This document shows, one piece after another, positions 1 through 64,000 of a stretch of 64,000 nucleotides of DNA. Each line of letters opens with the position of its first letter. Position 1 is the stretch's first letter. The position numbers and the translations under genes were made by a program. The stretch spans positions 1 to 64,000 of the forward strand of contig JAQWUP010000065.1 of the NCBI GenBank assembly GCA_029242085.1. Direction: 5' to 3'. The stretch is from Porticoccaceae bacterium (lineage in GTDB: Bacteria > Pseudomonadota > Gammaproteobacteria > Pseudomonadales > Porticoccaceae). The notes below the pieces were generated by a model. The model was not told where the DNA came from. It did no database searches and saw only the letters and a list, made by a program, of their open reading frames with translations.

Positions 1-702
1 CCCTCGGCGGTGGAGCTGCTAATGAATGGTCCTCATCTGGCAACAGGCAGATTTGAGGTCGGTAATTTTAATCTTGTGGCCGAACAATCAAACAATATTG
101 ACCTGACTTTTAACTACAGCAACGATGGCCTTTATGCTGGTCTAACTTTCTTCCACAATGATGTGGATAACTATATCTATCTTATGGATGAGACTGAAGC
201 AGACCATGACGCCCATGACGAAGACGAGCATCACGGCGACCTAGTCCTCGCCAACTATCTTCAGCAAGACGCCAAATTTAAAGGTTATGAACTTGAAATA
301 GGCAAAACGTTTAATCTCTCTCATGGTGCCTTGACCCTAGCATTCGGAAGAGATTCCGTGTCCGGAGAGTTCGCAGATGGACAGTATATTTCACGTATGA
401 CCCCGGAAAGAGATCTGTATAAGGTAGTTTACATAGCAGACAACCTTAAGTTTCTGCTGTCTCTTAAAGATGTGTCAGCCCAGAATGATACGGCCGCAAA
501 CGAAACTGCCAGCGATGGATTTAAAATGCTAAATCTCAACCTCTCAAAAACAATTGAGTCCAGTTCAGGGAACATCTTAACCCTGTCAGTGTTTGGTAAA
601 AACCTGCTGGATGAGGCGGCTAGAAATCACAGCTCATTTGTTAAGGATGAAGTGCCATTGGCCGGCAGAAATCTGGGTGTAAGAGCGAGCTATTCGTTCT
701 AG
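1..702 (+). CDS. TonB-dependent receptor, C-terminal part (probable zinc receptor)
   Basis: This is the C-terminal half of an outer-membrane beta-barrel receptor. It is open at the window edge (frame 1), so the plug and first strands lie outside. The last residues form a typical barrel end with a terminal Phe. The segment around NLLDEAARNHSSFVKD followed by PLAGRN resembles the end of ZnuD-type receptors. An Asp/Glu/His-rich stretch at 187-240 (six His among many acidic residues) resembles a metal-capturing extracellular loop of ZnuD. Import energised by TonB and zinc as substrate are inferred from the family. A 13-bp inverted repeat follows the stop. Confidence 0.85.
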   Translation, partial: PSAVELLMNGPHLATGRFEVGNFNLVAEQSNNIDLTFNYSNDGLYAGLTFFHNDVDNYIYLMDETEADHDAHDEDEHHGDLVLANYLQQDAKFKGYELEIGKTFNLSHGALTLAFGRDSVSGEFADGQYISRMTPERDLYKVVYIADNLKFLLSLKDVSAQNDTAANETASDGFKMLNLNLSKTIESSSGNILTLSVFGKNLLDEAARNHSSFVKDEVPLAGRNLGVRASYSF

Positions 703-722
703 ACACCTAGTCATTTGCCAAT

Positions 723-777
723 GTTTAAGGGTTGCGCTGTTTAATGTAATATAAGTCGTATTGAGCAACCCTTAAAC
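723..777. repeat. 13-bp perfect inverted repeat between receptor and asmA
   Basis: GTTTAAGGGTTGC at 723-735 is perfectly complemented by GCAACCCTTAAAC at 765-777, with a 29-base AT-rich loop. There is no U-tract after the second arm, so it is a poor intrinsic terminator. The right arm ends only 11 bases before the likely asmA start, where a ribosome-binding site would be. It could act as an operator, an mRNA hairpin or a 3' processing barrier for the receptor transcript. Confidence 0.55.
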
Positions 778-788
778 TGTTGGTGATC

Positions 789-2639
789 GTGAGAATTTTA
801 TTTAAATGGGTGACCACTGGCGTTTTTGCCGTGGTCACTTTAGTTTCTGCCGCAATAATCTACGTCTCAATGGCTGTCGATATCAACAGCTTTAAACCAG
901 ATATTGAAACTCAAGCTCGCCAGCAGGGATGGGATATTGCAATTGAAGACGGCCTAGCTTGGGCATTTTTTCCGCGGCCGGGCATCACCATAAAAGGTTT
1001 ACGCTTTGCGGATCAGAGTTTCGTTTCCGGTAACATAGACAGCCTAACCCTGGCTGTAAGTTGGCTTGATTTATTGATATCAGGTGGCCATATCAATCGG
1101 CTTCAAGGAGCCTCTGTTCAGATCAATGGCGGTGAACTTCTCTATCGAGTGCCTAATAGTCTGCCGGTCAGACTAGACAACATTCACGTAAAAACTAGCA
1201 GTATCGGTTTGGACGGCACGTCTTTCCCAATCACCGTATCTATGGAGGCACTTGGTGGTCAGCAATTCGCCATAGATACCGATATTGCAATAGTCGCTAG
1301 CAATGACAAAGTACAAAGCCTGAGTCTCGCCAATCTCAGACTTCGTCTGAATGACATAGAGTTTAATGGCAATATTGACGCCAGCAACAGTCTGCGCTTT
1401 ATTCAGGGCAATTTACAAACCAATACCTTTAGCCTCGCCAGTCAATTACAACTCGTGGCGAAAATACTCCCTATTTTCAGTATGCCCAAGATGGCTAATT
1501 CCGCAGCCCTCTCCAAGCTTAGTGTCCACAGTAGCTTCACCCTTGATACCGAGGCGTTATCAGATATTAGTAATGTAATGATACTTGATGGCCAAACCAT
1601 TGAGGTTGATCTGGAAATAGATCACCCGCGGGACAAATTAACCACAATTGTTGCGGCTGATGTTATCAGGGCATCAGATTATCTACCCGAACCCGGAAGT
1701 AACACAGACAACAGTGGACTGTTCGCACCCCTGGCAATTCCCTTTGCACTTTGGCGTGGCCGGAGCCAGGTAGAGATGACTATAGGCAGCATTGAATTTA
1801 ACGGTTTTGCTCTAAATGATTTCTACAGTAATGTCTTCGGCAACAACAGAGTATTGCGTTTGACCTCGCTAAATGCAGACCTATTTGGCGGCCAAATCAA
1901 TGCTATTGCTAAACTCGATATGCGACAGACAACACCCAGCTTTAATATTCAGCCTTCATTAACAAACATTGACCTGTCTCCTGCATTGATCAACTTGGCA
2001 GGTAACGCGGATGTAACCGGAAGCCTAAGCCTGCAAGCCAATATTCAAGGCTCGGGAAATAATCACCGAGCCATAGTTAAATCCCTGACCGGCGATGGGC
2101 AGTTCGATATTGTTAGTCCCAACTACGCCAAGATTAATTTAGAACAGACTTTTTGTACTGCCGCGTCACTATTTGGTGGTAGCAATCAACCAGCCCAACG
2201 TTGGGCTAAGGGTACTCAGTTGGATGAAATGAATGGTCGCTTTCGATTTACTAACGGCAAGCTTCTTATCAGTGACTACAGTGCTGCGACAGGAAATCTA
2301 ACCATTGATGGTAATGCTACGGTGCTCATCCTCGAGCAGGAATATAACTTAAAAGCTAATACACTACTGAGTAGCTCAACCACCAGCAACAATGGTTGCT
2401 CGGTCAACAGACGCTTACAAAACCGACCCATACCCTTTATCTGTAAGGGCAGCTTAGGCAAAAATCACAATAGTAAAAGTACCTCTGCCTCTTGCAAGCC
2501 AGACGAGCGCGCACTTAAGGACCTACTAAAAAACAGTGCCGTTGATAAACTCAGCGAGCAGTTATTTAAGTATTCAGATGATGACCAAAACCCAGTGCAA
2601 AATCTGCTCCAAGATTTGCTGAAGAAAAACCTTAGATAA
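789..2639 (+). CDS. AsmA family protein
   Basis: 616-residue AsmA-like envelope protein. An N-terminal membrane anchor (about residues 8-27) follows the short basic start MRILFKW. A long periplasmic beta-rich region and a C-terminal AsmA domain with Asn/Asp-rich strands come next, and the tail is Lys-rich. AsmA relatives are bridge-like proteins that influence outer-membrane lipid and protein assembly. The start is uncertain: GTG at 789 gives the usual AsmA beginning, while TTG at 780 or GTG at 783 would add two or three residues. No clear ribosome-binding site is visible, since the inverted repeat occupies that place. mutY follows by 3 bases, so the two are probably co-transcribed. Confidence 0.88.
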   Translation: MRILFKWVTTGVFAVVTLVSAAIIYVSMAVDINSFKPDIETQARQQGWDIAIEDGLAWAFFPRPGITIKGLRFADQSFVSGNIDSLTLAVSWLDLLISGGHINRLQGASVQINGGELLYRVPNSLPVRLDNIHVKTSSIGLDGTSFPITVSMEALGGQQFAIDTDIAIVASNDKVQSLSLANLRLRLNDIEFNGNIDASNSLRFIQGNLQTNTFSLASQLQLVAKILPIFSMPKMANSAALSKLSVHSSFTLDTEALSDISNVMILDGQTIEVDLEIDHPRDKLTTIVAADVIRASDYLPEPGSNTDNSGLFAPLAIPFALWRGRSQVEMTIGSIEFNGFALNDFYSNVFGNNRVLRLTSLNADLFGGQINAIAKLDMRQTTPSFNIQPSLTNIDLSPALINLAGNADVTGSLSLQANIQGSGNNHRAIVKSLTGDGQFDIVSPNYAKINLEQTFCTAASLFGGSNQPAQRWAKGTQLDEMNGRFRFTNGKLLISDYSAATGNLTIDGNATVLILEQEYNLKANTLLSSSTTSNNGCSVNRRLQNRPIPFICKGSLGKNHNSKSTSASCKPDERALKDLLKNSAVDKLSEQLFKYSDDDQNPVQNLLQDLLKKNLR

Positions 2640-2642
2640 GTT

Positions 2643-3707
2643 ATGACTCCAGCCAAGTTTCAGCAAGCAGTACTCAACTGGTTCGATAAATATGGTCGAA
2701 CTAACCTGCCATGGCAGAAAGATATAAGTGCCTACAGAGTCTGGGTATCAGAAATCATGTTACAGCAGACTCAAGTCACCACTGTAATACCTTATTTTAA
2801 ACGCTTTATGGCCAGTTACCCCTCAGTCCAGTCACTGGCTGCGGCGCCTCTAGATGAGGTCTTGCATCATTGGACAGGGCTAGGCTATTACGCTCGAGCA
2901 CGCAATCTGCATAAGACCTCTCAGCAAGTAGCTTATAATTTGGATGGAGAGTTTCCCGACAATGTTGCACAACTTTGTGAGTTACCCGGTATTGGTCGAT
3001 CGACCGCTGGCGCCATTAGCTCTATCGCCTTTCAAAATCAGGCGACCATTCTAGATGGCAATGTAAAGCGAGTGTTGGCCAGATTTGCGGCTATCGAAGG
3101 CTGGCCGGGTAAAAGCGAAGTATTACAACAGCTGTGGCTCGCCGCCGAGACCTACACGCCGTATCACCGGATCGCCGATTACACCCAGGCGATGATGGAT
3201 TTAGGCGCCACACTTTGCACTAGGTCTTCACCTAACTGCGAGCAGTGCCCCCTGATCACAAGCTGCATGGCTCATGAGCAGGGCAATCCTCAAGACTACC
3301 CGGGAAAAAAACCTAAGAAAAAACTAGCTGTTCGCAACACCTGTTTTTTAATGATTCGCAATACCGAAGGGGAGCTATTACTGCAGCAAAATCCACCCGT
3401 GGGTCTATGGGGTGGACTGTGGGTGTTTCCTCAATGCGAGACACCCCAGCAGTTAGAAAAGACATTTATAATGTTAGGCATCAAGCCTCAAAGTCAGAAA
3501 ATTCTTGAGATTAGACGTCATACCTTCAGTCACTTTCACCTTGACTACCAACCCATAGAAATTACCATCAACAGTCGAGGACTATCTGCACTGCAGGTTG
3601 CTGATAGTCAGAATCAAGTCTGGTATAACCCGCAGAAACCACTATCATTAGGAATGCCAGCGCCCATTAAAGCGTTGCTGATAAATGCTAAAAAACATCC
3701 CACATAG
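2643..3707 (+). CDS. mutY: A/G-specific adenine glycosylase MutY
   Basis: Base-excision repair enzyme that removes adenine mispaired with 8-oxoguanine. Length is 354 residues, as usual. Visible features in order: the helical glycosylase core with the catalytic Glu37 in SEIMLQQTQV, the helix-hairpin-helix LPGIGRSTAGAI, the catalytic Asp in ILDGNVKRVLAR near 138, the [4Fe-4S] pattern C-x6-C-x2-C-x5-C near 192-208, and a C-terminal NUDIX-like 8-oxoG recognition domain from about 225. yggX follows after 24 bases. This mutY-yggX pair is common in gammaproteobacteria and fits a joint role against oxidative damage. The ATG at 2643 is the only sensible start. Confidence 0.97.
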   Translation: MTPAKFQQAVLNWFDKYGRTNLPWQKDISAYRVWVSEIMLQQTQVTTVIPYFKRFMASYPSVQSLAAAPLDEVLHHWTGLGYYARARNLHKTSQQVAYNLDGEFPDNVAQLCELPGIGRSTAGAISSIAFQNQATILDGNVKRVLARFAAIEGWPGKSEVLQQLWLAAETYTPYHRIADYTQAMMDLGATLCTRSSPNCEQCPLITSCMAHEQGNPQDYPGKKPKKKLAVRNTCFLMIRNTEGELLLQQNPPVGLWGGLWVFPQCETPQQLEKTFIMLGIKPQSQKILEIRRHTFSHFHLDYQPIEITINSRGLSALQVADSQNQVWYNPQKPLSLGMPAPIKALLINAKKHPT

Positions 3708-3731
3708 GCAAATATTACACAGAGGTTAGTT

Positions 3732-4004
3732 ATGCCGCGTATGGTTTTATGTCGCAAGCTTAAAAAAGAACTCCCGGGCTTAGATATGGCCCCTTTTCCC
3801 GGCCCCAAAGGCGAGGAAATCTTCAATAATATCTCTAAAGAAGCCTGGGCCGAATGGATGACTCATCAGACCACATTGATCAATGAAATGCGTTTGAATA
3901 TGATGGATCTGACCGCTCGCACCTATCTATCAGAGCAGCGTGAAAAGTTCTTCAATGGCGAAGATGTCGATCAGGCTGAAGGATACGTCCCACCTGAGGA
4001 ATAA
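3732..4004 (+). CDS. yggX: YggX, Fe(2+)-trafficking / oxidative damage protection protein
   Basis: Small cytoplasmic protein (90 residues, the family's usual size) that protects Fe-S proteins from oxidation in enterobacteria. It begins with the family signature [13 protein letters not shown], carrying the conserved Cys7, and continues with [15 protein letters not shown] and the [14 protein letters not shown] segment. It is preceded by the ribosome-binding sequence AGAGG, just downstream of mutY. The tRNA-Phe promoter starts only 4 bases after the yggX stop. Confidence 0.97.
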
Positions 4005-4007
4005 TCC

Positions 4008-4036
4008 TTGACGAACCGCAAATCAGACGCTTTAAT
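4008..4036 (+). promoter_or_regulatory. sigma-70 promoter for tRNA-Phe
   Basis: TTGACG (4008-4013) and TTTAAT (4031-4036) are separated by exactly 17 bases. They are followed by a GC-rich discriminator (acgcgcc), as is common for stringently controlled stable-RNA promoters. Transcription would start near 4043, about 30 bases before the tRNA. Confidence 0.7.
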
Positions 4037-4074
4037 ACGCGCCTCTCGCAAGTTGCACTCAAGTAGTTTGCGAC

Positions 4075-4150
4075 GCCCGGTTAGCTCAGTTGGTAGAGCA
4101 GAGGATTGAAAATCCTCGTGTCCTTGGTTCGATTCCGAGACCGGGCACCA
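4075..4150 (+). tRNA. tRNA-Phe (GAA)
   Basis: A 76-nucleotide cloverleaf. The acceptor stem GCCCGGT pairs with ACCGGGC, the D-arm has the usual GCTCAGTTGGTAGAGC, and the anticodon stem GAGGA/TCCTC holds the loop TTGAAAA with anticodon GAA. The T-arm contains GGTTCGATTCC, and the 3' end has discriminator A and an encoded CCA. It has its own promoter and terminator. No integrase or duplicated 3' end is seen nearby, so there is no sign of use as an attachment site. Confidence 0.98.
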
Positions 4151-4156
4151 TAATCT

Positions 4157-4188
4157 AAAAAAACCTCAGTAAGTGCTGGGGTTTTTTT
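4157..4188 (+). terminator. Rho-independent terminator after tRNA-Phe
   Basis: AAAAAAACCTCA pairs with TGGGGTTTTTTT (one G-U pair) around a short loop and ends in a run of T. It starts 7 bases after the tRNA. Its A-run/T-run symmetry means it could also work for minus-strand transcription arriving from the lyase gene. Confidence 0.85.
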
Positions 4189-4271
4189 ATGTCTTTGAGG
4201 AAATCATCGAAACTTAGATGGGGTTCTCGCTACAGCAAAAGGATTGCACCCGGCCTTTTTCTGAACTCTAA

Positions 4272-5471
4272 TTAGCCAGCCAAAGCCTGATCCAAATCAG
4301 CAATAATATCTTCTGCTGCCTCAAGTCCAGCAGATATCCTCACCAGACCCTCAGTAATGCCGTGTTCAGCTCGCTCTGCTGGGGTATAAACCGAATGTGT
4401 CATACTGGCTGGATGCTGAATCAACGTTTCGGCATCACCCAAGCTGACGGCTAATTTCGCCAACTTGAGCCTATTTAGCATGCGCACCCCCGCTTCGCGG
4501 CCCCCCTTTAACTCCAGGGCAATCATGCCACCGAAACCATCCATCTGCTTACAGGCAACCTGATGCCAAGGGTCATTTTTTAAACCGGGGAAAAACACCT
4601 GATCAACTGCCGGATGCTGCTCCAACATCTCTGCAATCCTCTGAGCATTATGACAGTGACGCTCCATGCGCAACTGCAATGTTTTAATCCCTCGCAAAAT
4701 CAAAAATACTGTCATTGGTGCAATCACCGCACCTGTCATGTCCTTTAAACCAAATAATCGAATCTGCTGAATGATGTCAGCATCGCCCACTACAGCACCG
4801 GCAATCAAATCACCATGACCACCTAGATACTTAGTCGCTGAATGCACCACAATATCTGCACCTAGGGTCAGGGGACGTTGTAATGCCGGTGTGCAATAGG
4901 TGTTATCCACCATTACTGTGATACTAGTGCTGAAATCTTTAACTAAGACGCTGAGGGCTTCGATATCAATAACTCGCATGTTTGGATTCACTGGAGACTC
5001 AAAATAAACTACCTTGGTTTTGTCAGTTAGTTTGGCTTTTACCTCGGCATGATCAGTGAAATCCGCATAACAAATATCAACGCCAAATTTTTTGAGGCCA
5101 TGCTCCAAAAATGAAAAGGTGCAGCCATAGAGAGTTTCATCTACCAGAATTTGATCACCTGGCCCTACCAGAGTCCAGAGCGTGGCGGTAATAGCACCCA
5201 TACCAGATGCAGTTGCCAATGCCGCTTCGCCCTCTTCTAAATCAGCCAGACGCGCCTCAAGAATCTCCTGGGTCGGATTTGAAATACGGCTGTAAAAATG
5301 GCCCTGTTGCTCACCAGCAAAGCGGCTGGCTCCCTGCTCAACATTGTCAAAGGCAAAGGTAGAGGTCATGTAAATTGGTGGATTTAAGGAACCCTCATTA
5401 GCCTTACAATCATAGCCGGCGTGGACGGAGCGAGTGGCAAAGGAGAGCCGATATTCATTATCGGACGACAT
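4272..5471 (-). CDS. mdeA: Methionine gamma-lyase (Cys/Met-metabolism PLP enzyme)
   Basis: PLP enzyme of the trans-sulfuration family, about 399 residues. The PLP-binding Lys lies in SATKYLGGHGD. The active-site loop DETLYGCTFSF carries both the Tyr and the Cys that mark methionine gamma-lyases; cystathionine gamma-synthases and beta-lyases usually lack this Cys. The predicted reaction is L-methionine to methanethiol, 2-oxobutyrate and ammonia. ATG at 5471 is preferred over TTG 5486 and ATG 5483 from alignment with the family N-terminus and a weak GAG-type ribosome site. The divergent neighbour is an Lrp-type regulator, the same layout as mdeA-mdeR in Pseudomonas putida. Another trans-sulfuration activity remains possible. 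Confidence 0.85.
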   Translation of the reverse strand: MSSDNEYRLSFATRSVHAGYDCKANEGSLNPPIYMTSTFAFDNVEQGASRFAGEQQGHFYSRISNPTQEILEARLADLEEGEAALATASGMGAITATLWTLVGPGDQILVDETLYGCTFSFLEHGLKKFGVDICYADFTDHAEVKAKLTDKTKVVYFESPVNPNMRVIDIEALSVLVKDFSTSITVMVDNTYCTPALQRPLTLGADIVVHSATKYLGGHGDLIAGAVVGDADIIQQIRLFGLKDMTGAVIAPMTVFLILRGIKTLQLRMERHCHNAQRIAEMLEQHPAVDQVFFPGLKNDPWHQVACKQMDGFGGMIALELKGGREAGVRMLNRLKLAKLAVSLGDAETLIQHPASMTHSVYTPAERAEHGITEGLVRISAGLEAAEDIIADLDQALAG

Positions 5472-5605
5472 GGTGTTTCTCATCAAAAATGACTAATTAA
5501 GTGTCAAGAATAACGCCACTATCAGGGTCAAATCTCTCTTTTAAGTTTGCTGAAATTTAAAATAATAGCTATATTCACTTAATTAATGTTAATTAAAGGT
5601 GAATT
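5472..5605. promoter_or_regulatory. Divergent control region, lyase / Lrp regulator
   Basis: 134-base AT-rich gap between two divergent starts. It holds two copies of TTAATTAA, at 5579-5586 and 5589-5596, directly upstream of the regulator's ribosome site AAAGGTGA (5595-5602). Lrp-family proteins bind AT-rich palindromic sequence, so this is a plausible autoregulatory site. I could not place a convincing -35/-10 pair for the lyase. Confidence 0.5.
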
Positions 5606-6085
5606 ATGCCAAGTTTTAAACTAGACCGTATGGATCGCCGGATTCTAGAAGAAATACAGGCTGATGGCAGCATTAGTAATTTGGAGTTGGCCGAACGGGT
5701 CGGGCTATCTCCCTCACCCTGTGCCAGGCGCATGAAACTGCTATACGAAAGCGGCATTATTAGCCGTCAGATTACAGTGCTAGATCAAAAGAAGGTGGGG
5801 CTACCAATTAGCATTTATATTTCTGTGAGTCTGGATCATCAAAGCCCAAAGCGACTAAAAAACTTCGATAGCAAAGTCACTGATTGGCCAGAGGTCGTTG
5901 AATGCTCACTAATTACTGGCAGTGATACGGATTATTGGTTAAAAGTGGTTATGCCTGATATGGATTATTACCAGAAATTCTTGCTCGATAAGCTAAACCA
6001 GATTGAGGGCGTGAGTAGCATTAGAACCAGTTTTGTATTACGTCAGGTAGTGCAGAGAACTGCGCTTCCTCTGAATCATATATAG
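5606..6085 (+). CDS. Lrp/AsnC family regulator (MdeR-like)
   Basis: 159-residue feast/famine regulator. The N-terminal winged-helix HTH is at about 5-60 (LDRMDRRILEEIQADG, then ISNLELAERVGLSPSPCARR), and the C-terminal ligand-sensing ACT-like domain contains TDYWLKVVMPDMDYYQKF. It is transcribed away from the methionine gamma-lyase and most likely activates that gene in response to methionine or a related amino acid. The start ATG 5606 has a good ribosome-binding sequence. It converges on der with a 43-base gap. Confidence 0.92.
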   Translation: MPSFKLDRMDRRILEEIQADGSISNLELAERVGLSPSPCARRMKLLYESGIISRQITVLDQKKVGLPISIYISVSLDHQSPKRLKNFDSKVTDWPEVVECSLITGSDTDYWLKVVMPDMDYYQKFLLDKLNQIEGVSSIRTSFVLRQVVQRTALPLNHI

Positions 6086-6128
6086 GTTGTTTTTATACTC
6101 AGTCAGGACGACATTGGCAACAGAGGTA

Positions 6129-7535
6129 TCAACGCTTCCTGTTGTTAGCGTCATGTCGCTTAGCGTACTTTATAACCTTCTTGCGCTTAAATACTGGTTT
6201 CTCACCCGCTTTGGACTTATTGCCATAGGGGTTGTCACCAGTCCGATATTCTACCTTTACTGGCGTACCGTGCAGACCCAGCTCACGACGGAAGATCTTT
6301 TCCAAATAACGGGTGTACTGCGCAGGCACAGAATCAGTCTGATTACCATGAATAATGATTACCGGCGGATTACGGCCACCGGCATGAGCAAAGCGCAACT
6401 TGATACGGCGGCCATGCACCATTGGTGGCTGATGCTCTTCCACCGCTCCCTCAAGCACCTTGGTTAAACGGGAGGCGCTCAATGTATCTGTGGCCGCAGA
6501 GTAGGCTGCTCCAATAGAGTCATAGAGATTACCCACGCCTGTACCATGCAATGCAGAGATAAAGTGCACATCGGCAAACTCGGCAAACTGTAGGCGACGT
6601 TTAATATCCGCTTTTATTTTCTCGCGCTTTTCCGGTGCCAACCCATCCCACTTATTAATACCAACAACTAGGCCGCGGCCAGCATCAATCACCGAACCCA
6701 TCAGGTGAAGGTCTTGATCGACCAGCCCTTCTTGGGCATCTACCATCAGCACCACCACATTAGCATCATCTATAGCCTGCAACGTTTTGACAATTGAGAA
6801 TTTCTCAATTGCCAACTTGATATTTTTGCGCTTACGAATGCCCGCAGTATCAATCAAGGTGTAGTGCTGACCATGGCGCTCATAATCAATATAAACGCTG
6901 TCTCGGGTAGTACCCGCCTCATCAAATACCACTACACGGTCTTCGCCGAGCAGACGATTAACCAGAGTAGACTTGCCCACATTGGGACGACCAACAATAC
7001 CGATCTTGATATTGTTTAGGCCGCTATTGTCCGGTTCAACAAATTGAGGGAAAGGCTCCAGTAACTCTTCCATCATCGAGCGCACGCCTCGGCCATGGGT
7101 AGCTGTGGTAGGAAACATCCCTGAAAAACCCAGCTGATAAAAATCTGCCAGCGCTGCTGCTGGATCAAGGCCATCAATCTTATTGGCCACCAAATAAACC
7201 TTACGGTTTTTCTGGCGCAACTTTTCAGCAATCATATAGTCAGCGGCAAGTAACCCAGATCGACAGTCGACAATAAACAGGACCACATCTGCCTCATCCA
7301 TAGCTAGGAGTGACTGCTCGGCCATGCCCACATCAATACCCTCTTCCTCACCACTGATACCACCTGTATCAATCACCATAAAGCGGCGATCATACATCTC
7401 TCCGTCGCCGTATTTACGATCGCGGGTCAAACCGGAATAGTTAGCCACAAGCGCGTCTCGACTTTTAGTGAGTCGATTGAACAGCGTAGATTTGCCAACA
7501 TTAGGGCGTCCGACAAGAGCGATAACAGGAATCAT
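6129..7535 (-). CDS. der: Ribosome-associated GTPase Der (EngA)
   Basis: Essential GTPase of 50S subunit assembly, with the diagnostic tandem G domains in 468 residues. The first has GRPNVGKSTLFNRL near residue 8, DTGG and NKID. The second has GRPNVGKSTLVNRL near 180, DTAG and NKWD. A KH-like C-terminal domain follows, ending in a Lys/Arg-rich tail. It sits downstream of bamB in the family's usual hisS-yfgM-bamB-der group, but here an aminotransferase and its regulator (7.6-9.75 kb) have come between bamB and der. It therefore needs its own promoter, because a terminator lies directly upstream. Confidence 0.98.
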   Translation of the reverse strand: MIPVIALVGRPNVGKSTLFNRLTKSRDALVANYSGLTRDRKYGDGEMYDRRFMVIDTGGISGEEEGIDVGMAEQSLLAMDEADVVLFIVDCRSGLLAADYMIAEKLRQKNRKVYLVANKIDGLDPAAALADFYQLGFSGMFPTTATHGRGVRSMMEELLEPFPQFVEPDNSGLNNIKIGIVGRPNVGKSTLVNRLLGEDRVVVFDEAGTTRDSVYIDYERHGQHYTLIDTAGIRKRKNIKLAIEKFSIVKTLQAIDDANVVVLMVDAQEGLVDQDLHLMGSVIDAGRGLVVGINKWDGLAPEKREKIKADIKRRLQFAEFADVHFISALHGTGVGNLYDSIGAAYSAATDTLSASRLTKVLEGAVEEHQPPMVHGRRIKLRFAHAGGRNPPVIIIHGNQTDSVPAQYTRYLEKIFRRELGLHGTPVKVEYRTGDNPYGNKSKAGEKPVFKRKKVIKYAKRHDANNRKR

Positions 7536-7540
7536 GGGAT

Positions 7541-7573
7541 AAAAAATGCCGCAGGTTTTAATTGCGGCATTCT
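7541..7573 (-). terminator. Rho-independent terminator of the aminotransferase gene
   Basis: On the minus strand AATGCCGCA pairs with TGCGGCATT (arms at 7563-7571 and 7545-7553) and a run of T follows. It lies 75 bases past the aminotransferase stop and just before the der start, separating the two units. Confidence 0.8.
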
Positions 7574-7647
7574 ACTTTAGTTTGCTGTGCTTAACACCCC
7601 AGAATATCAAGCATGATCAGGTAACCTTGCATTTCCAACAATTAGTT

Positions 7648-8976
7648 CTAATCAATACTAGCTAATACACGGCGTATGCTTTCAAACATACTACTTATGT
7701 CATCTGGCTTTGAATTTAAAAAGGGCGAAAACTGTAATATATCCATGCTGTTACGAATCACCAAATCTTCATCCCAAAAGCAATGTTTATGTACCTCTAA
7801 GCCGCGAGCACCCGGATGAGCCTCTCTGGGAGCTAATTCAATCGCCCCCATCAGGCCAAAATTTCGTACATCGATCACCATCGGATGGTCATCAAACTGA
7901 TGGATGGCTTCTGCAAATAGAGTCTCTAGCTGCAGGGACTGTTCAAAGCTTCCCTCCTGTTCATAGACCTCCAAAGTCGCCAGCCCTGCGGCTGCGGCTA
8001 CTGGGTGGCCTGAATAGGTATAGCCATGAAACAGCTCGATAGTTTGCTCCGGGCCCTGCATAAAGGCCTGATAAATGGCATCCGTAGCCAGCACAGCACC
8101 CATAGGGATCACACCATTAGTTAGACCTTTAGCAGTGGTAATAAGGTCTGGAGTGACTCCAAACCGCTGCGCCGCAAACGGCGCTCCCACGCGCCCAAAA
8201 GCAGTTATCACTTCATCAAAAATTAAAAGAATACCGTGCCTTGTGCAGATGTCTCGCAGGCGCTCTAGGTATCCAACTGGTGGCGGTAAGATGCCAGTAG
8301 AACCGGGCACCGGCTCAACAATTACTGCCGCTATGGTACTGGGGTCATGGAGAGCGATCAGATGCTCAAGTTCGTCTGCCAGATGTGCGCCCCACTGCGG
8401 TTGGCCATGACTAAATGCGGCGTGCTCTAGACTGTGGGTGTGGGGTAAGTGATCGACACCATTGATTAGGTTGGCGCTGAACATTTTGCGGTTAGGGGCT
8501 ATTCCACCCACGGAAATCCCCCCGAAGTTGACACCATGATAACCACGCTGGCGGCCAATAAGCCTGGTACGACTAGCGTCTCCTTTTGCTCGATGATAAC
8601 CCAGAGCTATTTTTAAGGCGGTATCAACAGACTCAGAGCCAGAGTTGGTGAAAAAAGCATGATCAATACCTTGGGGAGCCAGATCAGTAAGTTTATCTGC
8701 CAGCTCAAAAGCCTTGTTGTGCCCAAGCTGAAAACCCATGCACAGATCTAACTCGCCGACTTGCCGCTGCACGGCTTCGACAATTTTTGGATGACAGTGG
8801 CCTATCCCTGATGTCCACAGACCGGAAAAACCATCGTAAATTTTGCGACCATCGTTACTGATGTAATGGTGACCCTGAGCAGATGCAATTAATCGCGGGG
8901 ACTGCTTGAAGTCACGATTAGCAGTGAAGGGCATCCAGTAGGCATCCATAGCTTGAGCAGTTGGCTGGTTTTTCAT
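7648..8976 (-). CDS. Class III aminotransferase, beta-alanine/omega-amino acid:pyruvate type
   Basis: 442-residue PLP-dependent fold-type I enzyme. It has TNSGSESVDTALK for phosphate binding, IFDEVITAFGR with the PLP-nitrogen Asp, and DLITTAKGLTNG with the Schiff-base Lys near 285. The N-terminus (MDAYWMPFTANRDFK) and the YHGVNFGGISVGG segment resemble beta-alanine:pyruvate aminotransferases. The predicted role is transfer of omega-amino groups (beta-alanine, putrescine-derived or other amines) to pyruvate. The gene is monocistronic, with its own terminator and a divergent XRE-cupin regulator. The exact amine donor cannot be read from sequence. Confidence 0.9.
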   Translation of the reverse strand: MKNQPTAQAMDAYWMPFTANRDFKQSPRLIASAQGHHYISNDGRKIYDGFSGLWTSGIGHCHPKIVEAVQRQVGELDLCMGFQLGHNKAFELADKLTDLAPQGIDHAFFTNSGSESVDTALKIALGYHRAKGDASRTRLIGRQRGYHGVNFGGISVGGIAPNRKMFSANLINGVDHLPHTHSLEHAAFSHGQPQWGAHLADELEHLIALHDPSTIAAVIVEPVPGSTGILPPPVGYLERLRDICTRHGILLIFDEVITAFGRVGAPFAAQRFGVTPDLITTAKGLTNGVIPMGAVLATDAIYQAFMQGPEQTIELFHGYTYSGHPVAAAAGLATLEVYEQEGSFEQSLQLETLFAEAIHQFDDHPMVIDVRNFGLMGAIELAPREAHPGARGLEVHKHCFWDEDLVIRNSMDILQFSPFLNSKPDDISSMFESIRRVLASID

Positions 8977-9200
8977 AAGTCACTCATATTTGAATTTTGA
9001 CAATTATTTTAAGGAGCGAATTAATTACCCCTAGGGCTTCTGATGGCATGGCCATATCCATATCAGCGGTTACTCTATAGCTCACCCATCATGTTAAACA
9101 ACCAGTTACCTATAAATAATTATCATATTGATTTTATTAACTTTTATCATTTAACCGTTTACTATACTAAACATAAATTAATTATTAGAGGCATTATTTT
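8977..9200. promoter_or_regulatory. Divergent control region, aminotransferase / XRE-cupin regulator
   Basis: 224-base AT-rich region between divergent genes. A possible -10 (TATACT, 9163-9168) for the regulator lies inside a short inverted repeat, GTTTA (9157-9161) and TAAAC (9168-9172). That arrangement fits an autorepression operator. No good -35 is present. The regulator's ribosome site is AGAGG shortly before the ATG at 9201. Confidence 0.45.
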
Positions 9201-9749
9201 ATGGACAGTGAAACTGGAGCTCGACTAAAAGAGATTCGTAACAAAACCGGACTCTCCCAGCGTCAGCTTGCCAGAGCTTCTGGTGTGGCTAATGCCACTA
9301 TCTCGCAGATTGAGTCCGGGGCTGTAAACCCTACGGTTGGCATGTTAAAAAAGGTACTCGGAGGTATACCTATCAGCCTGAGTGACTTCTTTGCGGACGA
9401 CTTTAGCTTCTCAGACCAGGTATTTTTTAGTGCCGACAAACTATTGCAGCTGGGAGAGGGAGGGGTCTCCTATCTACAGGTAGGCAACCATCTGCACAAC
9501 AGGTCTATTCAGATGATGAGGGAGTGCTATCAGCCGGGTAGCCATACAGGTAAGCACGCCATTCAACATGAGGGTGAGGAATGCGGAATCATTCTAAGTG
9601 GTGCGCTAGAGGTACAGGTCGGAGATGAAAAGAAGATATTAAAAGCTGGAGATGCTTATTATTTTAAAAGCACTGTTCCCCACCACTTTAAAAATGTCGG
9701 CCGCGACCAATGTGAGCTTATTACTGCTTGCTCGCCCCCAAGCTTCTAG
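9201..9749 (+). CDS. XRE-family HTH regulator with C-terminal cupin (PuuR-like)
   Basis: 182-residue two-domain regulator. The N-terminal XRE helix-turn-helix is at about 1-60 (ARLKEIRNKTGLSQRQLARA, ISQIESGAVNPTVGML), and a C-terminal cupin sensor at about 105-175 contains HEGEECGIILSGALEVQVGD and KSTVPHHFKNVG. This architecture is that of PuuR and other amine or amino-acid responsive repressors. Its divergent placement suggests it controls the aminotransferase, probably sensing the amine substrate. The ligand is not predictable. Confidence 0.9.
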   Translation: MDSETGARLKEIRNKTGLSQRQLARASGVANATISQIESGAVNPTVGMLKKVLGGIPISLSDFFADDFSFSDQVFFSADKLLQLGEGGVSYLQVGNHLHNRSIQMMRECYQPGSHTGKHAIQHEGEECGIILSGALEVQVGDEKKILKAGDAYYFKSTVPHHFKNVGRDQCELITACSPPSF

Positions 9750-9865
9750 CGATGTAACCCAGACGATGGACTTAGCCAGCTTTATATATCGCTTGAATCA
9801 GCTGACCATAGCGCCATAACCACCCAGGGTAATGTGGTCGAACAAAACAGCCCAATATACTGATG

Positions 9866-9889
9866 CTAGATGGCCTTGCGGCCATCTAG
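9866..9889. terminator. Perfect 10-bp hairpin between convergent genes
   Basis: CTAGATGGCC (9866-9875) and GGCCATCTAG (9880-9889) enclose a TTGC tetraloop. The hairpin touches the bamB stop codon (9890). Neither side has a strong T-run, so it may be a weak bidirectional terminator or an mRNA-stabilising 3' end for the XRE-cupin gene and bamB. Confidence 0.55.
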
Positions 9890-11041
9890 TTATTTAATCC
9901 CGTAAGCTGCTATTGAGCCGTCGTTGGCCTGCACAATTAGGCTGCCTCCGATGCTAAGCATCGGAGCACTGACGCCACTACCATTGACTTTCTTGCGACC
10001 AATAAAACTGCCATCGACTGGGTCAAGCAGATGCAGGTAACCTTCGCTATCAGCCACTGCTACTGTGCCTGCCAATTTCGCTGGGCCTGTCACCTGGCGT
10101 AAAAATAACTGGTCATTAGTCCAGACTGGCTGGCCGCTACCGGCCTTAAATGCACGCACTGCATCCTCGTCTTCGGTAACGTAAACCTGGTCTAGACTGA
10201 AGGCTGGGGCATGGTGAGAGGAACTGTCTTGAAACCATAGGCTTCTGCCTGTGCCGCGAGAAAGGGCACCTAAACGACCCTGATAGGTAACGGCATAGAT
10301 AACGTCACCGACTAACAGGGGCTCACCGTCAATATCAACCATACGCTCTAGCTCAGTGCGGCCTTTGGGCACTGCCAGACGAGACTCCCAGATCAAGGAA
10401 CCATTGTCTGGATTAAAGGCCCCAAGCTTACCTGTATCAAATCCAGTCAATACCATAGTGTCGGTCACCAAAGATTCACTGGTACCGCGCACACTTAAAA
10501 TAGGAGCATCGCCGTCATGTTGCCAAATCTCATCGCCAGTGTTGGCGTCCAGAGCAAATAGTCTGTCGTCAATGGTTTGCACCGCAACAATTTCGCCATT
10601 AGATTTGGGACTAGAAACAACTTCCGAGCTGACTTGGCCGATCCATAATACCGCGCCAGTATCGGCTTCAAGAGCATATACTTTGCCCTCAATAGTGCCG
10701 ATCATTACAAGGCCTGCACCGTAACCCACGCCACCAGAAACCTGAACGTCGAGCTCTACTTTCCATACTTTTTTGCCGTTACTGATGTTGAGGGCAGTTA
10801 CAGTACCCTCGTGATCAGCAGCATAGACTCTCTCAGTATCCGCCGTGGGGCGCAGACTGTTGCGAAAATCTTGATTTCCCGAACCAACTTTTGCCGACCA
10901 TTCACGCTTAATCGTAACCTGTTGTTTGAATTTGACTAATTCAGCGGGAGTAATCGCGGCATCGTCATCACCACCAAAAATACTGCAGCCGCCAATGAGC
11001 ATAGATGCTAAAAGCATCACAATCAGTGAAGAATTTCTCAT
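9890..11041 (-). CDS. bamB: Outer membrane assembly lipoprotein BamB
   Basis: 383-residue lipoprotein of the BAM complex, which inserts beta-barrel proteins into the outer membrane. A signal peptide with lipobox IGGC places the lipidated Cys at 19. The rest is a PQQ-type beta-propeller with repeats such as TGAVLWIGQVSSEVVSSPK and TGDEIWQHDGDAPILS. It overlaps the yfgM stop by 4 bases (ATGA), so the two are translationally coupled. It is the last gene of the hisS-side operon here; der, usually next, is displaced. Confidence 0.97.
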   Translation of the reverse strand: MRNSSLIVMLLASMLIGGCSIFGGDDDAAITPAELVKFKQQVTIKREWSAKVGSGNQDFRNSLRPTADTERVYAADHEGTVTALNISNGKKVWKVELDVQVSGGVGYGAGLVMIGTIEGKVYALEADTGAVLWIGQVSSEVVSSPKSNGEIVAVQTIDDRLFALDANTGDEIWQHDGDAPILSVRGTSESLVTDTMVLTGFDTGKLGAFNPDNGSLIWESRLAVPKGRTELERMVDIDGEPLLVGDVIYAVTYQGRLGALSRGTGRSLWFQDSSSHHAPAFSLDQVYVTEDEDAVRAFKAGSGQPVWTNDQLFLRQVTGPAKLAGTVAVADSEGYLHLLDPVDGSFIGRKKVNGSGVSAPMLSIGGSLIVQANDGSIAAYGIK

Positions 11042-11748
11042 TTCACAGCTCCTCTTGTTTGTTCACTATTTTCAACTGGAGCAGTCTCAGCAGGACGTAC
11101 TTGACTGATTTTTAGCTGCAGTATGTTTGCAACCATCTGATCACGAGATTCATTTGATGCCAAAGCAGATTCATAGGCGGTAAATGCGGCAGCGTTGTTA
11201 CCTTGCAGTAAATAGAAGTCGCCTTTGGCTTCTTCATAGGAAGATTTCATCTCAGCTGTGTCAATACCTTGCACCATTTGCAATGCCACATCCACATTGC
11301 CGCGCGCCGCCTCAACCCGAGCCAGACGCAACCGGACCAGGCGTTCGGTAGGTGGTGCTGGATCATTATTTAGGGCCCAATTAAGCTCGTTCACGGCACC
11401 GTCCAAATCCCCATTGTCGACTGCTAGCTTGGCTTTTAGCATAGCCGCAAACTGTGCGTAGGCTGAATCGCTATGATTGTCTTTAAGCTGATCAGCAGAT
11501 AGATTTATTTGCGCCTGTTGGGTGCTATCGAGCTGCTCACCTGCCTCGGTTGCCGATACTATTTCAATCATATCCAAATAGACCTCAGAGGCCTGATTGG
11601 TCTGGATCTCTTGCTGTTGTTCCCAGTACTGCCAGCCGAAATAGCCTCCAATTACCAAAACCACGGCTGCGATAGTCGGTATTCCGTTTGCAGCCCACCA
11701 ACGCTTTAAGGCTTCAATTTGCTCTTCTTCAGAAAGATGGTCTGCCAC
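11038..11748 (-). CDS. yfgM: YfgM family membrane-anchored TPR protein
   Basis: 236-residue protein with a cytoplasmic N-terminus (SEEEQIEALKRWW), one membrane span at about 18-36, and a periplasmic tetratricopeptide-like region. E. coli YfgM is an ancillary subunit of the Sec translocon that works with PpiD in handing proteins to periplasmic chaperones. It sits between hisS and bamB, the conserved position. hisS ends 9 bases upstream and bamB overlaps downstream. Confidence 0.93.
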   Translation of the reverse strand: MADHLSEEEQIEALKRWWAANGIPTIAAVVLVIGGYFGWQYWEQQQEIQTNQASEVYLDMIEIVSATEAGEQLDSTQQAQINLSADQLKDNHSDSAYAQFAAMLKAKLAVDNGDLDGAVNELNWALNNDPAPPTERLVRLRLARVEAARGNVDVALQMVQGIDTAEMKSSYEEAKGDFYLLQGNNAAAFTAYESALASNESRDQMVANILQLKISQVRPAETAPVENSEQTRGAVK

Positions 11749-11757
11749 AGGTGTTCC

Positions 11758-13032
11758 TCAATCAGTGAAATAAGTCGTCAATAAGTTGCCCAGTTCTTGC
11801 TGGTCAACAGTTTTCTGGGGTTTATCTTCGCGGAGAAATTTTACCCCTACTGTTGCGGATGCCATTTCGTCTTCGCCGAGTATCAGTGCGACTGCGGCTC
11901 CGCTTTTATCTGCTTTCTTAATTTGCGATTTAAAACTGCCGCCACCGCAATGGCTTTCAATACGAATATTCGGACACTGGCTGCGCAGTTGATCTGCTAG
12001 AACCAACGCCTCCTGTTGTATATCCCCCACTGCAACTATGTATAGGTCAACAGTCTGGGCGATACTATCGGGGACAACGGCCAACTCGTCAAGCAGCAAC
12101 ACCAGTCTTTCTATACCCATTGCAAAACCAACGCCTGGGCAGGATTTTCCACCGAGTTGCTCTACTAGGCCATCGTAGCGGCCACCAGCACAAACTGTAC
12201 CCTGAGCCCCAAGGCTAGTGGTGACCCATTCAAAAACGGTTTTGGAGTAATAATCGAGGCCCCGCACTAGTCGGGGGTTAATCTCATAGGCAATATTAGC
12301 GCCATCCAATACGGCACATAACTGCTCAAAGTGGTCTCGGGACTCCTGGTCAATAAAGTCAGCCAGTTTTGGGGCTTCATTTAACAGCGCCTGGGTATGT
12401 TGATTTTTACTATCCAAAATACGCATAGGGTTAGTCTGCAACCGACGCCGACTATCTTCATCGAGCTGGTCTTGCTGGGCGACGAGATAATCAACCAGCG
12501 CGGCTCGATAAGTCTTGCGATCTGCTGATGTGCCGAGGCTATTAATCTGCAGAGTTACCTCATGATCTATTTTTAATACTTTCCATAGACGCGCCGTAAT
12601 CAGTAATAGCTCCGCATCAATATCTGGCCCATTTAAACCAAAGGCTTCTACACCAATCTGGTGAAACTGGCGCAAGCGGCCTTTCTGCGGACGCTCGTGA
12701 CGGAACATAGGCCCGCTGTACCATAGACGCTGGGTTTGATTATGTAAAAGCCCATTTTCTGTGCAGGCGCGAACACAGCCTGCGGTGCCCTCAGGTCGGA
12801 GACTGAGGCTGTCGCCATTGCGGTCATCGAAGCTGTACATTTCTTTTTCGACTATATCGGTGACCTCACCTACCGCTCGCTTAAACAGCTCGGTCTGTTC
12901 AAGTATCGGAAAGCGTATCTCTCGGTAGCTATAACGGCCTAACACCTCGGCAACAGTTCTCTCAAGATACTGCCATGTTGCCGACTGCTCGGGAAGCAGG
13001 TCGTTCATGCCGCGGATGGATTGAAGTTTCAT
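11758..13032 (-). CDS. hisS: Histidyl-tRNA synthetase
   Basis: Class II aminoacyl-tRNA synthetase of 424 residues. Motif 2 contains [19 protein letters not shown], the histidine-specific loops include [15 protein letters not shown], and motif 3 is [17 protein letters not shown]-terminal anticodon-binding domain follows. The N-terminus [10 protein letters not shown] is typical. It lies 18 bases downstream of ispG and is part of the ispG-hisS-yfgM-bamB run. Confidence 0.98.
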
Positions 13033-13050
13033 AATTGTATTATTACTCTT

Positions 13051-14175
13051 TTAAGCTTTGGCAATTAAGTTATCTGCATCTTTGGCCAGCTCAATCTCTT
13101 TGGCCGCGGCCCTAGTGCGAATCCGCGCCTCTAATTCGTCAACTAGGTTGTCATTGCCCAACTTATGGTCGGGCACACCATCGATATAAACCAGATTAGC
13201 TGGCGAGCCACCGGTCAGCCCAAAATCAGACTCCTTTGCTTCCCCTGGGCCATTGACAATGCAGCCAATAATGGACACATCCATAGGCACGGTAATATCT
13301 TCAAGACGGTTCTCTAATTCGTTGACGGTATTAATGACATCAAAGTTCTGCCGTGAACAGCTGGGGCAGGCTATAAAGTTAATACCTTTGCTGCGCAATC
13401 TTAAACTGCGCAGCATATCCCAGGCCACCTTGGCCTCTTCGGCTGGGTCCGCGGCCAATGAAATGCGCACTGTATCGCCAATACCATCAAGCAACAGCGC
13501 ACCAAGACCGATGGCCGACTTTACTGTGCCTGAGCGGAGACCACCAGCTTCGGTAATACCAAGATGTAATGGTTGCTCAATGCGCTTAGCTAGATCTCGG
13601 TAGGCTGCCACAGCCATAAAAATATCTGAGGCTTTCACACTCACTTTGAAGTCTTGGAAATCATACTTGTCGAGCAGTTCGACATTGCGCATGGCAGACT
13701 CAACCAAGGCTTCGGCGGTGGGTTCACTGTATTTGCGCAAGAGGTCCTTACCCAGGGAGCCAGCATTAACCCCAATGCGAATAGGAATGCTAAGGTCGCG
13801 GGCCTTGGCGATCACCTCACGTAGCCGGTCTTCTCTGGTGATATTACCGGGATTGATGCGTAGACAGTCAACACCTAGATCGGCTACCCGCAGAGCAATA
13901 TTGTGATCAAAGTGAATATCAGCAACTAGGGGAATATCGACAAGCTTGCGAATTCGACCGAAGGCTTCTGCCTCCTCGAGCGAGGGAACGGACACTCGCA
14001 CTATATCGGCGCCCGCTAGCTGAATACGTTTTATTTGCTCTACGGTGGCAGCAACATCCCCGGTGCTGGTGTTGGTCATGCTCTGCACGGAAATAGGCGC
14101 ATCGCCGCCTACCGGAACATTGCCTACCATAATCTGCCGCGACTTGCGTCTTACTATTGGAGTTTTACTAAACAT
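13051..14175 (-). CDS. ispG: 4-hydroxy-3-methylbut-2-enyl diphosphate synthase (IspG/GcpE)
   Basis: [4Fe-4S] enzyme of the MEP isoprenoid pathway that converts MEcPP to HMBPP. Length is 374 residues, the usual bacterial size. The N-terminal TIM-barrel part contains ISVQSMTNT and [12 protein letters not shown]. The C-terminal Fe-S domain shows ISCPSCSRQ-like Cys residues ([13 protein letters not shown]) and CIVNGPGE. It starts only 8 bases after the pilF stop. The rodZ gene that usually separates pilF and ispG is absent. Confidence 0.98.
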
Positions 14176-14183
14176 CTACTCAA

Positions 14184-14975
14184 TTACCGATTCAACCATT
14201 TTTGATACTCGACGTTTTCTTTTGAGTACGGAAATAAATTTTTCAATTGTAGACCCTGGCTCGAAGCCTTATCTCTATTACCAAGGCGGCCTTCCAGCCG
14301 CACAGACAGCCACAGACTTTTAGCTGTAGACTGAGCTAACAGAGCATACTGGTCTAGCACACGTTTGGCGTTAAAATATTTCTGCTGCCCAAAGTATATT
14401 TCTCCAATCTCCAAATATGGGTCTGCAAATCGCGGCTCTAGGTGCGTTGCTTTTTCAAACGAGCTAAGTGCTTGCTCACTTTTATTCAGCCTGGACTGGC
14501 ACAGGCCCATTATATAAAAAGCCTGAGGACGCCGCCCATAGCCTAGGTCGTCACTGGACACTTGTATCTGTTTGAGCGCCTCTTTAAAACGGCTCTGATT
14601 AAACAAAAACGCCGCATAATTATAGCGCACCATGCTGTCGTGTTTATTACTGGTTATGGCTTTGCGGTAATGAGCCTCAGCTAATTCTGTCTCCAACTCC
14701 AACTGGTAGAGCAATGCATAACCATTGTATAACCGCGAAACCTGCGCCCGAGCAAGTCCTGAGTCGATCTGACCTGCTTTTTCTAAATGTACTCTGGCTA
14801 GGTCCCGATTTTTTGCACCTATGTAATGCATGGCCAGTTTGAGATGCTGCTGGTATGCCGCCTCGGGATCTCCTGCCTGTCGAGGTTGCGACATTGTCGA
14901 CACACATCCTGATGCCAGTATTGCCACGCCTAAAAAAATTATTACTAAAAATCTATCTAGATTTTTTACGACCAT
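14184..14975 (-). CDS. pilF: PilF/PilW-type TPR lipoprotein (type IV pilus biogenesis)
   Basis: 263-residue lipoprotein: signal peptide with lipobox LASGC (Cys24), then about six tetratricopeptide repeats, for example MHYIGAKNRDLARVHLEKAG and RYNYAAFLFNQSRFKEALKQ. PilF is the pilotin that brings the PilQ secretin to the outer membrane. The assignment rests on the TPR lipoprotein architecture and the position between rlmN and ispG. No other pilus gene is in the window, so a pilus role is inferred. Confidence 0.88.
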   Translation of the reverse strand: MVVKNLDRFLVIIFLGVAILASGCVSTMSQPRQAGDPEAAYQQHLKLAMHYIGAKNRDLARVHLEKAGQIDSGLARAQVSRLYNGYALLYQLELETELAEAHYRKAITSNKHDSMVRYNYAAFLFNQSRFKEALKQIQVSSDDLGYGRRPQAFYIMGLCQSRLNKSEQALSSFEKATHLEPRFADPYLEIGEIYFGQQKYFNAKRVLDQYALLAQSTAKSLWLSVRLEGRLGNRDKASSQGLQLKNLFPYSKENVEYQKWLNR

Positions 14976-15037
14976 TCCATGTCCCTCTGCTTGCTAGCCA
15001 CATACTGCTAACGACTAAGTGACTCCAACACCATCGT

Positions 15038-16204
15038 CTATTCGATAATTTTTACTGACTGCACCTCTTCTAGCCGTTTTTTATAGCGTTCCTGACGGCG
15101 GGTTTTGTCATTAACTTCGCCCGCCAATTGGCCACAGGCTGCCGCAATATCGTCACCTCGCGTGGTGCGCACGGTCACAGTGTAACCCTCCCCTGCCAGA
15201 ATGTCCCTAAACCGATTTAGTGCCGTATTGGTAACCCGTTTATACTCGGAACCAGGAAAGGGGTTAAAGGGAATCAGATTTATTTTGCACGGTAAGTCTT
15301 TTAATAATACAGCCAGCTCACGAGCGTGTACCGTGCGATCATTGACCTGATCCATCAATGTATATTCGACAGTAGCCTTGCGGCGATTATCCGGCATCTT
15401 GTCAATATAACTGGCTGCGCTGTCAATAAATTGCTGCAGGTTGTATTTACGATTGATCGGCACAAGTTCATTACGCAATTTGTCGTTCGGTGCATGTAGT
15501 GAAATTGCCAGTGACACATCACTCACCTCGGCAAGCTTATCCAGTGCTGGCACTACCCCTGCAGTGCTCAGGGTCACACGGCGCTTTGAGAGCCCGTAGG
15601 CATTGTCTTCGAGCATAATATTCATCGCGTCGACAACATTATCGAAGTTCATCAATGGCTCGCCCATGCCCATCATCACCACATTGGTGACACGGCGCGG
15701 TGCCTTGTGCTCAAACTGATTAAAGGAGTCTGCGGCTATCCACAGCTGGCCAATAATTTCGGCGGCGGTAAGGTCGCGGTTAAATCCCTGCTTGCCGGTG
15801 GCGCAGAAACTGCAGTCCAGGGCACAGCCGATCTGCGAGGAGACACAGAGAGTGCCGCGCTCACGCTCGGGGATATACACCATCTCAATACAGCTGCCAC
15901 CATCGACTTTAATCAGCCATTTTCGGGTGCCGTCGACTGAATCCTGGCAGCTTACAACTTCCGGGAGCTTGATCTCGGCGATGCTTTTCAGGCGTTCGCG
16001 CAGATCTTTGGAGATATTGGTCATCTGGTCGAGATCACATTCGCCCATCTGATGAATCCACTTGATGATCTGGGTCGCGCGAAAGCGTTTTTCGCCAATT
16101 TCTTCGAAAAAGTCACCGAGTTTGGACGCAGAAAACCCCAGCAAGTTAGTTTTAACTTGCTGGGGTTCGACGTCTATTGCTGTTACTTCAACTTCTTTTG
16201 GCAT
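15038..16204 (-). CDS. rlmN: Dual-specificity 23S rRNA/tRNA adenine-C2 methyltransferase RlmN
   Basis: Radical-SAM methyltransferase modifying A2503 of 23S rRNA and A37 of some tRNAs. The C-x3-C-x2-C cluster motif is at residues 127, 131 and 134 (CALDCSFC). The C-terminal resolving Cys is present in [17 protein letters not shown]. At 388 residues it carries a slightly long, acidic N-terminus (about 20 extra residues). It is followed by pilF and preceded by ndk, the usual order. Confidence 0.97.
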
Positions 16205-16239
16205 AGGTTCCTAGGACAATACTGCCCTAAACTCTCTGT

Positions 16240-16665
16240 TTAACGAGCGCAAATCTCGTTATCTGCAAAAAAGTACGCAACTTCTCGGGCTGCAGATTCA
16301 GCTGAGTCAGAGCCATGTGCGGCGTTGGCATCAATTGATTCTGCAAAGTCTGCACGAATAGTACCAGCTGCAGCCTCTTTAGGGTTAGTCGCACCCATCA
16401 GGTCGCGGTTGGTCATGATGGCATTTTCGCCTTCAAGTACCTGTACCGATACGGGGCCTGAGGTCATAAATGCAACCAGGTCTTTAAAGAAAGGGCGTTC
16501 GCTGTGCTCAGCGTAAAAACCTTCTGCCTGTTCCTGGCTCAGTTGCTGCATTTTGCAGGCAACAATTTTTAGGCCTGCAGATTCAAAGCGGCTTAGAATT
16601 TGACCAACAACGTTTTTTGCAACGGCATCGGGCTTGATAATAGATAGAGTGCGTTCAGTCGCCAT
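16240..16665 (-). CDS. ndk: Nucleoside diphosphate kinase
   Basis: 141-residue NDP kinase that balances NTP pools by phosphate transfer through a phospho-His. The nucleophile His117 lies in [12 protein letters not shown], and the start [10 protein letters not shown] is characteristic. It is the first gene of the run ndk-rlmN-pilF-ispG, with a ribosome-binding sequence just upstream of 16665. Confidence 0.98.
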
Positions 16666-16710
16666 GAAGAGTTCTCCAAAATGGGGATTAGACTAGTTAA
16701 TAGTAGGGTT

Positions 16711-16731
16711 AAAAAAATAGCCCCTGCGGGC
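16711..16731 (-). terminator. Possible terminator downstream of the GGDEF-EAL gene
   Basis: On the minus strand GCCC and GGGC (arms 16728-16731 and 16720-16723) form a short GC stem followed by TATTTTTTT. It lies about 50 bases beyond the original (pre-mutation) stop of the EAL gene, and just upstream of ndk. The stem is short, so strength is doubtful. Confidence 0.4.
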
Positions 16732-16782
16732 AATGGCGCGGATTTTACCTGCACAAGAAGGCGGTAACAATGCTTTTATTGT

Positions 16783-16902
16783 CTAGGCCACTAAGAGCTG
16801 CTGAAATTTGTCCAGACAGACTGGCATACTGAAATGGGCACCCTGATATTTATCGCAACCGAGGCTGCGCAGCACTTCAAGGACCTCGCGTTTTTCAACG
16901 TC
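16783..16902 (-). pseudogene. Detached C-terminal end of the EAL domain after an in-frame stop
   Basis: Reading on past the TAA at 16903-16905 in the same frame gives 39 more sense codons before a TAG at 16783. They encode recognisable EAL C-terminus: the DVE of the EGVE motif, then EVLEVLRSLGCDKYQGAHFS, a close match to the family's end. The stop replaces the first Glu of EGVE. This tail has no start signal of its own and is probably untranslated unless the stop is suppressed. Confidence 0.85.
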
Positions 16903-18624
16903 TTAGGCAACCACTTCTAAGCCGTAATGGCGCGACACCATCATGATCGCTTCGACGAGGCCCAGGGTGTCTTTGTCGGTATTGAGATTGCTGATAAATT
17001 CGCGATCGATCTTGAGACCATCCAGCGGCAGACGCTTGAGGTAGATCATCGACGAGTAACCGCTGCCAAAATCATCAATTGAGAAGCGAGTACCCATATC
17101 GCGAATCTTTTTGATCTTGTCGACCACCGATTCAAAGTCATCAATAAGCAGATTTTCAGTCACTTCAAGGGTGAGCATGTCCGGGCTGATATCGTAGCTT
17201 TTAAGGCTGTGCTCAAGGGAGCTAATCAGGCCCGGGTCATGAAACTGTTTTGGGCTTATATTCACCCCCAGCTGCATATCTGGCGTCCAGATACCGCTGT
17301 CGAGCATATTGCGCAGGTATTCGCAGGATGTGCGAATTACCCAGAGGCCGACATCGACAATCATGCCGGAAGCTTCAAGAATAGGGATAAAGTCAGCGGG
17401 GGTATGCATCGCATGGCCGGAGTGTATCCAGCGCAACAGCACTTCGCCGCCCACCACTGCCCCGGTATGGGTAGAGACCTGAGGCTGGAGGTAGAGATCG
17501 AACTCCTGATTAACCACTGCTTTGCGCAGGCTCGACTGCAGGGTACTACGCTGCTGTGCCTGACGGGTAATCTGTGTATCAAATAGCATAATGGTATCGC
17601 GGCCGCGGCGCTTGGCTTCAAACATAGCGCTCTCGGCCTGCTGAATCGCCTGCTCTGCAGTGACCAGCTGATCGTAAAGCAGGGTAATACCGACGCTGGC
17701 GGTGACTATAACTTCGCCATTTTCGGTAAAGTGGGGGCGTGCAATGATGCAGCGAATTACATTTGCCAGCGCCAGCGCCCTCTCTTTTGCCTGTTCTGGG
17801 GTTGTGGCCAGGTCCTTGATAAACAGCAGAAACGCATCACCGGCAACCTGCGTCACCTGCATCGTTTCGATGAGCATGGTCTGGATCGTTTCATGGGCGC
17901 GTTCGAGTATCTGCGCGCCGATATGTTTGCCCAGGGATTCGTTGATAGAGTTTAAGTGATCCAGATCGATTAGTAGCAGTGCACCGCAGGCGTTGTCGTC
18001 ACGGTCTAGATCGATATAGCTGTTGATGCTTTTGAGCAGAGGTTTACCTATGGGCAGGCCAGATAGGATTTCGGCTGCTTGGGGGGCGGGGCTAATTATT
18101 GGCTGAGGGCTTTTATTAGGCGCAGGGCTGTTATTTGGCTCAGGGCTGTAGGCTGTTTTGGAGCTTTCAACGAGATTGGAGATAGCTGCTGATGCGGGGG
18201 GTCCTATGCGTTGAGAGCTGGTCTCGATGCTCTCTAGGCTGTCGGTGGCAAACTCCTCTACCACCATCTGCGCCAGTGCTGGCAGGGGATAGAGCATAAT
18301 ACACAGGACATTATCGGCATCTTCCACCGGGCCCTGAGATACCACAATTTCGTTATCTTCTAGAGTATTTTCTGAGCGCCACAAAATACCGGGAAGTTGA
18401 TCTTTTTCGAGTTTATTAACGACCAGAACAAGCTGGGCGATAGCGGCTTGATAGTCTCTGTCTGACTCTTCACCGAGGGCGGTGCCGATAATTTCTGTGC
18501 GCTGACAGCGCAGTAGTGACAGAGCTTTGGCATTGGCATCGATGCATACGCCGTAGGCAAAAAAGAGAGTCCCGAAAGGCGCCGTATCCAATACTTTTTT
18601 GTAAAGGTGGTTTTTTTCGCGCAT
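16903..18624 (-). CDS. GGDEF-EAL protein, truncated by premature stop in the EAL domain
   Basis: 573-residue product with, in order, a PAS-like N-terminal region (about 8-115), a Pro-rich linker with SPxPxx repeats (160-182), a GGDEF domain with the degenerate motif AGDAF (261-265), and an EAL domain with EVL (394-396), LEVTENLL and IDDFGSGYSS. The frame ends at GLEVVA, where the family continues EGVE. The general-base Glu, the following Glu and the late Gln region are lost, so c-di-GMP hydrolysis is very unlikely. The degenerate GGDEF argues against synthesis. It may be a pseudogene or a degenerate sensor. It lies between iscX and ndk. Confidence 0.85.
   Translation of the reverse strand: MREKNHLYKKVLDTAPFGTLFFAYGVCIDANAKALSLLRCQRTEIIGTALGEESDRDYQAAIAQLVLVVNKLEKDQLPGILWRSENTLEDNEIVVSQGPVEDADNVLCIMLYPLPALAQMVVEEFATDSLESIETSSQRIGPPASAAISNLVESSKTAYSPEPNNSPAPNKSPQPIISPAPQAAEILSGLPIGKPLLKSINSYIDLDRDDNACGALLLIDLDHLNSINESLGKHIGAQILERAHETIQTMLIETMQVTQVAGDAFLLFIKDLATTPEQAKERALALANVIRCIIARPHFTENGEVIVTASVGITLLYDQLVTAEQAIQQAESAMFEAKRRGRDTIMLFDTQITRQAQQRSTLQSSLRKAVVNQEFDLYLQPQVSTHTGAVVGGEVLLRWIHSGHAMHTPADFIPILEASGMIVDVGLWVIRTSCEYLRNMLDSGIWTPDMQLGVNISPKQFHDPGLISSLEHSLKSYDISPDMLTLEVTENLLIDDFESVVDKIKKIRDMGTRFSIDDFGSGYSSMIYLKRLPLDGLKIDREFISNLNTDKDTLGLVEAIMMVSRHYGLEVVA
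18082..18147 (-). repeat. In-frame 18-bp tandem repeats in the GGDEF-EAL linker
   Basis: Units at 18130-18147, 18112-18129 and 18094-18111, plus a 12-bp partial at 18082-18093, encode SPEPNN, SPAPNK, SPQPII and SPAP. The units differ mainly at a few positions. They form a proline-rich spacer between the PAS-like region and the GGDEF domain. In-frame unit length allows slippage without frameshift. Confidence 0.8.
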
Positions 18625-18732
18625 CCGTTGCCTGCTAAAATCCTTTTGCGCTTAAGAGATTGGGCTAATCCTACCCTTTATCTTGCTCTGCTTTTTTGCA
18701 TTACTGTCTTTGTGCTGCTCTTTGGTTCTAAT

Positions 18733-18930
18733 CTAGTCCTGTTCTTCTATCCAAGCCATCTGAATGGCCTCTAGAATTTTCTCGCCGCAGCGATCTGGAT
18801 CATCAGAGAAATCTTCGATTTCAAGGACCCATTTGCGCAGGTCGACAAAGTTAACGTAATGCGGATCCACATCCGGATGATTGTCCGTCAGCTCTATCGC
18901 AATTTCATTAATATCAGTCCACTTAATCAT
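18733..18930 (-). CDS. iscX: IscX (YfhJ), Fe-S assembly adaptor
   Basis: 65-residue acidic protein typical of IscX, with KWTDINEIAIELTDNHPDVDP and the C-terminal IQMAWIEEQ. In E. coli it binds IscS and iron and modulates cluster assembly. It is the last gene of the isc operon, 42 bases after fdx. Confidence 0.95.
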   Translation of the reverse strand: MIKWTDINEIAIELTDNHPDVDPHYVNFVDLRKWVLEIEDFSDDPDRCGEKILEAIQMAWIEEQD

Positions 18931-18972
18931 AGTCCATTACTCCAATCGCTGCCCTGTGGTTTGGGCAGGCAT

Positions 18973-19311
18973 TTAATGACGTTCGGACACCATATTGATG
19001 GTGTATTTGGGTATCTCGACGACCAGGTCCTGCTCCGCCATAATCACCTGGCAGCTAAGGCGCGAGTCTGGGTCTACACCCCAGGCTTTGTCGAGAAAGT
19101 CTTCTTCCAGTTCATCAGCTTCGGGCAGCTCATCAAAGCCCTCACGAATATGCACATGACAGGTGGTGCAGGCACAGGACATTTCGCAGGCATGCTCAAT
19201 ATCTAAGCCATTGCGCAGAGCGGCATCACAGATGCTCTCACCTTTTTTGGCTTCAACCACGGCGCCCTCAGGGCAAATCTCGTGATGGGGTAAAAATACT
19301 ATTTTGGGCAT
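18973..19311 (-). CDS. fdx: ISC-type [2Fe-2S] ferredoxin
   Basis: 112-residue adrenodoxin-like ferredoxin that supplies electrons for Fe-S cluster assembly. Cluster ligands Cys42, Cys48, Cys51 and Cys87 are all present (CEMSCACTTC and LSCQV). A longer frame reaches 19413, but those extra 34 residues run back into hscA. The ATG at 19311 gives the standard N-terminus MPKIVFLPH and starts 4 bases after the hscA stop. Confidence 0.97.
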   Translation of the reverse strand: MPKIVFLPHHEICPEGAVVEAKKGESICDAALRNGLDIEHACEMSCACTTCHVHIREGFDELPEADELEEDFLDKAWGVDPDSRLSCQVIMAEQDLVVEIPKYTINMVSERH

Positions 19312-19315
19312 GCTT

Positions 19316-21190
19316 CTATCCTTTCTCAATTTCATCCAGCGTCTGACCTGCCAGTGCACTTTTAATGCTGGCATCCATACGTCTGGCGGCAAATTCTTCA
19401 CTGGCCTTGGCAACAGATTCGATCTGACGCGCCAATGGACGGTGTTCGGTGGTGCTTTCGCGCACCTCGCGCAGCTCTTCGATGGCGACTTTTAAGCAGC
19501 GCCGCTCCTCTTTATCAAGCAGGGCATCACCATCTTTATAGATGGCAGCGAGCAGATCTTCAATCATGCGGTCGGCTTCAACCTGCTGTTCGCGCAGTGC
19601 CCGAGCCTGCATATCGTCGCGCGCATGGCTAAATGAAGCCTGCAGCATATTGGTGATCTCTTCTTCACCGAGGCCATAGGAAGGCTTTACTTCAATTCTG
19701 GATTCAACGTTGCTGGTTAATTCACGAGCTGAGACGCTCAGCAGCCCGTCGGCATCGACCTGATAGGCGACACGGATTTTTGCCCCGCCAGCCACCATTG
19801 GTGGGATACCACGCAATTCAAAACGTGCCAGTGATCGGCAATCTGTGGCTAGTTCACGCTCGCCCTGCAAAATATGAATGGCCATGGCGGTTTGTCCATC
19901 TTTAAAGGTGGTGAATTCCTGCGCCTTGGCCACTGGGATGGTGGTGTTTCTATGAATAATTTTTTCAATTAGACCACCCATGGTCTCCACGCCCAGTGAC
20001 AGTGGAATAACATCCAACAGCAACATATCGTCACCCGACTTATTGCCCACCAACACCTCGGCCTGCAATGCTGCACCCATGGCAACCACCTGATCCGGGT
20101 TGAGATTGCACAGCGGTTCTCGGCCAAATAACTCGGCCACTTTGGCCCCCACTCTCGGCGTTCTGGTAGAACCTCCCACTAGAATTACATTGTCGATACT
20201 GTCTGATGTTAACCCTGCATCACGAAGTGAGCGCTTACAGGCGCGCAGTGTCTTATCAATTAGGCCATCAATCAGATCGTGCATCAGTGGCCGCGTGATT
20301 GTCCCCTGCCAGTCATGAATTTGCAGCTCGACCTGTTCAGACTCGGTCAACTCTTCTTTAGCCGACTTAGCCGCCTCTAGCAGAATGCGCTGCTGAATCG
20401 GGCTGAGATCTCCATCCATGCCTATTTGCTGGCGCAGCCAGTCGGCAATAGCATGATCGAAGTCATCGCCACCTAGGGCGGAGTCTCCACCGGTAGCCAA
20501 CACTTCAAAGACACCTTTAGAGAGACGCAGAATACTAATATCAAAGGTGCCGCCGCCGAGATCATAGATAGCAATAGTGCGCTCCTGATCCTCATCTTGA
20601 TCGAGACCATAGGCAATGGCTGCTGCAGTGGGCTCATTTAACAGGCGCAATACTTTGATGCCAGCCAATGTCGCGGCGTCCTTAGTCGCCTGGCGCTGGG
20701 CGTCATCGAAATAGGCGGGCACGGTAATGACCGCGCCGTCGAGCATGCTATCAAAGGCAATCTCTGCTCGGCCAGCCAGTTTGCGCAGTATTTCAGCGGA
20801 GACCTGTATCGGACTGACCAGACCTGCCACGGTTTTTATTTTGGGCATGCCGCCGTCATCGGCTGCAAATTCGTAGGGGAGCTGATCACCAAAGGCTTTT
20901 ACATCGGCCAGACCACGGCCCATCAGGCGTTTAACCGAGGCCAGGGTGTTGAGTGGATCGCTAATATTATGCTCGGCAGCTTCGTAGCCGACACAGCTGA
21001 CGCCCTCTGAGGTGTAATGGGCGACTGAGGGCAATAGCTCTCTGCCCTGTTCGTCGGCCAGCACCTCGGCCATGCCGCTGCGCACTGTGGCGACTAATGA
21101 GTTGGTGGTACCCAGATCTATGCCCACCGTATGTTTGCGCTGATGGGGTTGGGGTGATTGACCCGGCTCTGAGATTTGCAGTAATGCCAC
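19316..21190 (-). CDS. hscA: Fe-S assembly chaperone HscA (Hsp70 family)
   Basis: 624-residue specialised Hsp70 that binds the LPPVK motif of IscU and promotes cluster transfer. ATPase signatures include [28 protein letters not shown] and [13 protein letters not shown], followed by the substrate-binding domain and a helical lid. It is shorter than DnaK at its C-terminus, as expected for HscA. hscB ends 3 bases upstream and fdx follows. Confidence 0.98.
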
Positions 21191-21193
21191 TGG

Positions 21194-21724
21194 TTATTGG
21201 TCCTCTAAATCTGCTTCAAGCTGTTCTATTTCATCGAGTAATTTGGCCGAAAATTGCATTTTAGCCACGGTGTTAAATGCGTCGTCGTAGGCCTGCGACT
21301 GATACTGGGCCTGAAATTGACTCTGCTGCTCGCGGTAACTGGATGCAACCCCTGTGCGCAAGCTCTCCAATGCAGCAAAGGGGTCTGCATTATCGCGCAC
21401 TTCCGAGAGTTGTTCGCGCAGTTCTATCTGCTGCATAAGAAAGGCACCATCACTGGTGATATGGCTTTCCTGGCTGGCGTCGATCTGTTGGAGCTCGAGC
21501 AGATACTGGGCGCGTTTTAGCGGCGACTGCAGAGTTTCATAGGCTTGATTGATCAGTGATGCGGTCTGCATAGCCAGACGCTTGTCAACATCACCTTTAC
21601 TGGCATAGCGATCGGGATGGAATTCTTGCTGGAGGCTGCGGTATCTTGAATCAAGGTGCCTGTGCTCTACCTGCCAGGCCACTGGGATAGCGAAAATTTC
21701 AAAGAAATTACTGGAAAGTTTCAA
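21194..21724 (-). CDS. hscB: Fe-S assembly co-chaperone HscB (J-protein)
   Basis: 176-residue J-domain protein that brings IscU to HscA and stimulates its ATPase. The HPD motif is at 36-38 (QEFHPDRYASKG), and a C-terminal three-helix IscU-binding domain follows (QYLLELQQ through DEIEQLEADL). It lies between iscA and hscA in the usual order. Confidence 0.97.
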   Translation of the reverse strand: MKLSSNFFEIFAIPVAWQVEHRHLDSRYRSLQQEFHPDRYASKGDVDKRLAMQTASLINQAYETLQSPLKRAQYLLELQQIDASQESHITSDGAFLMQQIELREQLSEVRDNADPFAALESLRTGVASSYREQQSQFQAQYQSQAYDDAFNTVAKMQFSAKLLDEIEQLEADLEDQ

Positions 21725-21776
21725 GGGGCTATCAACCTGTGTAGTGTGCGCGGCGCAGCGTTATCAGCCAAAGCAG

Positions 21777-22100
21777 TTAGATATGGAAGCTCTCGCCGCA
21801 ACCACATTCGTCTTTTACATTGGGGTTTTTAAACTCAAAGCCCTCGTTTAAACCTTCTTTGACATAGTCGAGCTCGGTACCATCGAGGTACAGCAGGCTT
21901 TTGGGGTCAATAATCAGCTTCACCTCACCGCATAGAAAAACTTCGTCTTCTGCGGCGGCATCATCGACAAACTCCAGCACATAGGACAGGCCTGAGCAGC
22001 CTGTGGTGCGCACACCCAAACGAATGCCAACACCTTTGGCACGGTGTTCCAGGTGTTTAACAACATGCTGCTCTGCAGCTGAGGTCATGGTAATCGCCAT
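21777..22100 (-). CDS. iscA: Iron-sulfur assembly protein IscA
   Basis: 107-residue A-type carrier. The three conserved cysteines are Cys35 ([12 protein letters not shown]) and Cys99 and Cys101 ([11 protein letters not shown]). It accepts and delivers clusters, mainly [4Fe-4S] maturation together with ISC partners. It begins 2 bases after the iscU stop. Confidence 0.98.
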
Positions 22101-22102
22101 TG

Positions 22103-22486
22103 TTATTGGGCCTGCTTTTCTCTAACGTCGCGCACTGCTGCTTTAATGGCGTCTTCGGCCAGTACAGAGCAGTGAATTTTTACTGGCGGTAGGGCCAGTT
22201 CTTCAGCAATCTCGGTATTTTTAATCTCGGCAGCGGCATCAATATGCTGCCCTTTAACCCATTCAGTTAACAATGAGCTCGAGGCAATGGCTGAGCCACA
22301 GCCATAGGTCTTAAATTTGGCATCTTCAATAATGCCCTCATCGCTGACCTGGATCTGGAGACGCATAACATCGCCACAGGCGGGGGCACCCACCATGCCA
22401 GTACCCACATTCTTGGAGCTATCGTCGAGCTTGCCAACGTTGCGTGGATTTTCGTAATGATCAATAACCTTTTCACTGTAAGCCAT
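22103..22486 (-). CDS. iscU: Fe-S cluster scaffold IscU
   Basis: 127-residue scaffold on which IscS-derived sulfur and iron are assembled. Cluster ligands Cys37 ([10 protein letters not shown]), Cys63 ([10 protein letters not shown]) and Cys106 ([10 protein letters not shown]) are present, with the HscA recognition motif LPPVK just before the third Cys. It is placed directly after iscS. Confidence 0.98.
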
Positions 22487-22532
22487 ATTTATGACTCCTC
22501 TATCAATTTGTTTGAATAACTCTGAGCAGTGC

Positions 22533-23747
22533 TTAGTGCGCTGCCCACTCTACTGTATCTAGATCAACACCATCTTTGAACATATCCCATAGAGGCGATA
22601 GTTCTCGCAGTTTTCCAACTGCATGGCGCACCTTGGCAATGGCGTTATCAATATCCTCTTCGCTGGTGTAGCGACCGATACTAAAGCGGATTGAACTGTG
22701 TGCCATCTCATCATTTAAACCCAGTGCTCGCAGCACATAGCTGGGCTCCAGACTGGCTGAGGTACAGGCCGATCCTGAGGACACGGCCAGATCGCGCAGA
22801 GCCATAATCAATGACTCGCCCTCGACAAAGGCAAAGCTGATATTGACGATACCCGGAACATGCTGGTCTTTGGAACCATTGAGATGCACCTCTTCCATAT
22901 CGGAGACGCCTTCCCACAGCCGCGTGCGCAACGCTTCGATGCGTGCCGACTCTTCAGCCAGGTTGTTAAAACCTACTTTGAAGGCTTCACCCATGCCCAC
23001 AATCTGGTGGGTTGGCAAGGTACCGGATCGCATACCGCGCTCATGACCGCCACCGTGCATCTGCGCCTCAATCCGTACGCGCGGCTTGCGACGAACATAG
23101 AGTGCGCCAATCCCTTTGGGGCCATAAATTTTGTGGGCAGAGAACGACATCATATCCACATTCATGGCTTCGACGTCGATCGCGGTTTTACCTGCACTCT
23201 GGGCAGCATCGACATGGAAGAATACTTTGTTGTCGCGACAGATCGCGCCAATCGAGGCTATGTCATTTAAGGTGCCCAGCTCATTGTTTACATGCATGAT
23301 CGAAACGACGGTGGTGTCTTCACGAATCGCGTCGGCCACCATCTGGGGCTGAATCAGGCCACTGCTGTCTGGATCCAGGTAGGTCACTTCCCAGCCTTCA
23401 CGCTCTAATTGGCGACAGGTATCCAGCACTGCTTTGTGCTCAATTCTGGAGGTAATAACATGTTTGCCTTTGCGCTGATTGAAATGTGCGCAGCCTTTGA
23501 TCGCCAGATTATTGGCTTCAGTGGCTCCGCTGGTCCAGACAATCTCGCGAGGATCCGCGCCGATCAGCGTGGCAACATCGTTGCGCGCATCTTCTACCGC
23601 GGCCTCTGCCTGCCAGCCAAATACATGGGAGCGAGACGCTGGGTTACCGAACTGACCTGTGGGGGTCAAAAATTGCATCATTTTATCTGCAACAGCCGGG
23701 TCTACGGGCGTTGTGGAAGCATAGTCCAGATAAATGGGAAGGTTCAT
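22533..23747 (-). CDS. iscS: Cysteine desulfurase IscS
   Basis: 404-residue PLP enzyme that provides sulfur for Fe-S clusters, tRNA thiolation and cofactors. The PLP Lys206 lies in [12 protein letters not shown], and the persulfide Cys328 in the flexible loop [16 protein letters not shown]. Length and C-terminus match the housekeeping (non-SufS) type. It is transcribed 14 bases after iscR. Confidence 0.99.
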
Positions 23748-23761
23748 TAATTACTCCAAAT

Positions 23762-24238
23762 TCAGCAGGCGCCTGCCTGCATGTTGTCATCTATAACCAG
23801 CAACTGATCAACTTGGCGCTGGGCTATAGATTGTACGTTTCGTTTCGCGACTAGATCAGCCAGACTAATGCCGTTTAAAAACCCATGGATCTCTTTACTG
23901 AGGTCGCTCCACAGATTGTGCGTCAAACAGATTTCACCCCCCTGACAGTCGCCTTTGCCCTGACAGTTGGTGGTATCTATAGACTCACTTACGGCATCGA
24001 TAATTTCGGCCACAAAGATGCCATCACTGCTGCGGCCAAGGTGATAACCACCCCCGGGACCACGAACGCTGGAAACCAAACCGGACTTGCGCAGGCGCGA
24101 AAACAACTGTTCAAGATACGACAGCGAGATAGACTGTCGCTCAGAAATATCTGCCAGTGAAATTGGCTTGTCCGCGGCGTGAAGCGTTAAGTCGAGCATT
24201 GCTGTTACTGCGTAGCGTCCTCGAGTTGTTAAGCGCAT
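23762..24238 (-). CDS. iscR: Fe-S cluster regulator IscR
   Basis: 158-residue Rrf2-family regulator. The winged helix is in the first 65 residues, and [2Fe-2S] ligands Cys92, Cys98, Cys104 and His107 sit in the loop [17 protein letters not shown]. With cluster bound it represses its own operon, and without it the repression is lifted. A type-1 IscR site overlaps the promoter just upstream (24278-24310). It is the first gene of iscRSUA-hscBA-fdx-iscX. Confidence 0.98.
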
Positions 24239-24277
24239 ATCTATAACCTGAGAGTTGACCTGCCTTTAAAGGGCGGA

Positions 24278-24310
24278 ATTATCTAATAACCTAGTAATTT
24301 AGTCAACTAA
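24278..24310 (-). promoter_or_regulatory. isc operon promoter with overlapping type-1 IscR site
   Basis: On the minus strand TTGACT (24306-24301) and GATAAT (24283-24278) are 17 bases apart, a strong sigma-70 match. The 25-base stretch 24310-24286 fits the E. coli type-1 IscR consensus (ATASYYGACTRWWWYAGTCRRSTAT) at about 21 of 25 positions and covers the -35 and spacer. Repression by holo-IscR by blocking polymerase is the expected mechanism. Confidence 0.85.
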
Positions 24311-24331
24311 ATAGTTGATTAGTTTAATAGG

Positions 24332-25078
24332 TTATTTATTAATAATACGCTGCACCGATGACAGCAGACCACGCAATATCGACACTTCCATTTGATCCAT
24401 ACGAGTGCGGTTAAATAGCCGTCGCAAACGCGTCAGCAGCTGCTTGGGATTTTCCGGATCATAAAAACCTAGATCTTCCATGGTTTTAGCCAGGTGCTCA
24501 TGGAAATACTCGAGGTCATCGGCAGTCACTGGCGGCTGATCCCATTCTGCCAGTGAAGGCAGATTGCCCTCTTCATCGGCGAGGCTGGCCATACGCACCT
24601 CGTAGGCTAAAACCTGCACAGCAGTGGCCAAATTGAGCGAGCTGTACTCTGGATTTGAGGGGATATGCACATGGTAGTGACACTTTTGCAACTCTTCGTT
24701 GGTCAGTCCGCGATCTTCGCGACCAAACAGCAGGGCGACATCATGGGTCTCTGCTTCTTGCCAAATTCTTGCACCGCATTCGCGGGGGTTTATTAGAGGC
24801 CAGGGGATTCTGCGCTCACGGGCGCTGGTGCCCACTACCAGGCCGCAGCCTGCGATGGCGTCATCGACAGACTCAACAATTTTGGCATTACTCAATACAT
24901 CTCTGGCACCTGCGGCTCGCCATACCGCTCTTGGCGCCGGGTATTCCCGAGGTTGTACCAGATACAGTTCGGCGAGGCCCATATTTTTCATAGCCCGAGC
25001 GGCACCTCCAATATTGCCCGGGTGGGTGGTATTGACCAGCACAATGCGAATTTTTGCCTGACGTTCAGTGGTAGACAC
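24332..25078 (-). CDS. trmJ: tRNA (cytidine/uridine-2'-O-)-methyltransferase TrmJ
   Basis: 248-residue SPOUT methyltransferase that modifies the ribose at position 32 of certain tRNAs. Signatures include VNTTHPGNIGGAARAMKNMG, LLFGREDRGLTNEEL and the knot sequence IPSNPEYSSLNLATAVQV, with a helical C-terminal extension. It stands directly upstream of the iscR promoter and divergent to suhB, as in pseudomonads. The cysE gene often found between trmJ and iscR is missing. Confidence 0.96.
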   Translation of the reverse strand: MSTTERQAKIRIVLVNTTHPGNIGGAARAMKNMGLAELYLVQPREYPAPRAVWRAAGARDVLSNAKIVESVDDAIAGCGLVVGTSARERRIPWPLINPRECGARIWQEAETHDVALLFGREDRGLTNEELQKCHYHVHIPSNPEYSSLNLATAVQVLAYEVRMASLADEEGNLPSLAEWDQPPVTADDLEYFHEHLAKTMEDLGFYDPENPKQLLTRLRRLFNRTRMDQMEVSILRGLLSSVQRIINK

Positions 25079-25207
25079 AGTAAGCCTCTTACTCGTTGAG
25101 ATTGCCGCCCTAAAATTGGGGCGTGAGTGTAGCAGAATCAGGCTTCTCTGGCACAGTAGTTCTGTTACAATGCTGACCGCTCTTTAAAGTCACTTGGAAA
25201 ACGCCCT

Positions 25208-26011
25208 ATGCAACCTATGGTTAATATTGCCCTTCGCGCTGCCCGTCAGGCAGGGGAAATGATTGTTAAATCTGCCGATAATCTCGATTTAGTAAAGGTT
25301 GATGAAAAGGGTCGCCATGACTTTGTCACTGAAGTGGATCGCCGCTCAGAAGAAACCATTATCTACAACATCAAGAAAGCTTACCCAGACCACCGATTTC
25401 TCGGTGAGGAAAGTGGTGTCAGTGGCAATGCGGATTCCGATGTGGAGTGGATTATTGACCCATTGGATGGCACCACTAATTTTGTTCGCGGTATTCCCCA
25501 TGTGGCTATCTCTATTGCCTGCCGCATCAAGGGCAAGTTGGAACATGCGGTGATTTTAGAGCCATTTAAAAATGAAGAGTTTACCGCTAGCCGCGGTGAT
25601 GGCGCCAAACTCAATGGCCGCCGTATTCGCGTCTCTGGTCGCACCGAAGAAGCTGGGGCACTCTATGCCACCGGCATTCCTTTTAGCGCGCCGTCTTTTA
25701 ATGAGATGAATAACTATTTAGCCTGCATGCACGACTTCGCCGATAACTCTGCGGGTATCCGCCGCATGGGTGTTGCCTCTCTGGACCTCGCCTATGTGGC
25801 TGCGGGGCGTATGGATGTATTTTGGGAAATGTCTTTAAAACCTTGGGATATTGCTGCTGGTGTACTGATCGTGCGCGAAGCCGGCGGCATGGTGAGCGAC
25901 TTTCAAGGGGGCGAGAAGTTTATGGATACCGGTCATATTCTGGCCTGCACTGCAAAGCTATTTAAGCCTTCGCTAAGGGTATTAAGTAAACATCTTGGTC
26001 ATATTAAGTAA
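25208..26011 (+). CDS. suhB: Inositol-1-monophosphatase SuhB
   Basis: 267-residue Mg-dependent phosphatase. Metal-binding motifs are GEESG, the family signature WIIDPLDGTTNFVRGIPH and KPWDIAAGVLIVREAGG. Besides hydrolysing inositol phosphate, SuhB in E. coli is part of the rRNA antitermination complex. It is divergent from trmJ, with a 129-base gap. Confidence 0.96.
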   Translation: MQPMVNIALRAARQAGEMIVKSADNLDLVKVDEKGRHDFVTEVDRRSEETIIYNIKKAYPDHRFLGEESGVSGNADSDVEWIIDPLDGTTNFVRGIPHVAISIACRIKGKLEHAVILEPFKNEEFTASRGDGAKLNGRRIRVSGRTEEAGALYATGIPFSAPSFNEMNNYLACMHDFADNSAGIRRMGVASLDLAYVAAGRMDVFWEMSLKPWDIAAGVLIVREAGGMVSDFQGGEKFMDTGHILACTAKLFKPSLRVLSKHLGHIK

Positions 26012-26030
26012 CGCTTCTCAGAAGATCGTT

Positions 26031-27032
26031 CTAGATCAGAAATACACTGCGCTCGAACAACCAATAGGCGCTGCAGATACCAATGGTATAGATTGCAGCT
26101 TCGGCAAGTTTCTCGCGATGCCTGCCGATAATCGCGATTCTGGTAACTGTCGCCGTCAGCGCCAACACCGCGACAATAAACGCCAGCTGCCCCAGCTCAA
26201 CACCAATATTAAAGAACAGCAATGCATGCACCTTCATTGAGGCTGGCAACCCCAGCTCCTGCAATACCACCGCAAAACCAAAACCATGTAATAGACCGAA
26301 CACTGCTGAGACGCTGATCGGGTAGCGCCAGGTAAAACTGTCTTGCTCAATTCCTCGCCTGTGCTTAATAATTTCTACAGCCAATAGCAAAATACTCAGC
26401 GCAATTAACAGCTCAACCAACTCCGTGGGCAGGCGGAAAATATTGAGTGTCGCCAGGCTGAGCGTAATTGAATGGGCGACGGTAAAACCGGTCACCGTAA
26501 GCAGTAAACGTTTAAAACTTCCGGCGATCATTATCAAGCAGACCACAAAAAGCAGGTGGTCGGTGCCGATCAAAATATGTTCTATCCCCGCGACTGTGTA
26601 CTGCTTGGCCACATCGGACGGCGACGATGCCAAAGGCATCTCAATGGTCGTTTTTTCAGGACCGGAAAAGACCTGCACAGGATCCCCAACCAAAGGTTTA
26701 AAGACAACCAATGAGGTCAGTGCGGGATTACTGCGAGGATAAATAAGCTGAACCGAGAATGCTGGACTGGCCTGCTCACAGCGATAGAGCTTCCTACCCA
26801 CCAACCCTGCGGGACGCCCGCTGACACCGTTGCCAATAATGCTGCAGCTGCTATGACTAAGCTCAATAGCGGGCTCTTGGCGGTCGGGCATTACCGGCGG
26901 AATTTTCCACTTTAATAGGTACTCAGCGCTCTGCTGTTCAATAATCTCAACATAAACCGGGCGCGCCTCATCGGCGATGGAAGGCATGGAAAATACTGTC
27001 AACAAGGACAGGAGTAAAAAAATCAGCCGCAT
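26031..27032 (-). CDS. HupE/UreJ-2 family membrane protein
   Basis: 333-residue protein: signal peptide, periplasmic region of about 130 residues with a few Cys, then a C-terminal membrane domain of about six or seven spans containing IEHILIGTDHLLFVVCLIM and GLLHGFGFAVVLQELG. The repeated His-Asp/His-Gly pattern resembles HupE/UreJ proteins, which are linked to nickel or other metal transport. No hydrogenase or urease gene is nearby, so a nickel role is not supported by context. It starts 2 bases after the PpiC gene stop, suggesting a joint operon. Substrate unknown. Confidence 0.8.
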   Translation of the reverse strand: MRLIFLLLSLLTVFSMPSIADEARPVYVEIIEQQSAEYLLKWKIPPVMPDRQEPAIELSHSSCSIIGNGVSGRPAGLVGRKLYRCEQASPAFSVQLIYPRSNPALTSLVVFKPLVGDPVQVFSGPEKTTIEMPLASSPSDVAKQYTVAGIEHILIGTDHLLFVVCLIMIAGSFKRLLLTVTGFTVAHSITLSLATLNIFRLPTELVELLIALSILLLAVEIIKHRRGIEQDSFTWRYPISVSAVFGLLHGFGFAVVLQELGLPASMKVHALLFFNIGVELGQLAFIVAVLALTATVTRIAIIGRHREKLAEAAIYTIGICSAYWLFERSVFLI

Positions 27033-27034
27033 TA

Positions 27035-27910
27035 TTATTGCTGACCCTGATCGCTGATCTTATATTTGGCCATTAACTTATTGACCGCTTCACGTTTGGT
27101 CTGCCGCTGCTGCTGGCGCTGAACATCGGCGAAAACTGCTGAGCTAATCTCTTCAAATTTTGGAATAAAGGCGGGTGTATTCTTTTTTAATAGCACCAGA
27201 TGCCAGCCGTAACTGGACTGCACTGGCCCCTGCCAGTTATCCGCAACCTCAAAGGCAAATACAGTCTCCTTAAAGTCATCACCAAAGTGACTGCCAATTT
27301 CATCATCGTCGCGATTAACATAGTTGCGGTTGTAGAGAAAGCGCACGCCATAGCCCGGCGCATTTTCAAATGGCACCTGCTTCGCATTTAATGTTTTGAG
27401 TAGCGCATCAGCAATATCTTTGGCCTGACTAACGTCGCGACTATCAGCAGAAATAAACACATGGGTAAAGGTGGCAGAGGCTGCCTTTTTATACTCTTCA
27501 CTATGCTCTGCGTAATAGGTGCGCAGATCCTCTTCGGTCAATGGCTCAGCTTCGTCATAAAAACCCTGCGCCAGATAATCCATTTTTTGAATCAGGCGGC
27601 GACGAATAATTTGATCATTTTTATTCAGGTTCAACGCCATCGCCTCGCGGAATAACACCTCATTGCGGGCATAGTCATCTACCAGACGCTGTCGATCTTC
27701 AGCACTCATCGCCTCTAACGCGGCCTTGGCTTGAGTGGGCTTAAACATCTTGGCTTGCAACTGCATAAATTGCAGGAGCACCTGATCATCAATCAAAATA
27801 CTATATTGCTCATTGGCGTAGTCATCGGCATTAATCAACCGCTCACCACCCAGCAGTAGCAGAGCAATTAATAAAAACTGTATCAGGGGTTCTTGCAGTA
27901 ATTTGCGCAT
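27035..27910 (-). CDS. Membrane-anchored PpiC-type peptidyl-prolyl isomerase
   Basis: About 291 residues with one N-terminal membrane span (LIQFLLIALLLLGGERL), a SurA/PpiD-like helical N-domain and a parvulin (PpiC) domain around residues 140-260 (SATFTHVFIS, VADNWQGPVQSSYGWHLVLL). A longer frame starts at 27931, but ATG 27910 gives the natural MRKLLQEPL start. It should act in the periplasm as a folding helper. It is tightly linked to the HupE-like gene downstream and follows DUF3604, so it may assist folding or export of those partners. Confidence 0.85.
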   Translation of the reverse strand: MRKLLQEPLIQFLLIALLLLGGERLINADDYANEQYSILIDDQVLLQFMQLQAKMFKPTQAKAALEAMSAEDRQRLVDDYARNEVLFREAMALNLNKNDQIIRRRLIQKMDYLAQGFYDEAEPLTEEDLRTYYAEHSEEYKKAASATFTHVFISADSRDVSQAKDIADALLKTLNAKQVPFENAPGYGVRFLYNRNYVNRDDDEIGSHFGDDFKETVFAFEVADNWQGPVQSSYGWHLVLLKKNTPAFIPKFEEISSAVFADVQRQQQRQTKREAVNKLMAKYKISDQGQQ

Positions 27911-28013
27911 AGATTCTTCTTTAGTAAACACTAGCCTATATCTTCAGGCCAAAATAATAGCAGAAGGTATAGATATAGCTCAGGCTAACTGACTATTCAA
28001 CTTTTTGCCCTGT

Positions 28014-29915
28014 TTAAGGCTGATACCAGATAGGTGATGTATAGGCGCGCTCTTGAATTGTCTTGGCCCCTCTTGGCGGCTCATCTAACTGCAGCGCCAA
28101 CGAGTCAAATAAACCATTGCGCGGTGTAGGAATCTGCAACACTCGAGCATAGTAGAACGCCGACTGCTCGGGGTTAAAGTCCGGATCAGTCCAGTGCACA
28201 GAAAACTCAGCCTGACCAATGCTATTTGTGTAGCGGGCTGACGTTAGATCGACGGTATTACCCACAGCTGGAAGCTTGCCTTGGGCATCCAGCTCGCGCC
28301 CATCAGACCAGGCAACATTATAAACATGCTCATGCTGCTCACCCTCAGCATCAAGCCAACCCTTAACCATTTGAATACGGTCGAGGTTTGCGTCTAATGG
28401 GTCCTTAACGGCCCGCAGCAAAAAGCTGGGCGCGTCAGCATTTGCCTGAGCATCTCCACGCATAATATCCCCACCCATAGGCACACCATGTTTGTAGCCT
28501 ATGGCCGCAAAGTTCTCAGATTGGGCGGCATTGTCTGGAAAATTCCAGCCACCAAACATCTGCACACGCAGTCGCGGACCGCTGGTGGCATAGGTCTCTT
28601 TGCGTTTAAACGCCGCATAGATTGCTTCACGATTATTCTCTGTGGCCCAGACCGCTGCCAAACCAGAGGCCGACATATCCCAGCCATCAGCGCCGGTAGG
28701 ATTGCCCAATGCTGGCGCTTTGGTTTCAGGCGTGGAGTCCTTGGCCATCTTGCCCCAAAAGTTTCCCTCTTCCGGTGACGACAGTCCCGAATGGGCATCG
28801 GTGGAACCTATAAAGCCAAACTTGTAGGGGTTAACGCCGATTTTTTGCTCTAGAGCGAGACCGGTTTTCAGCGCCGGACGAATATAGTCGCCGGGAGAAA
28901 CCGGCGTTTTACTCTTCGAGGTTTGGATAAAGTGCTCGTAGGTTTCAAAATCGGCAAACTCATCCTCAGGTGAAAACTTTGGATGGGCTTCACTATCGCC
29001 TTTGATTTGCGTCACTTCAGTAATCGGCTCCCACTGCATGCGCGTGCGCGCATAGTTTGCTGTAATCGGCTGACCCTTTACAGTGGTGGTGCCAAACATA
29101 TAGCCTTTGGAGATATTCGAGTTGTGAGGGATAGAGATAAAACGACTATCTGTGCGCGCCGCAGTGTCATCTAACCATTGCCATAGATCCTCTGGGTACT
29201 GACTCTGATCTGATCCATAGGGAATATACTGACTGGCTTTAGCGCCACCATCTGGAGTGACCACAATACGGTGCAGATTGGCACCCGTGGGTATCGAACT
29301 CCACTCCCAACCCAGTAGGCTCGTAAAGGTACCCGGATCATTGTACTTTTCTGCCGCGGCAATAATATCTTCCCAGGCATCTTTGCTGGTATTCGTGGTG
29401 TCACCAAAAATCGCCAGCCCGCCAATATTATTATGGATATCAGCAACCGGGTCGCCGCCCTTTACCGCAGCCGACTTGGGTAAGAACCGACCAAAGAAAG
29501 CGCGCCCTAAGTCGTCATCCAGCGCGTTGTTTAAGGCCCTAACCGCCAGCCAGCGTTTGATGGAACCGTACCAACCAATATCTTCCCACTCGATAGTGTC
29601 ATTGCGAATCTCACGCATCACCCCAAGCATTTCGGCATGATCTGAAACCACCAAAAAATCCAGCGGCGTATTAATTTGCACCCTTGCGCGATTGTAGGGA
29701 TGGATAACAGGCTCGCCCTTAGCCCAGCGATAGGCAGTATCTGGGTCAGCGCTAAAGTTATTGTTCAAAAAGGCATCAAATGAGTAGGACGTATGTAAAT
29801 GGGTGTCACCAAAATACACCTGAGTCTGCCCCTCATCGGCAGACTGCGCAAAACAGGATGCTGACAGCACAAGCAGAGCCAGCAGCTTTGGAGTAGTTCG
29901 TAAGCCTATGTCCAT
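28014..29915 (-). CDS. DUF3604 domain-containing exported protein
   Basis: 633 residues, signal peptide cleaved near CFAQSADE, then a full-length DUF3604 region. The start of the mature part, VYFGDTHLHTSYSFDA, resembles the metal-binding HxH of PHP phosphoesterases, with further His such as VVSDHAEMLGVM and GSTDAHSGL. These suggest a periplasmic metal-dependent hydrolase, but no activity is established that I can name. It has a good ribosome site (AGGGGAAT). PpiC and HupE-like genes follow on the same strand. Confidence 0.85.
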   Translation of the reverse strand: MDIGLRTTPKLLALLVLSASCFAQSADEGQTQVYFGDTHLHTSYSFDAFLNNNFSADPDTAYRWAKGEPVIHPYNRARVQINTPLDFLVVSDHAEMLGVMREIRNDTIEWEDIGWYGSIKRWLAVRALNNALDDDLGRAFFGRFLPKSAAVKGGDPVADIHNNIGGLAIFGDTTNTSKDAWEDIIAAAEKYNDPGTFTSLLGWEWSSIPTGANLHRIVVTPDGGAKASQYIPYGSDQSQYPEDLWQWLDDTAARTDSRFISIPHNSNISKGYMFGTTTVKGQPITANYARTRMQWEPITEVTQIKGDSEAHPKFSPEDEFADFETYEHFIQTSKSKTPVSPGDYIRPALKTGLALEQKIGVNPYKFGFIGSTDAHSGLSSPEEGNFWGKMAKDSTPETKAPALGNPTGADGWDMSASGLAAVWATENNREAIYAAFKRKETYATSGPRLRVQMFGGWNFPDNAAQSENFAAIGYKHGVPMGGDIMRGDAQANADAPSFLLRAVKDPLDANLDRIQMVKGWLDAEGEQHEHVYNVAWSDGRELDAQGKLPAVGNTVDLTSARYTNSIGQAEFSVHWTDPDFNPEQSAFYYARVLQIPTPRNGLFDSLALQLDEPPRGAKTIQERAYTSPIWYQP

Positions 29916-29999
29916 GTTAATTCCCCTAGGATCTTTGTTTTTATTAATTGCCTTAGCTTAACCGATTTTAATTCAACTTTAATGCTCTATTATCTGACT

Positions 30000-30096
30000 C
30001 AGGGGTACTTTGTTTACCCCCTGCCAAAGCAACGCTTTGCCCAAAAACGGCAGTGCTGTAAAGTGGCATCAATTCGTCTATTTTTAGCTAAAAATA
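30000..30096 (+). promoter_or_regulatory. Two palindromes upstream of the amino-acid permease
   Basis: In the 184-base divergent gap between DUF3604 and the permease, GGGGTA (30002-30007) is mirrored by TACCCC (30015-30020). TATTTTTAGCTAAAAATA (30079-30096) is a perfect 18-bp palindrome that ends 3 bases before the permease ATG. No Shine-Dalgarno sequence is present, since the palindrome occupies that site. Either may be an operator or control translation. Confidence 0.5.
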
Positions 30097-30099
30097 ATA

Positions 30100-31404
30100 A
30101 TGCACAGTTTCTCTAAAACCACGGGCATCTCAGTCGTTGTCGCCAATATGGTGGGCACAGGTGTTTTTACCAGCCTGGGATTCCAACTACTGGGTATTCA
30201 GTCACCCTTTGTACTGATGATGCTGTGGTTTGTCGGTGGTTTAACCGCTCTGTGTGGCGCGCTGACCTATGCAGAACTGGGCGCCAACCTGCCCCGCTCT
30301 GGTGGCGAATATAATTTCCTATCGCGACTCTATCACCCCTGCGCTGGTTTTATCTCAGGCTGGGTGTCCGCTACTGTAGGGTTTGCCGCCCCGGTTGCAC
30401 TGGCTGCCATGACCTTTGGCGCCTATCTGTCAGCCGTATTCCCCGAGCTTTCCAGAACCTGGGCAGCCGTCTCTCTAGTTGCAGCACTCACTCTGGCCCA
30501 CTGCCTTTCACGTAGAGCCAGCAGTGGCGTACAGCAAATATTTACCGCCCTCAAGCTACTGTTGATAATGCTGTTTTGCGCAATAATCTTGATCTGGGGC
30601 AGCAGCCCACAGGCGCTTAACTTTGCACCTCAGGCCGGTGATGAGAAGCTACTGTTTAGCGGCGCCTTCGCAGTCGCCCTGATTTACGTCAACTACGCCT
30701 ACACCGGCTGGAACGCCGCAACCTATGTAACCGGCGAGATAGAAAACCCTCAGCGCAATCTGCCGATCATATTATTAATCGGCACCGCCACCGTCTTGGC
30801 ACTCTATCTGTTGCTTAACTTCACCTTCCTTAGCGCTGCGCCTATATCCAGCTTGGAGGGTAAGCTGGAGATAGGCGTGATCGTCGCAGATGCCGCTCTC
30901 GGAGATAACGCAGGCAAAGTAATGGGCGCAGTGCTGGCTCTATTATTGATCTCCACGGTCAGTGCCATGACCATGACTGGTCCCCGGGTTCTGCAAGTGA
31001 TAGGCGAGGATTTCAAGGTCTTTACCAAACTCGCCAACTGCAATAAGCAGGGCATACCAGTAACCGCCGTTCTCTTTCAGGGAATTTTGGCGGTATTTTT
31101 TATTATTAGTGCCACCTTTGAATCGGTGCTGATTTTCTCCAGCTTTGTACTGGGCGTTAATACATTATTTTCGGTACTCGGCGTATTTGTACTGCGCTAT
31201 AAAAAACTTAATATGGCTGGGGCCTACAAAACCTTTGCCTATCCTCTAGCACCCCTGATCTATCTCAGTGTAACTCTGTGGACCCTGGCCTATGTGTTGA
31301 TTTCACGGCCCCAAGAGGGACTCCTGGGTTTGGGGATAATTGCACTGGGCGCCACTATTTACTTTCTATCGACCGATAAAACAGAGCAAGATTCGGGTCG
31401 ATAA
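30100..31404 (+). CDS. APC family amino-acid permease
   Basis: 434-residue secondary transporter with about 12 membrane spans. It begins with the APC signature SVVVANMVGTGVFTSLGFQL and has GGLTALCGALTYAELGANLPRSGGEY in TM2-3, typical of amino acid/polyamine antiporters and uniporters. The start ATG 30100 is forced by the conserved N-terminus even though no ribosome site is visible. Substrate cannot be told. The AraC-MGMT gene follows after 28 bases and may be co-transcribed. Confidence 0.9.
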   Translation: MHSFSKTTGISVVVANMVGTGVFTSLGFQLLGIQSPFVLMMLWFVGGLTALCGALTYAELGANLPRSGGEYNFLSRLYHPCAGFISGWVSATVGFAAPVALAAMTFGAYLSAVFPELSRTWAAVSLVAALTLAHCLSRRASSGVQQIFTALKLLLIMLFCAIILIWGSSPQALNFAPQAGDEKLLFSGAFAVALIYVNYAYTGWNAATYVTGEIENPQRNLPIILLIGTATVLALYLLLNFTFLSAAPISSLEGKLEIGVIVADAALGDNAGKVMGAVLALLLISTVSAMTMTGPRVLQVIGEDFKVFTKLANCNKQGIPVTAVLFQGILAVFFIISATFESVLIFSSFVLGVNTLFSVLGVFVLRYKKLNMAGAYKTFAYPLAPLIYLSVTLWTLAYVLISRPQEGLLGLGIIALGATIYFLSTDKTEQDSGR

Positions 31405-31432
31405 ATCAGGCTAAGTCAGCAATACTTGCGGC

Positions 31433-32266
31433 ATGAACAATGACTACCAACGCATTGCCGAAGCCATCAGCTTTATCAATACCAATATCCAGCAGCAGCC
31501 ATCGCTGGAGGATATTGCGACAGCGATTAATCTGAGTCCGTTTCATTTTAAGCGCCTATTTAGCCGCTGGGCTGGCGTCACACCGAAAAAGTATTTGCAG
31601 ATTCTAACCGTCGAGCGCGCCAAGCAAATATTATCTGAATCGAAACCCTTACTAGAGGTATCAGATACCATTGGTCTTAGCAGCAGCTCTAGGCTCCATG
31701 ATCATTTTGTACAACTCGAAGCGATGACGCCTGGACAATATAAAGCGGGCGGCACTGGTATCAGTATTCAATACGCGATTGCGCCCAGCCCCTTTGGTAA
31801 TGTATTTATAGCCACCACGCCAAGAGGCATTTGCAAACTCTCGTTTTTAATCGACAACAATGAGGGTCAGCAAATTGCTGATCTAAAAAGAACTTGGCCC
31901 GGTGCAAAAATACAACGGCAAACAACTGAAATTATAAGTATTGCACAAGGTATTCTCTCGGGAGATAAAGCCATTAAAGGGCCGCTATCTCTGCATGTCA
32001 CAGGCACCAATTTTCAAATCGCAGTGTGGCGAGCACTGCTGCAAATTGATCCCGGCTATATTTACAGCTATGGCCAGATTGCCACAGCAGTAGGTAGACC
32101 CAAGGCCTCGCGCGCTGTGGGAACAGCGATTGGCTCCAACCCTATCGCTTTTTTAATTCCCTGCCATCGCGTACTGCAGCAGAGCGGGAAGATTGGGGGT
32201 TATCTCTGGGGAGAAACACGCAAACATGCGATTCATGCTTGGGAGACCGCAAGATACAATCAATGA
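31433..32266 (+). CDS. AraC-type HTH fused to O6-methylguanine-DNA methyltransferase
   Basis: 277 residues: N-terminal AraC helix-turn-helix at 8-105 (SLEDIATAINLSPFHFKRLF), then a ribonuclease-H-like linker and the MGMT domain with the acceptor Cys244 in IPCHRV and the DNA-binding helix ASRAVGTAIGSNP. The protein lacks the N-terminal Ada domain with the Zn-bound phosphotriester-accepting Cys. It can repair O6-alkylguanine, but the classic Ada switch is missing. It could regulate itself or neighbours by another signal. Confidence 0.93.
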   Translation: MNNDYQRIAEAISFINTNIQQQPSLEDIATAINLSPFHFKRLFSRWAGVTPKKYLQILTVERAKQILSESKPLLEVSDTIGLSSSSRLHDHFVQLEAMTPGQYKAGGTGISIQYAIAPSPFGNVFIATTPRGICKLSFLIDNNEGQQIADLKRTWPGAKIQRQTTEIISIAQGILSGDKAIKGPLSLHVTGTNFQIAVWRALLQIDPGYIYSYGQIATAVGRPKASRAVGTAIGSNPIAFLIPCHRVLQQSGKIGGYLWGETRKHAIHAWETARYNQ

Positions 32267-32297
32267 CAGCTAAATCTTATCGAACTCACGAACGAAG

Positions 32298-32587
32298 AGA
32301 TCCTTCGCCTTGCTCAGGATGACAGCGGTTAGGCACCGAACTCTCAGGCAATGTCCCGAAGACCCTTGCGATCAATCAGGCTCCGCTTATGGTTGTGAGG
32401 ATTTTCAGATGAAGCGAACACCTGTCTGAGCGCAGCGAGTTGCGTGAGTGCTGAAAATCCTTGCAACCATGGAGTCAATCGCAAGGGTTTTCGGGGTATT
32501 GCTACCGCTGGAATTAAGATCCTTCGCTTTGCTCAGGATGACAGAACTGGGGGCTCAGGATAGATCCTTCACTGCGTTCAGGATAAA
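32298..32587. repeat. Dispersed intergenic repeat copies
   Basis: The 341-base gap 32267-32607 contains three copies of a 26-28-base element starting AGATCCTTC and ending CAGGATGACAG or similar, at 32298-32325, 32517-32544 and 32562-32587. The first two differ at one position. Translated on the minus strand they give the peptide CHPEQSEGS, a well-known spurious product of such genomic repeats. A related copy lies at 45064-45160. No gene is seen in this gap. Confidence 0.8.
32355..32496. repeat. 142-bp imperfect palindromic element (MITE-like)
   Basis: Nested arms pair across the element. CCCGAA with ACCCTTGCGAT (32355-32372) matches ATCGCAAGGGTTTTCGGG on the right, and ATGGTTGTGAGGATTTTCAG (up to 32408) matches CTGAAAATCCTTGCAACCAT (32451-32470). 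The centre carries a GTCTGAGCGCAGCGAG segment. It is non-coding and sits inside the dispersed-repeat cluster, so it is probably a mobile or REP-like element rather than a terminator. Confidence 0.7.
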
Positions 32588-32610
32588 AGTCAGGCTTCGC
32601 CTGACTTTTA
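32584..32610. terminator. Bidirectional hairpin terminator after the aldehyde dehydrogenase gene
   Basis: TAAAAGTCAGGC and GCCTGACTTTTA form a perfect 12-bp stem with a TTC loop. It has A-run and T-run ends in both directions. The dehydrogenase stop codon (32608-32610) is part of the stem. Confidence 0.8.
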
Positions 32611-34026
32611 ACTAGTGATACCTTTAATCTCCAGAAAATCATCAAACCCAAATTCGCCCCACTCGCGGCCATTACCAGATTGCTTATAGCCACCAAAAGG
32701 AGCGGTGTAATTTTGCGAAGCACTATTCAGGCTAACCATTCCCGCGCGCAATTGACCGGCAACACGCTTGGCGCGCTCATCATCACCAGTACTCAAGTAG
32801 GCCGCCAATCCATAGGGCGTATCATTGGCGATCTCAATAGCTTGCTCTTCAGTATCAAACGGAATCATGGTCAGAACTGGGCCAAAAATTTCCTCCTGAG
32901 CGATGGTCATCTGATTATTAACACCAGCAAAAACCGTAGGCTTAACAAAGTACCCAGACTCCAAACCCTCAGGCTTACCCAGACCGCCAGCAACCACCTC
33001 AGCGCCCTCCTCAATACCCGTCTTGATTAAACCCTGCACCTTATCAAACTGCACACGACTAGACAGAGGCCCAAGATGCATGCCCTCTTTAGTGGGGAAA
33101 TCAACCTGAACCTGCGCGGCTGCCGCCTTGGCAATTTGCACCGCCTGATCATAGACAGATGAATGCACCAGCATACGCGACGGGGCATTACAGGATTGGC
33201 CAGTGTTACTCATCATATGAGCAATACCAGCACCCACCGCAGTTTCAAGGTTGGCATCTTCAAAAATAATATTAGGAGACTTGCCGCCCAGCTCCTGAGT
33301 CACACGCTTAACCGTATCGGCAGCTGCTTTAGCGACCAAAATACCGGCGCGGGTAGAGCCGGTAAATGACACCATATCAATATCGGGATGACTGGAAATG
33401 ACCGCACCAACATCAGGGCCATCGCCATTGACCATATTGTAAACACCGGCTGGGAAGCCAGCCTGATCCATCATCTCAGTAAATAGATATCCGGACAGAG
33501 GGGCAACTTCACTGGGCTTTAGCACCATGGTGCAACCAGTTGCCAATGCGGGTGCAACCTTGCAGGTAATCTGATTGATCGGCCAGTTCCAAGGGGTAAT
33601 AAAACCACAGACACCAATCGGCTCTTTAACAATGCGGGTGTTAAGTACCTGACGTTCGAACTCAAATACTTTCAATGCCTCCAGCGCAGTAGAGATATGT
33701 CCACGACCGGTGTCGGCCTGTGCGGCACTGGCAAAGGAAATAGGCGCGCCCATCTCCGTAGAGATGACTGACGCCATTTCATCGTAGCGGTCCATATAGA
33801 TTTGCAGCAGCTTTTCCATCAGCGCAATGCGCTCATCGACGCTGAAATTTGAATACACAGGGAATGCAGCCTTGGCCGCAGCTACCGCCATTTCGACATC
33901 TGCAGCGGCGCCCATAGAAATAGTGGCAACCATCTCTTGATTGGCAGGGTTTTCAACATGAAGATCATTGGCTTGTACTGGGTTTACCCACTGACCATTG
34001 ATATAAAACTGGCGTAAATCTCTCAT
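32608..34026 (-). CDS. NAD(P)-dependent aldehyde dehydrogenase
   Basis: 472-residue ALDH superfamily enzyme. It shows the cofactor-binding segment GFITPWNWPINQITCKVAPALATG, the general-base Glu in TQELGGKSPNI, and the catalytic Cys in MSNTGQSCNAPSRML. A Cys-Asn-Ala sequence at the active site is seen in broad-specificity bacterial ALDHs. It oxidises an aldehyde to an acid; the substrate is unknown. It is monocistronic, ended by the hairpin that overlaps its stop codon. Confidence 0.93.
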   Translation of the reverse strand: MRDLRQFYINGQWVNPVQANDLHVENPANQEMVATISMGAAADVEMAVAAAKAAFPVYSNFSVDERIALMEKLLQIYMDRYDEMASVISTEMGAPISFASAAQADTGRGHISTALEALKVFEFERQVLNTRIVKEPIGVCGFITPWNWPINQITCKVAPALATGCTMVLKPSEVAPLSGYLFTEMMDQAGFPAGVYNMVNGDGPDVGAVISSHPDIDMVSFTGSTRAGILVAKAAADTVKRVTQELGGKSPNIIFEDANLETAVGAGIAHMMSNTGQSCNAPSRMLVHSSVYDQAVQIAKAAAAQVQVDFPTKEGMHLGPLSSRVQFDKVQGLIKTGIEEGAEVVAGGLGKPEGLESGYFVKPTVFAGVNNQMTIAQEEIFGPVLTMIPFDTEEQAIEIANDTPYGLAAYLSTGDDERAKRVAGQLRAGMVSLNSASQNYTAPFGGYKQSGNGREWGEFGFDDFLEIKGITS

Positions 34027-34147
34027 TTAAAGTCCTCTTTATGGTGCCTATTGGCTCATTGTTATGGCGAGAATATTAATACTGATCACAATAATGGCAC
34101 TATACCCCTATTGCGGTGAAGCTATTTATCGGGCTTTTGATAGCGGC

Positions 34148-34594
34148 TTATAGCAGCGCCTCTAACGCCTCCATAGTTTGCGGACCTATTATGCGATGCA
34201 GAAGCTTGCCGTCGGTGCCGATCACCAGAGTCTCTGGCAGCACAGCCACGGGCTCAAGATTCCACATGCCGCGCGGATCCGATAGTAAGGCGGGAAACTC
34301 AATGCCTAACTTGGTCATCTCAGAGCGCAGGGTGTCGCCCTGAGAGTAATCAAAGTTAACCCCTAGAACAGTCACCCTATCCCCATACAGGTGGGCAAAT
34401 TCATTAAATTCCGGGATTTCTTTTCGACAGGGAGCGCACCAGATGGCCCAATAATTAATAAACACCAGCTTGGGTGAAGCGGCTAGATCGATGCTTTCAC
34501 CATCTAATAACGCATATTCGGAATCTGATGAGTCCTGCGCACAGCTAGTTAGACCCGTTAGTAAGATACCTATAAGGAGCAGTTTTTTAATCAT
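34148..34594 (-). CDS. TlpA/ResA-like thioredoxin-fold lipoprotein
   Basis: 148-residue lipoprotein with signal MIKKLLLIGILLTGLTSC (lipidated Cys18) and a thioredoxin fold with WAIWCAPCRKE (Cys53/Cys56) and a cis-Pro region PVAVLPETLV. It probably acts in the periplasm as a thiol-disulfide reductase, for example in cytochrome c maturation or protein repair. The frame extends to 34666, but ATG 34594 gives the proper lipoprotein signal and has an AGAG ribosome site. It follows yihY on the same strand, as in pseudomonads. Confidence 0.9.
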   Translation of the reverse strand: MIKKLLLIGILLTGLTSCAQDSSDSEYALLDGESIDLAASPKLVFINYWAIWCAPCRKEIPEFNEFAHLYGDRVTVLGVNFDYSQGDTLRSEMTKLGIEFPALLSDPRGMWNLEPVAVLPETLVIGTDGKLLHRIIGPQTMEALEALL

Positions 34595-34643
34595 TACCCA
34601 ATTCTCTCTATCTATTCTCTTAATGCCCCCAGGAGGGCCTACT

Positions 34644-35927
34644 CTATGCTTTAAATAACGACTCAACTGTCAGCGAAAAGTTAGTATCCAAACTGCTGCG
34701 AGTCTGTCCTACTAGCATATCGTATTTTTCATACCAGGGATGATCAGACAATAATTTGTCTGTCCCGTAATGGGCGGGACTGAGAATATTCTCACCCAGC
34801 CAGTGACTTACGTCGGCAAGGGTAATAGAGCCCAAATCTCGAATTAACACATAATGACCCGTCGCGGTTTTTTCTAACACATGCTGCTGGACCAACAGAT
34901 TGCGCAGGCGTTTCCAGTGCTCGGCATCCAGTCCTATGTCGACCATATACCGATCGGACAAACTGTTGCCCTGCTGCTGACGCTGCCAGCAGTGCCAGAG
35001 CACCATCATGGTCGCCAGCAGGTCCGGTAGTTTTTTACCGCGTCCATCCAGGCGGAATGTCTCCAAACTGCGCACTAACTCAGCGCCAATTAGAATAAGC
35101 ACCCAGAGCAAGTATATCCAAATCAAAAACAGCGGAATAACTGCAAACGCACCATAGACACTGGTATAACTGGAATGGGCAACCAGAGAGCTAAACAGCG
35201 CCTTGGCGCTTTCAAAGAGTATAGTGGTTACCAAGCCACCGATCACTGCATGGCGACCCTGAACCTTGCAGTTTGGTACCGCGACAAACAGTAATGTCAG
35301 CGCCATCCAGGTGAGCAGCCAGGGCAGATAGGCAAATAGGTATTGAGAAATACCCAGCGCATCTACCTCATCGACCATGAGCTGAAATGACAGCAGATAG
35401 GTTTTCATGACCATCCCCGCCGCCAGCAATAATGGCCCCAGACTTAAAATCGCCCAGTAGAGTAAAAAGCCACTGAGCCCCCGACGGCCGCCGTCGGTGC
35501 CCCAAATATGGTTAAAGGTCTTCTCAATATTGGCCAGCATTAGGTAGGAGGTCAGCATCAAAATAATCGCTCCCACTGAACTGAGTTTGCGGGCCTGGGA
35601 GGAAAACTCACTGAGATAGCCGGTAATTTCTTGACCACTACTGGGCAGTACTTTGGAAAATATCCAGGCTTCAACCTGGGATCCGGCATCTTGAAATGCG
35701 GGGATCAATGAAAACATGCTGTACATCAATGTCAGCATCGGCACTATGGCAAATAGACTCATATAGGTGAGAGCTGCAGCACTCTGTCGGCAACCATCGC
35801 GGTTAAAGCGCGCTACCAAATAGGTTAAAAAATGCCTGCCATGGGCAAGCTGATGATTTAATTCTTTGAAACCCGTTAACACTGAGCAGTCCCTCTCGGT
35901 TTGGTTTAGATCCATTTGGTCGTACAA
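34644..35927 (-). CDS. YihY/BrkB family inner-membrane protein
   Basis: 427-residue UPF0761 protein once annotated as RNase BN. It has about six membrane spans in the first 290 residues, including the signature FNRDGCRQSAAALTYMSLFAI and IFLIWIYLLWVLILIGAEL. A cytoplasmic C-terminal extension with winged-helix character (VDIGLDAEHWKRLRNLLVQQ) follows. Function is not established. It is divergent from arsC by 39 bases. Confidence 0.9.
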   Translation of the reverse strand: MYDQMDLNQTERDCSVLTGFKELNHQLAHGRHFLTYLVARFNRDGCRQSAAALTYMSLFAIVPMLTLMYSMFSLIPAFQDAGSQVEAWIFSKVLPSSGQEITGYLSEFSSQARKLSSVGAIILMLTSYLMLANIEKTFNHIWGTDGGRRGLSGFLLYWAILSLGPLLLAAGMVMKTYLLSFQLMVDEVDALGISQYLFAYLPWLLTWMALTLLFVAVPNCKVQGRHAVIGGLVTTILFESAKALFSSLVAHSSYTSVYGAFAVIPLFLIWIYLLWVLILIGAELVRSLETFRLDGRGKKLPDLLATMMVLWHCWQRQQQGNSLSDRYMVDIGLDAEHWKRLRNLLVQQHVLEKTATGHYVLIRDLGSITLADVSHWLGENILSPAHYGTDKLLSDHPWYEKYDMLVGQTRSSLDTNFSLTVESLFKA

Positions 35928-35966
35928 TAAGGCTTTTTATAAACATGCCCCGTAAAAGGATAGTTC

Positions 35967-36892
<926 letters not shown>

Positions 36893-36909
36893 TACTAAGG
36901 CAGGCTCAG

Positions 36910-37254
36910 GTGACCACAGAACTCAAGCTCTCTATCAGCAGATTTTTAACTCGCAGTAGCTATGCTTTGCTGATGCTGACACTGGCGGTGCACCTGTGGC
37001 TACAGAGTGCACCCTGGATTATTTATGTTATCAGCTTGCTGCCTCTGGCACTTTTTATACCAGGCATGCTGGCAGATAGGCTGCGCACGCTGATCTGGAT
37101 GGGCTTTGTGGTACTGCTATATTTTTATAATGGCATTCAAAACCTGAGTGTCCCCGAACCAGCGGCACTGGATATTGTCGAATTGGTGTTGAGCGTGATC
37201 CTGTTCTGCGCGGCAATGGTCTATGCACGTATCAGACAGGTAAATAATTTATAA
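36910..37254 (+). CDS. DUF2069 small membrane protein
   Basis: 114 residues with about four hydrophobic segments and short loops, beginning at a GTG (36910). DUF2069 proteins are regularly found beside wrbA/arsC in gammaproteobacteria, but their role is unknown. It is followed after 24 bases by sppA. Confidence 0.85.
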   Translation: MTTELKLSISRFLTRSSYALLMLTLAVHLWLQSAPWIIYVISLLPLALFIPGMLADRLRTLIWMGFVVLLYFYNGIQNLSVPEPAALDIVELVLSVILFCAAMVYARIRQVNNL

Positions 37255-37278
37255 CGGGTTATTAGATAAGGAATTTCC

Positions 37279-39129
37279 ATGGCTGAAAAAAAACCGGGCA
37301 TTGTTCGCCGCTTCTTCCGATTTATAGGCAATGTATTAACGGCTATTCGCTACCTCTTTAGCCTGCTGTTTGTTGGCTTCTTTATCCTCATTGTTGTCGG
37401 CATGTTTGCCGAAGATATGCAGCCAATCCCGGATAAAGGCGCTCTCTACCTGGCACCCAGCGGTGTGCTGGTAGACCAAAAAGCCTATACCGACCCCTTG
37501 GACCAGATTCTTTCAGGCAGTTCTCGGCGCGACTCAGAGACTCTGGTTAGGGATATTATTGAAGCCCTCGACAGCGCCCGCAATGATAGCCGCATTACCC
37601 ACCTGCTGCTCGATACGGACTATATGGCTGGCGGTGGTATCAGCAAACTCGAAGAAATCAGCGCGGCTCTTTTACGTTTTAAGAAAAGCGGCAAGCCAAT
37701 TATTGCAGTGGGCGATAACTTCAATCAGCAGCAATATTTTCTCGCCTCTCACGCCGATGAGATTCTTCTCAATCCGTTGGGCGCGGTGAACATCAACGGC
37801 TTTGCAACCTATCGCAGCTATTTTAAAGACGCGTTGGATAAGCTTAAAATCAATATTAATGTGTTTCGTGTCGGCGATTATAAAAGTGCTGTAGAACCCT
37901 TTCTGGGCAATAGCATGCCCCCCCAAGTAAAGCAGGAGAGTCGCGAATTAATCGACTCGCTGTGGCAATTCTATAGCTCGCAGGTAGAGCAGTTGCGGGG
38001 CCTCCCCGATGGAGCCATCGACGATTACGCCAATAATCTGCACCTTAAACTGCAGGCGGCCAATGGCGATAGTTCGGCACTGGCCAAACAGCAAGATCTG
38101 GTAGATCAGATTGTGACCAGATCACAGATGTTCGCTTACCTCAATGAGGTCCTTCCTGGCACGGATGGCGAGTTCGACAGTATCAATATGAAAGCTTACC
38201 TCAACCATAGTCGCCTCAGCACCAGAACCAGTGCCGCGGCCAAGGCGCATAAAATCGCGCTGGTGGTTGCCAAGGGGTCAATTGTGGATGGCGAGCAACC
38301 AGAGGGAAGCATCGGCGGAGACACAATGGCGGGCATTTTCTCCAGACTGCGAGATGATAATAATGTAAAGGCAGTGGTGTTGCGTATCGACACTGGTGGT
38401 GGCAGCGCCTTTGCCTCGGACGTTATTCGCGATGCTATTTCTGCCACCCAGAAGAAAGGGATTCCAGTGGTCGTTTCCATGGGTAGCTATGCAGCATCTG
38501 GTGGTTACTGGATAGCCGCAGATGCCGATCGGGTGCTGGCCCTGTCAACAACCCTGACCGGCTCGATTGGTGTCTTCGGTGTCATACCCACTGTCGAAGA
38601 TTCGCTCGCGGCTCTGGGTATATATTCGGACGGTGTTGGCACCACAGATATCGCTGGCATGATGCAGCTAAATCGCCCCATGACCCAGCAGAGTAAAATG
38701 ATTTTCCAAGCCGGTGTGGACAATGTGTATACCCGCTTTATCAGTCTGGTCGCCGATGCGCGCAACTCAACCCCAGCAGCTGTCCATGAGATTGCTCAGG
38801 GTCGGGTTTGGACCGGTGAGAAGGCACTGGATTTGGGCTTAGTTGACCAGCTGGGAGATCTAAATGACGCCATTGTGGTGGCGGCGGAGTTAGCCAATCT
38901 GGCAGATTACGAAGTAGATTATCGGCGCAAACCGCTGACGGTTTTTGAGCAGCTGATGATGGAGATGAATACCAATATTAGCGCTTCATTATCTGGTCTC
39001 GGTATCCGCAGCATATTGCCTGAGAGTTTACGTCAGCAGGCAGTAGAGGTTTTAAAACCAATGCAGGTTCTGGATACATTGAATGATCCGCGCGGCGTCT
39101 ATCTCTACTGCGGCCAATGCCCAATCTAG
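37279..39129 (+). CDS. sppA: Signal peptide peptidase SppA, 67K type
   Basis: 616-residue inner-membrane serine protease of the long (tandem-domain) type, which degrades cleaved signal peptides. There is one N-terminal span at 25-43. The catalytic Lys202 is in the N-terminal domain (VGDYKSAVEPF), and the nucleophile Ser407 in the C-terminal domain (MGSYAASGGYW), the same split dyad as in E. coli. It is convergent with hda. Confidence 0.95.
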   Translation: MAEKKPGIVRRFFRFIGNVLTAIRYLFSLLFVGFFILIVVGMFAEDMQPIPDKGALYLAPSGVLVDQKAYTDPLDQILSGSSRRDSETLVRDIIEALDSARNDSRITHLLLDTDYMAGGGISKLEEISAALLRFKKSGKPIIAVGDNFNQQQYFLASHADEILLNPLGAVNINGFATYRSYFKDALDKLKININVFRVGDYKSAVEPFLGNSMPPQVKQESRELIDSLWQFYSSQVEQLRGLPDGAIDDYANNLHLKLQAANGDSSALAKQQDLVDQIVTRSQMFAYLNEVLPGTDGEFDSINMKAYLNHSRLSTRTSAAAKAHKIALVVAKGSIVDGEQPEGSIGGDTMAGIFSRLRDDNNVKAVVLRIDTGGGSAFASDVIRDAISATQKKGIPVVVSMGSYAASGGYWIAADADRVLALSTTLTGSIGVFGVIPTVEDSLAALGIYSDGVGTTDIAGMMQLNRPMTQQSKMIFQAGVDNVYTRFISLVADARNSTPAAVHEIAQGRVWTGEKALDLGLVDQLGDLNDAIVVAAELANLADYEVDYRRKPLTVFEQLMMEMNTNISASLSGLGIRSILPESLRQQAVEVLKPMQVLDTLNDPRGVYLYCGQCPI

Positions 39130-39163
39130 CTAGAAAAATACCCCTAGTGGAAAGCCACAGAGA

Positions 39164-39865
39164 CTAAATATTCAATACGGTTTTTACAAAGGGCAGAGTC
39201 AGGCGTCGCTGCTCCTGTAGCGACGCACTGTCCAGCTTTGCGAGTGCCTCCATCAACAGTCGCGTATTTCGCGGCAATCGATGCATCATAAATAGTGCGA
39301 CCTCATCCGATAGATACAGGCCGCGACTGCTGGCTCGGTATTGCAGTAGACGCCGGCGATCCGCATCTCTGTAATCCATCATCTGCAATGTAACGCCGGA
39401 CTTTAACCTTGACAGTAAATCTTGCAACCGCACATCGAGCTCGTCGGGCGCCAGATGCGCTGAGACAACTAAACGGGTATCTGCATCGCGACAGCGATTA
39501 AAGAAATGAAACAGCGGCTCCTGCCATTCTGGCTTGTAGGCAACCAGATCTAAATCGTCCAGACAGACAATAGGTGCATGTTCAAGCCCCTCCAGTACCT
39601 GCTCAGGTGGGTACTCCTGTACTTCTGCCATCGGCAGATAGACTGCACCGGCATTTGTGCCCCGCGCTGACTGCTGGCAGACTGCCTGTAAGAGATGTGT
39701 CAGCCCGCAGCCCTCGGCACCAAAGAGATAGGCAAACTTGCGACTCTCATCTTTGAGTAAGAACGTGGCCATATGCTGCGGTGTGCCATTCGGCGCATAG
39801 AAGTTATCGAAGGTTGCCTGATCATCCAGCGCTATGGCCAGACTTAGTTGTTGGTATCCGTTCAC
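39164..39865 (-). CDS. hda: Hda, regulatory inactivator of DnaA
   Basis: 233-residue AAA+ protein homologous to DnaA domain III. The N-terminal clamp-binding motif QLSLAI tethers it to the DNA-loaded sliding clamp. A degenerate Walker A (GAEGCGLTHLL), Walker B (VCLDDLDLV) and sensor segments follow, with no DNA-binding domain IV. It promotes DnaA-ATP hydrolysis after initiation. Its start overlaps the DUF2066 stop by 4 bases. Confidence 0.94.
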   Translation of the reverse strand: MNGYQQLSLAIALDDQATFDNFYAPNGTPQHMATFLLKDESRKFAYLFGAEGCGLTHLLQAVCQQSARGTNAGAVYLPMAEVQEYPPEQVLEGLEHAPIVCLDDLDLVAYKPEWQEPLFHFFNRCRDADTRLVVSAHLAPDELDVRLQDLLSRLKSGVTLQMMDYRDADRRRLLQYRASSRGLYLSDEVALFMMHRLPRNTRLLMEALAKLDSASLQEQRRLTLPFVKTVLNI

Positions 39866-40929
39866 TTATGTATCCAGGTAAATTGTAATTGCCCCGTGTA
39901 GAGCGCCTCTTGTTCGGTTCGGCTCTGCAGCTTGCCGCTGCGCACCAGTGCCGAATGTAATAACTCGGCGCCGCCCTCTACATCCACAGCGAGGGTTAAC
40001 TGCTCACCCTCAACGCCGTGAACATCCAGTGAGTCGACCAGCTCGAGCTTTTTAAACTGTGCCAGTACAGCCTGATACTCTGTAAATGAGGTCACGCCAT
40101 CAATGTTCACAATCAATTCATTGGTATTGATTTGCGGTACGTAGGTAAATGACTCGGCGAGGCTGTCCACCAATCCATCGACGGCGGCAGCCATAAAGGG
40201 TTGACCATAACCGGCGCGGAAGTCTTGCAGCTGACGGCGGCCAGAGGCCTGATACAACCAGGCACCGCGCACCTCTCTTGAGGACGTGGTGTAAAACCGC
40301 AGCGCGATCCAACCATCGGTTTTATAGCGCTGGGACGCCGCTTCAATTAGATCTGCTCGCAGACTCCAGGCCTCGTTGACCGAAAGCGAAAGCTGATCTT
40401 CAAGATCAAAGGTCGGCAACCTATAGGGCATTCCACGTGCGCCCATCGCCTGATCAAATAACTCTAATGTTGAGGGAGAGGTTTGTGAAGCAGTGTATTC
40501 ATCGATAAAGCCTCTTCCTTCGATGGCATCATCACGCACAATCCACACCAATAGCTTGGGGCGATTAGAGGGAAGTACAGGCAGCTGGGCCTGGCGAATA
40601 AGCTGATCGATGCCCTGACGGGAAAAACTGACCTCGAGGCCAGTTTCAGGTTCGAAGCTACTGTCCACCTGCGGCAAACTGCGAAAACCAACGCCGGCAA
40701 CAAATGCATTTGGGTTAGTTAAAAAAGGTTGAACATTGGGAGACTGCATAATTTTACTGTTGCCAGTCAGCTTAACGAGCACCTGATTAAGCGCTTCGCG
40801 AACACCCAGCTGTTGAGATTCTGTCGATTGATCAGTCACTGGAACCAGCCCGCTGTAGAGACCAGAGACCTCTTCCGCCAAAGAATTGAGGCTAAAACAG
40901 GCCAAAATTAGCGCAAATATCCGTTTCAA
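39862..40929 (-). CDS. DUF2066 domain-containing exported protein
   Basis: About 355 residues with signal peptide MKRIFALILACFSLNSLAEE and a DUF2066 region beginning near LYSGLVPVTDQSTESQ. The start is TTG 40929, which has the ribosome site GGGAGA at proper distance; a longer reading from TTG 40944 would include that site. Function unknown. It lies between purM (divergent) and hda, a conserved place in gammaproteobacteria, and is coupled to hda. Confidence 0.87.
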   Translation of the reverse strand: MKRIFALILACFSLNSLAEEVSGLYSGLVPVTDQSTESQQLGVREALNQVLVKLTGNSKIMQSPNVQPFLTNPNAFVAGVGFRSLPQVDSSFEPETGLEVSFSRQGIDQLIRQAQLPVLPSNRPKLLVWIVRDDAIEGRGFIDEYTASQTSPSTLELFDQAMGARGMPYRLPTFDLEDQLSLSVNEAWSLRADLIEAASQRYKTDGWIALRFYTTSSREVRGAWLYQASGRRQLQDFRAGYGQPFMAAAVDGLVDSLAESFTYVPQINTNELIVNIDGVTSFTEYQAVLAQFKKLELVDSLDVHGVEGEQLTLAVDVEGGAELLHSALVRSGKLQSRTEQEALYTGQLQFTWIHK

Positions 40930-41027
40930 CGACTTTTCTCCCAAATAATTTGCCTCATTGTACCAGTGCTTAATGAAAATTAGTCTGACTCTCTCTAAAA
41001 TACCCGCTCCACAGAGGAAGCCTGTTC

Positions 41028-42083
41028 ATGACCGAAAAAACTCAATCTTTGAGCTACAAAGATGCTGGCGTTGATATTGATGCCGGCAATGCCCTGATCG
41101 ACAAAATTAAAGGTGCAGCCAAACGAACCCGTCGTCCAGAAGTAATGGCTGGACTCGGCGGCTTTGGCGCGCTATTTGAATTACCCACAGGCTACCGAGA
41201 ACCGGTTATGGTATCCGGTACCGACGGTGTAGGTACCAAATTGCGTCTGGCCCTGGATCATGGCAAACATGACACCGTGGGTATTGATCTAGTTGCCATG
41301 TGCGTTAATGATCTAATCGTTTGCGGCGCAGAGCCGCTATTTTTCCTCGATTACTACGCCACAGGTAAACTTGATATTGATACTGCAGCGGCAGTGGTCA
41401 ATGGTATTGCCGACGGCTGTGAATTGTCGGGCTGTTCCTTAATTGGCGGTGAAACTGCCGAGATGCCAGGCATGTACGAAGGCGATGACTACGACCTCGC
41501 CGGCTTCTGTGTTGGTATGGCAGAAAAATCTGAGCTGATCGACGGCAGTAAAGTCGCGGTTGGCGATACATTGATTGGTTTGGCCTCCAGTGGCCCGCAC
41601 TCCAATGGCTACTCGCTGATTCGCAAAGTGTTGGAAGTCACGGGCACCGATCCTGCAACAACCGAGCTTGATGGTCAGCCATTGATAGACCTGCTGATGG
41701 CGCCAACTAAAATCTATGTTAAATCGCTGCTCGGCTTAATTGCCCAGTCACCGGTTCACGCCCTGGCCCATATTACCGGCGGTGGATTGCTAGAAAATAT
41801 TCCGCGGGTGCTGCCAGACAATGCCACAGCGATCATCGATACCAAGAGCTGGACCCGTCCAGCGGTATTTGACTGGTTGCAGCGCGGCGGTAATATCGAC
41901 GAACATGAAATGCACCGCACCCTCAACTGTGGTGTCGGAATGGTTATCTGTGTCCCTGCCGAAACGGCGCAGACCGCCCTCGACTTTTTAGCCGCTAATG
42001 GCGAGAGTGCGTTTATTCTTGGCACTATCGAAGAGAGTAAAGCCGGTCAGGAACAGGTACAACTGCTAGGGCTGGCTGAATGA
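41028..42083 (+). CDS. purM: Phosphoribosylaminoimidazole synthetase (AIR synthase) PurM
   Basis: 351-residue ATP-dependent enzyme that closes the imidazole ring in purine synthesis (FGAM to AIR). It has the N-terminal [19 protein letters not shown], the [12 protein letters not shown] segment and [13 protein letters not shown], all family hallmarks. Ribosome site AGAGGAAG precedes ATG 41028. It overlaps purN by 4 bases, forming the usual purMN operon. Confidence 0.98.
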
Positions 42084-42745
42084 CGCAAGGCCTGACAGGC
42101 AATAAAAAAGCACGCCTGGTGGTGCTTATTTCTGGCGGCGGGTCCAACTTACAATCGTTTATCGATGCCAGTGAAAACGGCAGTCTCAATGCTGAGATTG
42201 CCGCAGTGATCAGCAATAAAGTAGGGGTTGCAGGCCTCGAACGTGCCGCGAAGGCCGATATTCCCGGCATCGTTATGGATCACCGCGCCTTTGATTCTCG
42301 TCAAGAGTTCGACGAAAACCTCGCTGAATTGATCGAGAGCTTTAATCCAGATCTGGTGATTTTGGCCGGCTTTATGCGTATTTTGACTCCGGACTTTGTC
42401 ACTCGCTTTCTCGGCAGGCTTATGAATATCCACCCTTCACTGCTGCCCGCATACCCCGGTCTGCATACCCATCAGCGAGCTATTGATGCTGGGGATTCAG
42501 AGGCTGGCGCCACCGTGCACTTTGTCACCCCAGAGTTAGATGGTGGCCCCTCGGTGTTGCAGGCTAGAGTCGCCGTCGAAACGGGCGATAGTGCCGCCGA
42601 TCTGGCAGCGCGGGTATTGGGCTACGAGCACCAAATCTATCCTCAGGCAGCGCAGTGGTTTTGCCAGGGCCGACTGGTGATGCAAGAGGGTCTGGCAGTA
42701 ATGGATGGCGAAGCACTTGGCGAAAACGGCATAATTTTTAATTGA
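42080..42745 (+). CDS. purN: Phosphoribosylglycinamide formyltransferase PurN
   Basis: 221-residue folate-dependent GAR transformylase. The ribose-phosphate loop [15 protein letters not shown] and the catalytic Asn-His in [20 protein letters not shown] are present, and the catalytic Asp is in the segment [15 protein letters not shown]. Slightly longer than E. coli PurN at both ends. Translationally coupled to purM. Confidence 0.97.
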
Positions 42746-42818
42746 GCCAGCGAACAATAATGGCTTTTGTTACTCTATAGCTATCAGCGCTAAAAACATT
42801 ACCGAGTACTATTAATCT

Positions 42819-43565
42819 ATGGCTTTGTTTAAAGAGACAGTTCTAACAGTTACCTCATGCCTGTTGCTTGGCAGCCTCTCGCTGCTCTCCCACGCCAACC
42901 CCCTCAATAGTTACAGCGCTACCTACAGTGCCGAGTTTAATGGCATGGAAATCGAAGCCACACACCGTCTTGAACAATTAGAATCTGGTCTGTATCGCGA
43001 AACATTAAAAGCGCGCAATATTCTCGGTAAAATTGATGAACAGGCGCTTTTTAGTATTTCAGATAATCAGCAGATCATTCCGCAGGAATACCGCTACCAG
43101 AGATCACTCGTAGGCATCAGACGCAGCGAAAGCCAGATTTTTGACTGGCCCAACAAAACAGTTGTGTACAGCAGAGATGATAAAACAAAGTCTGTCGCCA
43201 TCGACTCTGGATTTTTCGATGTTATTACTCACAAGCTGCAACTTAGACGCGACCTGCAATCGGGTAAAGAGATTTTATCCTACCCTGTTATTTCGCGGGG
43301 AAAACTGAAACAATATGTGTATCAGATTGTTGCCAACGAAGTATTGGAAACGGCCATCGGCCCACTCAATACAGTTAAGGTGCAGCGACTGAGAGAAGAC
43401 AGTAAACGTCAGACCATTATTTGGCTGGCAACTGACTGGGATTATTTGGCGGTCAGGTTAGAACAAAAAGAGAATGGTGATAGCCATCAAATGAAAATAC
43501 TTAATGGGCTAGTTAATAATTTGCCTGTTGTTCCTTTAGCGATTGCTAACGAGAAAACCCTATGA
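42819..43565 (+). CDS. DUF3108 domain-containing exported protein
   Basis: 248 residues, signal peptide cleaved near LLSHANPL, then a DUF3108 beta-rich region (YSATYSAEFNGMEIEATHRLEQ). Periplasmic; function unknown, though the fold family is lipocalin-like by general description. It follows purN and overlaps the DUF3014 gene by 4 bases. Confidence 0.85.
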   Translation: MALFKETVLTVTSCLLLGSLSLLSHANPLNSYSATYSAEFNGMEIEATHRLEQLESGLYRETLKARNILGKIDEQALFSISDNQQIIPQEYRYQRSLVGIRRSESQIFDWPNKTVVYSRDDKTKSVAIDSGFFDVITHKLQLRRDLQSGKEILSYPVISRGKLKQYVYQIVANEVLETAIGPLNTVKVQRLREDSKRQTIIWLATDWDYLAVRLEQKENGDSHQMKILNGLVNNLPVVPLAIANEKTL

Positions 43566-44410
43566 CACGCGCGCGCAACAAGTCTGGTACCAGTAAATTT
43601 ATCCTTATTCTCGGCTCGCTTGCAGCCATTGCTGTTATTGCGGGCGTGCTCTATCAGGCCCAATCCAACAGCGATGAAGAACTTGAATATACGGCCATGC
43701 CTGAACAGGTAACCGAAGCCGTGATCGAAAAACCCAATGTGCCAGAGGCATTTATTCCCGCACCGGCACCGGAGCCTCAACCGGCGGCAGAACCTGTAGC
43801 TCCAACAGTTACCAAGGCACCCAAATTACCCTCTCTCGATGATAGCGATGAGTTTTTGCGTGAGCGATTATTGCTCATAAAACATAGAGAAGAGCTTAAA
43901 ACATGGCTTAACACCGACGATCTAATTAGACGTTCCGCCAGTTACTTCGATGGTCTGGCCCGCGGTGTAACCCTGAGTAAAATATTTCCATTGACGGCGC
44001 CAGAGGGCAGTTTTACCACGCACCGCGATGGCGACATAATCTGGCTCAATGCTGGAAACTACGAACGCTATAACAGTACCGTCGCGGTATTGACCTCATT
44101 GGATATGAAATCACTGGCGCAGATGTTTCACTTTATCCGGCCATTGCTGGAGAGCGCATTCGCCGAGATGGGTTACCGTCCTCGCCAGATGGACGGGATC
44201 ATACTGCAGAGTATTGATAATATTTTAGCCACGCCGATTATCGTTGAGCGCATTGAATTAACCCGCGAGTCAGTAGCGTACAAGTTTGCCGATGCAGATT
44301 TGGAAGCACTGCTACCATTGCAAAAACAGCTGCTGCGCACCGGGCCGGAAAACACCCAGCGTATTCAGCAGCAGGCAATGGCGCTGAGAGAAGCGCTGCT
44401 CAACCCCTAG
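43562..44410 (+). CDS. DUF3014 domain-containing membrane-anchored protein
   Basis: 282 residues: basic N-terminus, a membrane span (about 11-29), a Pro/Ala-rich linker ([20 protein letters not shown], about 61-80) and a globular DUF3014 domain with [16 protein letters not shown] and [17 protein letters not shown]-like segments. Presumably periplasmic. Function unknown. It is coupled to the DUF3108 gene by ATGA overlap, and its TAG stop shares the CTAG at 44407-44410 with the convergent dcd stop. Confidence 0.85.
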
Positions 44411-44973
44411 GTTTTCGGCAGGGTTACACCAGTTTGGCCCTGATATTTGCCACCGCGGTCGGCATAGGATGTTGCACAGACCTCATCGGATTCAAAGAAC
44501 AACATCTGCGCCACACCTTCATTGGCATAAATCTTTGCCGGAAGGTTGGTAGTGTTTGAAAATTCCAAGGTTACATGACCTTCCCACTCCGGCTCGAGTG
44601 GCGTCACATTGACAATAATGCCGCAGCGGGCATAGGTAGACTTGCCCAAACAGATGGTTAGTACAGAGCGTGGAATTTTAAAATATTCAACGGTTCTAGC
44701 CAGGGCAAAAGAATTGGGTGGGATAATGCAGTACTCACCTTTCATATCGACAAATGAGTCATTATCAAAGTTCTTTGGGTCTACCGTCTTCGAGTGAACA
44801 TTGGTAAATACCTTAAACTCGTCGGCACAGCGCACATCATAGCCGTAGCTTGAAGTGCCGTAAGAAATCACACGATCGTCACCAGAATACCTTACCTGCT
44901 CCGCTTCAAAAGGCGCGATCATTTGTTCCTGTTCGGCCATACGGCGAATCCAATGGTCTGACTTAATACTCAT
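44407..44973 (-). CDS. dcd: dCTP deaminase
   Basis: 188-residue trimeric enzyme making dUTP from dCTP for thymidylate synthesis. Signatures: [16 protein letters not shown], the [14 protein letters not shown] segment, the [10 protein letters not shown] nucleotide loop and the catalytic Glu region [17 protein letters not shown]. The frame extends five residues further, but ATG 44973 gives the normal [12 protein letters not shown] start. Convergent with DUF3014. Confidence 0.96.
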
Positions 44974-45063
44974 TTGCGGTGACTCCAAGTGAAATTTTAT
45001 TGTGCTTAAATTAGAAACTAAAGCAGGGGCGGTATGATACCTTTTTGGGGTGATTCGGCAAGG

Positions 45064-45160
45064 GATCCTTCGCGCTGCTCAGGGTGACTCTAACGCCTGT
45101 CATCTTGCGCGCTGCTTTGAGTGACTCGAACGCCTGTCACCTTGAGCGCAGCGAAAGATC
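45064..45160. repeat. Dispersed repeat cluster with 37-bp tandem units
   Basis: A GATCCTTCGC start and a GCGAAAGATC end form an inverted pair. Between them two direct units at 45072-45106 and 45109-45143 share most of GCGCTGCT, then GTGACTC, then AACGCCTGTCA. It belongs to the same repeat family as the copies at 32.3-32.6 kb and ends at the first base of the apbC stop codon. Non-coding. Confidence 0.7.
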
Positions 45161-45963
45161 TACTGGAAAACAATCTCCGGCCCAGCACCACTTCCACCAG
45201 CCTCCAACTCAGCAATCACTGACTGAGCAATCTGTCTGTAATGCTGTGCTATCTGCCCTTCAGAATCCGCAACTACTGAGGGCAAACCGGCATCGCCATT
45301 CTCGCGAATCGAGCGGTCCAGAGGCAGGCTTCCAAGCAGCTTAGTCTCATACTGCTCTGCCACATCGGTACCTCCGCCATCACCAAAAATAGGCTCGGCA
45401 TGACCGCAGGCGCTACAGATATGCATCGCCATATTTTCCACGATCCCGAGTACCGGAATATTGACCTTCAGGAACATCTCAATGCCCTTTTTGGCGTCCA
45501 GCAGGGCAATATTCTGCGGTGTGGTAACAATTACTGCCCCGGATATCTGTGCCTTTTGCGCCATGGTCAATTGAATATCACCGGTGCCTGGCGGCATATC
45601 CACCACCAGCACATCCAGCTCACCCCAGGCTGTCTGTTGCAGAAGTTGCAATAGGGCGCCTGAGGCCATGGGACCGCGCCAGGCCATAGGCGTCTGCTCT
45701 GTCACCAAGTAGGCCATAGACATGGTAGCCAGGCCATGGGCTTCGATCGGCGCAAAATGTTTTTCACCCGCAGCTTTGGGGCGGGTACCCTCAGCAACGC
45801 CGAGCATCATAGCGATACTCGGGCCGTAGATATCGGCATCCAGTAAACCGACTTTTTTGCCGCCAGCACGCAGCGCGAGAGCCAAGTTGACAGCAGTTGT
45901 CGACTTGCCCACTCCACCCTTGCCCGAGGCAACCGCTACTATGTATCTCACCTGATCTAACAC
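45160..45963 (-). CDS. apbC: Mrp/ApbC-type Fe-S cluster carrier ATPase, short form
   Basis: 267-residue P-loop ATPase. Deviant Walker A GKGGVGKSTTAVNLALAL, Walker B VVDMPPGTGD and the cluster-binding CxxC in HICSACGHAEP are present. The N-terminal MIP18/DUF59 domain found in E. coli Mrp is absent: the start GTG 45963 has a GGAG ribosome site, and an in-frame stop lies shortly upstream. It should carry [4Fe-4S] clusters to target enzymes. Divergent from metG. A repeat cluster abuts its 3' end. Confidence 0.92.
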   Translation of the reverse strand: MLDQVRYIVAVASGKGGVGKSTTAVNLALALRAGGKKVGLLDADIYGPSIAMMLGVAEGTRPKAAGEKHFAPIEAHGLATMSMAYLVTEQTPMAWRGPMASGALLQLLQQTAWGELDVLVVDMPPGTGDIQLTMAQKAQISGAVIVTTPQNIALLDAKKGIEMFLKVNIPVLGIVENMAMHICSACGHAEPIFGDGGGTDVAEQYETKLLGSLPLDRSIRENGDAGLPSVVADSEGQIAQHYRQIAQSVIAELEAGGSGAGPEIVFQ

Positions 45964-46054
45964 TAAAACACTCCAATTGATGCGAATTTAACGAATACGA
46001 CCTATTACTGCAGGTTTCACGGCAATTGCACATGAAACATTGGCGCAAAATCGC

Positions 46055-46060
46055 TATAAT
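46055..46060 (+). promoter_or_regulatory. Likely -10 element of metG
   Basis: A perfect TATAAT lies 38 bases before the metG ATG. No good -35 is seen at 16-18 bases. Its position shows that an in-frame ATG at 46060 cannot be the translation start. Confidence 0.5.
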
Positions 46061-46098
46061 TGCGGCGTTTAAATAACCCTAAAATCAAGATTCTTACC

Positions 46099-48120
46099 AT
46101 GTCATTAAAACGCCAAATACTGGTCACCAACGCTCTTCCCTATGCCAATGCGGCGCTGCATCTCGGCCATGTGTTGGAATACACGCAAACCGATGTTTGG
46201 GTGCGCTTCCAGCGAATGCGTGGGAACGAATGTTACTACCTTTCCGCCGACGATGCTCATGGAACTGCGATCATGTTGAAGGCCGATGAAAAGGGCGTTA
46301 CGGCCGAGCAACATATAGCCGATATGCGCGCGATTCACGAAGCTGACTTTAAAGATTTTTTAATCAGTGTGGACAACTATCATACCACGCACTCGGATGA
46401 AAACCGTGAGCTGTCCGAACTGATATACAACCGCCTCCATGCCAATGATCATATCGCCAAACGTGAGATTACTCAGGCCTTTGACCCTGAGAAGAATCTG
46501 TTTTTGGCCGATCGCTATATCAAGGGCACCTGCCCAAAATGTGGTGCCGAAGATCAGTATGGCGATAACTGCGAAGTCTGTGGCGCCACCTATTCGCCAA
46601 CTGATCTAATCAACCCAGTCTCGGCGATCTCCGGGGCCACCCCGATTGAGAAAGAGTCGACTCATTACTTCTTTAAACTGCCCCAATTTACCGCGTTTTT
46701 ACAAGACTGGACGCGCAGTGGCGCGGTGCAGCCTGAAGTGGCCAATAAACTCGGCGAATGGCTAGACAGTGGCCTGCAGGAATGGGATATCAGCCGCGAT
46801 GCCCCCTACTTTGGCTTTGAAATACCCAATGCGCCGGGCAAGTATTTTTATGTGTGGCTGGATGCGCCGATTGGCTATATGGCCAGCTTTAAAAATCTGT
46901 GCGACCGTGAAGGTATAGATTTTGACCACTACTGGAACAAAGGCAGCAAAACTGAGCTGTACCACTTTATCGGCAAAGATATTGTTAACTTCCATGCTCT
47001 GTTTTGGCCAGCCATGCTGAAGAGTGCGGAGTTCCGCACCCCCACAAAAATTTGTGTGCATGGATTTGTCACGGTAAATGGCAAGAAGATGTCCAAATCT
47101 CGCGGCACCTTTATCAATGCGCGCTGCTATTTAGATCATCTCAATCCAGAGTACCTGCGCTACTACTATGCATCGAAATTATCGGGCTCAGTGGAAGATA
47201 TTGACCTCAACCTCGAAGACTTTCAGCAAAAGGTCAATAGCGACCTGGTCGGCAAGGTGGTTAATATCGCCAGCCGCTGTGCCAAGTTTGTGGCCAATGG
47301 CAACGATGGCGTGCTGTCGGACAGCATTGAAAATCCACAACTGTGGGCTCAGGTGAGTGGCGCCGCCGAGAGGATCGCCGAGCATTACGAAAACCGTGAC
47401 TACAGCAAAGCCATTCGCGAAATTATGGCTCAGGCCGATGCGGCCAATGAATATATTGCCGCTAAGGAACCCTGGAAGCTCAATAAAGACGAGAGCAAGA
47501 AACAGGAAGTTCAGGATATCTGCTCATTGGGCATAAACCTGTTCCGCGTATTGCTGACCTACCTCAAGCCGGTGCTGCCCGCGATGACTGCCGCCGGTGA
47601 AGAGTTTCTGAATGACAGCCTGAGCTGGGATTCAGTAGAGCAGCCGCTGACCCATCATAAGATCAATACATTTAAACCATTGATGCAACGCATCGAGAAA
47701 GACAGAGTCGACGCCATGGTAGAAGCCAGTAAACAGGAAGCAGCTCAGGCATCCGCGCCCAAGTTGGAAGGACCTCTAGCTGACGACCCTATCGCCAATG
47801 AAATTACCTTCGATGACTTTAGCAAAGTAGATCTGCGTGTGGCCCTGATCGTTAAAGCCAACCATGTCGAAGGCGCAGAGAAGTTGCTGCAGCTAACATT
47901 GGATATTGGCGGCGAGACGCGCAATGTATTCTCCGGCATCAAATCTTCTTATAAGCCAGAAGACCTAGAGGGCCGCCTGACAGTGATGGTAGCCAACCTA
48001 GCGCCACGCAAAATGCGCTTTGGTATGTCTGAAGGCATGGTGCTGGCGGCTGGCGATAAAAAAGGAATTTACCTGCTAGAGCCAGATTCTGGGGCGCAAC
48101 CTGGCCAAAGAGTGACCTAA
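46099..48120 (+). CDS. metG: Methionyl-tRNA synthetase
   Basis: 673-residue class I synthetase of the dimeric type. HIGH-like motif [14 protein letters not shown], zinc-knuckle Cys pairs CPKCG and CEVCG near 145-160, and the KMSKS loop [11 protein letters not shown] are visible. The anticodon-binding domain is followed by a C-terminal tRNA-binding (OB-fold) domain starting [20 protein letters not shown] 46099 gives the standard start; the 13-residue upstream extension overlaps the promoter. Confidence 0.98.
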
Positions 48121-48183
48121 AAGGCCCCGCCAGCAGTATTTATTACTTAGATCGAAAAGAACTAACGCCCCATGCCATTTATG

Positions 48184-48213
48184 TTGAATCACAGCAGTTG
48201 ATTCACTGATAAT
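48184..48213 (+). promoter_or_regulatory. rsx operon promoter with palindrome in the spacer
   Basis: TTGAAT (48184-48189) and GATAAT (48208-48213) are 18 bases apart. A perfect inverted repeat TGAATCA-N7-TGATTCA (48185-48205) fills the -35 and spacer, which suggests a repressor or redox-regulator binding site. The regulator is unknown; the sequence is not one I can match to SoxR, NsrR or IscR sites. Confidence 0.55.
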
Positions 48214-48242
48214 GGCCTCTTAAACCACAAGATATGCAGTCT

Positions 48243-48818
48243 ATGCAAGAATTTGCCATTATTCTGGTCAGCTCCATTCTGATCAACAACTATGTTCTAG
48301 TGCAGTTCCTCGGGCTGTGCCCATTTATGGGCGTATCGAATAAACTCGAATCGGCCATTGGCATGTCTGCCGCCACGACCTTTGTGTTAACTCTCACTGC
48401 CATGGCGAGCTATATAGTCGACGTGTTTGTACTGATGCCACTGGGACTGATTTACCTGCGCACCATCGCCTTTATTTTAGTGATCGCCGCTGTTGTGCAA
48501 TTCACCAAAATGTTTATCGAAAAAACTAGCCCCCTTCTATATCGCGTGCTGGGCGTATTCTTACCACTGATTACCACCAACTGTGCGGTACTGGGTGTGG
48601 CGCTGCAGAATGCCTCCAAAGATCTAAATTTTATGCAGTCATCACTGTATGGCTTTGGTGCCGGCGCCGGTTTTTCACTGGTCTTAATCTTTTTCTCAGC
48701 CATGCGTGAGCGACTAGCCGCTGCCGATATTCCCGCCCCTTTCGAAGGCGCCGCTATCGCCATGATTACCGCAGGCCTGATGTCACTGGCCTTTATGGGC
48801 TTTGGTGGGCTGGTGTAA
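48243..48818 (+). CDS. rsxA: Electron transport complex subunit RsxA (RnfA)
   Basis: 191-residue membrane subunit with six spans and a Cys in each half ([15 protein letters not shown] and [13 protein letters not shown]) that bind the intramembrane Fe-S cluster. Together with RsxE it forms the core of the Na+/H+-coupled ferredoxin:NAD oxidoreductase, which in E. coli resets SoxR. Alignment with E. coli RsxA favours ATG 48243; ATG 48234 adds three residues. rsxB follows immediately. Confidence 0.96.
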
Positions 48819-49436
48819 ATGATCGACAGTATTGCACAGCAACCCATACTCGCCGCGCTGATTGCGCTGGTCGGACTGGGCATCCTATTCGGTGCTCTGC
48901 TGGGTTATGCCGCGGAAAAATTTAAGGTCGAAGGCGACCCTATCGTCGAGCAGATCGACGAACTGCTGCCTCAGACCCAGTGCGGTCAATGTGGTTTTCC
49001 CGGCTGTAAACCCTACGCCGAATCAATTGCCTCCGGCGACGCCATTAATAAATGTCCTCCCGGCGGTCAGTCGACGATTAACGCTATCGCCAGCCTGCTC
49101 GATGTCCCAGCACCAGAGCTGGATGCCGAACACGGCGAAGAGGCCGACCTTAAAACTGTGGCCTATATTCGCGAAGATGAGTGCATCGGCTGCACCAAGT
49201 GCATTCAAGCCTGCCCTGTGGATGCCATTCTCGGTGCAGCTAAGTTGATGCATACTGTGATTGCCGACGAATGCACCGGCTGTGATCTCTGCGTAGAGCC
49301 CTGTCCAGTAGACTGCATTGATATGCTGCCTGTTAAAGAAGGGCTTAGACAATGGCACTGGCCAGCACCAGCTAAGACTGCAGATCTGATTGCCAGCGAC
49401 CGAGCGCCTCACAACGACGAGGGCCGAGCCGCATGA
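48819..49436 (+). CDS. rsxB: Electron transport complex subunit RsxB (RnfB)
   Basis: 205-residue ferredoxin-like subunit: N-terminal membrane helix (about 10-28), a [4Fe-4S] motif of the [13 protein letters not shown] type, then two bacterial ferredoxin motifs [16 protein letters not shown] and [16 protein letters not shown]. It passes electrons from soluble ferredoxin into the complex. No gap to rsxA; it overlaps rsxC by 4 bases. Confidence 0.97.
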
Positions 49437-51193
49437 CAAAAACATGGGTAACCCCGGGCGGTGTGCATCCGCCAGAAAATAAGCATCAGTCGCTAACATT
49501 GCCGATTGGCGCATTGCCGATCCCAGAAAAATTGCTGGTGCCTCTAAACCAGCATATTGGCGCGCCGGCAAATGCCTGTGTCAAAGTGGGACAGAAAGTC
49601 CTTAAAGGCCAAAGGATCGCCGATGCAACTGGAGCGGTTTCTGTACCTATGCATGCGCCCACTTCTGGCACCATTAGCGCTATCGAAGATCGTCCTATCG
49701 CCCATTCATCTGGGATGTCTGCGCCCTGTATCGAAATCACCAGCGATGGCAAAGATAGCTGGATCGAGCATGAGGGCATTGCGGATTTTGAACATAGTAA
49801 TCCCGAGGTATTGACCAAGATAATTGCCGATGCTGGTATCGCTGGCATGGGTGGTGCAGGCTTTCCCTCCGCGATAAAGCTTAGCCCCGGTCATACTCGA
49901 CCCATAGATACGCTGATTGTTAATGCCACAGAGTGCGAGCCCTATATCACTGCTGATGACTCAGCGATTCGCGAGCGCGCCGCGGAAATTATCGAAGGTA
50001 TCGGGATTCTCAGCCATATACTCGGTAACCCGAGTAATATTCTGATTGGTATCGAAGATAACAAACCGGAAGCGATCGCCGCACTGCAACCCCATGTGGC
50101 TGACAGTGGAATCTCGGTGGTGTCATTCCCAACCAAGTATCCCTCGGGCGGCGAAAAACAGCTTATTTATATTCTCACCGGTAAAGAATTACCCAGCGGT
50201 ACATTGCCCGCCGATGTTGGCATGGTTTGTATCAATATAGGAACCACCTACGCTATCAAGCGCGCCGTGGTCAATGGAGAGCCTTTAATTTCCCGCGTTA
50301 CCACCATGACTGGCAACGCCTGCGGGATTAATCGCAACTATGAAACTCTGATAGGCACTCCGGTCAGCCATATGCTAGCCCACAGCGAGTTTAACGAGGC
50401 GGCCTGCAGTCGCCTGGTGATGGGTGGCCCAATGATGGGCTTTAGCCTGACCAGCGCCGATGTGCCCGTGGTAAAAACCACTAACTGCATTCTGGCACCC
50501 ACTTACTCAGAAATTCCCGAGGACGAGCCAGCCCAGGCCTGCATCCGCTGCGGTATGTGTGCCGAAGCCTGCCCAGCCTCATTGCTGCCGCAGCAGCTGT
50601 TCTGGTATTCGCAGGCAGAGGATCACGACCGTCTCGAAGCCCACAACCTGTTCGACTGCATTGAGTGCGGCGCCTGCTCCTATGTTTGCCCGAGCAATAT
50701 CCCGCTGGTGCAACATTACCGCCACAGCAAGGGCGAAATCTTAAAAGCCCGTGAAGAAAAGGTGAAGTCAGACCATGCTCGCGGGCGTTTTGAATTTCAT
50801 CAGCAGCGCATGGAACAGGCCGAAAAAGACAAAGAAGCCAAACGAGCAGCGCGCCGCGAAGCCGCTGAAAAAGCCAAAGCCAGTGCAGCAACTTCGACTG
50901 GTGAAGGTTCAGCTGCGGATATTATTGCCGCAGCCCAAGCCCGTGCCGCGGCTAAAAAGGTAAGCCCTGAGCAGCAAAAGGCAAAGTTTGAGCGCTCTAT
51001 TGCCGGTGCTGAAATGCGCGTACAGATGGCCACAGAAAAACTGGCCGAAGCCGCTGCGGAGCAAAGCGACGAGCAAAAGAATATTCTGACTGCGGCTCTC
51101 GATGGTGCCAAGCAAAAGCTGGAACAGGCACAGGCGCGTCTGGCTGACCATATTGAGCAACATCAAGAACTGGATAGCGAGCAGGTGAAGTAA
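49433..51193 (+). CDS. rsxC: Electron transport complex subunit RsxC (RnfC)
   Basis: 586-residue peripheral NADH/FMN-binding subunit homologous to Nqo1. It shows the Gly-rich flavin loop [16 protein letters not shown], two [4Fe-4S] motifs [17 protein letters not shown] and [18 protein letters not shown], and an Ala/Lys/Glu-rich coiled C-terminus (about 440-586). Its tail is shorter than that of some RnfC proteins, which vary widely. Stop and next start overlap (TAATG). Confidence 0.97.
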
Positions 51194-52260
51194 TGGCGTT
51201 TAAACAGATTACCTCACCCCATGCCCATGCCGCGCAAAACACCACCAAGGTTATGCAGCTGGTGCTCTGGGCCACATTGCCCGGACTGGCCGCACTATGT
51301 ATTCAGTTTGGCTGGGGCAACCTAATCAATGTTGTATTGGCTGTGGTGACCTCTGTTATCTGCGAAGCCGCGATTATTAAACTGCGCAAACGCCCGATGG
51401 CCTTTTACCTGCGCGACTACAGCGCCGTGGTGACCGCGGTTTTATTGGGCCTGGCCCTGCCGCCGCTGGCACCTTGGTGGGTGGTGGTTGTGGGCAGTAT
51501 GTTCTCAATTATTATCGCCAAACAACTCTATGGTGGCCTCGGTTACAACCCCTTTAATCCAGCTATGGTCGGCTATGTGGTGCTGCTGATTTCATTCCCT
51601 ATTCAGATGACCACCTGGATCACTCCCCTGGCATTATTGCCTGAGGGCGTCAGTCATCCGAGTCTGGTTGAATCCCTAGGGATTGTGTTTTCTGGCTATA
51701 GCCCGGCGGACGGTGTTACCGGCGCCACACCGCTGGACAGCTTCAAGCATAGCAGCGGTCTAGTGGTCGATCAGATCTATCAGAGCGATCCCTTGTTTAG
51801 TCAGGCCATGTTTGCCGGTGTGGGCTGGGAATGGGTTAATCTTGGCTTCCTCGCTGGCGGCATTGTATTGCTGGCCACAGGTATCTTTACCTGGCACGGC
51901 CCAGTGGCCATGCTCGCCGCTATCGCTGTCATGTCCGTTATATTTTGGGACGGTGGCAGCTCCCAGAGCCCAGGTTCACCGCTGATGCACCTTTTTAGCG
52001 GCGCCTCCATGATGGGTGCATTCTTTATTCTGACCGATCCGGTTTCATCCGCGGTGAGTAATCGCGGGCGGCTAATCTATGGCGCCTTAATTGGCGTGCT
52101 GGTTTATATTATTCGCGCCTGGGGTAACTATCCTGACGCTGTTGCCTTTGCCGTTTTACTGGCCAACTTTGCCGCGCCCTTTATCGATAATTACACATTA
52201 CCGCGCACCTACGGCCATACCGATCGCCGCAGAGCCACCGAGAGAGAGGAAGACGCATGA
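51193..52260 (+). CDS. rsxD: Electron transport complex subunit RsxD (RnfD)
   Basis: 355-residue membrane subunit with about ten spans, related to NqrB. The covalent FMN attachment Thr lies in GVTGATPLDSFK near residue 180. GYNPFNPAMVGYV and LIYGALIGVLVYIIR are family segments. It overlaps rsxG by 4 bases. Confidence 0.97.
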   Translation: MAFKQITSPHAHAAQNTTKVMQLVLWATLPGLAALCIQFGWGNLINVVLAVVTSVICEAAIIKLRKRPMAFYLRDYSAVVTAVLLGLALPPLAPWWVVVVGSMFSIIIAKQLYGGLGYNPFNPAMVGYVVLLISFPIQMTTWITPLALLPEGVSHPSLVESLGIVFSGYSPADGVTGATPLDSFKHSSGLVVDQIYQSDPLFSQAMFAGVGWEWVNLGFLAGGIVLLATGIFTWHGPVAMLAAIAVMSVIFWDGGSSQSPGSPLMHLFSGASMMGAFFILTDPVSSAVSNRGRLIYGALIGVLVYIIRAWGNYPDAVAFAVLLANFAAPFIDNYTLPRTYGHTDRRRATEREEDA

Positions 52261-52919
52261 TTTTGCAGTCGATCCGTTTTAACGCCATTGTACTGGCCGT
52301 TTTTGCTCTGATTACCGCGATTATTCTGGCCTCCACAGACAGCCTAACCCGCGACAAAATTGCCGAATCAGAACGCAAGGCAGCCCAGCGTAAACTATTG
52401 GAAATTATTCCCATTGAGCGCCATAACAATGATTTATTAATGGATGTGCAGCCGATACCACAGCGTTTTTGGGCCCAACTGGGACTCAAAAAAGGCGGTG
52501 ATATTCATATAGCCCGCCGCGATGGCCTGCCCATAGCCGCTATTGTTCCCGCCCTTACCCCAGACGGTTACAGCGGTAATATCGCCATGATTATTGGTAT
52601 CAACTTTGACGGCACCATCGCCGGAGTGCGTGTTACCGAGCACCGTGAAACACCGGGGTTGGGCGATAAAGTCGATCTGGCTAAGAGTGACTGGATACTC
52701 GACTTCGATGGCAAGTCACTGGTTAACCCCGAGCAAGACGGCTGGGACGTAAAAAAGAATGGCGGTGCCTATGATCAGTTTACCGGTGCTACTATTACCC
52801 CTAGAGCCGTGATCCACCAAATAGCTGAGACACTGGACTACTTTAGCCAAGACAGTGAGCGGCTATTGGCCCAGGCCGCAGTCAATTTAGAAAGAACCCT
52901 AGAGAGTAGTGATGAGTGA
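52257..52919 (+). CDS. rsxG: Electron transport complex subunit RsxG (RnfG)
   Basis: 220-residue subunit with an N-terminal membrane helix (about 10-27) and a periplasmic FMN-binding domain. The flavinylated Thr is in [13 protein letters not shown], and [13 protein letters not shown] is the second signature. It overlaps rsxE by 11 bases. Confidence 0.97.
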
Positions 52920-53625
52920 TGTAACCGCATCAGAGGTTGTCAAAAACGGACTCTGGACCAATAATCCAGCGCTCGTGCAACTGCTCGGCCTGTGCCCGCT
53001 GCTGGCGGTAACCGGCTCGGTGGTTAATGCACTGGGTCTAGGTATAGCCACATTGGCGGTACTGGTGGGCTCCAACACCATTGTCTCGTTAATTCGCAAC
53101 CATGTTAGCGATGCCGTGCGCCTGCCCGCCTTCGTTATTATTATCGCCGCTTTTGTTACCTGCGCCGAGCTGCTGATGAAAGCCTTTACCTATGATCTGT
53201 ATCAGATACTGGGTATCTTTATTCCACTGATTGTCACCAACTGTGCCATTTTGGGACGCGCCGAAGCCTTCGCTAGTAAGAACAAAGTCGGCCTCGCCGC
53301 ACTCGATGGCTTTATGATGGGCCTCGGCTTTTTAGCTGTGCTGGTCGCCCTGGGCGCCATTCGTGAGTTGCTCGGAGCCGGAACATTATTTGCCGATATG
53401 CATCTACTGTTTGGCGCCACTGCATCTAGCTGGGTACTGCAGCCCTTTGGCGAAAATTATAGTTTCCTGATCGCCTTACTGCCGCCGGGCGCATTTTTGG
53501 TGACCGGATTTTTGATCGCCATTAAAAATGCTATTGACGCAGTCAATAAACGCCGTGCCGATGCCCAGAGAATCGCGCCAGTTAAAGGCGCAAAACGTAT
53601 TAGAACCACCGGGCATATTTCCTAG
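52909..53625 (+). CDS. rsxE: Electron transport complex subunit RsxE (RnfE)
   Basis: 238-residue six-span membrane subunit, homologous to RsxA, with conserved Cys in [18 protein letters not shown] and [15 protein letters not shown]. It completes rsxABCDGE. The nth (endonuclease III) gene that often follows rsxE is not here; an unrelated ThDP enzyme gene is next. Confidence 0.97.
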
Positions 53626-53661
53626 GCAGCCCATGCATAATATTTTAGAAATGGAAATTAA

Positions 53662-53675
53662 ACTGCTATAGCAGT
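53662..53675. promoter_or_regulatory. 14-bp perfect palindrome upstream of the ThDP enzyme gene
   Basis: ACTGCTATAGCAGT is a perfect palindrome in the 112-base gap after rsxE, 62 bases before the next ATG. It may be an operator for that gene or an mRNA hairpin at the rsx 3' end. No T-run follows. Confidence 0.4.
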
Positions 53676-53737
53676 GTCATAACTTTAGCGAGTAACAAAA
53701 CCAAAGGATTGGAATACAACTTAGGATAGAGTGCAGC

Positions 53738-55360
53738 ATGAGTGAAACCGGAGCCCAATTAGTGCGTTATGCACTGGAACAGCTCAACACCAAACACATC
53801 TTCACTGTTCTCGGTAACCACAACCGAGAGATCTATGATGAGCTAAATCGCTCAACCAGCATTAGTATCCATCTGCTCAATCAAGAAATCAGCGCCGCCT
53901 TTATGGCCGATGCCATAAGCCGCTCTGCAGCAGAAATTGAAGTGGGCACAGTGCTTATTACCGCTGATGCGATTATTAGCCAGGGTATCGCCGACGCTTT
54001 TATTTCAGGTATTCCCCTGCTTATTATTGCCGGTGGCCCAGCTGCAAACGACTCGACCGACGGCATAGACCCAATGCAACTATTGCAGCCGGTAACCAAA
54101 GCCAGCTTTAAAGTCAGCGAGTTCAACAATATTGTCAGCAGTATTTTCGAAGCCCAACTCATCGCTATCAGCGATAAACCGGGGCCGGTATTTATCGAGA
54201 TACCGATAAATCTGCAGGTCCATAAAGATGAATTAGAGGCGCCACTCCCGATACACTTATCCGCGGCCAATCAATCACAGATAGATCAAGAGCAGCTGGA
54301 GATCAGCGCCCAAAAACTACTGGCTGCTGAAAACCCCGTCCTGTTTCTGGGTTGGGGCGCCGCCCGCCACCAACAACAGATTATGGCTTTGGCCGATTTT
54401 CTAGCTGCACCTGTATGCACTTCATTACAGGGCAATAGCGCATTCCCTGCCGAACACCCATTGCATGGGGGACTGATTGCCAACCCAAGCGCACGCCATG
54501 CCTTAAAAGATTGCGACTGCTTAATCAGCATAGGGGTCAATAACAATGATCTTAAATATGCCGAGCTACCCAAACAGGTTGTACAACTTGAGGCAGGTGC
54601 AATTCCAGCTCTGTTGCACAGGCTGCAATCCAATGACAATAGCGGCATAGATTTAAAAGCCCCGTCCACTGCCAAAAAAATAATCCAGAAGATCGCCAAA
54701 GACAAAGCTGAGTTGCAAGAGAACTGGCTAGAACACAACAGTAGAGGCCGAGTAAACCCGGCGGTATTTTTTACAGCGCTGGCTAAGGTTCTCAATAATG
54801 ACGCAGTAGTCGTGACAGGTTATGGCAGCCACCGCGCTCTGGCCGCTGAACTACTGCCCATCAATAACGATCAGGATTTTATTAGCCCCAGCAGCTTTAA
54901 TGCCATGGGCTACTGCGTGCCCGCCGTAAATGCCATCAAACTAGCCAATCCGGAGAAACAGATTGTCGGCATAGTCGGTGATGGCGCTATGATTATTAGC
55001 GGTATGGAAGTCATAACCGCCGTGCGAGAAAAACTCGGCACGGTCTACTGCGTATTTAATAACAGCGAACGCACAGCGGATAAAAATCTCGGCCATATAA
55101 ACTGGGGCAGCTTTGCCGATGCGCTCGAATGTGGTTATTTTCCTATCGCCAACAATCATGATATCGATACCATTATGCGGCGCGCACTCGAAACCTCTGC
55201 TCAGGGCCAACCGGTCATTGTAGAAATCACTATCGACTACAGCCGCAAAACGCATTATGCCCAGCGCGTCGAAAAAGCTCAGCAGGCCAGCCTGCCAAAT
55301 AGGGATAAATTAGGACTGGTAAAACGTGCGATCGTGCGCAAGATAATGGGCACAAAATAG
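53738..55360 (+). CDS. Thiamine-diphosphate-dependent enzyme, acetolactate synthase-like
   Basis: 540-residue three-domain ThDP enzyme. The activating Glu is in LLNQEISAAFMADA (about 51), a central FAD/nucleotide-like domain follows, and the C-terminal ThDP-Mg motif GDGAMIISGMEV...VFNN is present. Relatives include acetolactate synthase, benzoylformate and sulfopyruvate decarboxylases. No IlvH-type regulatory subunit is adjacent, which makes a biosynthetic acetolactate synthase less likely. The 2-oxo acid substrate is unknown. Confidence 0.85.
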   Translation: MSETGAQLVRYALEQLNTKHIFTVLGNHNREIYDELNRSTSISIHLLNQEISAAFMADAISRSAAEIEVGTVLITADAIISQGIADAFISGIPLLIIAGGPAANDSTDGIDPMQLLQPVTKASFKVSEFNNIVSSIFEAQLIAISDKPGPVFIEIPINLQVHKDELEAPLPIHLSAANQSQIDQEQLEISAQKLLAAENPVLFLGWGAARHQQQIMALADFLAAPVCTSLQGNSAFPAEHPLHGGLIANPSARHALKDCDCLISIGVNNNDLKYAELPKQVVQLEAGAIPALLHRLQSNDNSGIDLKAPSTAKKIIQKIAKDKAELQENWLEHNSRGRVNPAVFFTALAKVLNNDAVVVTGYGSHRALAAELLPINNDQDFISPSSFNAMGYCVPAVNAIKLANPEKQIVGIVGDGAMIISGMEVITAVREKLGTVYCVFNNSERTADKNLGHINWGSFADALECGYFPIANNHDIDTIMRRALETSAQGQPVIVEITIDYSRKTHYAQRVEKAQQASLPNRDKLGLVKRAIVRKIMGTK

Positions 55361-55375
55361 CCGAGAGAATACCTG

Positions 55376-55822
55376 CTAGTAGCTTTCCAAATCCTTGGCA
55401 AACAGCATCTCAATATTGCGAAACGCCTTAAATTCCAAGTGATTATTGCTTGGGTCCTTCACAAACAAGGTCGCCTGCTCAGCCTCGCGCCCTGCAAAGC
55501 GCACATAGGGCTCAATCACAAAATCGATACCATTGGCCTTCATCATCTCCACCGCTCGCTCATACTGATCCCATTCCATAATCACCCCAAAATGCGAGGC
55601 GGGTACGGCATGCCCATCCACCGTATTGGCTGCTGCGGAGGGGTGATCTTCAGGGCCCACTAAATGCGCCACCAACTGATGTCCAAAGAAGTCGAAGTCG
55701 ATCCAGCGATCGGATTCACGGCCCGTGGGACAGCCCAGAGTGCCGTTATAAAAGCCGCGCGCGGCTTCAAGATCAGTAACGGGGAAGGCTAGATGGAAGC
55801 GTGGATAAGTTGGTTGAGTCAT
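55376..55822 (-). CDS. VOC (glyoxalase/dioxygenase fold) family protein
   Basis: 148-residue protein of the vicinal oxygen chelate fold. Candidate metal ligands are His near 9 (YPRFHLAFPV), His in VPASHFGVIMEW and Glu in NNHLEFKAF. The segment FVKDPSNNHLEFK is common in lyase-like and ring-cleaving relatives. The reaction is unknown. Convergent with the ThDP gene. Confidence 0.9.
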   Translation of the reverse strand: MTQPTYPRFHLAFPVTDLEAARGFYNGTLGCPTGRESDRWIDFDFFGHQLVAHLVGPEDHPSAAANTVDGHAVPASHFGVIMEWDQYERAVEMMKANGIDFVIEPYVRFAGREAEQATLFVKDPSNNHLEFKAFRNIEMLFAKDLESY

Positions 55823-55907
55823 AATAATTACAGCTGGATAAAAGTAACAGCAAGCATGTTAGCACGGATATTTATTCAGAATTTTAATTCACTACTAGGC
55901 AACTATC

Positions 55908-56867
55908 TCACCAGGGCAAAGCATCCAAGTCCACATTGCCACCACTTAAAATAATCGCCACCCGCTTACCCTGAAACTGCTCTGGCTGATCCATAATCGC
56001 GGCCAGTGGTACCGCACAGGAAGGTTCGATAATCACTTTGAGTCTGGTCCAGATTAGACGCATAGCTTCAACAATACGCTGTTCTGAGCAGAGTAAAATA
56101 TCATCTACGTTCTCGGTGATAGCTGCAAAATTGCGCACACCCACAGTGGCACGCAGGCCATCGGCAATCGTATTCGGGGTGTATTCGGCTAGTCGTTCGC
56201 CGGCCTTCAATCCCAACCATGTATCTTTGGCCCCTTCAGGTTCCGCACCTATAATCTGGGCATCGCTCATCCCTTTAGCATAGATACCAGTGCCGCCTAA
56301 AAGACCACCGCCACCAACTGGCGCTATAATAATATCCACGGGTTTATCGACCTGTTCTAACAGCTCCAGAGCGGCCGTGCCCTGACCGGCAATAATTAAA
56401 TCATTATCAAATGGATGGACCAATGTGTAACCCTGCTGCGCAATTGCATTGGCGACCGCGAGTTCGCGTGCGGCCATGGTCGGCTCACAAAGAAGTACCT
56501 TGGCACCATAACCCTGAACCGCGGCTATTTTGACGGAGGGTGCATTCTCTGGCATCACTACTGTGCAGGGGGCACCTCGCAATGCGGCAGCCCAGGCCAG
56601 CGCAGCACCATGGTTACCGGAGGAATGTGTGACCACGCCTTTTTGCAGACTCGCTTCGTCCATCGAAAATACCGCATTGCATCCACCACGCGCCTTAAAG
56701 GCACCAATTTTTTGAAAATTTTCGGCCTTAAATAATAGCTCACAGCCAATAATTTTATTCAGCGCGCGGCTCTCTAAAATTGGAGTGCGGTGGATATATG
56801 GCGCGATGCGCGCATGCGCCCGCTGGATATCTTGGACAGTTATTTTCATTGGTCCAGTGTAGTCCAA
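55908..56867 (-). CDS. Threonine/serine dehydratase-like PLP enzyme (short form)
   Basis: 319-residue fold-type II PLP enzyme. The PLP Lys is in FKARGGCNAVF, the substrate loop is SSGNHGAALAWAAA and the phosphate loop is GGGGLLGGTG. It has no C-terminal ACT domain, so it is not an isoleucine-feedback IlvA. Catabolic threonine dehydratase, serine racemase and threo-3-hydroxyaspartate ammonia-lyase all share this size. Likely start ATG 56849 (MKITVQDIQRAH) or ATG 56867. Confidence 0.9.
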   Translation of the reverse strand: MDYTGPMKITVQDIQRAHARIAPYIHRTPILESRALNKIIGCELLFKAENFQKIGAFKARGGCNAVFSMDEASLQKGVVTHSSGNHGAALAWAAALRGAPCTVVMPENAPSVKIAAVQGYGAKVLLCEPTMAARELAVANAIAQQGYTLVHPFDNDLIIAGQGTAALELLEQVDKPVDIIIAPVGGGGLLGGTGIYAKGMSDAQIIGAEPEGAKDTWLGLKAGERLAEYTPNTIADGLRATVGVRNFAAITENVDDILLCSEQRIVEAMRLIWTRLKVIIEPSCAVPLAAIMDQPEQFQGKRVAIILSGGNVDLDALPW

Positions 56868-56922
56868 TTATCGTCTTACTGACGAGTAAAGTCCTCAGTG
56901 GGCTTATAGAAGCACCCTTTCA

Positions 56923-57549
56923 CTAGCCATCAATAAACACCGGCAACGCAACGTATTCCCAGAGAATAACTGTAGCCACCAATACCGCGACGGCATAGAC
57001 CAGAGCCACCGCAAAAAGGGCGCTAGTATTGAGTGTGCCGCGATCTTCCGGCACATTCATCAGTATCGGCACGCCGATATAAATCAAGCGAATGGTGTAG
57101 CAACAGATCAGGGTGGCAATCATAATATCCAACCACCAAATAGGCCGCAAAGCGCAAATGCCAGCCACAAAAATAGGCATACAGGCGTAGCCGATCATTA
57201 CCATACCTTTGATTGGATAGGAGTCTTCTGCGTTGTAGGTTTTAGACATCCAGTGGGCCATTGCACCAATCACTACAACTGCGCTGACCAAGGCAAGATA
57301 GAACAGCACCATAAGTGGTATAGCGCTATCTGGGGTGATCTTTACAATATGATCACCGGCCTCCCAACCATAATGGGTGGTGCCAAAATAAAAACTCAGG
57401 GGCGGCACTGCAGCCATAATTAATACAGTCAGCAATCTGCATTTAATTGCCTTTACCGGCTGATTCGCCAGTCGCCGCCAGGTCGCCGTAGGAAAAAAAC
57501 AAATGCCTAAAATCTCTCTCATTAGGACTTTATAACCGCTCTGTTTCAT
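56923..57549 (-). CDS. Yip1 family membrane protein
   Basis: 208 residues with about five membrane spans; the N-terminal [19 protein letters not shown] is typical of bacterial Yip1/DUF1282 proteins. ATG 57549 is chosen because AAGGAGAG lies just upstream; longer starts run into the TauE remnant. Function unknown. After the deletion described at 57747, the nearest recognisable promoter upstream is the FNR-type ccoN promoter at 58043-58085. Confidence 0.85.
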
Positions 57550-57571
57550 AAAACTCTCCTTGTCTCTGGTG

Positions 57572-57748
57572 TTAATGGTGATGCGCATGAGCACTGGACA
57601 GTTGGATTTGTAAAAGCATCCACAGCCCCATAAATATAATGATCAGTCCCATTAGCCGACGTAGTGAGCGGGACTGTAACCAGCGTGCTAAATGATGTGA
57701 AAACCAACCTCCCGCCAACATGGCGGCCAAAGTGCAGATAGGGCCCGA
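57572..57748 (-). pseudogene. TauE/SafE-like protein, C-terminal remnant
   Basis: 58 readable codons ([20 protein letters not shown] at the start, a final hydrophobic helix with [14 protein letters not shown], then AHAHHH and stop). This matches the end of the sulfite-exporter-TauE/SafE-type membrane protein usually encoded downstream of ccoNOQP/ccoGHIS. It has no start and is in a different frame from the ccoN piece upstream. It is a remnant of the far end of a deleted cluster. Confidence 0.75.
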
Positions 57749-57749
57749 C

Positions 57750-57896
57750 GTTTAACTCTGGCCAAACTAATTGAGCGGCGATAATCACTCCGACGAGCAT
57801 TCCTACTATGCCCCAGACGACTGTTATTAGAGCGAATTGTTTAACGATTTTGGTGTTGTACTGCGGAGGGTTACCGGAAGCGCGCTCACTGATCAT
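57750..57896 (-). pseudogene. ccoN: ccoN N-terminal remnant (cbb3 oxidase subunit I)
   Basis: 49 codons from ATG 57896, with ribosome site AAAGGAAT, encode the conserved start of Cco[21 protein letters not shown] and then [10 protein letters not shown]. After LN the family continues with a phenylalanine-rich loop and the heme-ligand His region, but here similarity stops at once. Reading continues out of the TauE frame to a stop at 57546, giving a 116-residue hybrid with no oxidase core. None of the heme or copper His residues remain. Confidence 0.82.
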
Positions 57897-58042
57897 ATCT
57901 ATTCCTTTGATCGTCACTTAAACTCGATCATCACTAAAAAGTCACATACATCTTTAGCTAAATCTGTGTATGCCTAAAGTATAGACAACATGGATAATTT
58001 CCGAGAAATTATTGCTCGTGCTTTTTGCTTATTTGAATAGGT

Positions 58043-58085
58043 ATTATCGGTTGAGAGATAGAGCTAAATCATTGATATGGGTCAA
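58043..58085 (-). promoter_or_regulatory. FNR/ANR box and -10 of the lost ccoN gene
   Basis: TTGATATGGGTCAA (58072-58085) matches the FNR consensus TTGAT-N4-ATCAA at 9 of 10 positions. On the minus strand GATAAT (58048-58043) follows so that the box is centred about 41.5 bases before the predicted start, the class II activator position. It lies about 180 bases before the ccoN ATG. The site looks intact even though the oxidase genes are gone. Confidence 0.75.
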
Positions 58086-58152
58086 TCCTCGTCAAATGCT
58101 TTATCGGGGACGTAAAAAAACGCCGACTAGAAACTAGAAGACCTTTTTTAAC

Positions 58153-58167
58153 TGGCGACTATCGCCA
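58153..58167 (-). other. Short hairpin downstream of argG
   Basis: TGGCGA and TCGCCA form a perfect 6-bp stem with a 3-base loop, 21 bases after the argG stop. No T-run follows on the minus strand directly, though a T7 occurs about 40 bases on. It may stabilise the 3' end rather than terminate. Confidence 0.35.
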
Positions 58168-58187
58168 TAGATATCTGTGGTGCAGAC

Positions 58188-59405
58188 TTACATATCGCGT
58201 CCACGATTGGCAGCAATACGTAAACGCAGTGCGTTAAGCTTAATAAAGCCCTCTGCATCAGCCTGGTTGTAGGCGCCACCATCATCATCAAAGGTAGCAA
58301 TATTGGCATCAAACAGACTGTCGCTTGACGACTGTCGGCCCACAACACAGACATTGCCCTTGTACAGTTTAATGCGCACCTCACCATTGACCACATCCTG
58401 AGTTTGGTCAATCGCGGCCTGCAGCATTAAACGCTCAGGCGCCCACCAGTAGCCGTTATAAATCAGTTTGGCGTACTTGGGCATCAGCTCATCTTTCATA
58501 TGCGCGACTTCGCGATCCAAGGTTAATGACTCAATGGCACGGTGTGCTTTCATCATTACGGTACCGGCTGGGGTTTCGTAGCAACCACGAGACTTCATAC
58601 CCACATAGCGATTTTCAACAATATCCAAACGCCCAACGCCATTGGCACCAGCCACTTTATTCAAGTATTCAATCACTGTGGCGGCTGACATGGCTTTGCC
58701 ATCAATGGCTACAATATCGCCCTTTTCATAGCTGATGGTCATGTAGGTCGGCTGGTCCGGTGCCTCTTCTGGTGACACAGTCCAGCGCCACATATCGTCT
58801 TCGGCTTCGGACCAGGGATCTTCCAGATTGCCACCTTCATAAGAGATATGCAGCAGGTTGGCATCCATAGAGAAAGGCGATTTCTTACCGCGCTTCATCT
58901 CCACCGGAATACTGTGCTTTTCACAGTAATCCATTAACTTGTCGCGGGAGTTGAGGTCCCATTCACGCCAGGGTGCGATAACCTTAATTCCGGGTTTGAG
59001 CGCATAGGCACCCAGTTCAAAACGCACCTGATCGTTACCTTTGCCCGTGGCACCATGAGAAATAGTATTGGCACCGGTTTCGTTGGCAATTTCAATCAGA
59101 CGCTTGGCAATCAGTGGACGAGCAATAGAGGTACCCAACAGGTACTCACCTTCGTAAATGGTATTGGCGCGGAACATCGGAAACACAAAATCCCGCGCGT
59201 ACTCTTCGCGCAGATCATCAATATAGATCTCTTTTACACCCAGGGCCTCGGCTTTGGCGCGAGCGGGTTCAACCTCTTCACCCTGACCAATATCGGCGGT
59301 AAAAGTAACCACTTCGCAGTTATATTCTTCCTGCAGCCATTTCACAATGACTGAAGTATCCAGGCCGCCTGAATAGGCTAAAACTACTTTATTAACGTCT
59401 GACAC
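58188..59405 (-). CDS. argG: Argininosuccinate synthase
   Basis: 405-residue ATP-dependent ligase of arginine synthesis (citrulline plus aspartate). The PP-loop [15 protein letters not shown], the [15 protein letters not shown] loop and the [16 protein letters not shown] segment are conserved. The start is GTG 59405 with AAAGGAT upstream. The formyltransferase gene ends 59 bases before it on the same strand. Confidence 0.98.
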
Positions 59406-59464
59406 GAAACAAGATCCTTTGCTGGAGAAAATAAGGTGGCGATTTTACCCTAACAGCGATGATT

Positions 59465-60226
59465 TTAGTATTGCTTGTGAGCAGAATTGTCCCGCTGATC
59501 AAACAGGCGATAACCGCGACTGAGAAATGCCTCCAGCTCATCCTCGCTGGGAAAGCTGTAGTAGTCTGCTGGGCCCTGCTGTGGCTGACTGGCAATAACC
59601 TGACCCGATTGCATCTCGGCCACAGTCTCAACAATTTGCGCGCAGCCACCGGCATAGAGGCTGAGCACATTGGCCAAATAGGATTTATTCGTCTGCACTG
59701 GAACCCGTGCGATAGAAATAATATCGCCGGTATCCACCCCCGCATCCTGAATAAAATGCAGTGTCGAACCGATCTCTGGCTCATTGTTGAGCATGGCTCT
59801 AAAGGTCGCCATAACACCACGATAGTCGGGCAGCACACCAGAATGCAGATTGATCACCCCATACTGCGGCATGGCAATAACCGCATCGCGAATAATCAAA
59901 CCAAAGCGCACCGAGATAATAAGCTCTGGCGCACTGGCGCAAATACGTGCCAGTCCCTCTGGACCATTCACTCTATTGTCAATATCAGCAAAGCCCTGCA
60001 ACTCGCAACCTGCCAATCGAGCGAGATCGTCAAAGCTCAGTTCAGCAGCGGCGATCTGTCGTTTTTCAAAGGCCGCCAGATCCATCAATGGTTGTGGCAG
60101 CTGATGGTCAGCCCCCACTTTTTCAGATATAAAAATGCTCAGCTGATGATCACCGAGGTCTCGTACCAATCGGGTCAGAACGATATGGCTGGCAAGGTCT
60201 CTGTTGGTAAGGACTGTTATGTTCAT
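59465..60226 (-). CDS. Formyltransferase-fold protein of unknown substrate
   Basis: 253 residues with a formyltransferase core. The catalytic Asn-His pair is in INLHSGVLPDYRGVMATFRA, and the catalytic Asp in QDAGVDTGDIIS. It lacks the C-terminal domain of methionyl-tRNA formyltransferase and differs from PurN, which is encoded elsewhere in this window. Such proteins often formylate amino sugars or handle folate-linked one-carbon units. Here it sits alone between pyrC and argG. A long frame on the opposite strand is a shadow. Confidence 0.82.
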   Translation of the reverse strand: MNITVLTNRDLASHIVLTRLVRDLGDHQLSIFISEKVGADHQLPQPLMDLAAFEKRQIAAAELSFDDLARLAGCELQGFADIDNRVNGPEGLARICASAPELIISVRFGLIIRDAVIAMPQYGVINLHSGVLPDYRGVMATFRAMLNNEPEIGSTLHFIQDAGVDTGDIISIARVPVQTNKSYLANVLSLYAGGCAQIVETVAEMQSGQVIASQPQQGPADYYSFPSEDELEAFLSRGYRLFDQRDNSAHKQY

Positions 60227-60321
60227 GCAGGGCTCTTTTTTTAAACCTTACTTTTCCATAAATACTCGTATGAAGCTACTGTTTCCGGTAGCATTACCGC
60301 TCTACTTAAGGACTGTTTTCA

Positions 60322-61356
60322 ATGGATCAACTCAGCATTATCCTACCCGACGATTGGCACCTGCACCTGCGTGATCATCAAGCTCTCGAAACCACAGTCC
60401 CAGCGGCGGCCCGATGCTTTGGCCGTGGTATTATTATGCCCAATCTAACTCCTCCAGCGACCACAGTAGCGGAGGCCAGCGCCTATCGCGATCGGATTTT
60501 GGCGCAGCGCCCAGAGGGATCAAATTGGCAGCCGCTGATGGTTCTCTATCTGACCGACAACACCTCACCAGATGAAATTCGCGCCGCCAAAGAATGTGGT
60601 TTTATTCATGGCTGTAAGTATTATCCTGCCGGCGCTACCACCAATTCTGATTCTGGGGTGACCAACCTAAATAATATTCATCAGGTTTTAGAAACCATGC
60701 AGGAAGTTGGCATGGTGCTGCAACTGCACGGTGAAGTGACCTCTATCGATACCGATATTTTTGATCGCGAGGCGATATTTATTGAGCGTCACCTGCGCGG
60801 TTTAGTGCAGCACTACCCCAACCTCAAAATTGTTCTGGAACATATCACTACCTCAGAAGCTACTGAGTTTGTGGCTCAGGCCAACGATAATGTCGCCGCC
60901 TCAATCACGCCTCAACATCTGCTCTATAACCGCAACCATATGTTGGTTGGTGGTATTCGCCCGCATCTTTTTTGCCTGCCGATTCTGAAGCGAGATACCC
61001 ATCAACAGGCACTGATCGCGGCGGCTACTAGCGGTAATAAAAAATTCTTTTTGGGCACAGATTCCGCCCCCCATATTCAGGGCAGGAAGGAGAGCTCCTG
61101 TGGCTGCGCTGGCTGTTATAGTCACCATGCCGCGATTGAACTCTATGCTGAAGTATTTGAACAGGCGGATGCGCTGGATAAACTAGAGGCCTTTGCCAGC
61201 AAACATGGCGCAGATTTTTATAGTCTGCCCTACAACAGCGAGACCATTTTGTTAAAGCGTGACCCCTGGGAGTTGCCAGCGACAATTGCCTATGATGGCT
61301 CACAGTTAGTTCCACTCGGTGCGAGCACCACTCTAAACTGGAAAATGAGCCGCTAA
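60322..61356 (+). CDS. pyrC: Dihydroorotase (PyrC, class II)
   Basis: 344-residue Zn enzyme of pyrimidine synthesis. The metal motif [10 protein letters not shown] (His13, His15), the carboxylated Lys segment [14 protein letters not shown] near 98, the His pair region HGEV and LEHITT, and the catalytic Asp in GTDSAPH are all present. Its stop overlaps the rnt start (TAATG), so the two are coupled. Confidence 0.98.
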
Positions 61357-62015
61357 TGGAAATGCCTGAAGAGCTTCTAGCCCCGACAAAAATGGCACAG
61401 CGTTTTCGCGGGTTTCTACCCGTGGTGGTGGATGTTGAAACCGGCGGCTTTGACTCACGAAAAGATGCCTTGCTGGAAATTGCCGCGGTGATTTTAGAAA
61501 TGGATTTTCAGGGTAATCTGCAAATAAAAGAGAGTTACAGTAAAAATATTGAGCCTTTTCCCGGCGCCAATATTGATGATGCGGCGCTGGAGTTTACCGG
61601 CATTGATCTCTATGACCCCGAGCGCATGATGGAAGATGAAGGTGAAGCGCTGCGTGAAATATTTCAGCCCATTCGCCGAGAGGTGTCTGAGTCTGGCTGC
61701 ACCCGCGCAGTGATGGTGGCACACAATGCCCATTTTGATCTGGGCTTTGTCAATGCAGCCATAAAGCGCAACCAAATTAAACGCAGCCCTTTTCATCCCT
61801 TTTCTTGTTTCGATACCTCGAGTCTAGCGGGACTAGCCTATGGCCAGACAGTATTGGCTAAGGCCTGTCAGGCCGCGAAAATTGAATTTAATAATCGCGA
61901 TGCCCACAGCGCACTCTATGACACAGTTAAAACCGCAGAGCTGTATTGCAAGATTGTCAATCGATGGAAGGAGTTGGGTGGCTGGCCGCTACCTGTCGAT
62001 AGCGACCCGTCTTAA
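61356..62015 (+). CDS. rnt: Ribonuclease T
   Basis: 219-residue DEDDh 3'-5' exonuclease that trims tRNA 3' ends and stable RNAs. Exo I VVDVETGGFDS (Asp26, Glu28), Exo II HNAHFDLGFV and Exo III with His and Asp in NRDAHSALYDTVKTA are intact. The conserved Phe-rich substrate-stacking residues are present. The pyrC-rnt pairing is common in pseudomonads and relatives. Confidence 0.97.
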   Translation: MEMPEELLAPTKMAQRFRGFLPVVVDVETGGFDSRKDALLEIAAVILEMDFQGNLQIKESYSKNIEPFPGANIDDAALEFTGIDLYDPERMMEDEGEALREIFQPIRREVSESGCTRAVMVAHNAHFDLGFVNAAIKRNQIKRSPFHPFSCFDTSSLAGLAYGQTVLAKACQAAKIEFNNRDAHSALYDTVKTAELYCKIVNRWKELGGWPLPVDSDPS

Positions 62016-62024
62016 TTTGTAGAG

Positions 62025-63455
62025 TTACTTTGCAACCCAGAAGTCGGCGTTCCCAATACCCGCTTTGTCAGGATCAAATACAGGGTCGATGCCCCGCACA
62101 AGTTGCGTCTCATAATCTTTAAGCGCCACCAATGCCGGCTTTTGAAGTATCAATATAGCCACAATATTTAACCAGGCCATCACACCGACACCAACATCAC
62201 CCAGCGCCCAGGCAACAGCCGCAGTTTTGAGTCCACCATAGATTACCGATCCCAGCACCAGTGCTTTGAGCGCAAAGACCAGCCAGGCGCGGTGCACTTT
62301 GCGATTGATATACATGACATTGGTTTCGGCAATATAGTAATAAGCAACAATGGTCGTAAAGGCAAAGAACAGTAATGACAGTGCCAGAAGACCACTGCCA
62401 AAGCCGGGCAGAATAGTATCAAAGGATGCCTGAACATAGCCTGGACCAGCAGCAACGCCAGCCAATCCCTCGTAGAGCATACCGCCATCGGCGCCCTGCA
62501 CATTGTAGAGTCCCGTAAGCAAAATCATAAACGCGGTGGCTGTGCAGATAAGCAATGTATCGATATAGACCGAGAACGCCTGAACCAACCCCTGCTTAAC
62601 CGGGTGCGAGACCTCCGCTGCCGCTGCGGCATGGGGTGAACTACCCTGCCCAGCCTCATTAGAATAAATACCACGCTTTACGCCCCACTGTACGGCCATA
62701 CCAATAATGGCACCGTATCCAGCCTCCATACCAAAGGCGCTATTAAAAATAAGTTTTACCATGGCGGGCACTGCGTCTATATTGGCGCCAATCACTATCA
62801 GTGCAATCAGAATATAACCCACTGCCATCGCAGGCACGGCAATCTGCGCAAAGTGGGCAATGCGTTTTACACCGCCAAAAACAATTAATGCCAGAGTGAC
62901 ACAGAGAAATGCGACGGTAGCAACCGGCGGCACGCTCCAGGCATTATCCATCGCCATCACAATGCTATTGGCCTGAATTCCCGGCAGGCAGAAACCCATG
63001 GCGATAATGGTAGATGCGGCAAATAACCAGGCATACCAATTCTGTCCCATGGCTTTTTCAATATAGTAAGCAGGGCCACCACGGTACATACCGTTGTCAT
63101 CTTTCTCTTTGTATATCTGCGCTAATGTGGCTTCGACGTAGGCAGTCGATGCACCGAGAAAGGCGACCATCCACATCCAGAACACCGCACCGGGACCACC
63201 CATCGCAATCGCGGTGGCGACACCGGCAATATTACCTGTGCCTACCCGCCCAGACAGGGACATAGCCAGCGCTTGAAAAGAGGACACACCGGAGTCAGAA
63301 CTGCGACCATCGAAGATCAATTTAGCCATATGACGAAAATGACGCACCTGCAGAAACCGAGTGCGAACAGAGAAATACAGGCCTGAACCCAGACACAGAT
63401 AAACTAGCGCCGAGCTCCAAACGATACCATTGAGATCATTGATAAGTTGTTCCAA
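62025..63455 (-). CDS. AGCS family sodium:alanine/glycine symporter
   Basis: 476-residue transporter with about 11 membrane spans. The family signatures FQALAMSLSGRVGTGNIAGV and GGPGAVFWMWMVAFLGAST are present, with the second conserved region VQWGVKRGIYSNEAGQGSSP. It imports alanine, glycine or a related small amino acid with Na+. Convergent with rnt, 9 bases apart. Confidence 0.95.
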   Translation of the reverse strand: MEQLINDLNGIVWSSALVYLCLGSGLYFSVRTRFLQVRHFRHMAKLIFDGRSSDSGVSSFQALAMSLSGRVGTGNIAGVATAIAMGGPGAVFWMWMVAFLGASTAYVEATLAQIYKEKDDNGMYRGGPAYYIEKAMGQNWYAWLFAASTIIAMGFCLPGIQANSIVMAMDNAWSVPPVATVAFLCVTLALIVFGGVKRIAHFAQIAVPAMAVGYILIALIVIGANIDAVPAMVKLIFNSAFGMEAGYGAIIGMAVQWGVKRGIYSNEAGQGSSPHAAAAAEVSHPVKQGLVQAFSVYIDTLLICTATAFMILLTGLYNVQGADGGMLYEGLAGVAAGPGYVQASFDTILPGFGSGLLALSLLFFAFTTIVAYYYIAETNVMYINRKVHRAWLVFALKALVLGSVIYGGLKTAAVAWALGDVGVGVMAWLNIVAILILQKPALVALKDYETQLVRGIDPVFDPDKAGIGNADFWVAK

Positions 63456-63483
63456 AATTTTTCCTCTAAAGTGCGAATTATTA

Positions 63484-64000
63484 TTATTTTTCCAGAGCCG
63501 CTTTATCCGCTAATTGAAATAACGGAACTATATCAGCCAGAAATTGTTCCGTTGTCTGGCCCTTAACCACGAGTAATGGCGGGGCACTGAGTGTACTAGA
63601 ATATTGTGGGAATGGGGAAAATTCATCCCAGCTCTTCATCTGTCCAATCGAGCCTATTATCAGGATGACACCAACAAATGCGGCACAGCCACTCCAGCGC
63701 GCCCGCGATGACAGATTGGTTGCTAGCGCCAAATTAGCACTGAGCAGTAAAAAGAGAATACTCATGGACACTAACTGCTGCGCCATGTCACCGAACAGCA
63801 CCGAGCTGAAGTTATAGCTCAGGGTGGATAGCAGCCAACCGCAACCGGTAAATAATAAGGAGGCCAGCAGAATCAGACTGTACTGACCCAAAAAATGTGC
63901 TTCCTGCCTCACCAGGCGGCCCACCAGTGACCAAAATATTGCACCGATAAAGATAACTAACTGGGCACTGATAATCACCGGTATGGTATTTTTCCATTCC
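63484..64000 (-). CDS. Unknown membrane protein, 5' end cut by window edge
   Basis: At least 171 residues, open to the window end in frame; GTG 63978 is an internal candidate but the upstream codons EWKNTIPV look coding. It has four hydrophobic spans in the first 120 residues, then a short extracytoplasmic or cytoplasmic tail ending in a charged helix. I do not recognise the family. It lies 28 bases upstream of the AGCS symporter gene and may be co-transcribed with it. Confidence 0.6.
   Translation of the reverse strand, partial: EWKNTIPVIISAQLVIFIGAIFWSLVGRLVRQEAHFLGQYSLILLASLLFTGCGWLLSTLSYNFSSVLFGDMAQQLVSMSILFLLLSANLALATNLSSRARWSGCAAFVGVILIIGSIGQMKSWDEFSPFPQYSSTLSAPPLLVVKGQTTEQFLADIVPLFQLADKAALEK

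Follow-up and report, generated by a model that had tools for sequence, protein, structure and literature searches.

Remnants of two genes between argG and a Yip1 gene

The window, that is the whole stretch of 64,000 nucleotides analysed here, carries on its minus strand a gene that we recognise from its sequence as presumably argG, an FNR-like box, the start of ccoN, the end of a second gene, an intact gene for a Yip1-domain protein and a gene for a PLP enzyme that we take to be close to threonine dehydratase (Table 1).

Table 1. Features of the locus; G058 is a genome of the same genus in which the region is intact
Feature	Position	Strand	Basis
argG, upstream flank of the cluster	58188..59405	-	Collinear with argG beside ccoN in G058, G062, G057, G023 and others
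FNR-like box TTGACCCATATCAA, one mismatch to TTGATNNNNATCAA, upstream of the ccoN remnant	58072..58085	-	Identical to the G058 box
ccoN remnant: ATG (57896) and about 57 codons (MISERASG...)	57724..57896	-	TIGR00780; 83% DNA identity to G058 ccoN; codons read
DsbD_2 ("TauE-SafE-like") 3' remnant: about the last 50 codons and the stop	57572..57733	-	PF01925 on the fragment; G058 orthologue
Deletion junction, about 5 nt (CCGCC) assignable to either side	57722..57726	-	Overlay on both G058 sides and other relatives
Yip1-domain gene, intact, 208 aa from the ATG at 57549	56923..57549	-	PF04893, E 1.4e-25
55-bp spacer, in the place of mscS-corA-cbpA-cbpM in several relatives (about 3.3 kb in G058)	56868..56922	.	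Synteny
Threonine-dehydratase-like PLP enzyme, downstream flank	55908..56867	-	PF00291, E 6e-79; synteny in relatives

The minus-strand open reading frame 57917-57546 matches the ccoN model TIGR00780 with residues 19-66 (E 3e-12) and also matches PF00115 (E 6e-6). The TIGR00780 match reaches from position 2 to position 53 of a profile of 474; its score is far under the full-length cut-off, as that of any stub must be, and the complete ccoN of a functional cbb3 cluster is not present. The ATG of the stub is preceded by AAAGGAATAGAT. The initial annotation had rightly seen the start of ccoN here, but let it end after 49 codons at the motif WPELN; the similarity extends beyond this point, through NVGPYLHFG.

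The second piece, in a different frame from the first, was detected in the frame 57730-57572, which matches PF01925 (TauE) over the last 37 positions at E 1.2e-4, under the family cut-off, and which is 85% identical in amino acids to the G058 protein over 47 residues. That it represents a gene end in another frame had been correctly stated, although it amounts to about 50 codons rather than 58. Its identity as TauE/SafE had to be given up: the full-length G058 orthologue is assigned to PF13386 (DsbD_2, E 7e-52) and has no match to PF01925 at E 0.001. "TauE/SafE" is presumably the usual annotation name of this DsbD_2 gene. At E 0.001, no NCBIfam family was found for the Yip1, DsbD_2 and FixH proteins of G058.

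The two pieces do meet, as had been noted; the ccoN part, however, passes straight into the DsbD_2 part at 57722-57733, and not at 57740-57755 with a few bases in between, and the second stub ends at 57572. Comparison with relatives showed that ccoN homology runs through CACTTTGG-CCGCC and that DsbD_2 homology starts at CCGCC-ATGTTG. The 5 nt CCGCC would have been common to both sides, as deduced from the relatives, which stand in for the window's own sequence before the deletion. No direct repeats of at least 10 nt were found in 57500-58100. A short shared sequence without a long repeat fits RecA-independent illegitimate recombination, and such microhomology may have been the basis of the deletion. 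A 30-mer taken at the junction had no match in the genome_contigs collection, which may omit the window's own genome.

The intact cluster of a relative and the oxidases of the window's genome

A DNA search covered 50 genomes of the genus, the window's genome among them. Both halves of the junction match one contig of G058 (L048, 15,775 bp) in the same order and on the same strand, the ccoN piece with 83% and the other with 78% identity. The contig reads argG-ccoN-ccoO-ccoQ-ccoP-ccoG-fixH-ccoI-ccoS-DsbD_2/"TauE"-yip1-mscS-corA-cbpA-cbpM-threonine-dehydratase-like gene. Families were assigned for mscS, corA and cbpA, and cbpM corresponds to PF13591 (MerR_2); the names cbpA and cbpM, and the label ccoI for a heavy-metal P-type ATPase, are our assumption. 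The part missing from the window is exactly ccoN(3')-O-Q-P-G-H-I-S-tauE(5'), and in G058 this stretch satisfies the ccoN, ccoO, ccoP, ccoG, FixQ, FixH and FixS models. It measures 8,229 bp in G058 coordinates and comprises seven whole genes and most of two others. Since the intact cluster is collinear with both sides of the junction, one 8,229-bp deletion accounts for it. The initial annotation had reached a similar figure, a single deletion of roughly ten genes (nine are touched relative to G058), and both fragments on which it relied proved real, from their profile matches and from the adjoining intact-cluster genes in G058. In relatives, the two truncated genes flank one contiguous gene set in the same order and on the same strand. 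That they bracket ccoNOQP-ccoGHIS holds for many relatives, but some loci yielded no "tauE" homologue.

Further downstream, between yip1 and the threonine-dehydratase-like gene, mscS-corA-cbpA-cbpM is absent, apparently through a second loss at the locus, judging from gene order in the relatives.

The intervening cco genes are absent from the window's assembly, a draft of 91 contigs that is 82.65% complete. Positions 1-13300 of the G058 contig L048 matched, at the DNA level, only three collinear flanking pieces, so that the cluster DNA, ccoP included, matched nothing else at that level. FixO (PF02433) had no match in the assembly, and its sole COX1 match is the ccoN stub; an intact ccoNOQP, present in G058 between argG and the Yip1 gene, was not found in the rest of the assembly. 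An above-cut-off COX1 match was obtained in 53 of the 56 genomes compared.

Contig C57 of G058 encodes COX3, COX1 and COX2 with a cytochrome c domain, that is an oxidase of the caa3 type. In the window's genome, contig C2 (L157, G000:C2) is collinear with it up to position 9,226, where C2 ends (base 33,905), about 220 bp short of COX3. An assembly gap is thus the most likely reason why the caa3-type oxidase is missing, and we rejected the idea that this genome lost all its oxidases. Because one oxidase was most likely lost to such a gap, not finding cbb3 in the assembly is weak evidence and no proof. The caa3-type COX1 of G058 (L087 10978-12490) is divided between two overlapping frames that each correspond to a portion of PF00115, reflecting either a frameshift or a sequencing error. 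rpoB is absent from the window's assembly; it was found in 28 of the 50 genus genomes, including 21 of the 30 whose completeness is 90% or higher, possibly owing to binning gaps or withheld stretches.

A separate observation concerns window positions 18089-18152. This short segment, which contains an 18-nt tandem repeat (18106-18149), matches several places in L052, around the ccoP-ccoG gap and the fixH end, and one place near the ccoP end in L060.

The cbb3 cluster, yip1 and fnr across the genus

FixO was found in 10 of the 50 genus genomes; among the 30 with a completeness of 90% or more, 6 have it. The region downstream of argG is readable in 47 genomes: nine have ccoN there (with the cluster split over contigs in G001, G031, G061 and G070), one is the window, and 37 have no cluster, among which the loci of G009 and G030 reach just 222 and 134 nt past argG. 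The cluster-less loci form a series of arrangements: argG-mscS-corA-cbpA-cbpM-threonine dehydratase (G002, G056), argG-mscS-corA-threonine dehydratase (G004, G016, G019, G022), argG-mscS-threonine dehydratase (G006, G013, G020), argG-threonine dehydratase (17, plus G009) and argG-rnfE (G005, G008, G010, G014, G034, G063, G064); G017 and G018 each show another arrangement, and the locus of G030 meets a contig end. In G018 (C1, L124, 1484-3604), a gene for a 706-aa molybdopterin oxidoreductase (PF00384) lies with others in the cbb3 place beside argG. In G024, a divergent cbb3 cluster accompanied by a yip1 of its own (C56, L054) lies away from an argG locus that has none, the only such case among the 10 cbb3-bearing genomes, which suggests a separate acquisition or a relocation.

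The scar of the window is seen in one assembly only, its own. At the same locus in G016 (C12, L152), the end of yip1, with ASVILWEYLAAPVFVDG-stop as its best-kept part, lies about 10-20 nt after the argG stop, and the cbb3 cluster is gone. This remnant comprises the last 17-20 codons (tblastn E 0.001, residues 204-223), and its score of 78 was reached by none of 1000 shuffles (maximum 44). G016 keeps an independent deletion scar of its own. A candidate vestige of the cco promoter in G069 was dropped: it scored 26, whereas shuffled sequences reached up to 31.

A tree of 44 rows was built from the DNA of argG, rnfE and the threonine-dehydratase-like gene, rpoB being unusable as a marker. The presence of the cluster (8 rows) needs 5 changes on this tree, 4 of them forced by well-supported branches; the three genes belong to this one neighbourhood, in nine rows 42% of the columns are filled, and gain is not distinguished from loss. 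G058 and the cbb3-bearing G033 fall within one small clade with the window, together with G009, G011, G026, G069 and G018, which lack the region. We rejected the possibility that the cluster in the window had been re-acquired from a G058-like donor: G058 and G033 belong to the window's own clade, and vertical descent with repeated loss suffices. With five members of the clade devoid of the cluster, this is our preference over re-acquisition, and not a proof.

The Yip1-domain protein follows the same distribution as the oxidase, occurring in 11 of the 50 genus genomes, namely in all 10 that have FixO and in that of the window. Hence the yip1 of the window is the orphaned last member of its cbb3 cluster. 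In genome_contigs, 40 loci, some from the same genomes, were retrieved with a Yip1 alignment, a search pattern that came from the cbb3-linked subfamily and so does not survey all Yip1 proteins; 34 have cco genes nearby, in several gammaproteobacterial groups. The six others are four loci cut by a contig end on at least one side (L194, L202, L220, L225) and two matches of 30 residues (L227, L228). The gene follows ccoS or DsbD_2 in most loci and precedes ccoN in L207, L208, L209, L214 and L223, three of which are labelled Halieaceae. The literature searches made returned no paper joining Yip1, cytochrome and ccoS, and no Yip1 function.

The 500 nt downstream of argG contain an FNR-like box in 8 of the 9 cbb3-bearing loci and in the window, against none of the 37 loci without the cluster. 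It has one mismatch in the window and in G058 and none in seven further cbb3-bearing loci, to TTGATNNNNATCAA, which we take to be the FNR consensus; G033 has no box within 500 nt of argG. Five such boxes were found in the window where 3.03 are expected, which is no excess by count, so the evidence lies in the conserved position. At this conserved place upstream of ccoN, the box is a predicted site of an FNR-regulated cco promoter.

Crp/Fnr proteins were examined in ten genomes, five with and five without cbb3. An FNR-like protein with a C-x2-C-x5-C cluster in an open frame is present in all five cbb3-bearing genomes (G023, G033, G057, G058, G062), and that of G058 passes the NCBIfam Fnr cut-off. 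In contrast, fnr is damaged or was not found in four of the five genomes lacking cbb3. In the window's genome it is a pseudogene (L170 1044-1671; G000:C70, about 38,315-38,942), in which a 98-bp internal deletion shifts the frame and parts the cysteine cluster from the remainder; in G018 the frame changes near codon 45-49, in G026 two of the three cysteines are replaced, and in G009 no fnr was found. The intact fnr of G011, in which cbb3 is absent, speaks against strict coupling. A second FNR-like paralogue with the cysteines is present in G018, G023, G057 and G058. In this small, non-independent sample of ten related genomes, a coupling of fnr damage to cbb3 loss is a lead. The fnr lesion of the window's genome is separate and lies on another contig, which makes a misassembly at the cco junction less likely.

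Age and interpretation of the deletion

The stubs are undecayed. Between the window and G058, dN/dS is 0.085 for the ccoN stub (0.033 over codons 12-57) and 0.033 for the DsbD_2 stub, with synonymous sites near saturation; these values are similar to those of the intact genes yip1 (0.056), argG (0.018) and purN (0.107). Only 14 differences from G058 were counted over 106 residues. A few of the changes in the window affect positions at which the compared relatives are conserved (ccoN 23 and 24, DsbD_2 stub 38), so some relaxed evolution is possible. The nearest relative, G009, stands at a dS of 0.44-0.75 in four genes. In a crude simulation (equal rates, no indels), stubs free of selection since the G009 split received 28-47 changes at 0.2 substitutions per site and 41-60 at 0.3, with a stop probability of 0.88-0.94; neither a stop nor the predicted number of changes is seen. 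Given so few replacements and no stop, the deletion probably postdates the split from G009. The initial suggestion of a recent loss is thus upheld by the low dN/dS and the few replacements in the remnants. In G009 argG and the threonine-dehydratase-like gene are adjacent and the whole region is absent; with a deletion younger than the split, G009 would have lost it independently.

In our view the stretch is very probably a genuine, recent deletion scar of a cbb3 cluster in a SAR92-related marine bacterium. In the ancestor, ccoN-O-Q-P-G-H-I-S, the DsbD_2/"TauE-SafE" gene and the Yip1 gene would have lain between argG on one side and the threonine-dehydratase-like gene on the other, and an FNR-type box would have preceded ccoN. 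A single illegitimate deletion, about 8.2 kb long and using about 5 nt common to both ends, would then have fused ccoN at codon ~57 to the final ~50 codons of DsbD_2. Production of the cbb3 oxidase would have ended; what survived is the promoter region, a pair of stubs that differ in frame, and an orphan yip1. The cell may now rely on the caa3-type oxidase, itself seen in relatives only, and the cause may have been a relaxed need for microaerobic respiration, with which the broken oxygen-sensor gene fnr in the same genome would be consistent.

Compatible with this reading, the deletion could be real in only part of the population. The minimal decay of the stubs fits a young, possibly segregating deletion; the assembly holds no second allele, though a binned draft could drop one, and we regard such a polymorphism as unlikely. 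That a replacement cbb3 cluster lies elsewhere, in the unassembled part of the genome, has a precedent in the divergent cluster of G024, the sole such case among 10; with FixO and a full COX1 absent from the assembly and fnr broken, it seems quite improbable. An assembly artefact, in which the assembler misjoined the ends of a real cluster while the population keeps cbb3, would draw on the fragmented, incomplete state of the draft. However, just about 5 nt are common at the join, too little for a k-mer assembler to collapse, and no orphan cco DNA is found in the assembly. Moreover, the flanks are collinear with relatives, fnr is broken in the same genome, FixO is missing in 40 of the 50 genus genomes and another scar exists in G016, all of which makes a misjoin very improbable. 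Finally, a useful new small membrane protein made from the fused frame is scarcely credible: the frame is open for 116 codons from the ATG, keeps the hydrophobic N-terminal stretch of CcoN and still has the upstream region with the FNR-like box, but past the junction it follows the frame of neither gene, the second stub too shows conservation in the frame proper to it, as a gene that died recently would, and the fusion occurs in no other of the 50 genomes.

The young deletion scar may be part of a wider process. We tentatively consider it possible that in this genus a whole low-oxygen module (cbb3 with its partners Yip1 and DsbD_2, and after them FNR) is being lost repeatedly and stepwise, with the window just past the first steps, and at the same time that Yip1 is an unrecognised partner in cbb3 assembly or in copper or haem supply. 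The strict pairing of Yip1 with cbb3 is a concrete lead on an uncharacterised protein. Whether plankton are able to respire in oxygen-poor microzones depends on high-affinity oxidases, and the scar of the window would be a recent step in losing low-oxygen respiration. With a young scar, an intact relative and genomes eroded to various degrees, one can test in which order the oxidase, the partner gene and the oxygen sensor are lost.

The event is ordinary in kind, cbb3 variability being known and the module often missing in the genus. What is new here is the young scar together with an intact relative, the second, independent scar in G016 and the coupled state of yip1 and fnr; among the literature titles searched, none concerned scars of cbb3 loss in the SAR92 group. 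Measured against the cbb3-type cytochrome c oxidase cluster ccoNOQP-ccoGHIS, the two stubs are its ends, and with about 57 codons of ccoN kept, no structural or assembly gene is complete in the window. In the parts of the reports available to us, SAR92 strain LSUCC0057 is described with both high- and low-affinity oxidases (PMC6588378), and strain MOLA455 is placed in the SAR92 group by its authors (PMC3907726) and under Porticoccaceae elsewhere (PMC4391266). From the available part of the CHUG roseobacter study, aa3 is present in every member and cbb3, with an adjacent fnrL, only in some, oxygen uptake data indicating a lower affinity without cbb3 (PMC9426536). The likeness lies in the presence or absence of cbb3 alongside a universal aa3; there, however, it is a difference between populations, whereas the window offers a visible junction, in another bacterial class, with a separately located, decaying fnr. 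In SAR11, according to the portion consulted, a nirK-cbb3 region lies beside a crp-fnr regulator in low-oxygen isolates (PMC12816887). Here too cbb3 is a variable trait of marine bacterioplankton, but the SAR11 case is the presence of a region in low-oxygen isolates, whereas the window records a loss that left its scar.
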